The translations under genes were made by a program, and so were the position numbers. A stretch of DNA of 64,000 nt from assembly GCA_948567375.1 (NCBI GenBank), contig OX419760.1:12648001-12712000 (forward strand). Reading direction: 5' to 3'. Shown piece after piece: positions 1-64,000 of this stretch. Positions within the stretch are counted from its first letter, which is position 1; the number at the start of each line of letters is the position of its first letter. The notes beneath the pieces were generated by a model, which was not told the origin of the DNA, ran no database searches, and was given only the letters and a program-made list of their open reading frames with translations. The DNA comes from Lunularia cruciata (taxonomy: Eukaryota > Streptophyta > Marchantiopsida > Lunulariales > Lunulariaceae).

Positions 1-241
1 CATGGCTCTGGCCATTACATTCCTAGAGGAAGAATGAATGAGAAATAGATTGAAGATTTATAGTTCTGATCCTTGTGACCTTTTAGAGATCCTTTATACT
101 TCATAAACTTGATTAATTCAGCTCCTTATCTCATCTTTAGATAGATTTAAGGCTTCCATGGCTCTGTCCATTACATTCCTAGAGGAAGAATGGATGAGGC
201 AATAGATTGAAGAAATATAGTTTTGATCCTTGTGAGCTTTT
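1..241. repeat. Short direct repeat, two copies
   Basis: An approximately 85-bp sequence beginning CATGGCTCTG occurs at 1-85 and again at 157-241. The copies share the CCATTACATTCCTAGAGG block and the following TAGATTGAAG block, with scattered mismatches. The first copy starts exactly at the window edge, so the array may extend to the left. A 94-codon ORF (207-491) starts inside the second copy. I do not recognise it and do not call it a gene. Confidence 0.7.
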
Positions 242-1152
242 AGGGAGAGCATTCATTGAGCCTTTGATGTATGCTTGGGAGAAGAGATTGATATGGTGTT
301 ATAGTCCTTTTTTATTAGACTCACCTTATATTAGGTTACATGACACCTTGGAGAGATATGCACATCAAACCTTAGGCCTAGCCTTTAATGCCTTTATATT
401 TTGTACACACTTTTCCTCTTGTTTATACTTCTATATATTTCTCTCTCAAACGTGCAGTATTGATGGACACTATTTATGTGAACATATGTAGAGCATCATA
501 TTGTTCTAATCAACTCAACAATGGAGAGTGTGAAGTATAGTGTAGAGTATACTCACATGTTTGGAATGTGGCCCATGTAATTTATGGTGGTTTGCATGGT
601 CTGCATAAATTGAACCAAACAAAGTGTTTGGATCTATGCAAACCAAAATTTGGATGATTTGTATTATAAATGATAAGATTTAAATGTTTGTCAAACATGA
701 GTGTCGAACAAGAGGAGTGTGCCTTTAGTATTTTTTTAGTTTGGTAGCTTTGAAGTTCTCATATTTTTCTCTTCTTATGTAGTTCTCCTATCATAATCAA
801 CTTATTATGTTATGCATATGCAAGTGGGTGAATTCTACAGCAAGAGAATTACTCCATGATTCACAAACAAATATTAAAATAATCATTCCAAACAAAGAAT
901 AAACATGTAGTATATTAGATATCTAGAACAACTCAATAACCTTTATATATACCATAATTTTATGTTGGCCATACTAGAGCTCTAAACTCTCACACTCTTG
1001 CCTATTTTATCACTCTTGCTCTAACAAGCACAAGGTAAGTAGACTAGGGCTCTTAACTATACTTTCCATCTCTTGACTATTCTTCACTCTTATTCCAACT
1101 ACCACAAGGAATTGAATCTAGATTATAATCAAGTATCTGGAACTTGGGAGTC
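242..1152. other. AT-rich stretch, no gene recognised
   Basis: I see no recognisable domain, RNA gene or terminal repeat here. The ORF at 207-491 runs into the first part and shows no family signature. Confidence 0.5.
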
Positions 1153-1842
1153 TATAACACCCATTTGTGCACGTGTGTGGTATTTTGATATATATTTTGG
1201 TATTACAAGTACTTAGGAGATATTATTTATATAGAGATAAAGGATGGTTCTATATTAGTCATGATTAGCTAAAGTTAATCATAGATAAGATAGAAGGGAC
1301 TTTAATTTAGAGGAAGTAGAAAAGATGAGCATCACTATTTTGGATTTTAGTATGTTGACTTGGTATTATTCTTAGGTGTTTAGCTTTGAGAAAAGAGTTG
1401 AGAACTTTTGGACCCACAAACCTTTTGCTTTGGTTTCTTCAATAGTCCAAGGATAGCCCATGTGAAGGAATCCTTAACTTAGTGGTTGGGTCAAGATAAG
1501 ACCATATGTTTAAGGGAATATTTGTATGAGTATGGATATTCCTTTAGACTTTTGACTTTATTTGACTTTTAGCTTAATAACTTGAGTTACTTTGGTAATT
1601 AGTAACTTTGGTGCATAACTATTTCACAAGTATATAAGCTAATGAGGTACTCATCATCCTTTCATTTGCAATTATCTCTCTCTCATTGAGTTCTCTAGTG
1701 AGCAATAGTTTAAATCTTGGGGTGTTAGCCTTGGAAGAGTATGATGAAGTTGAGGTTCTTTGCCTTCTTATTCCATAATGTGTTACCATAATAGCTATTA
1801 GAGGTTTATCTTGAGTGAGAGATAGGCCGGCTCATAGGTCCA
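1153..1842 (+). mobile_element. LTR-like repeat, family E, copy 1
   Basis: This segment matches 51708-52401 along its whole length and in the same orientation, with many substitutions. It begins TATAACACCC where copy 2 has TGTAACACCC, so the terminal TG has mutated. A TATA-like AGTATATAAG lies near 1629. The LTR proper probably ends near 1788. Both copies then continue into a shared stretch containing AGCTATTAGAGG (copy 2 AGCCATCAGAGG), which resembles a decayed initiator-Met primer-binding site. This reads as a 5' LTR plus leader of a decayed element, not a solo LTR. No target-site duplication was found. Confidence 0.6.
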
Positions 1843-3318
1843 AATTATATCTAGTACTAGAGCTACCATAATTGTTTGAATCTATGTTGGATAAGATGGT
1901 AATAATATATTTAATCTCCTTTGAAGATTTTCTTGCACAAGCTAGTTCAAGTGTCATGGCATAAAAGCATTTTGATTTTGCTTTTCTCATCTTGATTTGG
2001 AACTTTTCTACTTTGGACTTGATTTTCTCTACCTTTAAGATCTTCTCTAACTCAAAATCTCTCTTGTGTTTCTCAAGATCTACCACTTACAAAGCTTCAA
2101 TCTATGTTATTTTACATTTCTCCTTGGATTCTATTCATTCCATTCTTAGTTTGCTGTGAGATGCTAGATCTTATGACAATGAAGCCAGACCAAATGTGAG
2201 TGTTGGGGCCATCTTGGAAGCTTTGAAGTTCCTTCTCCTCTTTTGAGAATTTCCTTCTCATTGGATGTTTCTTTTGCATTGTTCTGCTTCTCTTTCTCCT
2301 TGGATGCATCTCTAGTTGGCTCCTACCTTATGAAATTCTTGATTCTCTTCCTCTCTTTGATTCTCCACTACTCTTGTTGCTCTTGGTGCTCCATTCCCTT
2401 TTGAGTGATTCCCTTTTGTGCATGAAGTATGGGAGTGTTGGTTGGCTTTATCCCTCATCAAAAAAGGACTATCATCCTTGTCTAGAACCCCCTTGTCAAG
2501 AACTCCCAATGACCCATATTCACAATTTCTAAATGTAAAAATGCAATCCAAGGGCCCTTGGGTGCTTGAGATGCTGATAAGAATTGATTCTTCAAGATGA
2601 TTTTCTCCTATTTTGTCATCACTCTCCTTTGGTAGTATGACAACAAGGCATGTTCTATCCATGAACCAAACTTCCTCTTCTATACCACCAATACTAACCA
2701 ATACAAGGAGATATATTTTAGCTCTACACCCCAACACTAAATCCATTCTTTCAAAACATAAACAAAGATGATTGAGTTTATCCTTGATTTTTGTCCATCC
2801 TTGCTTCAAGTCCTTGTTTGTGAGACCCTCCCTAGTGAAAAATTCTTCCATTCTCAAGTATCTTTGTATGATTTCATATATCTTGCCCATATTTTGTAAA
2901 TCCTATCACCATCCATAGAGAGTGAAAATCCTCACCCTTGCCAAACCAAGTAAGTGGCGATGTTGCTAAATGCCATTCTTTTCTAGATTGGTTTTTTACT
3001 ATTTCTCCCATGGATCTTACTAAAGTGCTCCATATCCTCCAAATAATCAAGTATTTGTGAGTAGTGGTGATAAGCTATTCTAAATTGGTCATCTTCACCC
3101 TTTTGTTGTTTTGCCCAAACTGCTACTTGATGGGTGGACTGTAACGGACCCAATCTTGCCATGTGCTTGCATAGAAACTTTGCTTTGTGTGCTTTGATCC
3201 TTTGCTTGTTGCAATTGAATGTGGATATAAGCAATTGTGTGATATAAGCAACTATCTTCTCAAGGAATTCTTGGAATTGAACAAGGAGAAGAGTGATTGG
3301 AGTAAATTCAGATTGCAA
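1832..3318 (-). pseudogene. SANT/trihelix-like TE-associated protein, copy a
   Basis: Minus-strand coding remnant homologous along its length to 26328-27630 and 53293-54661. In coding order it has an HHYSQILDYLEDMEHFSKIHG motif (near 3020-3085), a GDRIYK...RYMK helix-rich stretch, the motif EGLTNKDL with KIKDKLNHLC (near 2765-2830), and a basic C-terminal coiled coil (1832-2086). The layout resembles the SANT/trihelix-like proteins that accompany plant and oomycete transposons. That assignment is by recollection of the family and not from a search. It is broken by a TAG directly after SKKPI, a TGA a few codons later, and frame changes near 2850 and 2310. No terminal inverted repeats are visible around it. 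Confidence 0.6.
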
Positions 3319-3449
3319 AGCAAAGTGAAGAGATTCATCTATGTTTCCAACGTATAAGAAGAAAATCTAGATTTTAATTTTAATTTGCCCATATGACCTC
3401 TATTACTATATGATGTCAAGATGATTAGGATACAAATGGTATGTTTACT

Positions 3450-3799
3450 CACCATTCTAATACCTTTAGAGAAGAATAACAAAATGTTCAAATTATGTAC
3501 TATTAGGAACTATTCTAACCCGTCTAACATGTCAATCTATTCTAACCTATTGAAGGTGCATGATGAGATGCAAGCCCAAGGAGATAAGACTATTCTTTCA
3601 AATTGGTGGAAGGATGTGTTTTTCACCAATTCTAATACCTTTAGAGAAGAATAAAAAATGTTCAAATAATGTACCATTAAGAACTATTCTAACCCGTCTA
3701 ACATGTCAATCTATTCTAACCTATTGAAAGTGCATGATGAGATGCAAGCCCAAGGAGACAAGACTATTCTTTCAAATTGGTGGAAAGATGTGGGAGGAT
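3450..3799 (+). repeat. Tandem duplication of a ~175-bp coding segment
   Basis: Two adjacent copies (about 3450-3623 and 3624-3799) are nearly identical. Both encode the peptide SNLLKVHDEMQAQGDKTILS followed by NWWKDV. The frame stays open within each copy and a TAA separates them. The duplicated reading frame continues to 3894. I do not recognise the protein family. The preserved coding sequence with few mismatches points to a recent local duplication inside a TE-derived ORF. Confidence 0.75.
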
Positions 3800-3894
3800 T
3801 TTTAAATCAGATTCAACACATGGTTTTCCATTACAATCCCTCTCTCACTTACATCTGGCTTAATACAGGTGGTTATTGTAACATGGGTGGTTAG

Positions 3895-5819
3895 AATTAA
3901 CTCCAAAGGGCATCAGTAATTAAGTCCCATATAATTATATAATTAAGTCCCACATCTTCATAATAAATTAACTGTAAAATGTAAAACTAAAACCTCCGTC
4001 TCTATCAACCTACTTTTGGGTACCCATACAAATATATACAAGACCATTCATTATTAGGACCAATAACTTGTATAATATTTTATGGAGTTCAAATTTCTAC
4101 CTGTATAATTTTTAAATTTTGGAATTTGAAACTCCCTAATGAAGTATCAAGATTTTAAAATGTTCACTCTTTGATCTTTGAATAACAATAATGTTGAATG
4201 GAGGGAGAAAAAAGTGTTCCAACTTGGTTTACATGGATATTTTTGAATTTCAAATGCCTCATGAGCATGAGCAATTTGAAATTTGATGAGCATTTAAGAT
4301 TTAATGATATATTTAAAACTCTATTATCTTATAAATATTTGTTATGAAAAATGACTCATAAATGCTATGTGTCCTCTACCCATTAATTTCTTCTGAATTT
4401 TAAAAGTAATATCCAACCAATTTTTTATGAATACTCATGAAAATTTCTAAGATACTCAAAAAAATAAAAAATCTAAAATCTCATATTGAATAGCTAGCTT
4501 CATTGAATGGACTTAGAAAATGACTTAACCAAATCCATATTTGACACTTTCATTTGACATATCTCCTAGTTAGCAATAAGCCTTAACCAACACCCTAAAG
4601 CCTTGAAAACCTTTGTAGCGATGGATTTCACGACCACATCATATTATACTTGAAGTCATCATTATAATACATTGTTTGTGGGTAGGAACTCACTTCATGA
4701 AAACTATCACCCATGGTATAACATATTAGACCATGAGGTAGTTGGGCTCTACCAAGTCAAAATGTCAAATATCTATAATAGTTGTACTTATATTCTTTTT
4801 TATAATGATATTGTGGGTCATGTACATCAAACCAGTGATTAAATCATGCATGCAACAAGATGAGTTTAAGGAATATTTCTTACCTAATCAAATGTTGGAA
4901 TACCAATCCCTAATCTCTTTGTAATGACAAGAAGCTGGTATAGAGCAAACAATGAATAGATGGAATTATTTGGTTATGATCTTACAATCTGTTTTAAGGT
5001 AATCCAAGGTCTCTAAAGTTTATGTTGTCCCATAAACTAGTCAATCAGATTAAATTCAATGACTTGATACATGCAATGTGCCTTATTTACATTTTTTCTT
5101 GAAGTGGAGTATTCATTTGTTTGTGATTCTTAGAGATCATATCTCCATGAGGGTGTTGAATAATGGACCAAGTAAGCAACCTTACCAATCGCCTTTGATC
5201 CTTCTTAGTCAAATCCTTTGATGTGGTAGGCATGTACTTTGTCAACACCATGTGAATCACGATTGGTTGGTTGGTTGTTTGCTTGATCTCCATTCACCCA
5301 TTACAACATCAATTGTTGTTTATTATGACTTATATCGGATGCTTTGCTTTATGATCTCAAATTTTGTGTAGGATATCAACCAATCATCTTAACAATGAGG
5401 GTTCCAAGGCTTGCAATTTGACTTAGATCAATGCATGCTATTTGAGTCAAATCAATGCTTAGTTGAACTCCTTGTGAAATGTATTTGTAGTGCAATGTAG
5501 AGCCTTACAATGTGGATATGACTTGTGGTTCATGGCTTTATGAATAGGCAAATGAAGCATGAGGTGGATAAGAAACACTCATAAGATAACAAGAAAAGGT
5601 GGTACACTTCTTATTCTTGTGGAGTATCCTAACAAGCCAAACCAAATAAAGCAATCAAGTCAAATAAGGATAAAACCTAAGAGATAAACTAGGGCTAAGC
5701 CGCAATAGAGAAGAGGTGATGTCTCTCTTGAGGTAAGTACAACAAATGATATTTCAGGACAAGGAGTTTAGTCTCTTCAGGTAAGTACAATGAACAATAA
5801 TTCAAGACAAGAGAAAAAA
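3895..5819. other. AT-rich stretch, no gene recognised
   Basis: No recognisable protein domain, RNA gene or terminal repeat. Small ORFs at 4742-4924 (one hydrophobic segment) and 5087-5293 (minus) have no family signature and are not called. Confidence 0.5.
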
Positions 5820-6420
5820 GCAACTACATAGAACACATGAAAGATAGGAAGATCCCATCAAGTTGTACAAAGGAGAGACAAAAGAGGTAGAATGGAGCTA
5901 GGCTCCAATAGTATCAATATGAGAAATCTGCCCTACCGCACCAAAGATATCCGAGATATGCAAGTCGTAAGATCTACAAACTATTGGAGCATCCAAAGAA
6001 GCATTACCTAGAGTAATTGCTCTCTTATGGATTGCACCAGCCAATGCTCTCTTTAGAGCAATAGACACACTTTGTCTAAATTATGCTACAAAGTATAAGA
6101 GTGAGAGTGGTACCCCATGGCATCTAATGTGATAAGCTTTTATGCACTCCTTAAAAAATATGTCAAATGCCATGTCTATTGCTTCATATAACGCCAAGGC
6201 TAGAGGAACAAAGAGTAACCTTGTTGCATATCCTTATACTTGGAGACCTTATGTGTTGCTACTTTGCTTGCCGTCCATCTAGGAAAATGAATAATCACTC
6301 TTTCCAAAAGTACATCATGCATAGAGTTTATAACCACAACATCTGCCACTATCACTTGATCATCTTGGACCAAGTATAAGTCTACTTTGACACATGTCAT
6401 CTACAAAGAATATGAACACT
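5820..6420 (-). pseudogene. Minus-strand coding remnant, probably TE-derived
   Basis: Read on the minus strand, this segment stays protein-like over about 200 codons. One frame (6400-6200) gives VDLYLVQDDQVIVADVVV. After a frame change near 6210 the next frame continues with ALYEAIDMAFDIFFKECIKA and FRQSVSIALKRALAGAIHKR. The only interruptions there are one TAA and one TAG. The pattern resembles the 3' portion of repetitive ORFs linked to non-LTR-like reverse transcriptases in plants, but that link is from memory. No start codon or terminal structure is recognisable. Confidence 0.4.
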
Positions 6421-8430
6421 CCTTCCAAGCAAGGTATCCACTCTCTCATACCATAGGAAACACTATATCCCTAATGGCATCATGGGTAGCTATCCTTTAT
6501 CCTCTATAAGGACACTATGTCATATGGACCACTATTGAATTTAGTGTAGAACCACCCTCACAAGTGAGTATGAAGACACAAATGATGGACCAAAACTAAG
6601 CAAAACCTCATTGATGTAGAGAAAGTGGTTGGTGCAAGTTGGAATGCCCTAATGCACAATCAAGCTAGGATCCAAGAGCTTGGACCCTTGTTGGAGCAAG
6701 AGTAAAGACATGATCTAGTGGCCCAAGGAATGGACAAGTCAACTAAGAGGGAATATAACATATGTTGATACTAATGCTCCATCAAGGATGATTGCAAACC
6801 TCTGGTCCAATCTGACATAGTGAAGCAAAGGATGGAAGGTCTTCCCATGCTTGTGGAGATTGATCATCTCTTGTCTACCACAATAACACCTTGAGAGTAA
6901 AATGATCCCTCCTTTACCTCAATGATATAAGTCTCCAAAATTGGCCTATCAATAACCACCACAAAATAGGAGGAAAGTAAGGATGCCAAGAGAGCTATCA
7001 TGTCATTTGTAGTGTCGTATCTAGATTGCTTGAACACTAGAGTTCCAATGATACTAATTAGAGGCATTTTGGCAATTACTCATAGACTATTATCCGGTGG
7101 TCAAATTTTGTGTTTAGGGTATTGATTTCATGGTGGGGTCCACCGTTACTTGCACCATCTACACCGTCGGGTGTGCCGTCAGTGGGACCATTGGGATGCA
7201 ACCTAGGTCAAAATCAGGAGTATACCCTGGAAGTGCAACTCTAGAGAGCTCACTTCTTTGATGTTGAGCCTTCGAGTTCCTGGTTAGAGTGGACAAGAAG
7301 CCGGTAAGCGTTACTTGGATTCTCTTAGCTAGAATGGGTGTGGCTTGACTGTAATCAAAACCATGTTGTTTGCAAATTGTTGAGGATCAGATCAAGTATT
7401 GATCTAAGTTCAATAAATTTGCGATGTAAATGATCTGATTACATCAAAGAAGTGAGTTAGGGGGAAATTGGATGTGGGAACTACAAGTGTCGGTGGTATC
7501 TCCAAGCTCAATGGATCATGGTGTCTCAATCAAGTAGTTCATATTTCCTTGAGAGAGAGTGTGTGCGGAAGCACTAGCAAAATTTGGAGCCAAGGAGAAG
7601 CAATTTTCAAGCAATAGTTGTGATTTTGAGCTCAAGATCAATTTGTTGCAAATTGAGCTTAGAAATAGAAATTGAAGGTGGAGTTGGGAGTACATCCTCA
7701 TGAATTAGAGATTAGACAAAACCTATTTTTCCAGCTTGGCTTGAGTGAAGAGTTAGAAGAGGATTTGGCAGTCAGCCATTTTTAGGGATTTTTGTAAGAT
7801 TTATGTCAGATTTTATAAAAGATTTATGTTAGATTTTGGTGAGACAAACTTTGATCTGATCCATGGTGATCCTTATAGCTCAGGAAGTAGATAGATACTC
7901 TGATTATGTCAAATGCTAAATGGTGGCAGAGTCAGTCTTGTGTTGATTTATGAGATGGAGGGTTTTCATTGAGCATTTTTGTGATTGAACTCCCTCCATT
8001 CTCTACTTCTTGTTTGTGCATTGTGTTTGTGTGAGGTGCCTTGAATTTTGAGCATTTGTGCTCTAGTGTGCTCTTGGTAGTGAGGCTAGAGTGATGACCA
8101 ATCAGACTATCTTTGTTTCTCCACGGTGAGGCATGAAGTGATGACCTATAGACCATGAGAATACGTGTTGTGATGGTAGGTTATAGGTCACCCTTACCCC
8201 TAATGTAGTTGTCTTAGTTAGAGTTACATGAGTGGGTAGTGTTCCATTAGTTTTGGCACTTGGTGGTGCTTGGTTGGTGTTAGCACTTGGTGGGATACTT
8301 GCTTTTGCAGTTTGCAATGGTGGTTGCAGTTATTTTGTCACGACGGAGTTCTTTGAATATTCTAGAGGAGATAACCCTACATTGCACAATGGATTCACTC
8401 AAAGTGGCACTCAATATTAGTTTGTATCTT
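6421..8430. other. No gene recognised upstream of element B
   Basis: This stretch should hold the 5' LTR and leader of element B, but I could not find matching termini or a clean primer-binding site. A GGTGGCAGAGTCAG near 7923 is only a weak candidate. Small minus-strand ORFs (6864-7067, 7516-7701, 7932-8156, 8102-8317) show no family signature. Confidence 0.4.
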
Positions 8431-8436
8431 AGGTCC

Positions 8437-9963
8437 CAATGAGGGAGGAGATTGACTCTAAGTTGGAGTTTGATACAAGAACTAATTTAGTTGAGAGTGC
8501 ACTTGGTGTGTCCGCAACATTGTTGTGGGACATGAATGAGATTTATGGGGCCTCCAAAGGCCCTAGGCGTTACTTAGGTACAATGGGTACCATTGAGTTG
8601 GATGACTTCATCTAGGAGTTTGATAGTTAGTGTGATCTGTAGTAGATACGGAACCCAACTTTGTTTACACCCTTCATGGCATAGAAGGTGCTATTTCAGC
8701 ATTTGGAGGGTCCACCAATGGACTACTACCATGAGTTCAAGAGAGCTCATTTGGAGGAGATTGAGTTATGGAGACAATATTGATCTCTAAACTATGTCTC
8801 CATCACTTTAGGCTCAGTTGCCAGGAGTAGATCGGCTATACCCACGAGTTCTAGCTTGAGTAGTGTTGGTGGAGCTAGTGGAGGTGCACTAGTTGGAAAT
8901 AATGTTACCACGAGTGGAGGTACTGCTACAGGAGGTGGTGTGGTACTAGGTTTAACCCCATGTGAAGTTCTTCTAGTGTTTGAGGCAAAACTACCATGGA
9001 GTGCGGACTGACAAGCTGAAGAGCTTGCAAGAGTTCCAACGGAAGGCTGGAGAGAGCCTACGCAAGGCATACACTCACATGAGGCGGCTGATCAGTTTCA
9101 CTCAGGGAGTTATTGAGGCCTATGTAGTCTAGTTTTGGTATGGGATACTAGATAGGGAGTTGCGACATAGAGTTTATGATGCTACGTTGTTACAGGCTAC
9201 TTCGCCAACTTTGGCAGTGATCTTTGGTTTGGCTGAGCGTATTGAGCACAACATGGTGGAGGAGAGAGAGGTGACATCTGGATTTGGTAGGGTGACTTCC
9301 TCCACAGTTGTTACTTCTTCTTAGAGTGCAACATAGTACAACAGAGTGCACCACACCCAATTGATTTTTAAGGACAAGGTCGATAGCCCAAATCCTATGA
9401 AGCAAGTAGAGGGCCTATTGTAGTTAGACACTTACCTTCATTTTTGGGTCAGCGGCAGCCGGTGAGTGGTGGTGTTGCTTGTTGGACTTGTGGTGGACCT
9501 CACCATAGGAGAGAGTGTACTTAAGGCAGTGGGTGTGACACCTTTGGTGCATCAGAGCCAACATAGAGGCCGTGTAAGCATTGCCATAGATTTGGTCACA
9601 CTAGTGCGGTGTTACGGAGTGGTAGGGCTGCTATGGCAAGTAATAGAAGAGCTCCAGTTCATGGAGGACGAGGTGGTAGAGGTGGTGGTAGAGGATCTAC
9701 ACCTAGTAGGGGTACAATACTTGCCCCTACTTCTAATATAGCTATGGCTACTCGGATTGAGCAGTTGGAGCAAAGATTGTTTAGTATGGCCATTGCTCAA
9801 AGGAGATCAGATTCGGGTGTTGTGGCTTCCACCTCATATGTTGATGATAGAGATGCTTTGGACTTCATGTTTGGAGCAGCACAGGTGGATACATCTGTAG
9901 TAGTGACTAGGAGTGCAGTACATGCTCCAGAGCCTAGAGGAGCATCAATGGAGTTGGACCTAT
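8437..9963 (+). pseudogene. Element B gag with zinc knuckle
   Basis: Gag-like sequence starts near 8437 (MREEIDSKLEF) and continues through GPPMDYYHEFKRAHLEEIEL (near 8709) and KAGESLRKAYTHMRRLISFT (near 9042). It ends in a cysteine-histidine cluster CWTCGGPHHRREC (near 9479) and a glycine/arginine-rich RGGRGGGRGS tail (9609-9965). The Cys-His spacing approximates the retroviral CCHC knuckle. Several in-frame TAG codons and at least two frame changes make it non-functional. Confidence 0.65.
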
Positions 9964-10189
9964 AGAGAAGAGAGGTTGGAAGATAAGTCAGACTTCCCTA
10001 GTCTTTCACACTATCTGAGGCATTGTAGATGACATCCATGGCTCCTAGACATCCTAGTGCATGTGTGGTAGATGGTGACAGAGTGCATAATAGACTACCT
10101 GCTAGTCAGCCACCTACTACTACACAGATTGAGTCTAGCATGATGTTGAGGGCAGCTTAATTGATTATGCGGTATCCTTTGTTTTTAGC

Positions 10190-10924
10190 TATAATACCAA
10201 GAGCTAGCCATATGATCTAGATGTGAAATTTGGTTTGGTAACATCTAGAATGATGTTATACATGATCGTCAAAATAGATTAGATAGAAATATCACCAAAA
10301 GAGTACTTCTACTAATAGGGCAAAAACCAATATGGACTTGAGAACCTTAGAACCAATAGCTAGATATATGATTTAAAGGTGAGAATTGGTTTGGTAACAT
10401 TTGGAAGGATGTTACACATGATGGACTAAACAAATCAGAAAGAGGTATCACCAAAAGGGGACTTCTACTAATAGAGTAGGAATTGAAATATTCTTGAAAT
10501 CTTTGAAGGCAATTTTGGAGGCCTAAACGGATGAATTAGGCCTCAAAAATATGTTGTGGCCCCCCCCCAACAAATGAAAGGCTAGCCTTCCCTCCTCCTT
10601 GGTTTGTCTCATTGAGAGCTTTCCAATGGTACCTTACGTGATTCTAAGACTCCTACAAGAAGATTCCCTAAAAGATTCCCTCCGGTCAAAGCTTGTTTGA
10701 CCAGCTAGATAGGACCTAGACCGACATGTCACCCATCCAAGTAAGTAATCCAAGGGTGGAGCTTGCTGACATGTCACCTATCTATGTGCCTAATCCTATG
10801 GTGGAGCTTCCTTGGAGGAGATCCTCTTTGTCTATATAATAAAGAGAAGGTGCTCCTTTGGGGCATCAAATGTTTGAGTGTGAAGTTTGTGATTTCTCTC
10901 TTCTCCTATCCTTGTAGTATTACA
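10190..10924 (+). mobile_element. Solo LTR, family C
   Basis: This 735-bp segment matches both LTRs of element C (42559-43302 and 48433-49178). It starts TATAATACC (family TGTAATACC) and ends TATTACA. The flanking 5-mers are TTAGC (10185-10189) and TCAGC (10925-10929), a target-site duplication with one C-to-T difference. Element B continues on both sides, so the LTR inserted into B and then lost its internal region by LTR-LTR recombination. Confidence 0.88.
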
Positions 10925-12120
10925 TCAGCCAGTGATATGTTTACAGTGGGAGTTGACCCAACCCCAATGTTCCGGTTGGCTGCCACGCTTTGTGAGAGTA
11001 GGGATGATGCGGTTCCTACTATTAGAGAAGAGGTGGTTGGTAGTGGAGCTGACTTGGTTAAGGAGCATGGGATCCGTTTAGTGACCAATGGTTTATGGCA
11101 GGCAACAATGGCTAGACTGGAGGAGTTGCAAGCTAGATTGACCTTACCGATGCTTACTAGTGTCAACAGTCAGAGGTTACCAGAAGGCCCTACTAGCAAA
11201 AATTTCCTTACTAAGGGCGCATGATCTAGAGAAACATGGGCATGTTCACTTGATGATTTCTGGATGATTACACGTGTTGGCCGAGGTTGGGTCTTCAAGA
11301 TCCTTGTTCTTGTGTGTTTTGGGAGATGTTATGGATACTACAACATCTTCAGGTCCATCAATCCATTTCTCTAGCTTACCTTTTGGAGAACATTCCTTTG
11401 ATGGGTGATTCTTGCACCAAAGTGGTGGTGAGTACACATCAGGTTCATTCTTGGATGGGACCTATTGTATTGTTAGATGCAGCCAAAGTGGGATCATGGG
11501 CTCATCGTCCTTGTCTTTGGTAGACAAACCTCTTACCTAGAGAGGTTTTACAACATTCTTATGATGGGATTCAACAACTTGACCACATCCTTGTTGATGA
11601 TATCTTGGATGTTGGGCGTCAGTCTCAGACTGTAGTAGTGGCTGATAGGTCACCTATGGCAGTGGTGAACCTAGTTGGATAGCCTAGAATTGCATTTTCC
11701 ACACTCATGAATTTCCCAAGCTCTCATGCTTTTTGAGAGGGAGGACTTGGACTTGTTTGGGACTCACAATTACAGTAGTTGGTGGAGCCCAACGCCAATG
11801 AGAGAGAGCGGGTAATGGGTTTTTGTATCGGTATTATCGCTGTTCTAGCAGTGTTAGAGGCATCCAAGCGTCAAGTGTTAGGTCAGGCTATGGACCTAAA
11901 TTTTTTGACATGGATTGTGGCTTGGCAGAGTAGCATAGGATTTGCTTGATAGGCATCACCACTCAGACACTTGTGAGCCTTGTGCCTATCGAGACGATTT
12001 AGGCACATGTTGAGGACAATGGACCAAGTGGACATGGTATTCTTGGGACATAGCTAGTAGCTACTAGGGAGAGTGGTCTACTTGGAGTCCATCCAAGTAA
12101 GCATGGGTTACTTGGATTAT

Positions 12121-12472
12121 TGTAAAAGACTGAATCCAAGGAGAGAAATAGGAGAATGGAAACTCACATTGGGACACTCAAATGAGAGAAAACTCCAAAT
12201 GCCTAGCATGAGCTTTGGCTTTGGTATTTATAGGTAGCATACAAGGCCCTTGAGAAGCTTCTCAAGAAGCTTCCTCAAGCCGCTTTCTTAGAGTGCAAGC
12301 CAAGTTAACTAGGAAGCCTCCTTTTAGAAGCTACTTACTTGAGTTGCAAGCTAAGCTAGCCGGGAAGCTTCCCAAGAAGCTTCCTAGATACTTTTGAAAT
12401 ATTCTAGGCTAATTTGTCTTATGTGCTATTGTGAGCTCAACTAACTTTGTCGCTAAACTCCATATTGTTACA
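12121..12472 (-). mobile_element. Solo LTR, family A, reverse orientation
   Basis: Reverse complement of the A LTR, 352 bp against 423 bp in the intact element. It runs from TGTAAAAGAC to TATTGTTACA on the plus strand. Flanks ATTAT (12116-12120) and ATTAG (12473-12477) form a near-perfect 5-bp target duplication. It holds four GAAGCTTC palindromes and lacks one of the ~60-bp modules of the young LTRs. It lies between the gag and RT remnants of element B. Confidence 0.88.
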
Positions 12473-12480
12473 ATTAGACC

Positions 12481-15400
12481 CTTGGTCCACTTGGGATGCA
12501 ACTAGAGGATGTGTGGAGCTTGCAGCTAGAGTGGAGGGAGTTTTTCACATAGAGGTTGGAACCTCTAGTGGTCGGGAGCATGACACTACTGCTCTTAAGG
12601 GTTTAGTGTAGCAGCTAATCAGTACGTCTTCCACTCCTATGGTAGTTATAGAAGATACTTGGGAGCCAGATCTTGGACCTAAGCTTACTAGAGAGGAAAG
12701 ATTGAGGGTTTGGAGAATCTTGAGGAGCTACAGAAGTTGTTTTGCCTTTAATATGAAGGATTTGGGTGCTTTTAAAGGACCTGGTATACAAATTGAGCTA
12801 ACTAGCAATACACCAATTTTCCAATGTCCTTATAGCTATAGTGACATGTAGAGGACATTGATTCAAAGCCTGAGTAGTGACCTTTTTGAGGCTGGTTTGG
12901 TGGAGATTTCACATGGAGAGTATGCATCAGTGACAATGATACCAACCAAGAAGGATATGCATGGCAACTACATAGATAGGTGGATGTGTGGAGATTATTG
13001 TCCTATCAACCAATAGACCAGGGCTGATTGGTATGCCATGCCTACACCGGAGGAGATTGTTGATGCGATTGGGCATGCAAAGGTCTTCAGTACTTTGGAT
13101 CTTCAAGCGGGATATCATCAATTGCTGATCAGAGAGGAAGACAAGTCTAAGACAACATTTGGGCTATTGATCCTCACAACAAGGATGTGTTATATTAGTG
13201 GAGGTTCTTACCATTTGGGTTAGAGAATGCAGCTATCGAGTTCCAAAGGGTCATGGATAGGATTCTAGCTAGACTGGATTTTGCTTGGTGCTATATTGAT
13301 GACATTTTGATCTATAGCACAACTGTGGAGGAGCATGAGAGATAGTTATTGGAGGTGTTTGAGAGGTTGAGATCTCATGGACTCAAATTACATCTTAGGA
13401 AGTGTAGGTTCTTCCATGAGCAAGTTGAGTATTTGGGTCACACTATCTACCCTAGAGGACTTGGTATCCAATAGACCAAGGTAGAGGCTATTGCATGTAT
13501 TCCTTGGCCTACAGATGTGAGCAGAGTGCAAGCATTCCTTAGGTTAGCAAACTTCTATTGCTGCTATGTTAGAGGATTTAGTGCCATTGCCAAGGCCTTG
13601 ACAAAGTTGAACAAGCTTACACATGAGTGGTGTTGGGGAGATGAGCAAGAGAGAGCTTTGTAGAGCTCAAAGAGAGGTTGACATCTGCTCCTATTTTGAG
13701 GAGACCAATCAGAGGACAACCATTTCAAATTCATATTGATTGGAGTATGTTGGAGCTTGGAGCAATGCTCACCCAACATGATGATCAGGAGAAGGAGTTT
13801 GTGGTGACCTATGCTAGTCGCTCCAACAATTCAATGGAGGCAAAGTAAAGTTCATATGAGAGAGAGTGCTTGGCAGCAGTTTGGGTAGTAGCACATTTCC
13901 CATGTTATCTATTTGGTAACCCCTTCACTCTCATCATTGATCATCAACCACTGAAGTGGTTGATGGAGTCTGACAAGCTTTCAAGGAAGCTTGTATGATG
14001 GGCTCTATCTTTATAAGAGTATGATTTCATAGTTGTTCATAGACCTAGAATGGTGAACCATGATGTAGATGTGTTCAGTAGAAACCCATGTCCCAGCCAG
14101 TAGGATCAGATTGGAGCACGTTAGCATGGTAAGACAGATGAGGAGATGGTTCCAAGTTGGCATGCATTTTCCTTTCTTTGTATATTTTTTGAGGCTTTGG
14201 TGGTACCTCTCTTAGCGTATACAAGAGGAGTTATTGAGGTCATAGATCCAAAGAGTGAAGATATTGGTATAGTTCAGCGAGACATTCATGGTGACATCTT
14301 AGTGATGGACTATCTTTACACTGGTGTTGTGGGTGGCATAATTGGAGCCAAGGAGAGAGATCGTGTCCTTCAACAAGCCAGACAATTAAAATTGGAGGGT
14401 AGACACCTTTGGCGTGTATGGGAGGATGGTAGAGTGCAAGGAGTACCACTTCCATCTTAGAGACCATAGTTGGTCCGTCATGCTCATGAAGAGCTAGGAC
14501 ATTTTTGGAGTAAAGCATACATATAGCTTACTCCAAAGTCACTATTGCTGGCATGGTATGCAGACCAAGGTACATCAGTTTGTTGCCAAATGTGTGGTTT
14601 GTGACCAAGTTAGAGCATCATTCAGTGCTCCTATACCACAATCTATTACCTATCATGGGATTGGTTTACCATTGCAGTTTGGACTTTGCTAAAGCTTTAT
14701 TGTTGATTGTGAGACATCATTGATATGTTTTAGTGATGGTGGAGCAATTCTCCAAGTGGATTGAGTTGGTGGCACTTCCTGAAAAATCTAGTGAAGTGAC
14801 AGCTTACTCGTTCTTGGATTGAGTTCTTAGTCATTTTGGTGCACTTGCTAAGGTTTTGATTGATCACGGTACAAAGTTCTTGGGGGAGTTTCAGGTCTTG
14901 TGTGATAAGGCTTTGATTGATCATCATACTACATCCCGAGATCACCTTGAGGCAGATGGCTTAGCAAAGAGAGTGGTTCAGATGATGAAGAGAGAATTAC
15001 GAAAGTATGGTTTGCAAAGAGGCCACTTGGGAGATTGGGATCTCCAATTACCTTGGTTGGCTATGGGCTATCAATTCAGACGGCAAGCCTTAGCATCCTT
15101 CTCTCCTTACTTCCTACTCTATGGACAAGATCTAGATTTACCTGTAGCCATTCGTCAAGATGTTATTGTAGTTTTGGACTTGGATGACCTAGATGTATGG
15201 ATGAGCGCATGTTCTCAATGGATAGAGATCTTTCCTAGAGTGATGCCAATAGGCTTTGAGAACTTGGTGATTGCTCAACATAGAGATACTTTATGTTATG
15301 CTACTATTTGAGGAGGAGGTTATAGACCCTTGATCTTTTGATTTCATCAAAGAGACTATGTATATTTGATTTCATCAAAGAGACTATGTATATTTGATTT

Positions 15401-15693
15401 CATCAAAGAGACTATATATATGTACAATAGACAACACCAATGACACTTGATGTTTCGACAGGCCGTACTATCTTGAGAGTGCATGAGGTTTGCCATTTGG
15501 GTCCTTGTGTTAGAAGGACATGATGATGTTATTTGGAAGGATTATGTGGGTAATTGTGTGCCATGCCACCTCCCAAACATTGATGGTTCTATGGATCCAA
15601 GCTTGGTACTTGTACGTGCAAGCTTGAGGTGTATGTTATGTGGCTCTTCTGGTGGAGTTGCTACTATGTTAGTGTGTGATAGTTGTTCAAGAG
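12481..15693 (+). pseudogene. Element B pol: RT, RNase H, integrase, half PHD finger
   Basis: Reverse transcriptase signatures are KVFSTLDLQAGYHQLLIREE (13080-13139) and YIDDILIYS (near 13297). RNase H signatures include LIIDHQPLKWLM (near 13932). Integrase signatures are LIDHGTKFLGEF (14857-14892) and a later stretch where the usual catalytic Glu is Lys (GLAKRVVQ). The C-terminal part reads CHLPNIDGSMDPSL and then CMLCGSS...MLVCDSCSR, i.e. CxxC...MLxCDxC, the first half of a PHD finger. The sequence is cut there by the A LTR at 15694. Stops, frame changes and the Glu-to-Lys change show it is inactive. Confidence 0.72.
15337..15420 (+). repeat. 28-bp tandem triplication inside element B integrase
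   Basis: Three copies of a 28-bp unit (TTTGATTTCATCAAAGAGAC plus 8 bp) start at 15337, 15365 and 15393. Because 28 is not a multiple of three, each extra copy shifts the reading frame. The first copy already carries a TGA in the ancestral frame. Confidence 0.9.
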
Positions 15694-16116
15694 TGTAACA
15701 ATATGGAGTTTAGTGACGAAGTTAGTTGAGCTTACGAAGTAGAGAATAAGACAAAATAGCCTAGAATATTCTAGAAGCATCTAAGAAGCTTCTTAGGAAG
15801 CTTCCTAACTAGTTAACTTGTGCCCTAAGCAGGTAGCTTCTAGAAGGAAGCTTCTAGAAGCTTCTAACTAGCTTAGCTTGCACGCCAAGTAGGCGGCTTC
15901 TAGAAGGAAGCTTCTTGAGAAGCTTCCTAGTTAACTTGGCTTGCACTCCAAGAAAGCGGCTCAAGGAAGCTTCTTGAGAAGCTTCAAGGGACTTGTATGA
16001 TACCTATAAATACCAAGGCCGAAGCTCATGCTAGGCATTCGGAGTTTTCCCTCATTCAAGTGTCCCAATGTGAATTTCCATTCTCCTATTTCTCTCCTCG
16101 GTTTCGGTCTTTTACA
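15694..16116 (+). repeat. Left LTR of element A
   Basis: Begins TGTAACAATATGG and ends GTCTTTTACA, directly before the primer-binding site. It contains about four tandem modules of roughly 45-65 bp rich in GAAGCTTC, a TATA box CTATAAATA (16004-16012), and a transcribed leader. Confidence 0.95.
15764..15985 (+). promoter_or_regulatory. Heat-shock-element cluster upstream of the LTR A TATA box
   Basis: Heat-shock factors bind alternating inverted GAA units (nGAAnnTTCn). Here GAATATTCTAGAA (15764-15776) is a perfect three-unit site and GAAGCTTCTAGAAGCTTC (15847-15864) a perfect four-unit site. GAAGCTTC itself occurs eight times, starting at 15785, 15797, 15847, 15857, 15907, 15919, 15966 and 15978. 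TTCTAGAA also occurs at 15838 and 15898. The TATA box begins at 16004. The same array lies in the right LTR (20984-21205). Binding is inferred from the consensus; by analogy, the Arabidopsis copia element ONSEN is heat-activated through LTR heat-shock elements. Confidence 0.65.
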
Positions 16117-16117
16117 T

Positions 16118-16129
16118 TGGTATCAGAGC
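16118..16129 (+). other. Primer-binding site, initiator-Met tRNA
   Basis: TGGTATCAGAGC, complementary to the 3' end of plant initiator-Met tRNA, lies one base after the left LTR of element A. Confidence 0.93.
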
Positions 16130-16138
16130 AGGAATGGG

Positions 16139-16354
16139 ATGGATGGAATTTATGGACCACCAAATCCACTTCCGCCAAACCATTGGGACTTTCATGTCCA
16201 GATATTACCAAAGCATCGTTTCACACAGTTCATCACCTCACGCTTTGGGCAGGATTTTCTACATATGATCACCGTGTCAGAGGAACCCTTGATACTTCCA
16301 GTTGTGACTTATGGAGAACGGTGGACGTGTTGTATCTATGTGTTAATCAACTAG
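16139..16354 (+). CDS. Leader ORF upstream of gag, element A
   Basis: A 71-aa ORF in the transcribed leader between the primer-binding site and gag. It contains NPLPPNHWDFHVQI, SRFGQDF and EEPLILPVVTYGE. Related sequence occurs in the same place in element C: ORF 43443-43652 has NPLILPVVIYE, and 43669-43872 has NPLPSN and RNFGEEYYQ. Conservation between two diverged elements suggests a peptide or a shared leader function, but I do not recognise the family. It may act as an upstream ORF that lowers gag initiation, or be the fossil of an upstream part of gag. Confidence 0.5.
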   Translation: MDGIYGPPNPLPPNHWDFHVQILPKHRFTQFITSRFGQDFLHMITVSEEPLILPVVTYGERWTCCIYVLIN

Positions 16355-16387
16355 ATAAATTGAGGGTAGTGGATTAGGGTAGTAGCA

Positions 16388-17287
16388 ATGGCCGCAATAC
16401 CGGATGTTATCCTTGCAATGCAACAACAAATCGAGCATCTTACTTGATTGTTGGATGAACGAGACCAGCAACGGCGAGAACAGATAGACAGAGCGCCAGT
16501 TCGAGATGGAGAAGATCGCATTCGATTTCCGAAACCCAAGGTGTTTGAAGGCAAGAATGTTCCAGGCACAGTGGAAAATTTTGTGTTTGACTGTGAACGT
16601 TACTTTGAAGCCACCAATCTTCAAGACGAGCGGAAACAAATTCTCTTGGCTTCTAGCCAGTTGGATGGCGTGGCAAAACTTTGGTGGCGATTCCGAGTAG
16701 AAAGAGCTGAACGACAAATTGTTACACCAATTTTGACATGGGCAGAATTCAAGGATGCAATACTTGGTCGATTTCAGACTATAAATGCCACCAGAGCTGC
16801 ACGAGATAAATTGGCGGAGTTGAGGCAGATTGGTTCGGTGAGAAGCTACATCACACAATTTCAGAATATCATCATGCAAATTCCAGATATCCAAGAAGGT
16901 GAAGTTCTGGATCGATTTGTGCGAGGATTGAAGTCACGAACCAGATTGGAGGTGACCATGCGAGAGCCACAGAACGTAGAAGAAGCCATGCAATTGGCTG
17001 AGCGTTTTGATTCCTTAGTTGCAACAACTTGGTCTCGACCTCGACCTACACAAAACCTACCCGTACCACGAGTGGAAGAACCGGTACCAATGGAGATTGA
17101 TGCTATCCAGCAAAGACCACTTGGCACAGCAGATAGAGAAAGATTACGACAAAATGGAGGTTGCTTTTATTGTCACCAGTTGGGGCATCGCATTGCTGAA
17201 TGTCCACTCAAGAATGGACAACCTCGACAAGTTGCCCAAGTGGAGGTTGTGGAGCGGAATGATCCGGGAAACGAGGAATCCCAGTAG
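16388..17287 (+). pseudogene. gag: Element A gag
   Basis: Capsid/nucleocapsid protein, 299 codons from ATG 16388. The retrotransposon gag domain (about residues 60-200) includes LDGVAKLWWRFRVERAE and FVRGLKSRTRLEV. A CCHC zinc knuckle CFYCHQLGHRIAEC lies near residue 258. A TGA at 16445 (codon 20) interrupts it and is consistent with a CGA-to-TGA mutation. The rest (16448-17285) is open. It ends in CAG TAG inside the 5' arm of a stem-loop, with pol continuing in the -1 frame. Without the early stop the gene would look intact. Confidence 0.9.
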
Positions 17288-20200
17288 GAGATTTCGAGCC
17301 GCCTACTGGGAGCTTGATTAGTTCCAATGGGATTGAAGGCTCGATCTATGCAAGTTTGCTTCACTTGCAAGGTATGATATCTAATCGGGGTTGTAGAATT
17401 TTGGTTGATTCTGGAAGTTCAAAGAATTGCATGTCTATGCAAGTGGCAAAGGAATTGGGTATTCCTATCAGGCCAGTGATTGGAAGTAGTTTGATGATGG
17501 CGGATGGTAGAAAGGGTTCTGCATTCCGCACCTTGCATCCTGTTACCTTCAAGATTGGGAAGGAGTATTTGGAGTGTATGAGGTTCGTAGTGGCACCTCT
17601 ACATTATGATATCATTCTAGGTCTACCTTGGCTTGAATGTCATAAGGTTCAATTTGATTGGACCCGACACCAAATTCAAGTACAACACCAAGGTAGGAAT
17701 TTCCGATTAGGTTGTCTGGCACCTTTGAGTAAGACACCTAAGAATAGTCAGTCCCAAGATGGGAAGTTTGTCGAGAAGGTAGCCATAGAGCAAATCTGGA
17801 AGGGAGATGAGTCCCAAGATGGGAAGTTTGCCAGGAAGGCAACCATGGAGCAAGCTTGGAAGAGAGATGAGTCCCTAGAAGGGAAGTTTGTGAATGAAGC
17901 AGCCATAGAGCAAGCTTTGGAGGACGATAAGTCTGTATTCGCGGTGTGGATCAAGCCGATTGCACAAGAACAATCTGAGGAGGGCCAAGTGCCGCATCAA
18001 GCAATGGTTGATCGGATAGTTCAGGAGTTTGCAGATGTGTTTCCGGATGATCTGCCAAAGGGATTACCCTCCGATCGAGGTATGCCCTTCAAGATCAAGT
18101 TATTGCCAGGGAGTACTCCAGTGAGTAGACCAATCTATCGGCTCTCACCAAAGGAGTTGGAGGAGTTGCGAACAACACTTACAGAGTTGTTGGAGAAGGA
18201 TTTCATACGACATAGTACCTCTCCGTGGGGAGCACCGGTACTATTTGTTCCAAAGAAGGATGGAGGACTTCGTTTCTGTATTGATTACCGTGGGCTCAAT
18301 AAGCAAACCGTGAAGAATGCATATCCCTTGCCTCGGATCGATGACCTGCTTGATCAACTAAGAGGAGCACGCTACTTTTCCAAGCTGGATCTTCGTAGCG
18401 GCTATTGGCAAATTCCTATTGAAGGAGAGGATGTGCAAAAGACTGCTTTTCGCACAAGGTATGGACATTTTGAGTGGAGAGTTCTACCTTTTGGACTCAC
18501 TAATGCTCCAGCAGTCTTCATGGATCAGATGCATCGAGTGTTGGAGGGACTATTAGATCAGTCCGTGGTGGTGTTCTTAGATGATATCTTAATCTATAGC
18601 AGGACAGAGGCAGAACATGTGAATCATGTGCGAGAAGTCCTAAGATGACTACGACAGTGGAAATTTTACTGCAAGAAGTCAAAGTGTGCTTTTTGGCAGA
18701 AGGAGGTTACCTTCTTGGGTCATAAGATCTCATCAGAGGGGATCAAGATGGAAAAAGAGAAGATCAAGGCCATTACTGATTGGCCTACCCCGAAGGATGC
18801 TACAGAAGTACGAGCATTCAATGGACTGGCCAATTTTTATCGACGGTTCATCCACTATTATGCTCACGTGGCTGCACCATTGACTGACCTCTTGGGAAAG
18901 AACTCGAGCTTCCAGTGGACCACCAAGCATGAAGAAGCATTCCAGAGGTTAAAGCATATGGTGTCTTCAAGACCTATTCTTCAACCATATGATCCTCAAC
19001 TACCTTGTGTGGTTGATTTTGATGCTTCTAACTTTGCAATTGGAGCTGTGTTGCAACAAGAATTTCCAGATGGACTACATCCAATTGCCTTTGTGTCTCG
19101 CTGACTAAATACAGCGGAAAGAAATTACTCTGCTCGGGATCGGGAACAACTTGCAATGGTATATGCCACCAAGGTATGGAGGCATTATCTCTTGGGGAAA
19201 CAAGTGATCATGCGAACTGATCACAAGCCATTGTTGCAGACCTTACACCTAGAGCACATGAAGAGTCGACATCATCGATGGGAAGAGCAACTCCAATTGT
19301 TCGACATCAAACTTGAGTACAAACCAGGTCGGTTCCATGTCATCCCTGATGCTCTATCACGACGACCTGATTTGAAGTCTCTTCCTCTCATCACGGCAGC
19401 AATTACAACGGTGTCAATTGATCCCAAGATTCATAACGAGTTTCGGTTAGCCCTACAGCAAGATCCCTTCTTCCAAATGGTACACGGTCGTCTAACAGCA
19501 CGCGACAAGGAGTACAACACCTTCTCCTTCAAGGAAGGCCTTTTATTCCATGCAGACCAGATCTATGTTCCAACCAAAGGTGATCTTCAACTTGTGCGCC
19601 TTCAAGAAGCCCATGATTTACCAATAGCTGGTCACATGGGAGTGGACAAGACCTTGGGCACCCTCCAACGCCAATGGTGGTGGCCCAACATGACACGAGA
19701 TGTTCGAGACTTTGTCCGATCATGTGAGAGTTGCCAACGGAACAAGGCCAGCAACCAGAAGCCGAGTGGACTCCTTCAACCACTCGCCATTCCATCCGCT
19801 CGTTGGGAGCATGTGAGCTTGGATCTCATCACATCCTTGCCAAAGACAAAACAAGGACACACGGCAATTGTGGTGTTTGTGGATAAGCTTAATAAGCAAA
19901 TCCACTTGGCACCAACCTGTGATACCGTGGATGCTCCAACCTTAGCACAAATCTACTTTGACAATGTCTTCAAGCATCATGGGATGCCACGTGTACTCAT
20001 CTCCGACCGTGATCCTCGATTTACCGGGAAGTTTTGGCAAGCACTCTTCCAGATGCTCGGCACCAAGCTTGCTTTGTCCACGGCCTATCATCCTCAAACT
20101 GATGGACAAACCGAACGCGCCAATCGAACATTGGAGGATATGTTGCGGGCCTTTGTCAATGTCCACCATACCAACTGGGATGAATGTCTTGCAGCTGCAG

Positions 20201-20838
20201 AATTTGCCTACAACAATTCCAAACAGGCAAGCACTGGATTTTCTCCCTTCTTTCTCAATTTTGGCCAAGATCCGCTTGTTCCAGATTCTCTTCTTGCTCC
20301 CCCTCCCTCTCAGGTTCCTCATACTTCTACATTCTTGACCACTATATCCCAATCTCTCCAACAAGCCAAATCTCACCTCCTTGTTGCTCAGAATCGCCAA
20401 AAACAATATGCAGACCATCATCGTCGTGATCTCACCTTTGAAGTTGGTGATAAAGTCATGTTGTCCTCTAGTAACCTCCCTCTCCCACTTGATACCCAAG
20501 TTCGTAAACTTGCTCCTAATTGGATAGGACCCTTTGATATCACCCACATTATCTCTCCTGTTGCTTATCGTCTTGCCTTACCTTGTCACATGCGTATCCA
20601 TCCTGTCTTTCATATTTCCAAGTTGAAACCCTTTGTTCCTAACCCTTCTTCCTTTTCCTCTCGAGTCCAACCTCCCCCTCTTCCTGTCCCTATCAATGAT
20701 CATGAGGAGTACGAAGTTGACCGTATCCTTGCGCGTCGCCATATTCAACGAGGCCGTCACCAACATACGGAGTACAAGGTCCTTTGGAAAGGGTATCCCC
20801 TTCATGATGCTACATGGGAACCTCTTTCTCACCTCTAG
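17263..20838 (+). pseudogene. pol: Element A pol: protease, RT, RNase H, integrase, chromodomain
   Basis: One continuous frame with two in-frame TGA codons (18646-18648 in RT, 19102-19104 in RNase H) and no indel. In order: aspartic protease [10 protein letters not shown] (near 17404), [12 protein letters not shown] (near 18271) and FLDDILIYS (near 18574), RNase H VDFDASNFAIGAVLQQE (near 19012) and TDHKPLLQTL, integrase HHCC zinc finger (GHMGVDKTL...CESCQRNK, 19632-19749), core LDLITSLP, ISDRDPRF and GQTERANRTLED holding the D-D-E triad, and a chromodomain at the C-terminus (EEYEVDRILARR...YKVLWKGYP...WEP, 20704-20823). The chromodomain places it among chromoviruses. Both stops fit CGA-to-TGA. 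Pol is entered in the -1 frame relative to gag. Confidence 0.92.
17266..17344 (+). promoter_or_regulatory. Candidate -1 ribosomal frameshift signal, element A gag-pol
   Basis: Gag is in frame 2 and pol in frame 1. The -1 frame is open only after TGA 17260-17262 and gag ends at 17285-17287, so any shift must occur in that short overlap. GGGAAAC (17266-17272) lies in it with the correct phase (CCG GGA AAC, i.e. X XXY YYZ). After 6 nt follows a 10-bp perfect stem, TCCCAGTAGG (17279-17288) with CCTACTGGGA (17302-17311). Loop bases TCGAGCC (17294-17300) can pair with GGCTCGA (17338-17344), giving an H-type pseudoknot. Element C keeps the stem and the spacing. Confidence 0.75.
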
Positions 20839-20913
20839 AATGCACAGATGGCCATCAAGGAATTCGAAGCTTCACTGGCGACGAGGACGTCACCAACTAG
20901 CGGCGGGGGAATA

Positions 20914-21336
20914 TGTAACAATATGGAGTTTAGTGACGAAGTTAGTTGAGCTTACGAAGTAGAGAATAAGACAAAATAGCCTAGAATATTCTAGAAGCAT
21001 CTAAGAAGCTTCTTAGGAAGCTTCCTAACTAGTTAACTTGCGCCCTAAGCAGGTAGCTTCTAGAAGGAAGCTTCTAGAAGCTTCTAACTAGCTTAGCTTG
21101 CACGCCAAGTAGGCGGCTTCTAGAAGGAAGCTTCTTGAGAAGCTTCCTAGTTAACTTGGCTTGCACTCCAAGAAAGCGGCTCAAGGAAGCTTCTTGAGAA
21201 GCTTCAAGGGACTTGTATGATACCTATAAATACCAAGGCCGAAGCTCATGCTAGGCATTCGGAGTTTTCCCTCATTCAAGTGTCCCAATGTGAATTTCCA
21301 TTCTCCTATTTCTCTCCTCGGTTTCGGTCTTTTACA
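20914..21336 (+). repeat. Right LTR of element A
   Basis: Identical by eye to 15694-16116 except TTGCGCC where the left copy has TTGTGCC. Downstream sequence is a different element fragment, and no target duplication is visible. Confidence 0.95.
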
Positions 21337-21923
21337 ACATCCTTCTTTGGATGGATATCTAGGAGTGCCATGATGCGTAAGGAAATAGCCTTGCAACCTC
21401 AAAGTGTAACTACTCCAAATTAATATGGACTAAAGTGCTCTTGGAAGTGAGATTGATGCTAAAGGACAATGGTATGGCTAACCAAGCACAAAAATATCTC
21501 TTCAATAGCAATCAGTCCAATGCCTCCCATGCCTTTCTCCATCACAAGAAGTTGACTAGCCGCTAAAACCCTACTAACTAACATAGAAATATCTCTTCTC
21601 GCTATTGCTATAACCACTTGAAATAGCTTGGTAAATCCACTAGGAGGATCATCTACCTAAAAGTAATCTATGAGATGCTCATAGATCATCCTTGACAAGC
21701 CTCCTAAGAAGAGGCAAGAGGTAGTGCATAATGCTAGTGCAAAAAGCAACCTATCAAGACATACAAGTTGCTCAGGTTGATAATCTATGATATCTAATGG
21801 TACTTCATCTCCTACCATGGGATATAGTGAGCATAGAGAAGAGATAGTCTCATCAATGGCACTAGCTATAGATAAATGGTGTAGCGCTTGTGTTGCTCTA
21901 CTAAACTCTCCCACTTGACCCAA
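21337..21923 (-). pseudogene. Non-LTR-like reverse transcriptase fragment 1
   Basis: On the minus strand this reads GFTKLFQVVIAIARRD, VLAASQLLVMEKGMGGIGLI (GGIxxIAI-type RT motif) and then FGVVTL...GCKAISLRIMALLDIHP. The segment 50105-51600 holds the corresponding QFAIATLGGCEIVITSIRAS motif, so both belong to one family. The sequence is interrupted by TAG, TAA and TGA codons and is cut at 21336 by the right LTR of element A, which lies exactly at the RT reading frame. It probably derives from a non-LTR retrotransposon, judged from motif order only. Confidence 0.5.
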
Positions 21924-22483
21924 TGTCCTACACTATTGTAATTGAGTGGACTATGTGGTAGCTTGTGGCAAAATCTATCTCCTAAAGTGTGCAATCCTAA
22001 CCAACTCCTCTTATAGGGTAGCCCAATCCCCTAGTTGGAATTGACAAAATCTAGCAATCACCTCTTTATGCCCCACACGTCCTTCTCTAACATAACAAAG
22101 GCCCCATTAAGGGAGTAAGAGGAATAAGAACCATGCTAACTCATCCAAGGAATCATGTGCTAGATAAGCAAGTGGTAGGCAAAAAGCCTGTCTAGCCGCA
22201 TCATAGAATGTACAAGGTAGCATATAAAATAGATATGAACATGGAAATTAGTCTCAAATAACCCCAATATACAACCCAACTACAATGCTAACCACTCCCA
22301 TGACTCAATCTGTATCCCTAGAATGGTCAAGAAAAGGGATAGAGGAAACATAATCCAGAGTGTTACCATTGTTGATGTGATCACTCATCTCACGTAAGCA
22401 TCCTAATTGGTCCAATCATACTCCTTATGCATCCTTCACACATGAGCCTTTACCTCTTATGAGGTAAAGCATTAGTGATGCAA
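21924..22483. other. No feature recognised
   Basis: AT-rich sequence between the RT fragment and the truncated C element. It may be the upstream part of the same decayed RT element, but I cannot support this. Confidence 0.4.
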
Positions 22484-23067
22484 TGCAATGTTCCAAGCAT
22501 AGGAGAACCCCTAAGAGAAACACAAGAGAAGAAACACAAAGCTTTAGCCTTCAATATTCAGATGCTCCAAAGGAGCACCTTACCTTTACTATATAGCAAA
22601 GAGGATCTCCTCAAAGGAAGCTCTACCCTTTGATTAGATATATGGATTGGAGACATTTCAACAAGCTCCACCCTTAGATTAGTTGCATAGATAGGTGACA
22701 TTTTGGTCCTTGTCCTATTTGGTTGGTCAAACAAGTTTGATAGGAGAGAATCTTATTATAGGAAGCTCAAAACAACATGGGTGAGGTACCTTTGGAAAGC
22801 TCTTGATGAGATGAATATAAAAAAGAGAAGGTAGAACTTCTTTTTATTATGGAAAGGGAATCTCTAAATTTTCAAGGCCTCATTCATCCGTATAAGCCTC
22901 CAAAATTGGCTCTAAAGTTTGTGTTTTTGACTCCTACCCTATTAGTGGAAGTACTATTTTAGTGATGCCTCTATCTGATCTACTTAGACCATCATATATA
23001 ACATCCTTGCATATATTACCAAGCCAATTTCCACCTCTAGATAATATATCAAGCTAATGGTATTACA
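22484..23067 (-). repeat. 3' LTR of the truncated C element
   Basis: Reverse-strand match to the C LTR, 584 bp instead of about 745. It retains the TATA region (TACTATATAG on the plus strand, near 22578) and ends GGTATTACA at the LTR 5' edge. Confidence 0.75.
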
Positions 23068-23567
23068 AACCTCTCCCCTTTTAAGACATAACATTCTCAT
23101 TACAAAGTTGTTGCTCAAAAGATTGCACTAACACCTACACGTGGGTCAAGTTGGCTATCCCATGTTGCCTCATACAATGGGTATCCTTTCTAATGTATGA
23201 GATGTTCTATATGCAGATGGTGAGTACTACAGATACATTTTTGGAGAATGCATTTGACTTCATATTCCTTCGTGTCATCAATAATTGTTAACAAGTTCTA
23301 ACTTCTTGTATGGAAGGAAAGTGGAGCAGTCATGGTGCATATCTACATAGTAAGGAAACATGGAACACTAGATGGATCTTTATGTGTGGTGATAGCTTGA
23401 AGTGATGGGCCACTATGCCAATTTGGTGAAGGATGGGAAATAGCCCAACAAAATGAGGTCTTGAGCTCACAAGTGCCAACTAACATGAATTTAGTTGTGG
23501 AAAACTAGACTTGATCCCTAATCCTCAATTGAATGTGCTTATAATGCACATTTGCATATTGTTTTTG

Positions 23568-24990
23568 TCAATTTTGGGCAATTTTCAACTTGCGCTTGGC
23601 GTTTTCTATACCTTGTTGAATTTTAGAAACAAAAGTGTTGACAATGTCAACTTTTGTAGACATTAGGCTGATCTTCACCAAGCTTGAAGGTGTGAAAGGA
23701 TGCTCTCCATACATGAGGAAGAACGATGTGAGCTTTATAAATGTATTTATTGAATTGTTGTAGGCAAATTCTAATGGTGGAAAGAAGGTGTCCCACCTTT
23801 CTTGCTCATCTAAGGTGAAGCCACAAAACATATCCTCAATAGTGCAATTAGCATGCTCTATTTGCCTATTGGTTTGTAGATGGTATGTCATGGATATGGC
23901 CAATGTGGTTTTGAAGATGCCAAAGTGTGTTCTCCAAAACAAACTAGTGAATTGAGAGTTTGGATTGGTGATGAGCACTTGAGATAGGCCATGGTGAGAA
24001 AAGATTACAATTAAGTACAATTGAGCTAATAATGGAGAAGTCACGTCCTTGGTCACAGGATGTAGATGAATCATTTTGTTGACTCAATCTATAAAGACTA
24101 TAATGGAATCAAACCTTAAGGTGGTCTTGGGCAATTCACAAACCAGATCCATGCTGACTTGTTCCCTAGAGTAGGGAGGAGTTGAAGGAGTCTTGTGGGA
24201 GCTTGATTAGAGACTTTATTCTGTTGATAGAGTAGGCAACTTTGAATGTACTCCATCACATCTTTGCTCATCTTGGGTTAATAATAATGGCATTTTATTG
24301 CATCTAAAGTCTTGTCCATTCGAACGTAACATGCAATTACAAAATCATGATATACCACTAGGATGGTGGTTCTTAGGTCTAGAGCATCAGATATCCATAA
24401 CTTGATTGAGTATCCATATCCTTTGGATGATTGAGCTCCTACAATTTGTGGGTCAATTTTTCTAGCAATAATAATCCTTGGCCATAATTCTAAGAATCCT
24501 TGGTCATAATTCATAATAGAATTATGAACTTAAAACTAGTAGATTATTTGCTAGAGGCATTCAGGTGAATGGGTTTACAAGTTTCTTCTTGCCTTCCACA
24601 TATATGATTATCATGTTGAACCATTGCCTCCACTTTGCTCATCAAATCTATCAATGAAATAGATCTTTTTGTATTTTGAGGTAGACTAGAGGTTTGTGGT
24701 CAATCTCCACTACAAAAAACTTTCTTGCCAAGATATTGCTTCCAATGTTTGATTGCAAGGACAATGTCCAACTCTTCTCATTTGGCAATGTGATAATTAC
24801 ATTTTTCCAGTAATAGCTTTTGAGAGAAAAACTCATTTGGCAATGTGAAAGTTGCATTTTGCCAATGACAACTTTTGAGAAAAATATGCAATTGGCTGTT
24901 ATCTGTCATTCCATTCATGTTGTAGGATTGCTCCTATTGCAATGCTTGATGCATCTATAGCCAACTCGATTGTACATTTTGGGTCATACA
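23568..24990 (-). pseudogene. RNase H and integrase remnants of the truncated C element
   Basis: Minus-strand order is RNase H (AIDAS-type motif near 24960, then VEIDHKPLVYLKIQKDL near 24680), the integrase N-terminal region (KIDPQIVGAQSSKG, near 24440) and the integrase core (LITNPNSQF near 23960, AYNNSINTF near 23750). Residue-by-residue it is close to element C at 46561-47927. The second catalytic motif has Asn where C has Asp, and the Gln-Thr-Glu motif reads RQIEHAN. Stops and frame changes separate the blocks. Confidence 0.75.
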
Positions 24991-25061
24991 ATTTCAAGAT
25001 TTGTGTATGTAGTAATATCTACATGCACCTCTAGATAATAGGTCTAGTTAATGGTATTAGA

Positions 25062-25829
25062 CACACCAAGCATGATGTACCATAAGCCACTCTAGGCACC
25101 ATATTGAGAAGCGTAGCCAAAGCTAGCACAGAATAACTATCATAACACATGATGCTCCTCTCTTTATCTCGCCATATGTGCAACACCACAACCCCTCACA
25201 TCACAACTCACATGAGTAAGTACAATCTCTTCAAACCCTAAAAACTATGAACTTTCATAACTTTCAATTAACGTCTCAATTCTTTTTAACTAAATTCTCA
25301 TGGAGCTCAAGCATGAATACAAAAACATTAAGAATTAAAATTCTCAACCCATCACTCTCAATGTGAATTAATCACTCTAAACCCTAAAAATTCTAAAAGT
25401 ATTCATAATTTTCTACTCAATTCTCCATAGCCTTCAATCTAAATACCAATGGAACAAAAATTGAAAAACGAACAAAATCTATTATTCACTCATGTGATGT
25501 AAGCTCTCTAAAACTATAGAATATCCTTCCATTCATTGCCTCTTTTCTCTCTCTCCCTCTCCTCTTTTCCTTCTTTCTCCCGTTACCCTCTCCTCCCCAA
25601 GATAAGGGCTTTAGGGCTTAGGTTAAATCTTCTCAATATTGAAGTGAGGAGTAAAGAAGTTCAGGACAGCTTTCTTGAGTTCTGGTTCATGTAGAAAAGA
25701 GAAAGGTAAAAACAATGATAAATAAAATTTCAAAGCATATGAAAGGTATCGATATCTCTAGGTGGATAGAGCGTCACGTGTCCTCCTCGTCCCTACCATA
25801 CAGAACTCACTCTTCCATCACAGAGCATT
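25062..25829. other. No feature recognised
   Basis: AT-rich spacer between the truncated C element and the Harbinger terminus. No ORF, RNA gene or terminal repeat seen. Confidence 0.5.
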
Positions 25830-25847
25830 AGGGGGTTTCAGAAATAG
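25830..25847. repeat. Left terminal inverted repeat of the Harbinger element
   Basis: AGGGGGTTTCAGAAATAG, identical to the reverse complement of 34947-34964. Confidence 0.9.
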
Positions 25848-26327
25848 GTTTGACAGATGTCTACAGGATAAATAACAAACTTCGTAATAATTTTTAGTGA
25901 ACTCTGTAACGATATGAGATTGTAATAACTGAATGCTCTGTAACTTCAGTTAAGGGATATATCTAGCTAATTGCATTCATTTATAAAAATCAAATCATAT
26001 GTTACGGATGTTTTGGAATGCCGTAACTAAATAAATGATTGTCAAAAAGAGTGACGTGTTTCCTCAAGAGGGTGGCCACGTAATCATTTAGTCACGTATT
26101 GATGATCTGGTTTCATATTCAAGATCCAAAATGGCCCGGCCCAACAATTCAAATTTGTAAACTGAAATTCACCACCCTCTGGAGCAAATGTGCGAGTTGT
26201 CAGGCAAGTAACGGCGGTTTTGTAGTTTTGTATTGGTGTGGGAAATGATCACCGCCGCCGTGTTGCAACCAAGAAATTGATTAGAGTGCCACGATTCTCA
26301 CACTAGGAGTGCAACAAACTTTTTGCA

Positions 26328-27630
26328 ATGGGAGATCAAGTACCGTGTTTTAGTGTAGGAGACTCCCTTATTGATGCTGATCCGGGACCTGTAGAGTCAT
26401 CATTGGATTTGCAACCTCAACAGCCATTAGGGAAATTTGGAGACTTGTTGAGGATGTCTTCTTCTATGCCTGGCAAAACCAAGGAAGATGAACAATTTTG
26501 CATGGCAACACACCATTATAGCCAAATACTGGATTATTTGGAGGACCCCAAGCATTTTGCACAAATTCATGGTGGGAATTGCAAAAATCCCATTCAAAAT
26601 CAACTGCATTTAGTTTCATGGCAACCTTTTTCATTAGAGAGGGTATTGGATTTTCTACTTCTATGACAGGTGACAGACTTTACAAGAAATGGTTGCGGTA
26701 CATGAAACAGTACAAAGAAACTTGGGAGCTTAAGAACAAGGCTACAAGAGAAGGTCTCACGGAGAAGGAATATGGCAAAGAGTGGAGAACTATAGAAGAT
26801 AAATTGAATGGAATGTGCCCGCATTTTGCAAGAATGGAAGCCATGTTTGGGAGCAGAGCAAACATAAGTCCACCGACAATGGTAAGTTTAGGAGATTGTA
26901 ATCCTAATTTGAGTGAGATTTGCGAGGCTGGCAAGGAGGAGGTCCATGAAGGTGCACAAGAGTGCTCCCAATTCTCATCTCCTCTAGAGGTGGTGCTCCC
27001 TAACTTGGGCCTTGAGTTTGTCGCAAACACCAAAGGCATGGAAAGTTTAGCAAGTGGCATGGAGAATGGAATCCTATCACCAGAGGATGAGTCTCCATTT
27101 GTTCCACTGACCAAGGACTCGCCTTTCATTACACCACCACCGCCTTTAATTTCTACAAGAGATGGATCCGATTGTGCAGACCAAGAAGGGGAACGTGACC
27201 CAAAGAGGAGGAAAGGTGGAATATTTGCAAGGTACCCAAGTTGTCACCTAGTATGTCATTATCTCATGATTTAGCAAAAATTACCATGTTAAAGGCAGAT
27301 AGTATAGATTCCAAAGAGAGGTTACGACTAGCTAAACTAGAAGCCACCAACATGAGGAAGAGAGAGAAAACAATGATGAGAATAGAAGCAGAGCGCGTTA
27401 GATTAGAGATAGAGAAGATGAGAATTGAAATAAAGAAAAAATTGAGCACAGATAAAAGGAAAGCTAGAGCAGACAAACACAAATTTAAGGAGAAGAGTTT
27501 GGAATCAAAGCACACTCATAAAATCAAAATGAGTCTCATACAAGCAGGGAAAACTCTTGAGGAAATAAGTAACTATTTTAAAGTGCTCACTCAGGTTCAA
27601 CGTCCATCATACTCTACTGATAGTGAATAG
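26328..27630 (+). pseudogene. SANT/trihelix-like ORF1 of the Harbinger element, copy b
   Basis: Harbinger transposons need a SANT/Myb-like partner for the transposase. This ORF1 begins MGDQVPCFSV at 26328. It carries HHYSQILDYLEDPKHFAQIHG (26509-26571), then GDRLYKKWLRYMKQYKETWE (26672-26731), EGLTEKEYGKEW, KLNGMCPHFARMEAMFGSRA, a charged linker with PKRRKGG, and a C-terminal coiled coil (27290-27600). It is the best preserved of three copies here. The frame changes near 26585 (apparent one-base loss) and near 27225. No splice sites explain these changes, so this copy looks inactive. Confidence 0.65.
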
Positions 27631-27879
27631 TATACCACCATGTAACTTTTATTATGATTATAATAAAGATGAGTTATGGAAACTTGATAAATGCTTCTAG
27701 TATCCGCCTGATGCAGCTTGTTACCATTTAGTTCCTCACAAATTTTTGTTTTTGATGTTGTCTTTACCACTCCGTTCTTGTCATGTCTTTCTTGCACAAT
27801 AAGCCCAAGATGCCACTAGTTGATGCTCATAGCCGCCCAAAAGTCTCTCCTACCGCTAGTCACCGCTTGTTGCTGCTCA

Positions 27880-28185
27880 ATCCAATGCAACACGCAAAAA
27901 GAAAAAAGACAAACAAGTTGTTTAGGGTGCTTGAGGGCACTCGTAGCCGCTTGTCGGTGCTTGTAGAAGGGATTGAATGCTAGTAGGCACTTGTGGTTTG
28001 TGGGTGCCGCTGGGTGGCCACTATGTAGGCGCCAGTTGACGCTTGTGGCCGCTGGGTGGCGCTCGACGATGTTGGGAAAAAGCTCATGAAGTTGGTATGC
28101 GCTTGTCGGTGCTTGACAGACATGAATTTTTGGCTTGTAGTTGCTCGGAGGCGCTCATTGGCACGCATAGACGCTGAGGGCCGCT
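27880..28185 (+). repeat. GC-rich degenerate repeat array, left
   Basis: A run of short imperfect units of the type GGCGCTCG...CGCTGGGTGGC, for example GTGCCGCTGGGTGGCC (near 28003) and GCCGCTGGGTGGCGCTCG (near 28050). It is clearly more GC-rich than its surroundings. Related arrays lie at 31025-31560 (same strand) and 32285-32585 (opposite strand). Confidence 0.6.
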
Positions 28186-30273
28186 CATGATGTGTTTAGG
28201 GTTGAGTGTTTAAAGGGAAATGGCACCCATATTTGTAAGGTGGTGACACGTTGGATACAAAAGGCACAATTCAAATTTTAGCACATGAAAATACAAGAGT
28301 TAGACCACAATGAGAGTTCAATATGGGATATGAATATGAGTATGAAAATATGAGTTCAATATGAATATGAGAGTTCACAACTGTAAACTAAAACATAAAT
28401 GTATATATGGGAGAAATGAACATAATATGTATATAAATGGGGAGCCAATAGAACCTAAACCTATGACTATGGAGGTCAAGGAGGTGAAGAAGAAGAGGGA
28501 GATGCACTATGGTGTCTAAGTGCTACTACTGCATCCTCAAGTCTACAACGGTATACATGATGTTGAATCCTAAATGGACTCAATGACCACCATAGGAGCC
28601 ACTTGCTCTCATCCAAGTCTCGATGCCTGATACCACTAGCAAGAAGAAGATAAGGGTCACAACTATAAGAACTCAATCTACTTGATGTCCACTCCTCTTC
28701 TGCCCAACTAATAGCAGGCCTATCGTCATGGACAAATCTGTCCAAAGCACTCATCAAAGGGTCAAATGACCAAGTGTATGATGCTCTATGTACCCTATAA
28801 GGACAGAAATGGGTAGGTTGGATAGCACCATGTGGATGGTTCCTATAATAAGAGAGTGCATAACTATTTATGATCAAAAGATCACGAAGAGGTAAACCTA
28901 ATGAAGTCAGATGCTCATATGATCTAACTCTAAGTCCTCTGAACTCTGAATCTTGCTGTATATCTCTAGAGCACAAACATGCCATGAGGCAAGACCCGAT
29001 GTGAACTCCCTCAGGGAGTTCAGACCACTGCCACATGCTCCGTAGCAACCACTCCACTCCATCCAAAGTAAGATCTATCCACAAGATAACCTCAAAGCGT
29101 AGCAAACAGAATTGGATGAAATGGCAAACACCAGGACGGGCCATCCACCCTACAGGCCCAGACTGTGTGTGAGGGAACCAACCATGCGTAGTCGTCCCGC
29201 TCTCCCATGCATGGAAACCAATAGCACCATGAATCCATAATAAACACATACAAGTAACATCCACAATGATAATCTTCTTCCGTAGGAAGCCGGGGAAGAG
29301 GATACGTAGAATATACTCTCTTGATAGATGAATCCTCTCTCTAAACTCAGTCTGAGTGCCCTGAGTCTCCACACTATGAGGTAACACATGGGTGGCATCA
29401 GTCTAGGTTTGCATCTCATGACGAGTATGGGTCTCGCGAGCAATAGTACGTAGTTTGAGTCCAAAATAAGCCACACGAGCCCTCAAATGAGCTAGACTAA
29501 TCTCACTCTCCTCTACATGAGCTCTCATCTAAGCTAGACTACTCTCGCTCTCCTCTACCTGAACATGTGCACTCTCACACCTCTCTATAGCATATGCTAA
29601 CTCTTGTGCCTGATTATGTAAATGGAGCTTGTAACCCTCCGCCATGGCAGCGGCACCTCGTATGTCCATGTCCAAGTCACCTAATCTCTGCTCTCTCTCC
29701 ATCTCAGAAGTAAGCAAGGTCAGATGCCTCTCCTCCTTTGCAGCAAGTTAATCCTCTTGCTCACAAAGGAGTCTCTCTCGCTCTAGCACTAATCTTTCTC
29801 TCTCCTCTACACTTTCCAATCTACTCTCACGCTCAAGCACTAATCTCTCTCTCTCCTCTACACTCTCCAGTCTACTCTCACGCTCAAGGAGATTTCTCTC
29901 TCTACACTCAGCCACTTGTACATAATCATCTAAAATGCGAGTGATGTCAACTGAATAGGAAGGAGGTGAAGGTACTCTGAAATGCATGGGGTCACCAACT
30001 CCCTCCACAGATGGAGGAAGTGGTGAAGGGGAAGAAGAATGAAAAGGAGCTATCTCAACAAAGGGTAAGGGTTGTGTCTCAACACGAATCTGTTGAACAC
30101 CTGTTCACAAGTGGTACATTTAGTTATCTATCAAGTACAAATTCATATTTGAATATACAAATATACAAGTTCACAAGTTCATTAATTCAAGCTTCTTAAA
30201 TGAACTCATTTATTAAATCCGATAATGGTATATACAAAAGAACTTTGTATGTTTTCCAACATACAAATATATG

Positions 30274-30276
<3 letters not shown>

Positions 30277-30312
<36 letters not shown>
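30277..30312. repeat. (TA)n microsatellite
   Basis: About 18 AT dinucleotides, inside the second intron of the cargo gene. Confidence 0.97.
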
Positions 30313-30314
<2 letters not shown>

Positions 30315-31024
30315 CAAAATTCAAACCTAATCAATCAATCACTCACCTCCCTCATCCTCCCCATCATCAATAGTCTTGTCCTCATCCGAGCTATCTGCAT
30401 CCTCATGATCATCACCATGCTCTCCCTCATGTATAATCTCCTCCTCTCCATCACTCAGGTACATCATGTCCTCCTTTGGAATGAAACCTCTCTCCACAAA
30501 GAGATGTGTGAGTATCTGTCCAAGGAAGGTGACTCTGAACGTACGCCCCTTAGGACTCATCGCTTGGCTTTGCAAACTCCCCACCTCCGCAATGATAGCT
30601 CTAAAAGCTAACTCTCCCCAATCATAATCCTCCACACCAAATCTCCTCAACTTGGTCTTGGTGTTGAGTACCAAATGCTTATGTACAATCTTGGGCCTAA
30701 TAGTGGGTGCAAATAGTGCACCCATCAACTGGAAGAAAGCTCTGAATGCAGGATATACACATTGTCTTGCAATATATCTTTTTGCAACCCTGTCCCTTTG
30801 TGGAAACCAGTCTGAGACAACTGTGTAAGGAACTATCCTCCGTCTTGGTGTTCTCCCCATGGGCATGGCAAGTGCATCTCTAACTATATCTGCAGTCAAT
30901 TGAAATTGCCTACCTCTTACCAAACCTGTGCAAGAGACCTTGTCCCATGAACTCACAAACTCTGCACATGGAATGACCTGCACAACCCCCCAAAAATTTC
31001 AGCTCAAACTTCTATCACAAGGAC

Positions 31025-31560
31025 TCAAACTCAGGGGTGCCACTAGGTGCCACTGGGCGACGCTAGTAGGTGCTCGCGCACAGTCAAAATGAAGAGAGAA
31101 ATAGCGGAGTGCCGCTAGTTGCCACCGGTAGCCGCTTGGAGCCGCAATCGGGGGACGCTCGACAACACGAGGTGGCGCTCCTGACCATTGGTGGCACCCG
31201 CAAAGCACCGGGAGGGCGCTCGAGGCCACATGAGGGCGCCCATAGGCATAGGTCCGCAAGATGGCATTGCGGGACAGTGCAAGGTCTGCGTGGAGGCGTT
31301 GGGTGCCATGCAAGGACGTGGGAAGTCACTCGCGTGAGGGGTTAACAGGATGGGGATGCCGCTGGAAGACGCTTGTTGACGCACAACAGCACTGGTAGGC
31401 ATTGTGGGATAGGGAGAGCCACGAGTAAGTCTGCGCAGCCCCGCGGGAGCGCTGGGTGCCGCGGAGAAGGCACTCGTGCGCAGGGGTTTAGGGTTCGGGA
31501 TGGTGCTGGGTGGCGCAGGGGGACGCTGGGTGGCACTACGGGATAGGCTGGGAGGCACTA
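31025..31560 (+). repeat. GC-rich degenerate repeat array, middle
   Basis: Imperfect units such as GGTGCCACTGGGCGACGC, GAGGGCGCTCGAGGCC and GGGGACGCTGGGTGGC. The array fills most of the first intron (31654-30978) of the cargo gene and creates spurious long ORFs on both strands because its high GC content lacks stops. Confidence 0.6.
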
Positions 31561-32284
31561 GGAGGAGCTGATGATTTGAAAGCAAATTCTGAAAGTAAAA
31601 TGAACATATCAAGATGGATTGAAAAGAAAAGAATGAGGAATGTTTGAAAAGTACCTCTGGCCGTGGATAGTGAAGTCCAAGAGTTATTTTCAGCCCCATT
31701 ACATCTAGATCAACCTCCCGAATTCCCGAAAGAGCAGTTTGAACTTGATGTTTGTCCAGCTTGCACCACTTGATGAAATTGGTTGGGTGTTGAATGGTAT
31801 GGAATGCAATGAGCCAATCTCCTTCCTGAGTATTTCTCATGTCAGGCCCATCAACTATCTTTTTGTATCCCCAGATTTCTGCCATGGTTGAAAATGAATG
31901 TGCTCTTGAACTTTTTTCTCTCTTCTCAATCACTCCTTGTTGCTTCTCAAGTTGTGCTTCAGCCAGCCAATTTGCCTCTTTCCTTCCCTAGTCTCGAAAT
32001 GTCTCACCTGCACACACTCTGCCTTGCAAATTGACTCTCGAAATGACCCTCTAGCACACCCTCTGCCTCGCAAAATGACCCTCGTAATGACCCTTTCTCC
32101 TTCTAAGTACTCACTTGTGAAATTCTGCTCCAACACCCTACACACTCAAGAATAAAGCTTTTGAATGACAAGAATGGAAAAGAACACAAGTTTATATAAC
32201 CCAAGCTGACAGAAAAAACTCAATCCCAAACATACTAAAATGTACACTTTGGAGGCAAAATTGCATTTTTTCACCCAAAGAACC

Positions 32285-32585
32285 CAAATCCCAAGCGGCA
32301 CTCCACGTTGCCAACCGGCGCAGCCAAGCATTGCATAATTCATGCAGCACCTACCAGCGCCGCCCACTAGCGCCCATCACCAGCGCATACCAGTGCCTAT
32401 GAGTGCATGTAATATGTGGTGCACTCCAAGCGTCCGCCAGTGTCTACGAACACCTCTCTTTATTAATTTTTTAAGTTTGTAAGCGGCACCCAGCGTGTAC
32501 GAGCGCCACTCTCAATTACTTTTTTAAGTTTGTGAGCGGCACCCAGTGTCTACGAGAGTCATCTCTCGGTGTATGCAACATCGGC
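32285..32585 (-). repeat. GC-rich degenerate repeat array, right (inverted)
   Basis: The reverse complement carries the same units, for example GCTGGGTGCCGCT twice (near 32495 and 32550), each followed by ACAAACTTAAAAAA. These two adjacent units form a ~55-bp tandem pair. Orientation is opposite to the left and middle arrays. Confidence 0.6.
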
Positions 32586-32805
32586 TCATTTTTCTCCAAG
32601 TGCACATAAGTGGTCAACGAGGACTTACAAATGTATAGATTAAGCTTCATAGAATTATTTTTGCATCCACATGATGTTCTTATCACAATATTACATCAAG
32701 ATACACTCATGGTCTAAGAAAAAGACTCCTGGTCTAAGTTACAAGACTATGAGATATGAGATGAATATTGAGAATATATATTTTATTATATGGAATCTCA
32801 ATCAA

Positions 32806-34147
32806 TCAATCGAGTACATCATCATTGTTATAATCAAGGCAATGTTGTATCATCCTTGATCTACTTTCTTCTCTACCAAGTTCTATAGCCTGAAATGACA
32901 TTTCTGAATTTATTTGAGTTTCCTCTGTAAATCCGCCATCGTCCTCTGACCAAAGGTTAGACCTATTGATTAAAAAATTATGTAAAATACTACACACTGA
33001 TACCCACTTTAACAAATAAGCATTTCTACTATTGTCTTTCAGTTGCACTCTTAGCTCACGAAGAGAATGCCATCTAGCTTTCAATACTCCTATACAATGC
33101 TCATTTATCACTCTTGCCTTTGCTAAATACTTATTGAATTCTTGCTTTTCTTCTGAGCGAGCCTGCTTGAAAGCGAGTACATAACCCGAAATACCTAAAA
33201 GGTACTCCTTTGCCTCAAAAGTGCGACACCTCTCTCTTCGGTTCAAATCATTCCATAGTGACAATTTTTTCAAACAAGTCATATCATGACATAACCCCGA
33301 CATTCCTGCAAATAAAAGAAGGTCATACTTTTAGTAAACTAAACAAACAGATCACCAATGCATTGCAAAAATACATAACAAAATAACACATAACATAAAC
33401 CATACCTCCGGAGAAATGTATAACTCTCGTTTTATCATCACAAATAACTTGGCCATTTATAGAATATGAACCCTTGCGGCTGAAATATATTTCCCCATCC
33501 ACAGTTGGTCAGGCTGCAAGAGGAAACAATGTGCAATCTACCAAACCAACACAACCGGGAAAACCTTTCTGTGCAAAAACAGTGGATATCCTTTTCCTCT
33601 CCTCGAGTTCGGGCCAAGCAACTTGACTCCTTATCACATCTAATATGGCTGTCATAACTCTATCACTAAAAGCAATTGTTGAACCAGCACTAATGCCCCA
33701 AATATTTAAACCCCGTGCAACACAAGCTCCATTGCCATGATGCCCAAATCTATCCAATGCTAAGGCAACTTGGATCCACACGGGTGTTTGCTCTCTTTGG
33801 TACCTTTTCTCAAAAATCGGGTGAGTCTTAATCAAATCAACTAATGTTGAAAAAGAATCCCCATCCATTCTAGTAAGCTGGCAAAAGGCCTTAGTATCTA
33901 GATTTCTAAAATAATCCTTCACAAACTCTCTACTACGAGGGTAAGTAACACGGGGTTCCAAGTATCGATGAGTATGTGCATACTTCCATCCACTAATAAA
34001 ACATTCTAGCATATCTAAATCTCCTCCTAATTCCTCATCTTCATCTTCTAACCCTGGTAGCAATATCTCCAAATCTAACAGAATCATCCATTGAATACAT
34101 TTTCTAATATTTTTGGTTAGTTCTAAACGAGTGCTCCCTCTTGGCAT
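32806..34147 (-). pseudogene. PIF/Harbinger transposase (DDE_Tnp_4 type)
   Basis: Two exons: 34147-33406 (start MPRGSTRLEL) and 33305-32806, joined across a 100-nt intron with donor CGGAG|GTATG and acceptor ATTTGCAG. The join keeps the frame. DDE nuclease motifs include FPGCVGLVDCTLFPLA (first Asp, near 33515-33560), a GMSGLCHDM block across the splice (second Asp, normally GxxGSxHDS), and INEHCIGVLKARWHSLREL (Glu, near 33045-33110). The usual GDSAYP motif reads GISGYV, so a conserved Asp is Ile. An in-frame TGA at 33509-33511 follows FPLAA. The copy is probably inactive. It is the transposase partner of the SANT-like ORF at 26328. Confidence 0.85.
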
Positions 34148-34189
34148 GACAAAACTCTATTTTTAATCACCATTGAAAACTCCTTATCC

Positions 34190-34280
34190 ACAAAGGGGAT
34201 GTCTCTTCTCCGCAAAGGGCATCTCTCTTCTCTGAAGGGGATCGCTCTTCTCCGCAAAGGGGCATCTCCCTCTCCCTGTG
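34190..34280 (+). repeat. Four imperfect ~22-bp tandem units upstream of the transposase
   Basis: Units of the form CGCAAAGGGGCATCTCTCTTCTC repeat about four times immediately upstream of the transposase start codon (34147, minus strand), so they lie in its promoter or 5' UTR. Confidence 0.75.
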
Positions 34281-34946
34281 AAATTTCAGCAAACGGACAT
34301 CTTTGTGCGCAAAAAAAACCATATATGCAATTCCATTCTGTAACAAGAAAACAAATTCATGAATTTCACTTCATTACTCAAGGGGAAGAAAGGTATACAT
34401 TTCATACTCGTACAAAAGACAATTTTTTTAAATAATGAAATCGAGAGTAACACTTCAAACAAAATCACTCCTCACTCTAACCTTCTCACGGGGCTCGCAC
34501 TCAAATCTTCCCACTCCAAATCTGCTATGGTCTCTCTAATCTTCATCAGTGGTCAATATTTGCATCCCCTCATATCTTTCCACTCATGCTCCCTCCAATC
34601 GTCCTCGGTAAAAATTTGCCTAGTTGCCGCTCGTCATTTCCTTTCCATGGGTGTTCTCGAACATCCCTGGATGCTCCTTTTGGTGGCCGTCACTTTCACT
34701 CTAACCCTAAATGAAAACTTAATTAACCCTAATTTGCAATCAATGCACTACGGAGTGATAATGGAAAATTCCTTCTCCCTTATTTTCTATGAACCACCTC
34801 ATACAGAGTGTGTTAATAATAAGGAATAATAAGGAACTTGGCCCCAACTCCGTAACATTACCATTTCTACCTCCCGGTCACACACCATACCCATTTAGTC
34901 AACGCTTCGTAACAATCTATATGAAAAGTTTAGAAACTTCATAAAA

Positions 34947-34964
34947 CTATTTCTGAAACCCCCT
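34947..34964. repeat. Right terminal inverted repeat of the Harbinger element
   Basis: CTATTTCTGAAACCCCCT, the exact reverse complement of 25830-25847. It is followed by ATT, matching the bases before the left end. Confidence 0.9.
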
Positions 34965-36336
34965 ATTGTACACCATATTCAAATCTTTTCAGCAGTCTCT
35001 ACATCCGCTTTGTTTCAAAAATGTTTGATAAAAAATTGGTCAACGGACAAAATTGAGTTAACCTAGCAATTGAACCAGGTCGCCTGTCTCTTTTACATCT
35101 ACTGAACATAAAGCATTTTCTCCTGATGTGATTCAGTTCATTTTCAAGGTCAGTCATTTCTTCGTCGATGATTGCTACAGTGCAAGCCTCGCTTCTTTGT
35201 GAAGCACTAGGAGAACCTCAGCAGTGTCGTAGAGACTTGCTAGAATTTCAAGCGCTTAAGTTTCTTAAGCGCTTGAATGCTGGGATTCAACTGTTTTTAG
35301 GGAAAGCGTATGAATACTAGAACCATCGGATAACGCTATCCTGAAGTTCTTTAGCTGAATCTGAATGGAACTGAAATACACATTAACTGGTTATTCCCAG
35401 AGGTTAACATGGCTACTGCTAGTTGGTTGGGAATGGAACCACTGTTATATATTGTGTGCAAGAGGTAAAGAAGAACATTAAGCCAAGATGAAAATGTGGA
35501 GAAGTATAATTGGAAGTTGATGTGCTAAAGTAGCTGAAGCTGGAAGGGCCTCAACTGGAAGTGGATATATCCACCATTATACATCTCACTTCGCAAAGTT
35601 CAACCATGGGAGGAGAAGGGACCTAATCTACGAGATCAAGAACTAAATACAAGTCCTGAAATGGAAGTCCTAATCATTACTGATTTCAATCGCAAAATAC
35701 TAAGTATGAAGTCAAACCACCAAAAGGATCAGAATAAGGCGACCGCGTAGGATAACAAGAAGGTTGAAAGACCCACCAAACCGTACAAGAATAAAAACAC
35801 AAGCCTCAGCGGTCTGAGAAATGTCCTACAGCACCGCACAAGGATAAACAACCAAAATGACAAGAGTCTTTCTCCGGTATTCCAACAGTAGGTGCAACGT
35901 GTGCTTCCCGTGCTACGTAAACAATACTAAACCGCACTTGAAAATACGCTCCAGATTCGAAACGCTTAGTGAACTCATTGAAATAGACGTACAGTGTCTA
36001 GAAGCTCCTGAGTAACTTGATTAACTTGACTAATTACCTGTATTCATGGACGTTGCAGAGAATTAACAATCCCCGTTTGAAGACCAAGCCTGAGAAGAGA
36101 AGTCAAGAATAAGCCTCTAGATTATGGAAGCGGGCATATGAGAGAAGCTTGTGAGCAATTTACATTAGCATGCTGTGGCGAAGAAAACGTCATGTTGCAC
36201 GATTCCTCGACCTCCTGGCGTGGCTGCTCAATTGAGTTAGGACCCTAGGGAACTTGGTCCAGATTGATACTTTGGCGTTGAAAAAGCTCGTGCACAGGTG
36301 GAGCAGAGCGAACTCGCTCATCGATTAGTGATAGCG
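34965..36336. other. Upstream region of the dioxygenase gene
   Basis: No coding sequence recognised apart from the hairpin at 35247-35277. Base composition becomes more GC-rich toward the gene. A donor-like CAAG|GTCAGT near 35149 could belong to a 5' UTR exon, but I see no firm acceptor or promoter. Confidence 0.35.
35247..35277. repeat. Perfect 14-bp inverted repeat with 3-nt loop
   Basis: TTCAAGCGCTTAAG, TTT, CTTAAGCGCTTGAA. All 14 pairs match. It lies about 1.1 kb upstream of the dioxygenase gene in a stretch without a recognised gene. Confidence 0.95.
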
Positions 36337-37161
36337 ATGGCAGACGGTGGAGCCAGTCGACGCAAAGGAGATCGGTATCAGCTCACTGAGCAGGATATTG
36401 AGTGCTACAAGAGCAATGGTTATGTGCATCTAAAAGGAGTTTTGTCAGAAGAGGAACTGAAGAATTTGGAAGATGAGTACATGGCTTTCATAAAGCGCGA
36501 GATAGCAGTGGAAGGGCGTGATTTTTGTGACATGTCGGGAGATTACTCGAAGCCAGTGGAGGATTACTCGATTGTCAACATAATGCTTCCTTCAAAGTAC
36601 AATCAGCGGCTCAAGGGAAATATCTACGAGAGGAGAGCTGCGTCTATCACAGAGCAGCTTTTAGGATCGGACATGGTTTTTGATTATGATCAGCTTCTTG
36701 CGAAGCCCCCGAATAAGTCCGACGGTGTGTTTCAATGGCACCAAGATCTGGCGTATTGGCCTGTGACTGAAGACACACGAACAGCGTCATTCTGGTTGGC
36801 GATTGACAACAGTCGCATTGAAAACGGATGCATACAGTTTGTTCCCGGTACTCATGTGGAGAAGAGTTTAAGGCATCATGGTCCTTTGCACGGGGACCGC
36901 GACAAGTCTCACACATTGGCAGCGCAGTTATCGACCTACGATTTGCCTAGAGCAGCTGAGATTTCCCGGGGAGATGCAACAGTTCATCATGAGAGGATCT
37001 TACACGGCTCGGGTGCCAATTCAAGCACCAACAGCTGGAGGCGCGCTTGGGTGGTGGCATTTCGATCCAGGGCAACTGTACAGCATGAGCGTAGCATAGG
37101 GTTTACTCACTCACACAACGATAAACTTGACGTTTTGAATGCCGTTGGTAAGGATGCTTAG
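36337..37161 (+). CDS. Phytanoyl-CoA dioxygenase (PhyH) family protein
   Basis: Non-haem iron, 2-oxoglutarate-dependent oxygenase, 274 aa from ATG 36337 (MADGGASRRKGDRY). The PhyH double-stranded beta-helix spans about residues 20-245. Iron ligands are His135 and Asp137 in FQWHQDLAYW and the distal His223 in RILHGSGANSS, with Arg235/236 placed to bind 2-oxoglutarate. FVPGTHVEKS is also family-typical. Length is normal for the compact family members. The substrate cannot be predicted. There is no intron, stop or frameshift, and GC content is higher than in the flanks. A GTG 39 nt upstream is in frame but ATG is preferred. AATAAA at 37457 is a possible polyadenylation signal. It is the only apparently intact non-TE gene in the window; an intronless gene could be a retrogene, a transferred gene or simply a compact one. 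Confidence 0.85.
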   Translation: MADGGASRRKGDRYQLTEQDIECYKSNGYVHLKGVLSEEELKNLEDEYMAFIKREIAVEGRDFCDMSGDYSKPVEDYSIVNIMLPSKYNQRLKGNIYERRAASITEQLLGSDMVFDYDQLLAKPPNKSDGVFQWHQDLAYWPVTEDTRTASFWLAIDNSRIENGCIQFVPGTHVEKSLRHHGPLHGDRDKSHTLAAQLSTYDLPRAAEISRGDATVHHERILHGSGANSSTNSWRRAWVVAFRSRATVQHERSIGFTHSHNDKLDVLNAVGKDA

Positions 37162-38084
37162 ATTTTTAAGAATTATCGTTCGAATAAGCACTCTCGTCTC
37201 AATGAGGATGATGCGGCACCCATCTTGGGCAAGATGGGTGCTGCATCTTGGCCAACTGCACCGCAGTTAGTGTTGCACCTGGCTATGTCTTGGTCTACAA
37301 TGCTCATCCATCTTCGCTGCAAAGATGATCTCCATTTAGAATCTCTAGAGGTACCAATCTTCGTTATTGGTGGTTATCGGTAAGGTTCAAAATGAAATAA
37401 CATCTTGCACATTGTTATGCATTCAGTGTTTCTATTAAAAACGTTCAATGCTTTTTAATAAAAATGAGTATAATTAAATATGATTTGGGTTATCCATTGG
37501 TTTAGGATATAATATGCTAGATCATACTAAATAAACTAATTTAAATTTCACTCAAAATATAGTAAAATAAAATATAAACTAATCCAAAATTATCTCAGAA
37601 TAGAAGTGTTGGGAATTGAAAGTGATAGCGTTTATGTTCTAAGACGAAGAGGTCGCACGTGGATGCGTTTGCATTGAACACATGCGAGTTAGCTGTTTTA
37701 TAAATGTAGGAATGTCTCATCGACGTACAATGTCATGGGATTTTGAATCTTGATGGACACTTAAAACTCAATTACACAAGTCTCCAAAGTCTGTAGTAGA
37801 TTCTCTACATACTAAGACTATCTATTCACTACATACTAAGACTCAAGGAAGAGTCTATGATTTCTGCGTTGTAACATTGCTAATTGACATGAGCTTGGCT
37901 CACACGCATATCTCCAGAATCCTTAATCACTAGCAAGAAATAGGAGCATACAATCTAGTCCGCTACGGGTAAACCATGTGATCATACAACTAATGCCTCT
38001 CTCGGTTATTGAACTCTTTGTGAATGGTGGGTTAAATTTGGTAAATGAATATGATAAATCGTAATAATATTTAGCGGAATATAC
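37162..38084. other. 3' flank of the dioxygenase gene, no other gene seen
   Basis: Contains the candidate polyadenylation signal at 37457-37462 and AT-rich sequence. No second gene or repeat recognised. Confidence 0.45.
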
Positions 38085-39540
38085 TTGAGTATGTTCTCAA
38101 AGAGTTTGGAGGCAATTTTGTAGTATATTCTAAATTGGTAAGGAATTGAAGAGAACAATAAAATAGCTTATATTTGGCAATTTTGGCATTTAGATGTTTC
38201 AAGCACATTGGTTGTTGGCTTTAGAGTCTAAAGTTAAAAAGACAACTTAGCTAAAGTTGAAAAGACAACTTAGCATAGTGTTCTTGAGGTAATGGAGCCA
38301 AGAGTTTGGGGGCAATTTGGTGTAGGTATCACAAATTGGCTAAGATTTTAGAATGCCAACAAAATATATTACATTTTGCTCATTTTTGTACTTAGAGGCT
38401 TCAAGCATAATAAGTATTGGCTAGAGAGGGTAAGACTAGCAAGCAAACTTGGCAAAGTATCCTTGAATTAGCACATTAAAAGTTTTAGAGGCAATGTGGT
38501 GGAAATACATTAAATTTGTAACAATTCTATGATGATAACAAAGTGGGTTTACATTTGCTTCACTTTGGATTTAGAATTTATGAGGACAATAGTTGTTAGT
38601 TAGAGAAGCCAAATAGATAAGGATTTTGGTATGACAACAAGATGTACTATATTTGGCTCATTTTGATCTTTAGAGTATTGGTGTAATACTCCGAGGATAG
38701 GAGACCTTAAGAGAAACACACCATGAGAAACACACACTTTCACACTCAAACTCCGATGCCCCAAAGGAGCACCTTCTCTTTATTATATAGGCAAAGCAGA
38801 TCTCCTCCAATGAAGCTCCACCATAGGATTAGGTACATAGATAGGTGACATGTCAGCAAGCTCCACCCTCGGATTACTTACTTGGATGGGTGACATGTCG
38901 GTCTAGGTCCTATCTGGTTGGTCAAACAAGCTTTGACCAAAGGGAATCTTTTAGGGAATCTTCCTATAGGAATCTCAGAATCATGTGGGTGAGGTACCGT
39001 TGGAAAGCTCTTGAGAGACAGAGCAGGTGGAAAGAAAGCCAAGCTTTCCTCTATTGAGGGGAGGAAGTATACACATTTTCAAGGCCTAATTCATCCGTTT
39101 AGGCCTCCAAAATTGACTTCAAAGATTTTAGGCATATTTTGGTTCCAACTCTGTTAGTAGAAGTCCCCTTTTGGTAATAACTCTTTCTGATCTATTCATT
39201 CCATCCTGTGTAACATCCTTCCAAATGTTACCAACCCAATTCTCACCTTCAAATCATATGTATAGCTATTGGTTCCAAGGTTTTCAAATCTATTTTGGTT
39301 TTATGCACTATTAGTAGAAGTACCATTTTGGTGATACTTATATCTGATATATTTTGACCATCATGTATAACATCATTCTAGATGTTACCAAACCAAATTT
39401 CACATCTAGATCATATGGCTAGCTCTTGGTATTACAAACGGAGCATATAGATTGTTAGCTAGAAAGGCTATACCTTACTAATGTTTGTTGGTTAGAGATG
39501 TTAAGGCTAGAAAGCTACCTTCTTCTTATCTTAGCAGATC
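38085..39540 (+). repeat. Degenerate ~180-200-bp tandem repeat, split by a solo LTR
   Basis: Three diverged units start near 38090, 38280 and 38460. Each reads TTTGGAGGCAATTT-like, then AAATTGG...TAACAA, a TTACATTTGGCTCATTTTG-like block, CTTAGAGGCTTCAAGCA-like, and GTTGGCTAGAGAGG-like. A further partial unit continues after the solo LTR at 39437 (GCATATAGATTGTTAGCTAG). The unit length is near that of plant centromeric or subtelomeric satellites, but only about three units are present and they are strongly diverged. Confidence 0.55.
38682..39436 (-). mobile_element. Solo LTR, family C, reverse orientation
   Basis: A 755-bp reverse-strand match to the C LTR, from TGTAATACTCC to GGTATTACA on the plus strand. 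Flanks ATTGG and AACGG agree at three of five bases, a weak target duplication. The insertion splits a unit of the ~180-bp repeat. Confidence 0.85.
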
Positions 39541-42500
39541 TAGAAGAGCTTAATTGGTTGCTATGGTGATGTGTATGGATGCTACATATTTCAAGAAGGC
39601 CATGGTTTGACATGAGATTTAGTATTTTTATTTTGTGTATTTCAAGAAAGCCATGATTTTGATGTGGGATTTAGCATCAAAATTTTTGTTTTGATTCAAG
39701 GTAGTGAATTCTACAAGATGAGCTCCATGACATTGAGAGGCAAATAATGTTTGTTTACAGGAAAAGAGTGAATTCTTGTTTTGGAGTGGATGACATTACA
39801 AGACAATCTAAAGCAAAGACTTTTGGTGTGGGAATAAGTCATAAAGCAGTGTCTTGAAAACAAAGCTCAAATATTGGAAGAAATCTACAATCTTGGATGT
39901 ATGCAAGGAGTTTGGATTGTTTGCACTCACAAAGTTATCAAGCTCTAATAGATTTTTAGAAAGTTGGAGCTAAAGAAAGCATGACTACTCAAAAATATAT
40001 TTCATTATGTAACTACAACCTTTGGATAGAATAGGATTTGGAGTTTCAATTATGTGAAGAACTCTCTATCTCAATCATCATGCACGGCTACATTCAATAT
40101 TATTTAGTAGAATTCAATAGAAAAAGAAGAAGCTCACTGCATTGTCTCAACTCAAGTGCACTTGCAGCTAGTTCCCATGAATCGGATATTTTTCACTCAC
40201 AATATCATCTTTCTTCACTAAAATACCTTGCTCTCCCTAATAATATTTCTATTCACCAAACTTAGAGAAGCTTGAAGCGGGGCACTCAAGCATGCAACAC
40301 ACATCAAGAATCCCATAGAATTCCAAATTTTCTTAACTATTTCTAAAGTAGTCTGTCATGAGTTCACTCATCTCTTTGTTGGCCCAAACGTCATCATCAA
40401 ACTTCAAACTTAGTTTGCATAAAAATTTTATTAATTTCCAACATAGGTTTGGATGGTCTTTGTGAGGTAAGGAAGTGATTTCCATAGCCATCCAAGTGCC
40501 CTTCAATTTGCTATTAATTACAAAGGATGTTGATGAGTTTGTCTCTTGTTAAGAAAAACTCTCACATTGATGGAGCATTAATTTGAGCTTAGATTTGGAC
40601 CTCTTATCCAATTTTGAGAGCATAGCAAAGGTCCACATATGGGGGATTTCATTGGTTATTCCATTGGTGATGGAATCGGCTTTGTGAACCATAATACAAA
40701 ACCTAAGGTTGGTTACTCTATTGTAGGGAGTGTTGGAGCAAGTTGCAAGAGGATTAGGATCATGAATGGTATACTCTTGGAGTGGATGAGTAGAAAGATG
40801 TGTCAAAGGAGTTGTTTGTGAATTTGAGAGGGTAGATATCAACAATGAGGTGATTGGTGTTGGGACCAATGTTTATCTTAGTCAAGGGGTTGGATTGGAT
40901 AGTAGAGGTGCATTTGGAGGAGTGAGAGGAAGACCTCCTTGGATCACATATATGCCATTCTTGCATTTCCTATATGTCTTTTCTTTTGTACTCTTTTCTT
41001 ATTATTAATTATTATTATTATTATTATTAATTTATATTTTTATTTGTCTATTTCTATGATGTTAGAAATTTATGCTCTCTATTAGTTGTTCTAGGTATCA
41101 CATGCCTTAGTTAAATCTTTCTTTTGTCTCCTTTTTGAAGAAATAGCTAAGGGTTAGCTATTTCTTCAATAGACCTCTTTATGATGTCTCCACTTTGCTC
41201 TTGAGTATGAGTAGCTAGAGGACATCCACATGCAAGGCTCCTTGTCTAGCATTCCATACCCCCTATAGGCAATTAGAGAGTAGAACCAATATTGAATATT
41301 TCAACATACTCCTACCATAGACCAAGTTCTCAATGTTTTCTCCTCTACACCCTTGCCACATCCTTTGCCCTACTTGGAGGAAGAACCTACCTTGGCTAAT
41401 TCTTCTATAGAGGAATCCATGCCAAAGCCTCATCCTCCTACTACAATCCCCTCCAACTATATAAATCTACAACCACTACATAGTCAACTCCTCTACATAG
41501 AGCTAAGGGTATCCTCAGTGGTACCCCTTGCTCTACATACCTTCTACCATTAGAATGCATACCCCTCCCCCTAGTTCTTTAGTCCTCCCCCTCCTCTACT
41601 ATAGAATCATATCCTTCTCTAGTCACCCTCAACATGTCCTTCCATACCACCCCATCAACACCCTATACAAACCTACATGGATTGCCCATGGATGAGCTTT
41701 GGTCTAGCACAGTATAAAAGATATGCAAGATGCTTATAGATGAGGGCATAGGCTGCCACTCCACCTTCCTCAATGGACCCTCTTTCTATACATATCCTCT
41801 AATTTTAAGTTCCACCAAACTCTTACTCCTAGTTATATTCTCTAGATCATATTCAAGCATTCCTACTAAGTTTAACTAGACCTTATATATATATACCAAG
41901 ATCCTTCACAACTCCTAAGGCTTGTGGGTGTTGGGAGAAATTGTAGTTGAATTTGATTTGAGAAAGAAATGGGAATACAAGTCTAGTTATTTTATGGAGA
42001 AAAATTCATTTATCAATATGGTCAATAAAAACATGCATAAAAATTACACCAAATTCCATATGGTTTGGCAATGGTCTGCTCATGTCCATCATTGCACAAG
42101 ATTTTTATTCACTCTTGAATTTTCAATCAAGAATTGTCAAACAAGAACTATCAAATTCCCAATTGATTACCAATACCACAAATGTATGTACACTTGCACC
42201 TGCCTTTATCTAGTTCTAGAATGCATGGTGCAAATTGATCAATTATCTAACCCTAGATTTTCTATTAATAATTGATGCATGTTACTTCACAAACTTTTGC
42301 AAGTGGGATCCATTCTTACAACTACCTACAAGATACTATCTTCTAGCCTTTCCCAGAAGAGTCATTCCTATAGTCTTCATGTAGGAGTGATTTCCATAGG
42401 TCTTGTAGCCAATCTTGTAGTCCCACAATCCCACAAGTCCAACAACCTTCTTGTAGTAGAATCCCGCAACTCTTGCAAGACACATTTGTCCTAAATTTCA

Positions 42501-42558
42501 AGTAAAAGTAACATCTTTTTAGAGCTCTTTTTACCATGATCTTGGTATCTATCTAAAG
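39541..42558. other. AT-rich stretch, no gene recognised
   Basis: ORFs at 40038-40265, 40549-40869 (minus), 41353-41553 (proline-rich) and 41922-42275 show no family signature. Composition and position suggest old repeat sequence. Confidence 0.4.
41001..41030. repeat. (ATT)n microsatellite
   Basis: Nearly uninterrupted ATT trinucleotides in an AT-rich stretch. Confidence 0.95.
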
Positions 42559-43302
42559 TGTAATACCAAGAGCTAGCTATATGATCTAGATGTGAAATTT
42601 GGTTTGGTAACATCTACAATGATGTTATGCATGATGGTGAAAATAGATAAGATAGAAGTATCACCAAAATAGTACTTCTACTAATAAGGCAGAAACCGAA
42701 ATAGACTTGAGAACCTTAGAACCAATAGCTAGACATATGATTTAAAGGTGAGAATTGGTTTGGTAACATCTAGAAGGATGTTACACATGATGGACTAAAC
42801 AGATCAGAAAGAGGTATCACCAAAAGGGGACTTCTACTAATAGAGCAGGAACCGAAATATGCCTGAAATCTTTGAAGGCAATTTCGGAGGCCTAAACGGA
42901 TGAATTAGGCCTCAAAAATGTACAGATCCCTCCCCCCTCTCAATAGACTAAAGGCTGGCTTTCCCTCCCCCCTGCTCTGTCTCGTCAAGAGCTTTCCAAT
43001 GGTACCTTACTCACGTGATTCAAAGATTCATATAGGAAGATTCCCTAAAAGATTCCTTTCGATCAAAGCTTGTTTGACCAACCAGATAGGACCTAGACCA
43101 GACATGTCACCCATCCAAGTAAGTAATCCAAGGGTGGAGCTTGCTGACATGTCACCTATCTGTGTCCCTTATCCTATGGTGGAGCTTCCTTGGAGGAGAT
43201 CCTCTTTGTCTATATAATAAAGAGAAGGTGCTCCCTTGGGGCATCAAATGTTTGAGTATGCAATCTGTGTTTTCTCTCTTCTCTTGTCCTTGGAGCATTA
43301 CA
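42559..43302 (+). repeat. Left LTR of element C
   Basis: Begins TGTAATACCAAGAG and ends GAGCATTACA. It contains two related ~120-bp modules about 156 bp apart, each with the inverted repeat TAACATC...GATGTTA (42608-42627 and 42764-42783) followed by TATCACCAAAA and ACTTCTACTAATA. A TATA box TATATAA lies at 43211-43217. Confidence 0.93.
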
Positions 43303-43303
43303 A

Positions 43304-43315
43304 TGGTATCAGAGC
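43304..43315 (+). other. Primer-binding site, initiator-Met tRNA
   Basis: TGGTATCAGAGC, one base after the left LTR of element C. Confidence 0.92.
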
Positions 43316-43442
43316 GAGTATTCTAGTCCAAGAGAGTGGATCACCCCTCTTGGAATAGCATGAACTACTGAAACTGAGTAATTTGAGGTGGAGAACATAG
43401 AGTAATCGCTAGACTTAGGAAGGACTTTAGAGAGCGGATGGG

Positions 43443-43872
43443 ATGGATGCACCGGGAGGACAATTTCCCGCACCTAGCTTTCCATTGTCAAACCCATTCC
43501 ACATCAAGGTTATGTACATCCAACGTGAGCAAATGAGGGTATCGCTAGTTTATCACTTTGGTGCGGAATTCATGGATGGAGTGATGAACTCACTGAACCC
43601 ACTGATTCTACCTGTGGTGATATATGAGAGAGAGTGGGATTTGATAATCTAAATTCTATTATGACAATATGGATATGAATGTCCCAAATCCTCTCCCTTC
43701 CAACACTCAAGTAGAAATTTGTTATGTAGTGAGGCCGAAAGTGATGTTTAGAGATTTTATGGGTAGGAATTTTGGTGAGGAGTATTATCAACGAGTGATA
43801 GCTTCTAAGGTCCCAATGGTAGTTTTGATAGTTCATGCGCCTTCCAGAGTGATTATATTGACTCCGTATTGA
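43443..43872 (+). CDS. Two leader ORFs upstream of gag, element C
   Basis: ORF 43443-43652 (MDAPGGQFPAPSFPLSNPF...PLILPVVIYERE) and ORF 43669-43872 (NPLPSN...RNFGEEYYQ) both resemble the single leader ORF of element A (16139-16354). This suggests a duplication of a ~55-codon module in C. The function is unknown and no database family comes to mind. Confidence 0.45.
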
Positions 43873-43905
43873 AGTAGACATTAGCAATTGAGTGTTGTAG
43901 GAACC

Positions 43906-44994
43906 ATGGATCTGCAGTTGCAAGAGCTGGTGCAAGCAATACAAGGGATGTTGAATGAATTTCGAGAGATTAAGATGACCATGGAGACATTACAAAGTCA
44001 AGTGCAGATCCTCAGGAACGATCAAGCCATGCAAGAAGAAGAGCCATCTCAAAACCCAGTACCTGCGACTGAAGTACTTGGAGAGGCACCCGGGCCTATA
44101 AACCCTATCAACGATGAAGCCACATTGCTACTCTGGATGAAGAAGACCTGCAACATTGAGCCTTACAAGGTGCAGCGTACAATGGGAGTAGTGGAAAATT
44201 GAATCTTGAGAATGAATCGATATTTCCGATTGTTCTCAACAGAGATCACAGAGCATGTTGTAGGCATGTTTGCATGTGGGTACTTGACCAATAAAGACCT
44301 CACATGGTATGATGCTTGGGAACAATCCATGTTGGCAAAGAGAAGAAAGGTCACATGGACAGCAATGCAAGAAGGACTACTAAAGAATTTCCAATCAATG
44401 GATTTTGTGCGGATGGCTCGAACCCGACTATGGGGATTGAGACAGAAGAATACCATACAAGAGTATGTGGAGGCATTTTTGTATCTACAAGTCACAATTA
44501 CCGACATGAGTCAAGCTGAGGCTCTCGACAATTTCAAACGAGGGTTGAAATAGCGGATTCACCAAGAAGTCATTGTGCAAAATCCTTGCACGGTATTTGA
44601 AGCCATTGCTTGTGCGTAGAGAATAGCAGGAGCATTAGGTGGAGGTGAAGGAGTAGTTCCACCTCAACATTATTGGGCAGAAATGCTACACATGGGTGGA
44701 CTAGTACCAATGGAATTGGGCAACCTACGATTCTGGGATCAAGGAGCACGACCGCTTCAAGGGGAGTGGGGACGGGTAGAAGAACAAAGAGATGGAGTCC
44801 CATGAGGAGAAGAGACTCAAGGAGAACAACTCTATTGTTACAATTATGGCTATATTGGGCACATATCTACCAATTGTTGCACTTGTTTCCCTAGAGGCCA
44901 TCGGCCTTTGCACAGACGATCTTTGAACAACATGGAGAGGCTCATTGAAGAAGAGGAAGTAGAAATCACTTCAGAAAACAAAGATCGCCAGTAA
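43906..44994 (+). pseudogene. gag: Element C gag
   Basis: Starts at ATG 43906 (MDLQLQELVQAI). The gag domain includes WTAMQEGLLKNFQSMDFVR and AEALDNFKRGLK. The zinc knuckle reads CYNYGYIGHISTNC, so the second Cys of CCHC is Tyr. In-frame stops are TGA 44200, TAG 44551, TAG 44618 and TGA 44803. The natural end is CAG TAA (44989-44994), inside the 5' arm of a stem. Pol follows in the -1 frame, as in element A. Confidence 0.85.
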
Positions 44995-47900
44995 ATGTAC
45001 CTTGTGGCCTTACTGGCTCAATAAGGAAGCAGAGAAGCGAGGGAAGGAAGAAGAATAAGGTGCAAAGATCCCGGAAGGTAACCTCACAATTGATTGTCGT
45101 GAATGGAATCCTAGAAGGTAATCAAGTGAGAGTATTAATTGATCTGGGAGCAACAGAGAATTTCTTGTCTTGCTCTATTGCAATAAGATTGGGAATGGAT
45201 CTAGAGAGAGATGGAAGTGAAGAAGTAGAGTTACCAAATGGGCAAACAAAGAGGATTGAAGCATTACCTAGACGGGTAACACTCTTTATAGGAGAATATC
45301 AAGAAGCAATTGAGTGGCAAGTGATACAGTTAGCTCGTTATGATGCAATTTTATGCATGCCATGGAAAGAGCAGTACAACCCTATGGTGGATTGGAGGAA
45401 GAAAGTAGTGAGAACCCACCAATGGTCAATCATTGGGGTTAAAGAAAAATCACACAGGCAGAAACTGCCTCTATATGTTGTAAGGACGGCAACTATCTGT
45501 AAGACCGATAGATGTTTTATGGGTCTAATAAGAGAAGTCCAAAGTGCACAACTCAATGGAAAAATTCTTGAGAAATTGAAGGATGTGGTGGATGAGTTTC
45601 AAGATGTCTTTCCCGATGATCTACCCTCAAGATTACCACCAAAAAGGCGAGTAGATCACAAAATATAGACACTCCCGGGGAAGACACCGCCTTGTAAGGC
45701 CCCATATTGCCTATCACCTCATGAGTTGGAGGAGTGTAAGACTCAAATTGAGGAGATGCTGCAGAAAGGGTTCATCCAACCTAGCGTATCACCATATGGG
45801 GCCCTTGTCTTGTTTGTGAAGAAGAAAGATGGTACAATGTGCATGTGCATTGACTTTTGGGGTCTCAATCAACAAATAGTGAAGAACAAATACCCCTTAC
45901 CTCGCATGGATGACCTATTTGATCAACTCCATGGAGCAAGATACTTCACCAAACTGGACTTGTGGAGCGGGTACAATCAAATCCAAATTGCAGAGGAGGA
46001 TGTGTACAAAACTGCCTTTTGAACTAGGTATGGCCACTTTGAGTATCTTGTGATGCCTTTTGGCCTCACCAATACACCTGCCACTTTCATGAGTCTAATG
46101 AATGACATATTTCGTCCATACTTGGATAAGTTTGTTATTGTCTTCTTGGATGATATCTTAGTATATAGTAGCACGATGATAGAACACAAACAACATCTAC
46201 AAGAGGTCTTCCGGATTCTAAGACAGAATCTGGTGTATGCCAAAATCTCAAAGTGTGAGTTTGGCAAGTCTGAAGTAGACTACTTAGGGCATAGAGTAAG
46301 TGCAGAAGGCATTCAAGTATTGATAGATAAAATAGAGGTCATTCAAAAATGGAGTGCCCTAGAAGATCAGACTCAACTTAAGAGCTTCTTGGGGTTGACG
46401 GGATCTATCGTAGATTTGTCAAGGACTTCTCCAAGGTTGCACACCCTTTAACGGCACTACTTGGCAAGGAGAAGAAGTGGACATGGGGAACTGCACAAGA
46501 ATTGGCCTTTCAAGAATTGAAGGCCGCCTTGCTACATGCACCAATCTTGAAGTGGTATGACCCAAAACGTCCAATCAAGCTGGCTATAGATGCATCAAGC
46601 GTAGCAATAGGAGCAGTCCTACAACAAGAGTGGCATGATGAATGGCATCCAATTGCATATTTCTCTCAAAATTTGTTACCAGAAGAGCGCAACTACCACA
46701 TGATAGAACGAGAAGAGCTGGCCATCGTTCTAGTAACCAAGCATTGGAAGCACTACTTGGGCGAGAAGGCATTTGTAGTCGAGACAGACCACAAACCTCT
46801 AGTCTATCTCGAGACACAGAAGGATCTATCTTGTCATCAAATTTGGTGGGTAGAGTGGCGACAACGCTTCAACATGACAATCACCTACATGGAAAGTAAG
46901 AAGCAACTTGCAGATGCATTCATTTGCATGCCAATGGCCAACAACTTGGTGGCAGAGGTTAAAAATTAACCCTGAATTTTGGCAAGAGATTCTGGCTGCT
47001 ACAAAAACTGATCCACAGATTGTAGAAGCACAATCATCCAAGGGTGTCACCACCACCCAAGGACTCACCTTTCGGGATGGCAGATTATGGATCCCAAATG
47101 TCCCAGAACTACGCACCACTATTCTAGCGGAATGTCATGATTTGGCCATGGCAGCTCATGTCGGAGTGGACAAGACCTTGGAGGCAATCAAGCGCCATTA
47201 CTATTGGCCCAAGATGAGCAACAACGTGATGGACTATGTGCGTAGCTACCTACTTTGTCAACAGAACAAAGCTTCTAATCAAGCTCTTGCAGTGCTCCTT
47301 CAACCTCTCCCCACTCCTACCCAATGTTGGGAACAAGTGAGTATGGATCTCGTTTGTGAATTACCAAAGACCACCTCAGGGTTTGACTCCATTGTGGTCT
47401 TTGGGGACCGGCTCAGCAAAATGATTCATGTACGCCCTACCACCAAGGAGGTGACCGCTCCACAACTAGCTCAATTATACTTAGATGCAATCTTTGCTTA
47501 CCATGGCTTGTCTAGAATACTCATCACCGATAGAGGCACCCAATTCACCCGTTTGTTTTGGCAAACACTCTTTGGTTTCTTCAAAACCAAGTTGGCCATG
47601 TCCACAGCTTACCACCCACAAATAGATGGCCAAACAGAGCGGGCTAATCGCACGATTGAAGACATGTTACGCGGCTTCACCTTAGAAGAGCAAAAGAGGT
47701 GGGACACCCTACTCCCATTGGTGGAATTTGCTTACAACAATTCAATGAATGCATCCACCCAAGTCACTCCGTTCTTCCTCATGTATGGTGAGCAACCCTT
47801 CACACCTTCTAGCTTGATGAAGATCCATCCAGTGGCTACCAAGGTCGATGCAATCAACACATTTGTTTCTAGAATCCAACAAGGTGTGGAGAGCATCAAG

Positions 47901-48419
47901 CACAGATTACAGATTGCGCAAAATTGACAGAAGCAATATGCTGATGCACACCATAGGCACATGGAGTTCAATGTTGGGGATCAAGTGTGGCTATCGACAA
48001 TCAACCTCACATTAGTTGGACCTCATAAGCTCAGACCTTGTTTTATTAGGCCTTTCTCGATTTTTCGTCACATCGGCACTGTGGCCTATCACCTTGAGCT
48101 ACCACTACACATGAAGATCCATCCAGTGTTCCATGTCTCCCTACTACGCAGATATGCTCCCCGATCAGGCCAAGGTCACTCCATACAAGACATTTGACCT
48201 TGTCCGACACTCATTGATGGCATAGAGGAATATGAAGTGGAGCGGATTCTCCAAAAATGCATGCGTGGTACTCGCCATACGTGGATGGACTATCTAGTAC
48301 AATGGAAAGGTTACCCCCTCTATGAAGCCACCTGGGAGCCCGCTGCCAATTTGGCACATGTACTTGTGTTGGTGCAAGCATTTGAGCAACAATTGCACAA
48401 CAAGGACGTTGCGTCTTAA
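44949..48419 (+). pseudogene. pol: Element C pol: protease, RT, RNase H, integrase, chromodomain
   Basis: Domains in order: protease LIDLGATENFL (near 45137), [16 protein letters not shown] (near 45949) and [10 protein letters not shown] (near 46143), RNase H AIDASSVAIGAVLQQEW (near 46586), integrase core MDLVCELPKT, ITDRGTQF and GQTERANRTIED (D-D-E all kept), and a chromodomain (EEYEVERILQK...YLVQWKGYP...WEP, 48228-48342). Stops are TAG 45666, TGA 46020, TGA 47925 and TGA 48195. The frame changes near 46400 (one-base loss) and near 46950. Sequence from 45060 to 46400 is in the same frame as from 46950 to the end. It is inactive. Confidence 0.9.
44973..45017 (+). promoter_or_regulatory. Conserved gag-pol junction stem, element C
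   Basis: At the position equivalent to the A slip site C has AGAAAAC (44973-44979), a decayed heptamer. After 7 nt comes GCCAGTAA (44987-44994), pairing perfectly with TTACTGGC (45010-45017) around a 15-nt loop. The gag stop lies inside the 5' arm in both elements. Compared with A, two stem positions differ but remain paired (C-G to G-C, G-C to A-U). Confidence 0.65.
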
Positions 48420-48432
48420 AAGGAGGGAGGTT

Positions 48433-49178
48433 TGTAATACCAAGAGCTAGCCATATGATCTAGATGTGAAATTCAGTTTGGTTACAGCTAGAATGATGTT
48501 ATACATGATGGTCAAAATAGATCAGATAGAAGTATCACCAAAAGAGTACTTCTACTAATAGGGCAGAAACCGAAATAGACTTAAGAACCTTAGAACCAAT
48601 AGCTAGACATATGATTTAAAGGTGAGAATTGGTTTGGTAACATCTGGAAGGATGTTACACATGATGGACTAAACAGATCAGAAATAGGTATCACCAAAAG
48701 GGGGCTTCTACTAATAGAGCAGGAACCAACATATGCTTGAAATCTTTGAAGGCAATTTTGGAGGTCTAAACGGATGAATTAGACCTCAAAAATGTGCAAA
48801 TTCCCCCCCCCCCCACAAAATAAAGGAAAGGTTGGCCTTCCCTCCCCCTACTTTGTCTCGTCAAGAGCTTTCCAACGGTACCTTACTCATGTGATTCTGA
48901 GATTCCTACAAGAAGATTCCCTTAAAGATTCCCTCCGGTCAAAGCTTGTTTGACCAACCAGATAGGACCTAGACCAGACATGTCACCCATACAAGTAAGT
49001 AATCCAAGGGTGGAGCTTGCTGACATGTCACCTATCTATGTCCCTAATCCTATGGTGGAGCTTCATTGGAGAAGATCCTCTTTGTCTATATAATAAAGAG
49101 AAGGTGCTCCCTTGGGGCATCGAATGTTTGAGTGTGCAATCTGTGTTTTCTCTCTTCTCTTGTCCTCAGAGCATTATA
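48433..49178 (+). repeat. Right LTR of element C
   Basis: Matches 42559-43302 with a few dozen substitutions and a poly-C tract near 48806-48820. It ends GCATTATA where the left copy has GCATTACA, a C-to-T change of the terminal CA. Confidence 0.93.
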
Positions 49179-50104
49179 GAAAGCCTTTGATAAGATGCTT
49201 CTAATGAAATAAGGCATACCTCATTTGCATGTGTATTCACAATGAAATCAATCTTGATATAAATTGCCTTTCTGTGCACTTCCATAAATAGAATCCCTTA
49301 GTTGAAGATCTACCTTGTACTTATACTTCTACACCCCCATAGTAAATTTGTCTCATATTGACTCTTCAATATTCTGATAGAGTATCTCCATAATTAACCA
49401 AACTCCATACTTAACAATGGGCTTCATACTCTCCATCTTATTGCAAGCCATTTTAATTGATGATTACAAGAGAGATGTATCTTTTTAGCACTCTTCACAT
49501 AGTGGAATCTACTCTTACTAGCCATGGAGATGCATCAAAACATTGTGAGACCTCTTCTAAGATTCATAGGTTCTTGAGAAGAGATTGGTCAGCACTTTAG
49601 GACAAGTACACCATATGGGCCCAAGCATCAACTATAAAGATTGCAAAGTCTCTACATAGTCCCATTCTCCTCCCCTAGAGCATCATCACCTTTGTTACTC
49701 CTTGATGTTAAGCCAAGCAAGGGAGTATAGACATGCAACCTGAGTAATAGCTCCTTCTTGGCCAACACACTTGTCCTCATATATGCTATTTGCATAACAA
49801 ATGCTCCATTCATTTGCCAAGGAAGAACTCTCCTCTTTCCTCCATGATTATTAGCTAGGTAAGGAGCTTTAGTTACAAAGTCAAACTTTGCCCATACTTT
49901 ACTACACTCCATTCTTCTTAATGGGTGAGCCTTTGAAACTAGTCTTTAATCACTTATATGATTACCTTTTTCCAAACACCATAAGTTTTAGTTTTTCTTC
50001 TCTTTCCTTTTTTCCAATATATTTGTTTGAATCTAGTGCCCCTTGGAGCAACTCTTCTATTTACTGCATCTTTTATCCTTGCTTTATCATAGGATAAATT
50101 TGGT
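49179..50104. other. No feature recognised
   Basis: AT-rich sequence before the second RT fragment. It may be the upstream, unrecognisable part of that element. A minus-strand ORF (49652-49912) has no family signature. Confidence 0.4.
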
Positions 50105-51600
50105 GTTTGCACCATTACTATTGAGGATGTATTTCGTTGCTTAGTCTCTTGCTCTATTTACATATAGCTATGATAATCTTCTTCTTCTTTTGTCTCTACA
50201 TCAATTTGCTATAGCCACTCTAGGTGGTTGTGAGATAGTTATTACTAGCATTAGAGCATCCTTGGATCTTTATGTTGATTGGATAGTTTTCCAGGTAGAT
50301 ATCTCTAATGCCTTCAAAACCATTTCTTGTCTAAATTCTTTTTGTGCTCTTTGTTCAACAAGGGATCAAATCCACTCCTTGATTCCATTTGTATTCACAT
50401 TGTATGGCATAGAGACCACTTTCTTGTATTGCCACCATACTACCATAATAGACTTCATATAGCTTGCTTTGACTGAAGATACACACTAAGAGGATCCCTT
50501 TGGGGGATGTTTGTTTCCCATAACTCACTACAAAAATTTACAAAAGGTCATAGTTGCTTTTCAATCATGTCCTTTTTCCATCCTTCTATGATGATACCCC
50601 ACATCTTGAACCATCTAAAGGGTGTGATTCATGTCATGGCTTCTTCACACACAACTTAAAGACCTTGGATTCATGAGTCCACCCTTGTAATTGCAAGGTT
50701 TAGAGCCCTTCGGCACTATTAATGCCCTAAAATTTTCCACCAAGGTTCTAATTTCTAATAGGAGGCATGAAGCTGTTAGGATCTCTACTAAGCAAGGAGC
50801 CTTACTATAGAAACTTCATCTTGGAAACCTTGATGCAAGCCATGTTCACTTACTCACAAGTGTGAGGAATGCACAAGTAGCATATTCTATCCTAGCACAC
50901 AAGGTATCTCCTCTAAGTCTCCTATCTAGCTTGCACATACTATCCTATATAGGCACTTTGGTTACACTTTTGAACTTTGAACAACATCATATCTTATACC
51001 TTCTCCACTGTATTAAGGCCATGTATGCTTCTTATATATCAAAGAAGTGGCATAGACTATAAATAGCTCTACCCATAGCCACAAGAAGATGTGGTCACAT
51101 ATGACAAGAAGCCATTGCACCAAAAATATTTTTATATGCATGGGCCCTAGTGGCCTCCTACTTACACCATGGCCATCTCTTTTTATTGGTACCTATCATG
51201 ACAATAGATTCAAGTACCCATGACTTTGAGATATATTTATATTAAGCTCATGACCTTCTACTAGGTCTTGCATGCACAACACTCCTAACATTTGCAAACT
51301 CTATTTCACTAGACTTTAGGAAGAACCAAGCAAACCTCAATGAGCTTATGCACACCCAAACCTTCACCAACATCCTCACTAATGTGTTGTTATCATATAG
51401 AACTATGATTCTCTCATGTGGAGGGAAAGGCTCTAGAGCTTTGCTCCATGCCTCTAGAGGATTTCTATTTCAAGTCTAAGGAGTTCTCTATTTCACTCTA
51501 CTTATGTTGAGGTCTCTCTCGTCTTGCCCTACTAGGATTTCCAAACCGGTGTGCATGTGGTTCCACATATGACATACAAGACATACATCTCTATGGTGTA
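50105..51600 (+). pseudogene. Non-LTR-like reverse transcriptase fragment 2
   Basis: Plus-strand RT remnant. TITIEDVFRCLVSCS (near 50113) corresponds to the IAIEEIFLCLVSHT block of fragment 1. Next come QFAIATLGGCEIVITSIRAS and DWIVFQVDISNAFKTIS, the FQVDxxNAF catalytic region (50205-50325), a DPFGGCLFPITHY block after the usual GTRQGDPL position (near 50488), and QVAYSIL near 50870. In-frame TAG, TAA and TGA codons are frequent and the YADD box is not clean. The motif order fits a non-LTR retrotransposon RT. Confidence 0.55.
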
Positions 51601-51707
51601 TTGTATGAGGAGAGTCCACTAAAGTTCATGGTACCATCTTGGTACCATGAATGGCTTAGTTTTCATAATCTACTTGGTCTTAGGTACAAGTCAAGTGATG
51701 GTTGGAT

Positions 51708-52401
51708 TGTAACACCCATTTGTGCATGTATGTGTTATTGTGATATTTAGTTTGATATTATAAGTACTTGAGAGATATATGTATAGAGATAAAAGATAGT
51801 TCTACCTTAGTTATGATTAGCTAAAGTTAGTCATAGCTAAGATAGAGGAGACCTTACTTTAGAAGAGGTGGAAAAGATGAGCACCACTATTTTGGATTCT
51901 AGTGTATTGACTTGGTATTATTCTTAGGTTTTTGGCTTTGAGTAAAGAGTTGAGAACTTTTGGACCCACAAGCCTTTTGTTTTGGATTCTTCTATAATCC
52001 AAGGATAGCCCATGTGAAGGAATCCTTGACTTAGTGGTTGGGTCAATATAAGACCACATGGTTAGGAGAATATTCCCATGAGTATAGATATTCCTTTAGA
52101 CTTTAGACTTTACTTGACTTTATTTGACTTTTAGCCTAGTAACTTGAGTTACTCTTATAATTATTAACTTTGGTGTGTAACTATTACACAAATATATAAA
52201 CTAGGGGTGATGAGGTACTCATCACCCTTTCATTTGCAACTATCTCTCTCTCATCAAGTTCTCTAGTGAGCAATGGTTTGAGTCTTGGAGTGTTAGCCTT
52301 GGAGGAGTATGATGGAGTTGGGTTCCTTGCTATCTTAGTCCATGGTGTGCTACCATAATAGCCATCAGAGGTTCAACCTAAGGTGAGAGACAAGCCGGTT
52401 C
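51708..52401 (+). mobile_element. LTR-like repeat, family E, copy 2
   Basis: Begins TGTAACACCCATTTGTGC and matches 1153-1842 throughout in the same orientation. It contains a TATA-like AAATATATAAAC (near 52190) and ends near 52355 (GCTACCA). It is followed by AGCCATCAGAGGTTC, a decayed primer-binding-site-like sequence shared with copy 1. Sequence beyond about 52401 differs between the copies. Confidence 0.62.
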
Positions 52402-53292
52402 ATAAGATTCACTATGACCACCTCTATGCCAAGTGGTAGATATTATCAAATCCATAGGTGGTAGGTATACTTTATGTGATGTGGTGGTTGCAAACTCCCT
52501 ACGAGCAAATACACTAGCACAAGTAGGTATTTAGTCAAGGGAAATATAGCCTAGAGAAAGGAGGATCATTATGCATCATAATGCACCATTGATACCTTTG
52601 TTCCTTTGCCCATGGAGATTTTTATGCACTTTCATCACCATTTTCACAAACTACTTTGAGAAGCAACTCAAGGTTCCTTGTAGAGGAGATAGACTTGGTT
52701 TTTCTTCCAAGCTATGCTCATCTCCTACTTTAGACAAAGAGTCTCAATCACACAACAAAGCTCTTAGGCCTAAAGCCATCATAGAGTAGCAATTGGAGCA
52801 ATTGCAATTGGATGGTACATCAAGGGGTTTCAATTTGAGAAATTACATAAGGCATACAATTGTGGGACATGCCTTGTAAATTATTTATGGGACTCCATAA
52901 AGGAATGAATGTCCATTTATGAATAGGCCATATATTTTCTTTACAGGCTATAGCTAACTTTTAAGGGTCATCTAGGAAAGGGAAGTTTGGGTTGAACATG
53001 GGGTATATAGGTTGTCAAAGTGGTTAATGCACAATTATTTAATTAAGTGTGATTCATTTAGATTTGTAAATGTGCCATGTGTAACCAAGTCACAAATAGG
53101 GTTTAAAGACCAAAATCTTGATTCAAATTTGGATTTCTAAGATTGAACAAGGGACCCAACTATCAACCAGAATTAAAGCATACAACAAAACTTGTAATCA
53201 AAAGAGAAATTCCAACTTAAGTGATTTAGTGCAATTTGTGAATGATTTATGGCACCAAGTGGAATACTCTATAAGATCAACTTGCTCAATCA
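52402..53292. other. No feature recognised
   Basis: Spacer between the E LTR and the third SANT-like copy. ORFs 52571-52789 and 53118-53336 have no signature, though the latter could be 5' sequence of the SANT-like gene. Confidence 0.4.
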
Positions 53293-54661
53293 TTGCCATG
53301 GAGAAATATATGGTACTTTTATATGGAAGAATTTGAAATCTACAATCTTTTAGAATTTCACTTTGAAATAAAAATTGTAGTTGAAGGGATTATAGAGCAC
53401 ACACCAATTAGGATGACCAAGTTTGACCCTACTCCAAATTCACCACTTGAGTACATAGCAAGGATTGGAATCTTTCCTTCTTGTCTTAAGCATTATAGTG
53501 CTAATTCCACTCCCATATATAAGAGAGGGTTTCCAAGAACTCTTGAAAATGTTTTTTATGGGCCCACTACACTTGCTACTCCTATAAGTAAAATTAAGGT
53601 GCAATTTAGTCCACCTAGTATAAGCACATTGAGTAGAAGAAAAGATGAGGAAGATATATTCAAAATGGTTGCACATCATTACAATCAAATTCTTGATTAT
53701 CTAGAGGATCTAGAACATTTTAAACAAATCCATGGTGGTAAGAGTAGAAAACACATTTAGAAGAACACCACTTTCAGTTACATAGCCACCTTGTTCTTGA
53801 GATTTAATAATGAATTTCCAATATCCATGAACATATAAAAGTTGAAAAAGAAATGGGGCTTGTTTCTTGAAGTATTACAAAGGAGCTAGGTAGTGGAAAG
53901 ATAAGTCCACTAGTAGATAGTAGAAGTACTCACTATTAAGGAGATAAAATGAGGATGAACTACTATGGAAGACAAGCTAAACCATTTGTGTCCTCATTTC
54001 TTTTGGATGGACCCTTTGTTTGGAGTAAGACCAAATATCTCTCTCCTTGCAAGTATAAGTTTGGGAATTCTAAGTGAGTTAAAGCTTACCAAATTGTTCA
54101 ATTGAGAGGAAAAAATATATTTAGTGCCACCCAATAACAAAGAGCATGAAATGAACCAAGGGACATCCAAGGAGGAGGATGACTTGTCATCATATAAGAC
54201 TACTTTGTTGAGCATTATCCTCTACAAGAATCAATCTCAATGACCATCCAAAGCACATAAGAGAGGCCTTTCAAATCTAATCCGTAGGGATTTGCAACAA
54301 GTGAAGCATTTGGACTTCATGCAGAAACAATGACTAGATTCTAATCACTCAAACAAATAGAAGAGGATACGAGGAGATGCCCATAGTAAAAGAAGAGATG
54401 ACAAAGGCATTTGAGGAAATGCTTACAAAAGTGAGAGACACAAGAGGTAAAGAAGGAGGAGATTCAGTGGTTAGAGAAGGTGAGTGAGGTGGTGAACCAT
54501 CATGCAAGAGGATGAAATCTTATAAGGTAAATGTAAGGAGTAGTCCTATGTTGAATGCTTTTGCACAAGGCATGGCAAGTCACACAAAATTGAAGTTTGA
54601 AGCAATGAAGGCTAAAGAGAAGTATAATTTGACTAAAATCAAAGCCACAAAGGGAAACATA
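53293..54661 (+). pseudogene. SANT/trihelix-like TE-associated protein, copy c
   Basis: Homologous to the copies at 1832-3318 and 26328-27630. It contains HHYNQILDYLEDLEHFKQIHG (53671-53733), a TAG directly after SRKHI (53758-53760), then in the same frame TTFSYIATLFLRF. Later blocks are DKLNHLCPHFFWMDPLFGV (near 53971) and a C-terminal KVNVRSSPMLNAFAQG...MKAKEKYNLTKIKA (near 54526-54650). The TAG sits at the same codon as in copy a. The coiled-coil tail is cut at 54662 by a C LTR fragment. Confidence 0.6.
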
Positions 54662-54662
54662 A

Positions 54663-54719
54663 AGCTTCATACTCAATAATCCAATGGTTTAAAGGAGCAC
54701 TTATCTTCATTATATAGAT
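54663..54719 (-). repeat. Family-C LTR fragment
   Basis: 57 bp matching the reverse complement of the C LTR (AAAGGAGCAC...TTCATTATATAG). It lies between SANT-like copy c and the terminus of element D, which apparently inserted into it. Confidence 0.6.
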
Positions 54720-54720
54720 G

Positions 54721-55468
54721 TGACAACCCGGCAAATATCACTTTTGCGGTAATTGGGTAAGTAAAGTTTGTTCCCGTAGAGATAAGAGTCAAAAATGTCC
54801 AAATACAAAGCAAAGTAACAATTTCAGTTCTTCTTGGTTTTGTCTTTAATCTCTTAGGTAGAAACCACACATAGAAGAGAGTAACAAGCACTAATTTTCA
54901 GTCTTGTCATGAATTAACACTTCTTAATCACAACTCCATCAAATCTTTCCAAACAATCTTGATTGTGATGATTCAGGCTTTCCCAAAAATAGCACTTCAC
55001 TGCAAAATGACTTTGCCTCAGAATTGTGTTCCACCCCTCCACTAAAGGCACAACTTCCTTGATTGAAATTGCTTCACATCAACTTCATGATGCACTCACA
55101 AATGCAGAATACTACCAACACTACAATTCCTCTCAGATCTGTCAAGGCATTGCTCCAATTGCACTTCACTTAGGATCAAACACACAGAATGAAGATCAAG
55201 GCTGCAAAATCCAACATCCAACAAGCACATTGACTTGCACTTCAAATTTCTCCACACACTCACAAACACAAGCACAAAGTTGATACTCAGAATCAAGCTC
55301 AAGTGACGAGCACTACTTCACAACACTTTGCTTCATCAATCTTAGAAATTATGAGCACTAAACAATATATGACTACAAATGCCACTCTTAAATAGTGAAG
55401 CAAATGATAGTTACTAACAACTATACCATTTTGTAACAACTCTACTAACCTACAGATCCAAAATGACA
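54721..55468 (-). repeat. Presumed 3' LTR of element D
   Basis: On the minus strand it begins TGTCATTTTGG (55468) and ends GGGTTGTCA (54721), i.e. TG...CA. A TATA-like TATTTAAG lies near 55390. The 5' LTR lies outside the window, so the limits are not confirmed by comparison. Confidence 0.45.
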
Positions 55469-55511
55469 ATGTGCCTCTTCATATCTGCCTCTTCAAATCT
55501 CAAATTTGTTA

Positions 55512-58076
55512 CTAATCCGATCTGATGTCTACTTCTTCCTCAACTTTCAAACCCAATCCCAAAGTAACTCCATTCACTACTACTCTATCCTCGGGTTTCA
55601 CAACTACTAATTCCTCTACCAATTCTAACAGTTCTTTTTCTTGATCTAAAATTCCACTAATGGGTAATCTATCTAACTCTTGATCTCCCAACCCACTCTT
55701 CTCTAATGTCTCCAATGGTAACTCCAAAGACATCTGCACTCCTATGTTATCTACTTCGGGTTTTGCTCTGACATCCTTTTGAAGTTTATCTATCTCTAAT
55801 TTTACTAAGTCTAATCTGATTGTGATATTGTCTTCTACCTCCAATATCTTTCTATCTACACGAGTTCTTAGACTAATGAGTAAGGCATTCAAGTCTTTGT
55901 CCTTTGCATTTTTGCTCCTCGTCTCTTGCACCTTGTGCTGTCTTGTTTCTTCAATGCACACGCTAGCCTCTGTACTTAGCATCACATTCATCTTGATCAT
56001 GATCTCCTTTAATGGCTCCAATCTCATTTTCCTCTCCCGTTCTTGATCTGCAAGCCAATCTTCTCTGTACATTGCCAATTCCGCTTCAAATTCGGCTTTC
56101 ACAACTTCCTTCTCCTTCTCTTTCTACACAATCTTTTCCTCCTGATTGCAAAGTAACTCTCTCAACCTTTCTTCCTCACTATATCTCACTATCAACTCTC
56201 GTTGCCACAATTGCTTCTTCTCCTCTACACTCTCCATCACCCTATTGAGCTCTTGCTCTTTCTTTACTACTCTTGCCATAACATGGATAATTTCTAATCT
56301 TGAATCAGCAAACTGCTGCTTCAAGATTTCATACTCAACTACCTGTCTTTCCCTTGCTATGACATTCTACTCTCTTAGTTCCTCTCTATTCCTTGCTTCT
56401 CTCCTCAAGTTCTCAACCACTTGATTTTTTACTATTGCATCTACTCGTAGTACTTCCCTTTCCTCCTCACCTCAGATTATACTCTTCTTTAATTCCGAGT
56501 TCTCTTCTTCTAATCTCGCTAACACCTGCAACACAATCTTCACCTCTAGACACTTTGACTCCATCGCCTACTTCCTGTGCTCAAACTTTACTAACAACGG
56601 GCACACAACCTCCCACAGGTACTCTACTCCTTCACTTGGAGTTACCTTGACTTGCGGACTGATACCCTTCTTCACCTCTTCTTCACTTGACACTTGCCTT
56701 CTAAGCCGTAGTCGCCTTATAGGAATGGATTCTTTGCTCCCTGAACTTCCATCCTCCTCTTCTCTTACCTTACTTGGCCCCACTCCACACTTTGCCTTTT
56801 GTTTGGAACAAACTCCTCTTTGAATGGTAACTCTCTTCTCTTCTTGCTCTTGCACTTTATCTTCCAATTTTGAGTTACTTCTCTCCTCTATCTCTATCTA
56901 GGCTTCCTCTTCCTTGGGTACCGATGGAGAGGAGATGACATTGGTATCACTACTCGTGTCTCCACTCTACAGTGTGAACTCAGGTTCTTCCTCTCTTTTT
57001 GAGCCATCGGACTTGCACTCGGCTTTGCCTTCCAATTCTTCTTCTAATGACGTAATTACTACTATTCCTTTCCTTGGGTTTACCCATCTTGCCTTCCGAG
57101 GTCTTTCTTTCTTGACTTCTTCTTCTTCTCCTTGTTGACTCCTCTTCTTCAACTTTGGAGTACTCACTTCCAACTACACATTCTTCCACATTTGTGCGTA
57201 GTACTCATCATTGCTCCTGATCTGAAGAATGTATTGCTGCTCCTCCGCGTTGACATCTCTTCTTAAGTTGGGATGGAAATGCAACACCATCCTATTGTAC
57301 TCTGCCGCATCAAGCAAGTTCAGCCCCAAATAGAAATGGGCTGCAAATGGCACAATGTAATATGGAGGTGACTTATCCCGCAAATTCCACACCATTTGTC
57401 TTGTCCTCCCATAAAGACACTTTGCCCAATTTATTGGCTCTCCTGCAAACATCTTATGGAAGAACACTACTTGGTGCTTCATCACATAAGTCGTTCTCTC
57501 CGGCTTCAAGATCACCATGAGAGCACTCACAATCCCTCTCTTGATAGGATCCTTGTAACCATTCTTTGTGCACTTCAAAGAGAAGGCATCTCTCACTTCT
57601 TGGGTTTCTTTGGCTACTTCCCCCTTCTCCAAGAACATGGCACCATGCTCCACGCTTGCTTCTCTTTCGAGTACTAACCTCCAATCCGACTCTATCCAAC
57701 AAGCCGGATTACCTCTCTTCCCTTCTTCCTCAGGGCCATCAAGACACTTACTCTCCATGATCTCAGTCATGAACCCTAGAAAGCTAACATTCCAATTCCA
57801 TGCCTAGAATGTGATCCAAAGCCTGCTCAAGACTTCAATTCTTGTGATCACATCTAACCTCCAAATCGCATGATTTCTCACTACAAATTTAGAATTCTTC
57901 TTCCCTCCTCCCATCTTTCTCTCTTCCACTCTAGGTTGGGGACTATTCTTCCTACTGATTCCCGGATTAACTCTCTCAATTTCTTCTCGACACAATAGTG
58001 CATCTTTGACTCTACTTCCCTTCCCCCAATCTCCTACAGGACAACTTTTTAACAGCAATGGAAAATTGCTTGTCAT
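55512..58076 (-). pseudogene. Extra 855-codon ORF of element D (globular plus coiled coil)
   Basis: One uninterrupted frame from ATG 58076 (MTSNFPLLLK) to TGA 55512, with no indel and eight premature stops: TAG at 57804, 57174, 56967, 56898, 56568, 56367 and 56124, and TGA at 56472 (lowest plus-strand coordinate of each). The N-terminal ~300 codons are globular (VITRIEVLSRLW, EPINWAKCLYGRTRQMVW, YYIVPFAAHFYLGLNLLDAA). A charged linker and a long heptad-rich coiled coil follow (IVRYSEEERLRELL, LDLVKLEIDKLQKDV). It lies about 0.5 kb downstream of integrase in the same orientation, where Athila-type elements carry an env-like ORF. I see no signal peptide or membrane segment. It may be a structural or host-derived protein. 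Confidence 0.65.
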
Positions 58077-58586
58077 TGCTTTGTCTTTAGACCAATTTTT
58101 ATAGAGTTGTGCCTTCTTCGTCTTTCTTCAATGCAAGTTTCTACCAAGAAATCACACCTCCTGCATGCTCTTGTCACTGTCAAGTGTCCTTCATGCATAT
58201 GACCGTCATTTTTGAACGGTCCCTTCTTGAATGTCTTGCCCAAAGGAAAGTTGTTACATTGTCCTCACCTCGAGTTGAGCACCTTCAATACAAAGACTCC
58301 TTACTTTGGGTTGTATGCTGACACGGCAATTTTGAGTACCTCGCCTTATGACCCAAAGCTACTTTACCTTTGGGTTCATCCCGAGGACACTTTTCTTTGC
58401 TTTCTTTGGCCATACAAGTGCAATTCGACTTCTCTATACACTTCTTCTTCCAAATTTTGAAAAAAACAAAAAATGTGGGTACCACATACCCCCTCCCTCA
58501 AATGTGAGCATCCCCGCAAACATAGACTTCGGGTGTCTTAGAGACTTCCAAGTCTATGGTCCAATATCTCCAAACTCTCCACCCAT

Positions 58587-61408
58587 TTACTTGAGTGCAA
58601 AAGGATTTCCTTCAAGGTCTGCAAGTTGAATGGACCCAATTTCATAAAGATGAAGAACTTGATAAGGCCCGATCCATCTCAAATGCAGCTTGCCTGGAAA
58701 AATTATTTGGCAATTGTCGTATAACAAAACCAAATCTCTTTCATGCACAATCACAGGCTTGATATGCTTATTGTGCCTGACTTTCCTTTGCTCTTGTACT
58801 TCTTTTGTGGTTTGTATTGCATTGTCTCTTTTCTCTTCTAACCACATTAGTTTATGGATCCAAAGATCATGGCTTTCTTCCTCCAACAATCATTTTTTGC
58901 AAAGAATCAGATATGTCGGTACTTCAAATTCAACTGGTAGTATGGGATGCAAGCCGTTTGTCAAGAAGTATGGAGTTTGTTTGGTTGTGATCTTTTCTGT
59001 CATTTGATATGCCCACAACGCGGCTGGTAATTTTGTATCCCAATCATATGCATAATTGACAATGACCTTATTCAACATTTTGCAAAGTAACCCATTTGCC
59101 TTTTTTGTTAAGCCATTTGCTTTTGGGTTATAAGGAGTCATCTTCCAATGTTTAATCTGGAAGTACTTTGTTAACGCCTCCATCACAAAGTTCAAAAAAT
59201 GTGTCCTTTTGTCACTAACCAATTTTAGAGGACACCCATATTGGGAGATGATGTTTTAAAAGAAAAATTCCGCCACGGTCTCGGCATCATCTCTGCAAGT
59301 TGCTTCAGCTTTGACCATCTTGGTAGCATAGTTAGTGCAAACCAAAATGTATCTCTTCTTTGTGACTCGAGTCACTTGTTGAATGGGACCCACAAAATCA
59401 ATTCCCCATTTCTCAAATGGGGCCAAGGATAAAATTGGTCTCAAACGCCATTGAGAAGTAGCCATCGGCTTCCCCATTCTCTGATAAGCATCACAGCTTC
59501 AAATATGGGCATGCGTGTCTTTGTACATCGTAGGCCACCAGTACCCCAAGGAAAGAATCTTCTTTACAGTATTCTTCAAAGCATAGTGTCCTCCTAATGC
59601 TTTGGAATGTAAAGACTTGATAACGCTTCCGGCATTGTATGACTCCAAGCATCGCCAAAGTACTTTGTCTTCGCCCATCTTGAATAAAATGTTGTGTTTT
59701 AGCTGATAAAGCCTCATTTTCCTGAGAAAGACTACACTCTCCTTTGGGTCCAGCCCTTCATGACAATGGAGAGTATGCAGATAATGATATTTGGCTGCAT
59801 ACCTTGTACTTTGCATTGCTATTAATTGATATAACTCTTCATTAGGGAACCGATCATCAATTTCCCATTTCTGGTCTTGAGTTTCTAACCTGGACAGGAA
59901 GTCCTCATTCAAATGTGAAGCTCCATTCCTTACTTGTACAGTATATGTGAATTCTTGTAACAACAAGATCCATCTTGCAATTTGCCTGGACAAATCTGCC
60001 TTCTTGACCAAATGTTGCAATGCGTAATGGTCAACATAGAAGACAAACTCGTATCCCAACAGGTAGTGGTGAAATTTCTTGCAGGCATATACCATTCCGG
60101 GTACTTCTCTTTCAATCATTGAATAGTTCTTTTTGGAAACTAAAAGTTGTCGGTTGGCATAATACATCGAGTAATCCTTCTTCTTCTCGTCCTTCTGACT
60201 TAAGACAACTCCAATTTCCATGGACAAAGTGTCCACATATACATGAAAAGGGATGTCCCAATTCGAGGCCCTCATGACTGGTGCTTTAACCAGTTTCTTC
60301 TTCAATACCTGGAATGCCTTTTTTTGATCTACTTCCCATAGGTAGTCTTCGGATTTTCTTTAGAAGCTTTGTAAGGGGTGCAGCAAGCACCACATAGTTT
60401 GAAATGAAGCGTCTATAGTATCCGACATGTCCCAAGAAGGCTCTCAGCTCTCAAATAGCTTTGGGGATTCCAAAGCTAAGATTACTTTGACCTTCTCGAC
60501 ATCGACTTCAATACCTTAGCTTGACACCCGATGCCCCAAAAGAATTCCTTCCTTCATGGCAAAGAAGCATTTCTCAAGGTGTTATGAAAAACTGGCAAAA
60601 CGACACCTTTCAAAAGTTTGGCAAAGGTAATCCAAATGTACATCTCTTTGCCCAAACACACAAAAATGATCAATGAAAACTTCCACAAATTTGCGCATGA
60701 AATCCTTGAAGATTGAATTCATCATCCGCTGGAAAGTAGCAAGAGCATTACACAACCCAAAGGGCATTTGATTGCCTTTTGGGTTGTGTAAGCAAAAGTG
60801 CCCCAATCGGTCGTGAATGTGGTTTTATCCTTGTCCTCTTCTTGGATGGACATTTGATTGTATCTTGAAAATCCATCGAGAAAACTATAACAAAGGTGAC
60901 CAACTACTTGGTCCAAAATTGTATCAATAAAAGGCAAGGGATGATGATCCTTCCTTGTGACTGCATTCAACTTGTAGAAGTCTTGGCACACTCGGATCTT
61001 CCCCGTTTTCTTCTTTGGGACAATGACAATGGGGAAGACCCACTCACTTCTTAAGATGGGAAAGATTATTCTAGCCCCTAAGTACTTGTCAATTTTGTCT
61101 TTCACCAAGAGGGAGTACTTTGGGTTCAAACGGTATTGTCTCTGCCAAACTGAAATTGCACTTTCAACCAGATCAATTTGGTGTTCTCCAAATTCTTGTG
61201 GAATACTTGGTATTTGATCAATAGACCAGGAAAATACATCTTGGAATTCTATAAACAAGGCAGTGTATCCTAACAACTCCTCCGAAGTGACTATCTTCAA
61301 AATTTTCAAAATTTTCCCTTCAATCAAGACAACATCTTGACAGTAATTGAGGTTGATCACTCCTTTAATGTGGCTTGCTCCACTTAATTTGAGGCGAGCT
61401 GCCATCAA
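58587..61408 (-). pseudogene. pol: Element D pol: RT, RNase H, integrase
   Basis: RT: VFPIVIVPKKKTGKIRVCQD (near 60995-61054) and YSFLDGFSRYNQMSIQEEDK. The catalytic box reads FIDHFCVFG, with one Asp replaced by His. A frame change lies near 60790. RNase H: VYVDTLSMEIGVVLSQKDEK and YVDHYALQHLV (60305-59900). Integrase: GHYALKN...SCDAYQ zinc region where the last Cys is Tyr, core IDFVGPI, LVSDKRTHF, and YNPKANGLTKKANG where the catalytic Glu is Lys. In-frame stops are TGA near 59480, TAA near 59240 and TGA near 58890. The C-terminal region (LLYDNCQIIFPGKLHLRWIG) is the GPF/Y-like module, and no chromodomain follows. It is inactive. Confidence 0.85.
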
Positions 61409-61785
61409 ACCTCATTCCTCTAAGTCAGGTTCACCCAAGGCAAGGTCATATGGATCTTCATCTTCAACATCCACCTCGTAGCATTCCAAGTAATTGACTG
61501 GGACTTTGTTTGAGGATTTGTCTGAGGACAAAGACGATGAGTCTTTGGATTCATCCTCATCTTCTGACAAACTAGTTTCCCCGAGATGAGGAACCTTTGT
61601 CCAACTCACAGTCACCATCTTCTGGTCTTTGGACAAAATGTCCTTGAACCGTAGCTTCTACTGGTGCCAATCCACCACAACTTGGGCACTATACAACCAG
61701 GGTCTTCCGATCAACAGAGGGTAGCCAATTTTGGTCATTGGTCGCAACACAATGTAGTTCAATTTGAAGGGCACTCCTCCAATGA

Positions 61786-62135
61786 TCATGGTAATATTTG
61801 ACAGCATGCCCAAGGATTGTCTCCTGGTTTGGTCTGCAAATTTGAATACTCCGGTGTTGGTTCAAACGTATGATACCCTAGTCGATTTGCAGTATCCTTG
61901 GTCATGACATTCACAAGCGATCCCAAATCAATGGGTATGGATGTGATCGTGCACCCGACAATCTTTGCATCAACCTTGAGAGATCCCAGATCATCTTGTC
62001 CAATATGGTATATGGCGGATGGTCTTTTTTGGACATCAACCTTACTTTCTTGAGGGCCGAATTCAGCTGCCTCTTGTACATTCTGTTGTCTTCCCACAAT
62101 TGCTTAAATGTGATGTTTGCATTTGTGGTTGCCAA
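61786..62135 (-). pseudogene. Element D aspartic protease region
   Basis: Contains IPIDLGSLVNVMTKDTANRL, the (I/L)DxGS protease active-site region found in Athila/Tat-type elements, near 61880-61945. The frame shifts relative to the upstream block (61911-62135). The interval 61412-61636 encodes an acidic linker (EDEDESKDSSSLSSD) toward RT. Confidence 0.65.
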
Positions 62136-62326
62136 ATCTGCTACAATATTGTATTGGGTACTCCTTCCAATTTCACCATCTTTGCCTTTAGCTTCGGGTT
62201 CAAAGTCTCTCCATGTTCAAATTTGACTTTGGGACGCTTCAGAATGGTGATAGGATTGCTAGTGGTCTTGACCCGAGGTTCTTCAGGTTGGCCCACCTTG
62301 GCTTGGATTAGACCCTTCACTTTGGA

Positions 62327-64000
62327 TCAGATGTCTGCCAGAAAAACTGGAGGCTTCGTCTTTGTCTCCTCTTCCAAACTCATTTCCCGAGTCCTGAGTA
62401 TTGCTTCCTTGAGTTCTTTCTGCAAGGCTTTAGCTTTGGCTTTAGCGAGGATCTTTTCCTCCTTGGCAGCAAGGATTGCTTTTGGGCACAATCTCTCTGC
62501 CTTTTTGGAAGACAATGAGGTCGTACTCAATTCTTTGGGATCACGCTTCTTCTTACTTGTGCGTGTCTCAACTTTCAAAATTTCAAGGTCTGGCCATTCT
62601 CCTTCCAAGGCCGGACTCCCTTCTTGAAGCCTTTCCTCCTCAAGTGTTATAAAATTTATATTCATATCACCCTTTGCTTGAAGCGCTGCACGCTCAGCTA
62701 GGGTTTGTACATACTTTACAAGCAGCTTTGGGTTCTTTGGGTGAGGGCATTGGTTGCTTGTATGACCCAATCCTTTGCAATTTCCACACAAGGGAACGTA
62801 CCAAATTTGCCTTCTTGGCTCTAGACAGTTTGGAGACCAATGTCCCATCGAGCCACAATTATAACATGCCCCGGGTGTCACATTTTGAGGTCAATTTTTG
62901 TTGCTCATTGGTGGTCTTTGTGGAGGAGCATTGAGGTTATACTCCTTTGGTCCGTACCTCGGACCTTGATACGATGTGCTCGCTTGAGGCTGTACCTCTT
63001 GAGTTTGGTACATCGCCTCTTCTTCCTCTTCTTGGTTCCATCCCGGAACCCAATCAATCTGCTACACCAGGAATGCATTGCGAGTATTGCATTCCGTGTT
63101 TGCATGGCCTAACTTGCCACATGTGGTGCACCATACAATGGATCTGCCAAATGATGGGGGCTTCCTTTGGTCCTTTGCCCCAATCATCTGGATCTTAAAA
63201 TCCAAAAACTCCTTGATGAGGGCGTCCAACTTAGTATCAGCCTTATGTGCAATCTTCACTGGGGGACTCACTGGTTTCTTACCCCCACATCTTTCTACTC
63301 GTCTTGGCTTTGATTCTTCTTTGGATTCCAAAGAAGAGCTTGAAGACATGGAGGATTCCTCCAAAGAAGGGGATGTACTACGAGAAGCTCTCCTTCTGGG
63401 CTTCTTGCCTTTCTTCTCTTGGTTTCTTTGATTTCCGGCAGAGTGAGAGTGAGCCGCCTCATAGTGGGCGACATGTTTGAGTACTTTTTCAAGGGAAGTT
63501 ACATTCCTCTCCCTTGCAAAGATCCAAATCTCTAGTGAAAGTCCTCCCAAGAACCCGGCGATGGCTTGGGCATTGGAGTAACCCACCACACCCGATTGCT
63601 TTGGAACTTGGTTCAAGAGCACCATGAACCACTCAGATCAACTTCTCCTTCTTGCCTCTGTCCAAATCATTGAGTGCCGCAAAGACACTTGTGTCGTAAT
63701 CAACTTCACGGAATCGTTCCAAGAAATTGTTTCTCAAGTCTGCCCAATCTGCCAGAACAAACCCCTTCTGGGTTACATGAGTGTATCAACTCTGAGCTTT
63801 CTTTTGGAGCAGACTTGGGAAAATGCATAGTCAATCCACCAAGTCATGCTCCTTGTTAGCAAAGGAGATGACTTCAAATTCTTCAATGAATTCATTGGGG
63901 TCTTCATCTTGTTCTATCCCCTTGTACTTTTGATAGGCGTGTTGGGTGACAAGCAACAAAATCATTGTTTGACTTGATGGGATTGGCTGGGGTAAGTTTG
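62327..64000 (-). pseudogene. gag: Element D gag, N-terminus beyond window
   Basis: Minus-strand gag domain with DPNEFIEEFEVISFANKEHD and LADWADLRNNFLERFREVD (63745-63955). A Ser/Arg-rich linker follows (RRRASRSTSPSLEESS). There are three CCHC knuckles: CTTCGKLGHANTEC (near 63100), CYNCGSMGHWSPNC (near 62845) and CGNCKGLGHTSNQC (near 62765). A Lys/Ala-rich coiled tail ends at 62327. In-frame stops include TAG 63062 and TGA near 62895. Three knuckles are more than the one or two usual in plant gypsy gag. The start lies beyond 64000. Confidence 0.78.

What the first reader, a model, noticed from the sequence alone, without database searches (positions are those of the whole stretch)
17255..17344. 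Candidate programmed -1 frameshift signal with pseudoknot at the gag-pol junction of a plant chromovirus
Seen directly: pol is in the -1 frame and the overlap is only 17263-17287. GGGAAAC sits there in correct X XXY YYZ phase (CCG GGA AAC). It is followed by a 6-nt spacer and a perfect 10-bp stem (17279-17288 with 17302-17311). The loop can pair over 7 bp with 17338-17344, forming an H-type pseudoknot with loops of 5, 1 and 26 nt. Slip site, spacer and pseudoknot are the classical -1 frameshift components of retroviruses and coronaviruses. Many plant Ty3/gypsy chromoviruses are annotated as one gag-pol ORF, so a signal this complete deserves testing.
Basis: partly seen in the sequence, partly recalled or inferred. 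Interest (0 to 1): 0.88.

Follow-up and report, generated by a model that had tools for sequence, protein, structure and literature searches.

The report
Gag-pol frameshift signal, plant retrotransposon
A jumping gene in what looks like a plant genome carries an RNA signal of the kind used by retroviruses, a slippery spot followed by a knotted fold, that would make some ribosomes slip back one letter and so make the enzyme part in smaller amounts; several relatives keep traces of the same signal, so it looks real and old, though it has not been tested in the laboratory.

Summary
GGGAAAC (17266-17272) lies in X_XXY_YYZ phase; after 6 nt come a perfect 10-bp stem and a perfect 7-bp second helix, an H-type pseudoknot. 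It scores best of 282 heptamers in the window; 6 of 10,000 shuffles match it. pol is in the -1 frame; the gag stop lies inside the stem.
Decay does not explain it. (1) 18 of 43 gag homologs end in [GE][NK]xx[SPT]Q: slip codons, two free spacer codons, stem. (2) A diverged second element in the window has pol in -1, GAA AAC at the same place, and a stem and pseudoknot in register; 8 of 10 stem pairs are kept, two by double changes. (3) Distant elements L001-L003 have pol in -1 and in-phase GGGAAAC.
Same heptamer as mammalian PEG10 (PMC2800197); a known kind, apparently little known in plants.

The parts
15694..16116 (+). 5' LTR (TG...CA)
   Evidence: 423 nt, 99.8% identical to 20914-21336; ends seen
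16118..16129 (+). primer binding site TGGTATCAGAGC, 1 nt after the LTR; initiator-Met type of green plants (type recalled, from no call)
16388..17287 (+). gag (capsid domain; CCHC knuckle by eye), from ATG 16388 (start judged from the gag frame and P0001) to TAG 17285-17287; interrupted by one in-frame stop at 16445
   Evidence: PF03732, PF19259
17266..17272 (+). slip heptamer G_GGA_AAC
17273..17278 (+). 6-nt spacer
17279..17288 (+). stem 1, 5' arm (contains the gag stop)
17302..17311 (+). stem 1, 3' arm
17294..17300 (+). stem 2, 5' arm (in the loop of stem 1)
17338..17344 (+). stem 2, 3' arm; completes the H-type pseudoknot
17263..20838 (+). pol frame (protease, RT, RNase H, integrase, chromodomain), -1 relative to gag; interrupted by stops at 18646 and 19102
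   Evidence: searched as three stop-free pieces
20914..21336 (+). 3' LTR
44973..44979 (+). second element: site equivalent to the slip heptamer (A_GAA_AAC)
44987..44994 (+). second element: stem 1, 5' arm (contains gag stop TAA 44992-44994)
45010..45017 (+). second element: stem 1, 3' arm
44996..45005 (+). second element: stem 2, 5' arm
   Evidence: 10 bp, 2 of them G-U
45055..45064 (+). second element: stem 2, 3' arm

Best explanation
An evolved programmed -1 ribosomal frameshift signal that sets the Gag to Gag-Pol ratio of a chromodomain Ty3/gypsy retrotransposon of (most likely) a green plant. Most ribosomes read gag through GGA AAC and stop at TAG 17285, making Gag. A ribosome halted with GGA AAC in its P and A sites by the pseudoknot 6 nt ahead can slip back one base (GGA to GGG, AAC to AAA) and go on in the pol frame, making a Gag-Pol fusion with protease, RT, RNase H and integrase. 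Shown: frames, heptamer phase, spacer, both helices as complementary stretches, their improbability, the conserved gag tail, compensatory stem changes in one relative, pol in -1 in other elements. Inferred: that the knot forms, that ribosomes slip there, and at what rate.
For: Geometry and phase. Best of 282 heptamers; 6 of 10,000 shuffles as good. 18 of 43 gag homologs (36-62% identical to this gag) end in [GE][NK]xx[SPT]Q (16 EN, 1 GN, 1 GK; 11 PQ, 6 SQ, 1 TQ), the two spacer residues varying freely, while the knuckle-to-end distance runs from 35 to 58 in the 17 of 18 with a matched knuckle; the pattern occurs at 0 of 972 other positions in their last 60 residues. Second element: gag frame 1, pol frame 0, GAA AAC, S1 in the same register, S2 of 10 bp; 0 of 2000 shuffles reach its total and 5 of 2000 an S1 of 8 or more. 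L001-L003: pol in -1 with CCG GGA AAC, CAG GGA AAC and CCG GGA AAC at the gag end. Readthrough cannot give pol here: the gag frame meets another stop after 9 codons in both window elements. G_GGA_AAC is listed among the most shift-prone heptamers on mammalian ribosomes (PMC5009743, passages).
Against: No functional test. This copy carries three in-frame stops. The knot-free minimum-energy fold of the wider region omits S1. 25 of 43 gag homologs lack the tail, among them one fairly close one, P0128 (44% identical, 7 member sequences), which ends right after the knuckle. DNA of the 18 tail-bearing relatives was not available, so their frame relation and stems are inferred from protein ends. 16 of the 18 encode Glu-Asn rather than Gly-Asn, so their site is not a perfect X_XXY_YYZ; the second element reads A_GAA_AAC, and has Arg, not Ser/Pro/Thr, before the Gln. 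The protein searches list only proteins of limited length, so full-length single-ORF Gag-Pol relatives could not appear. The downstream structure is weakly supported in L001 and L002 (11 and 14 of 1000 shuffles as good) and not supported in L003 (109 of 1000).
Confidence: 0.88

Rival explanations
1. gag and pol were one ORF and a small indel in this decayed copy split the frames; heptamer and helices are chance.
For: The copy is decayed (three in-frame stops), and fused or single-ORF relatives exist (P0140, P0141, P0159, L004, L005).
Against: 18 of 43 gag homologs stop at the equivalent codon; the second window element and L001-L003 have the same -1 relation; 6 of 10,000 shuffles are as good.
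Confidence: 0.04
2. pol is started separately, by re-initiation at the first pol-frame AUG (17374) after gag ends.
For: That AUG lies shortly after the gag stop and before the protease motif DSGS, so it would leave the protease active site in.
Against: In the second element no Met precedes the protease motif in the pol frame, and the called pol ORFs of P0014, P0021 and P0023 start after the motif although their longest contigs are 10-59 kb (gene callers choose starts, so this is weak). It would not explain heptamer, stem or conserved gag tail.
Confidence: 0.05
3. Readthrough of the gag stop, as suggested by the constant Gln before it, is the ancestral mechanism and the -1 relation is secondary.
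For: Gln precedes the stop in this gag, in the second element and in 18 of 18 tail-bearing homologs.
Against: In both window elements the gag frame closes 9 codons further on while pol is open in -1. The Gln codon and stop are the middle of stem 1, which explains their constancy.
Confidence: 0.02

Closest known systems
PEG10 (mammalian gene derived from a Ty3/gypsy retrotransposon)
   Same: Same heptamer GGGAAAC in a gag/pol overlap, protease shortly after the site, 3' pseudoknot, short spacer (PMC2800197, passages).
   Different: Spacer 5 nt against 6; overlap 61 nt against 25; a mammalian cellular gene. Pseudoknot sequences were not compared.
-1 gag-pol frameshifting of animal LTR retrotransposons
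   Same: pol in -1, heptamer near the gag end in many; 28 of 51 animal elements in a 2003 survey, as told in PMC5009743 (passages).
   Different: The same passage says only two plant element types then had separate frames, both with pol in +1.
Plant chromoviruses with one ORF (beet Tekay, Reina, CRM, Galadriel members; Selaginella elements)
   Same: Ty3/gypsy domain order, chromodomain in most, Met-tRNA primer site.
   Different: gag and pol in one ORF in the beet elements (PMC3605345, passages) and in the Selaginella elements described as intact, including one with a group I chromodomain (PMC3350952, passages). PMC6317226 (passages) says most plant groups use a single ORF and some two.
Retroviral and coronaviral -1 signals
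   Same: X_XXY_YYZ, short spacer, H-type pseudoknot; the long stem 1 and long loop 3 recall the infectious bronchitis virus knot (recalled, not looked up).
   Different: No sequence relation was tested; here in a retrotransposon.

Membership tests
programmed -1 frameshift signal | heptamer X_XXY_YYZ in the zero frame within the ORF overlap | tested here: met
programmed -1 frameshift signal | downstream ORF in the -1 frame | tested here: met
programmed -1 frameshift signal | potential stimulatory structure a short spacer downstream | tested here: met
   existence of the helices and their rarity
programmed -1 frameshift signal | that structure is the one the RNA adopts | tested here: inconclusive
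   knot-free folds differ with the stretch folded; no pseudoknot-aware program
programmed -1 frameshift signal | conservation in relatives | tested here: met
   DNA from one moderately and three distantly related elements only, the structure not supported in L003
programmed -1 frameshift signal | measured frameshifting that depends on slip site and structure | not testable with these tools
   needs a reporter assay
chromovirus (Ty3/gypsy) | order gag-PR-RT-RH-INT with a chromodomain at the integrase end | tested here: met
seed-plant-type single-ORF chromovirus clade | RT groups with that clade | tested here: not met
   groups with Klebsormidium nitens P0072 and unnamed relatives (100/95), outside the 53-row clade (100/100) that holds 12 of the 14 rows labelled fused
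Tcn1 chromovirus clade | no tRNA-complementary primer site (self-priming) in the majority of members (PMC6317226) | tested here: not met
   12-nt site 1 nt after the LTR, Met-tRNA type as recalled; this is a majority trait and no Tcn1 reference was in the tree, so membership itself is open

The most novel reading that the evidence does not exclude
A whole chromovirus lineage of green algae and other non-seed plants depends on -1 frameshifting at one conserved site; most members use a non-canonical heptamer N_GAA_AAC (Glu codon in the P site) made workable by a stem that contains the gag stop. -1 frameshifting is ancestral here, shared with the neighbouring element L001 and with Ty3/gypsy relatives such as the ancestor of PEG10, and the single gag-pol ORF of other plant chromoviruses is a later loss. 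(Odds lowered from 0.45 on checking: Selaginella chromoviruses with one ORF are in print, and the frame labels are not clearly clustered on the tree.)
Probability: 0.35. Interest if true: 0.7.

Novelty: new member of a known kind. Interest (0 to 1): 0.58.

Why it matters
LTR retrotransposons need much more Gag than Pol. Many plant ones have one ORF, and a 2025 review names frameshifting and a separate short Gag transcript as the two main strategies in plants, animals and yeast, its plant examples being of the second kind (PMC12786077, passages). A complete retrovirus-type -1 signal in what looks like a plant chromovirus, with traces in relatives, gives a compact testable case, and a protein-end signature ([GE][NK]xx[SPT]Q-stop) by which more can be found. 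If the Glu-Asn members shift, they add a site type related to the G_GA exceptions of insect flaviviruses and of some umbraviruses and dianthoviruses (PMC5009743, passages).

Tried and rejected
DNA relatives: viral contigs with the pol piece and with gag and pol alignments gave none; genome contigs with the gag alignment gave none and with the pol alignment 7 loci, of which 3 have pol in -1 (L001-L003), 2 have zinc knuckle, protease and RT regions in one ORF (L004, L005), and 2 (L006, L007) do not inform on the junction. Rfam: no match at the junction or in the window at gathering scores. Indel artefact, readthrough and re-initiation were weighed and rejected as told above. Clade naming (Tcn1, Chlamyvir, Galadriel) was left open for lack of reference sequences. 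The tree does not resolve the second element, its bootstrap had not fully settled, and 90 of its 109 rows bear no frame label; the labels fused and -1 each need 3 changes on it, which 30 and 29 of 500 label shuffles matched, so clustering of the trait is not shown. Protein searches: one search scored a capped 8000 candidates and listed 120; one search scored a capped 8000. Among the 25 gag homologs without the tail, P0128, P0145, P0154 and P0163 look cut off or broken (my reading), and P0140, P0141 and P0159 run on into protease.

Full report
What is there. The window holds an LTR retrotransposon at 15694-21336 with LTRs 99.8% identical, a tRNA-type primer site 1 nt after the 5' LTR, gag, protease, RT, RNase H, integrase and a chromodomain (Pfam). 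gag ends in TAG 17285-17287; pol is open in the -1 frame from 17263. In the 25-nt overlap GGGAAAC sits as CCG GGA AAC, followed by a 6-nt spacer, a perfect 10-bp stem and a perfect 7-bp second helix in H-type pseudoknot order.

Chance. Of 282 X_XXY_YYZ heptamers on both strands of the window this one has the best downstream pseudoknot (17 pairs; the next best 13). With Watson-Crick pairs only, 0 of 1000 dinucleotide shuffles of the downstream 130 nt reached it; with G-U pairs allowed in stem 2, 6 of 10,000 did, and 1 of 10,000 had a first stem of 10 or more. These tests leave aside that the heptamer must also lie in a 25-nt overlap in the right phase.

Against the structure. An ordinary fold of 17255-17350 or 17273-17380 prefers a rival without stem 1; in the best fold of 17273-17350 eight of the ten stem-1 pairs are there. 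I had no pseudoknot-aware program, and the stacking sums (-22.0 and -15.8 kcal/mol, without loop costs) are only a rough guide.

Relatives by protein. A search with this gag gave 3 homologs, and a profile of the four gave 43, with candidates capped at 8000. 18 of these 43 end in [GE][NK]xx[SPT]Q. Read against the RNA this is: slip codons, two codons of spacer, and the first two codons of the stem, then the stop that is also in the stem. The residues under slip site and stem are nearly constant (16 EN, 1 GN, 1 GK; Q in 18 of 18), the two between are free (9 and 8 different residues), and the length from zinc knuckle to end runs from 35 to 58 in the 17 with a matched knuckle. Ser, Pro and Thr codons (AGY serine apart) have C as second base, which is the second pair of the stem; the second window element has Arg there (G in that place) with the partner changed to match. 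25 of 43 lack the tail: many are more distant by score, but P0128 is fairly close; four look cut off or broken to me, three run on into protease. 6 of those 25 end in [GK][NK], against 0.42 expected from their own last 60 residues; this was noticed after the fact, on sequences that are not independent, but fits slip codons at the very end of gag, as seen at DNA level in L001 and L002. A bias to tell: the search returns only proteins of limited length relative to the query, so complete single-ORF Gag-Pol proteins could not be listed, and 18 of 43 is not a share of all relatives.

Relatives by DNA. The window holds a second, more decayed element at about 43.2-48.5 kb, 61% identical in one RT piece and 47% in integrase. 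Its gag frame and pol frame stand out by their few stops (5, the final one included, against 22 and 12; 2 against 34 and 32), and pol is -1 to gag. Its gag ends TCA GAA AAC AAA GAT CGC CAG TAA. The two strongest helices in 44978-45110, a 10-bp helix with two G-U pairs and an 8-bp perfect stem, form an H-type pseudoknot. Stem 1 lies in the same register as in the first element; 6 pairs are unchanged, 2 changed on both sides and still pair, 2 end pairs are lost. 0 of 2000 shuffles reach its total. The place was fixed by the gag tail; I had seen the stem by eye before the shuffle test was run.

Seven loci with Ty3-like pol were found in bacterial and archaeal assemblies, presumably eukaryotic contamination. 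L001, L002 and L003 have pol in -1 and in-phase GGGAAAC at or one codon before the gag stop. Their downstream knots are weak: 11, 14 and 109 of 1000 shuffles as good. L004 and L005 have the junction in one ORF. L006 and L007 do not inform.

Placement. On an RT tree of 109 rows the element joins P0030 and P0011 (100/98), then a group with Klebsormidium nitens P0072 and unnamed proteins (100/95); L001 with P0081 is next (99/88); a 53-row clade (100/100), whose named rows that I looked at are seed plants, holds 12 of the 14 rows labelled fused by a motif rule. The second element is unresolved. Against an easy history: 90 rows bear no label, the labels fused and -1 each need 3 changes, and 30 and 29 of 500 label shuffles did as well. 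The chromodomain keeps Tyr-Trp-Tyr at the places of the HP1 aromatic cage (my reading, positions recalled); PMC6317226 (passages) says that such chromodomains in plants are limited to non-seed species. Together with the primer site this suggests a non-seed plant host, but the host was not identified: the search of its own genome did not complete.

Mechanism and rivals. The best explanation is -1 frameshifting that sets the Gag to Gag-Pol ratio. Readthrough fails because the gag frame closes again after 9 codons in both window elements. Re-initiation at AUG 17374 is possible for this copy on sequence alone, but the second element has no Met ahead of the protease motif, and three close relatives' called pol ORFs start behind it, with the caveat that gene callers choose starts. 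A frame-splitting indel is contradicted by the relatives.

Known or new. -1 frameshifting with GGGAAAC and a pseudoknot is known in PEG10 (PMC2800197, passages), and -1 frames are common in animal LTR elements (PMC5009743, passages). For plants that review reports, from a 2003 survey which I could not read, only two element types with separate frames, both +1. PMC6317226 (passages) says that some plant groups have two ORFs, without the frame in the passages I saw; its supplements could not be opened. PMC3350952 (passages) describes Selaginella chromoviruses with one ORF, so single ORFs are not confined to seed plants. Searches listed no paper that I could recognise as reporting a -1 signal in a plant chromovirus; one search showed 20 of 49 papers, I saw listings for most, and subscription papers are mostly not in that library, so this is not proof of novelty. 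I rate it a new member of a known kind, with a possibly new site type in its relatives.

Changes on checking. Confidence went from 0.90 to 0.88 because of the length bias of the homolog searches and the close homolog P0128 without the tail; the novel reading went from 0.45 to 0.35 because of the Selaginella elements and the label shuffles.

Noticed in passing
17750-17933: Imperfect tandem repeats with a 60-nt step in the pol frame between protease and RT (79% identical over 124 nt; three degenerate copies of a 20-residue unit by eye).
   Followed up: no
15689-15693 and 21337-21341: The flanks AAGAG and ACATC do not form a target-site duplication although the LTRs are 99.8% identical, which may mean recombination between copies.
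   Followed up: no
L001-L005 (genome contigs): Assemblies filed as Cohaesibacter, Nitrospirae, Trichormus and Methanosphaera hold contigs with eukaryotic-type Ty3 retrotransposons, presumably contamination.
   Followed up: partly
P0142, P0143, P0144, P0147, P0158, P0161: More distant gag proteins end in [GK][NK] (6 of 25, 0.42 expected), as if slip codons lay at the very end of gag.
   Followed up: partly
12120-12472 (minus strand): A piece about 84% identical to this element's LTR, perhaps a solo LTR; whether an internal part lies beside it was not checked.
   Followed up: no
10192-10912, 38728-39439, 42559-43300, 48433-49176: The second element's LTR-like stretch (42559-43300 and 48433-49176) and two more copies of it, 88-92% identical to the last, with internal duplications of about 157 nt.
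   Followed up: no
58620-63637 (minus strand): A third, decayed Ty3-like element; one knuckle piece and one RT piece lie in the same frame, unlike the two elements above.
   Followed up: partly
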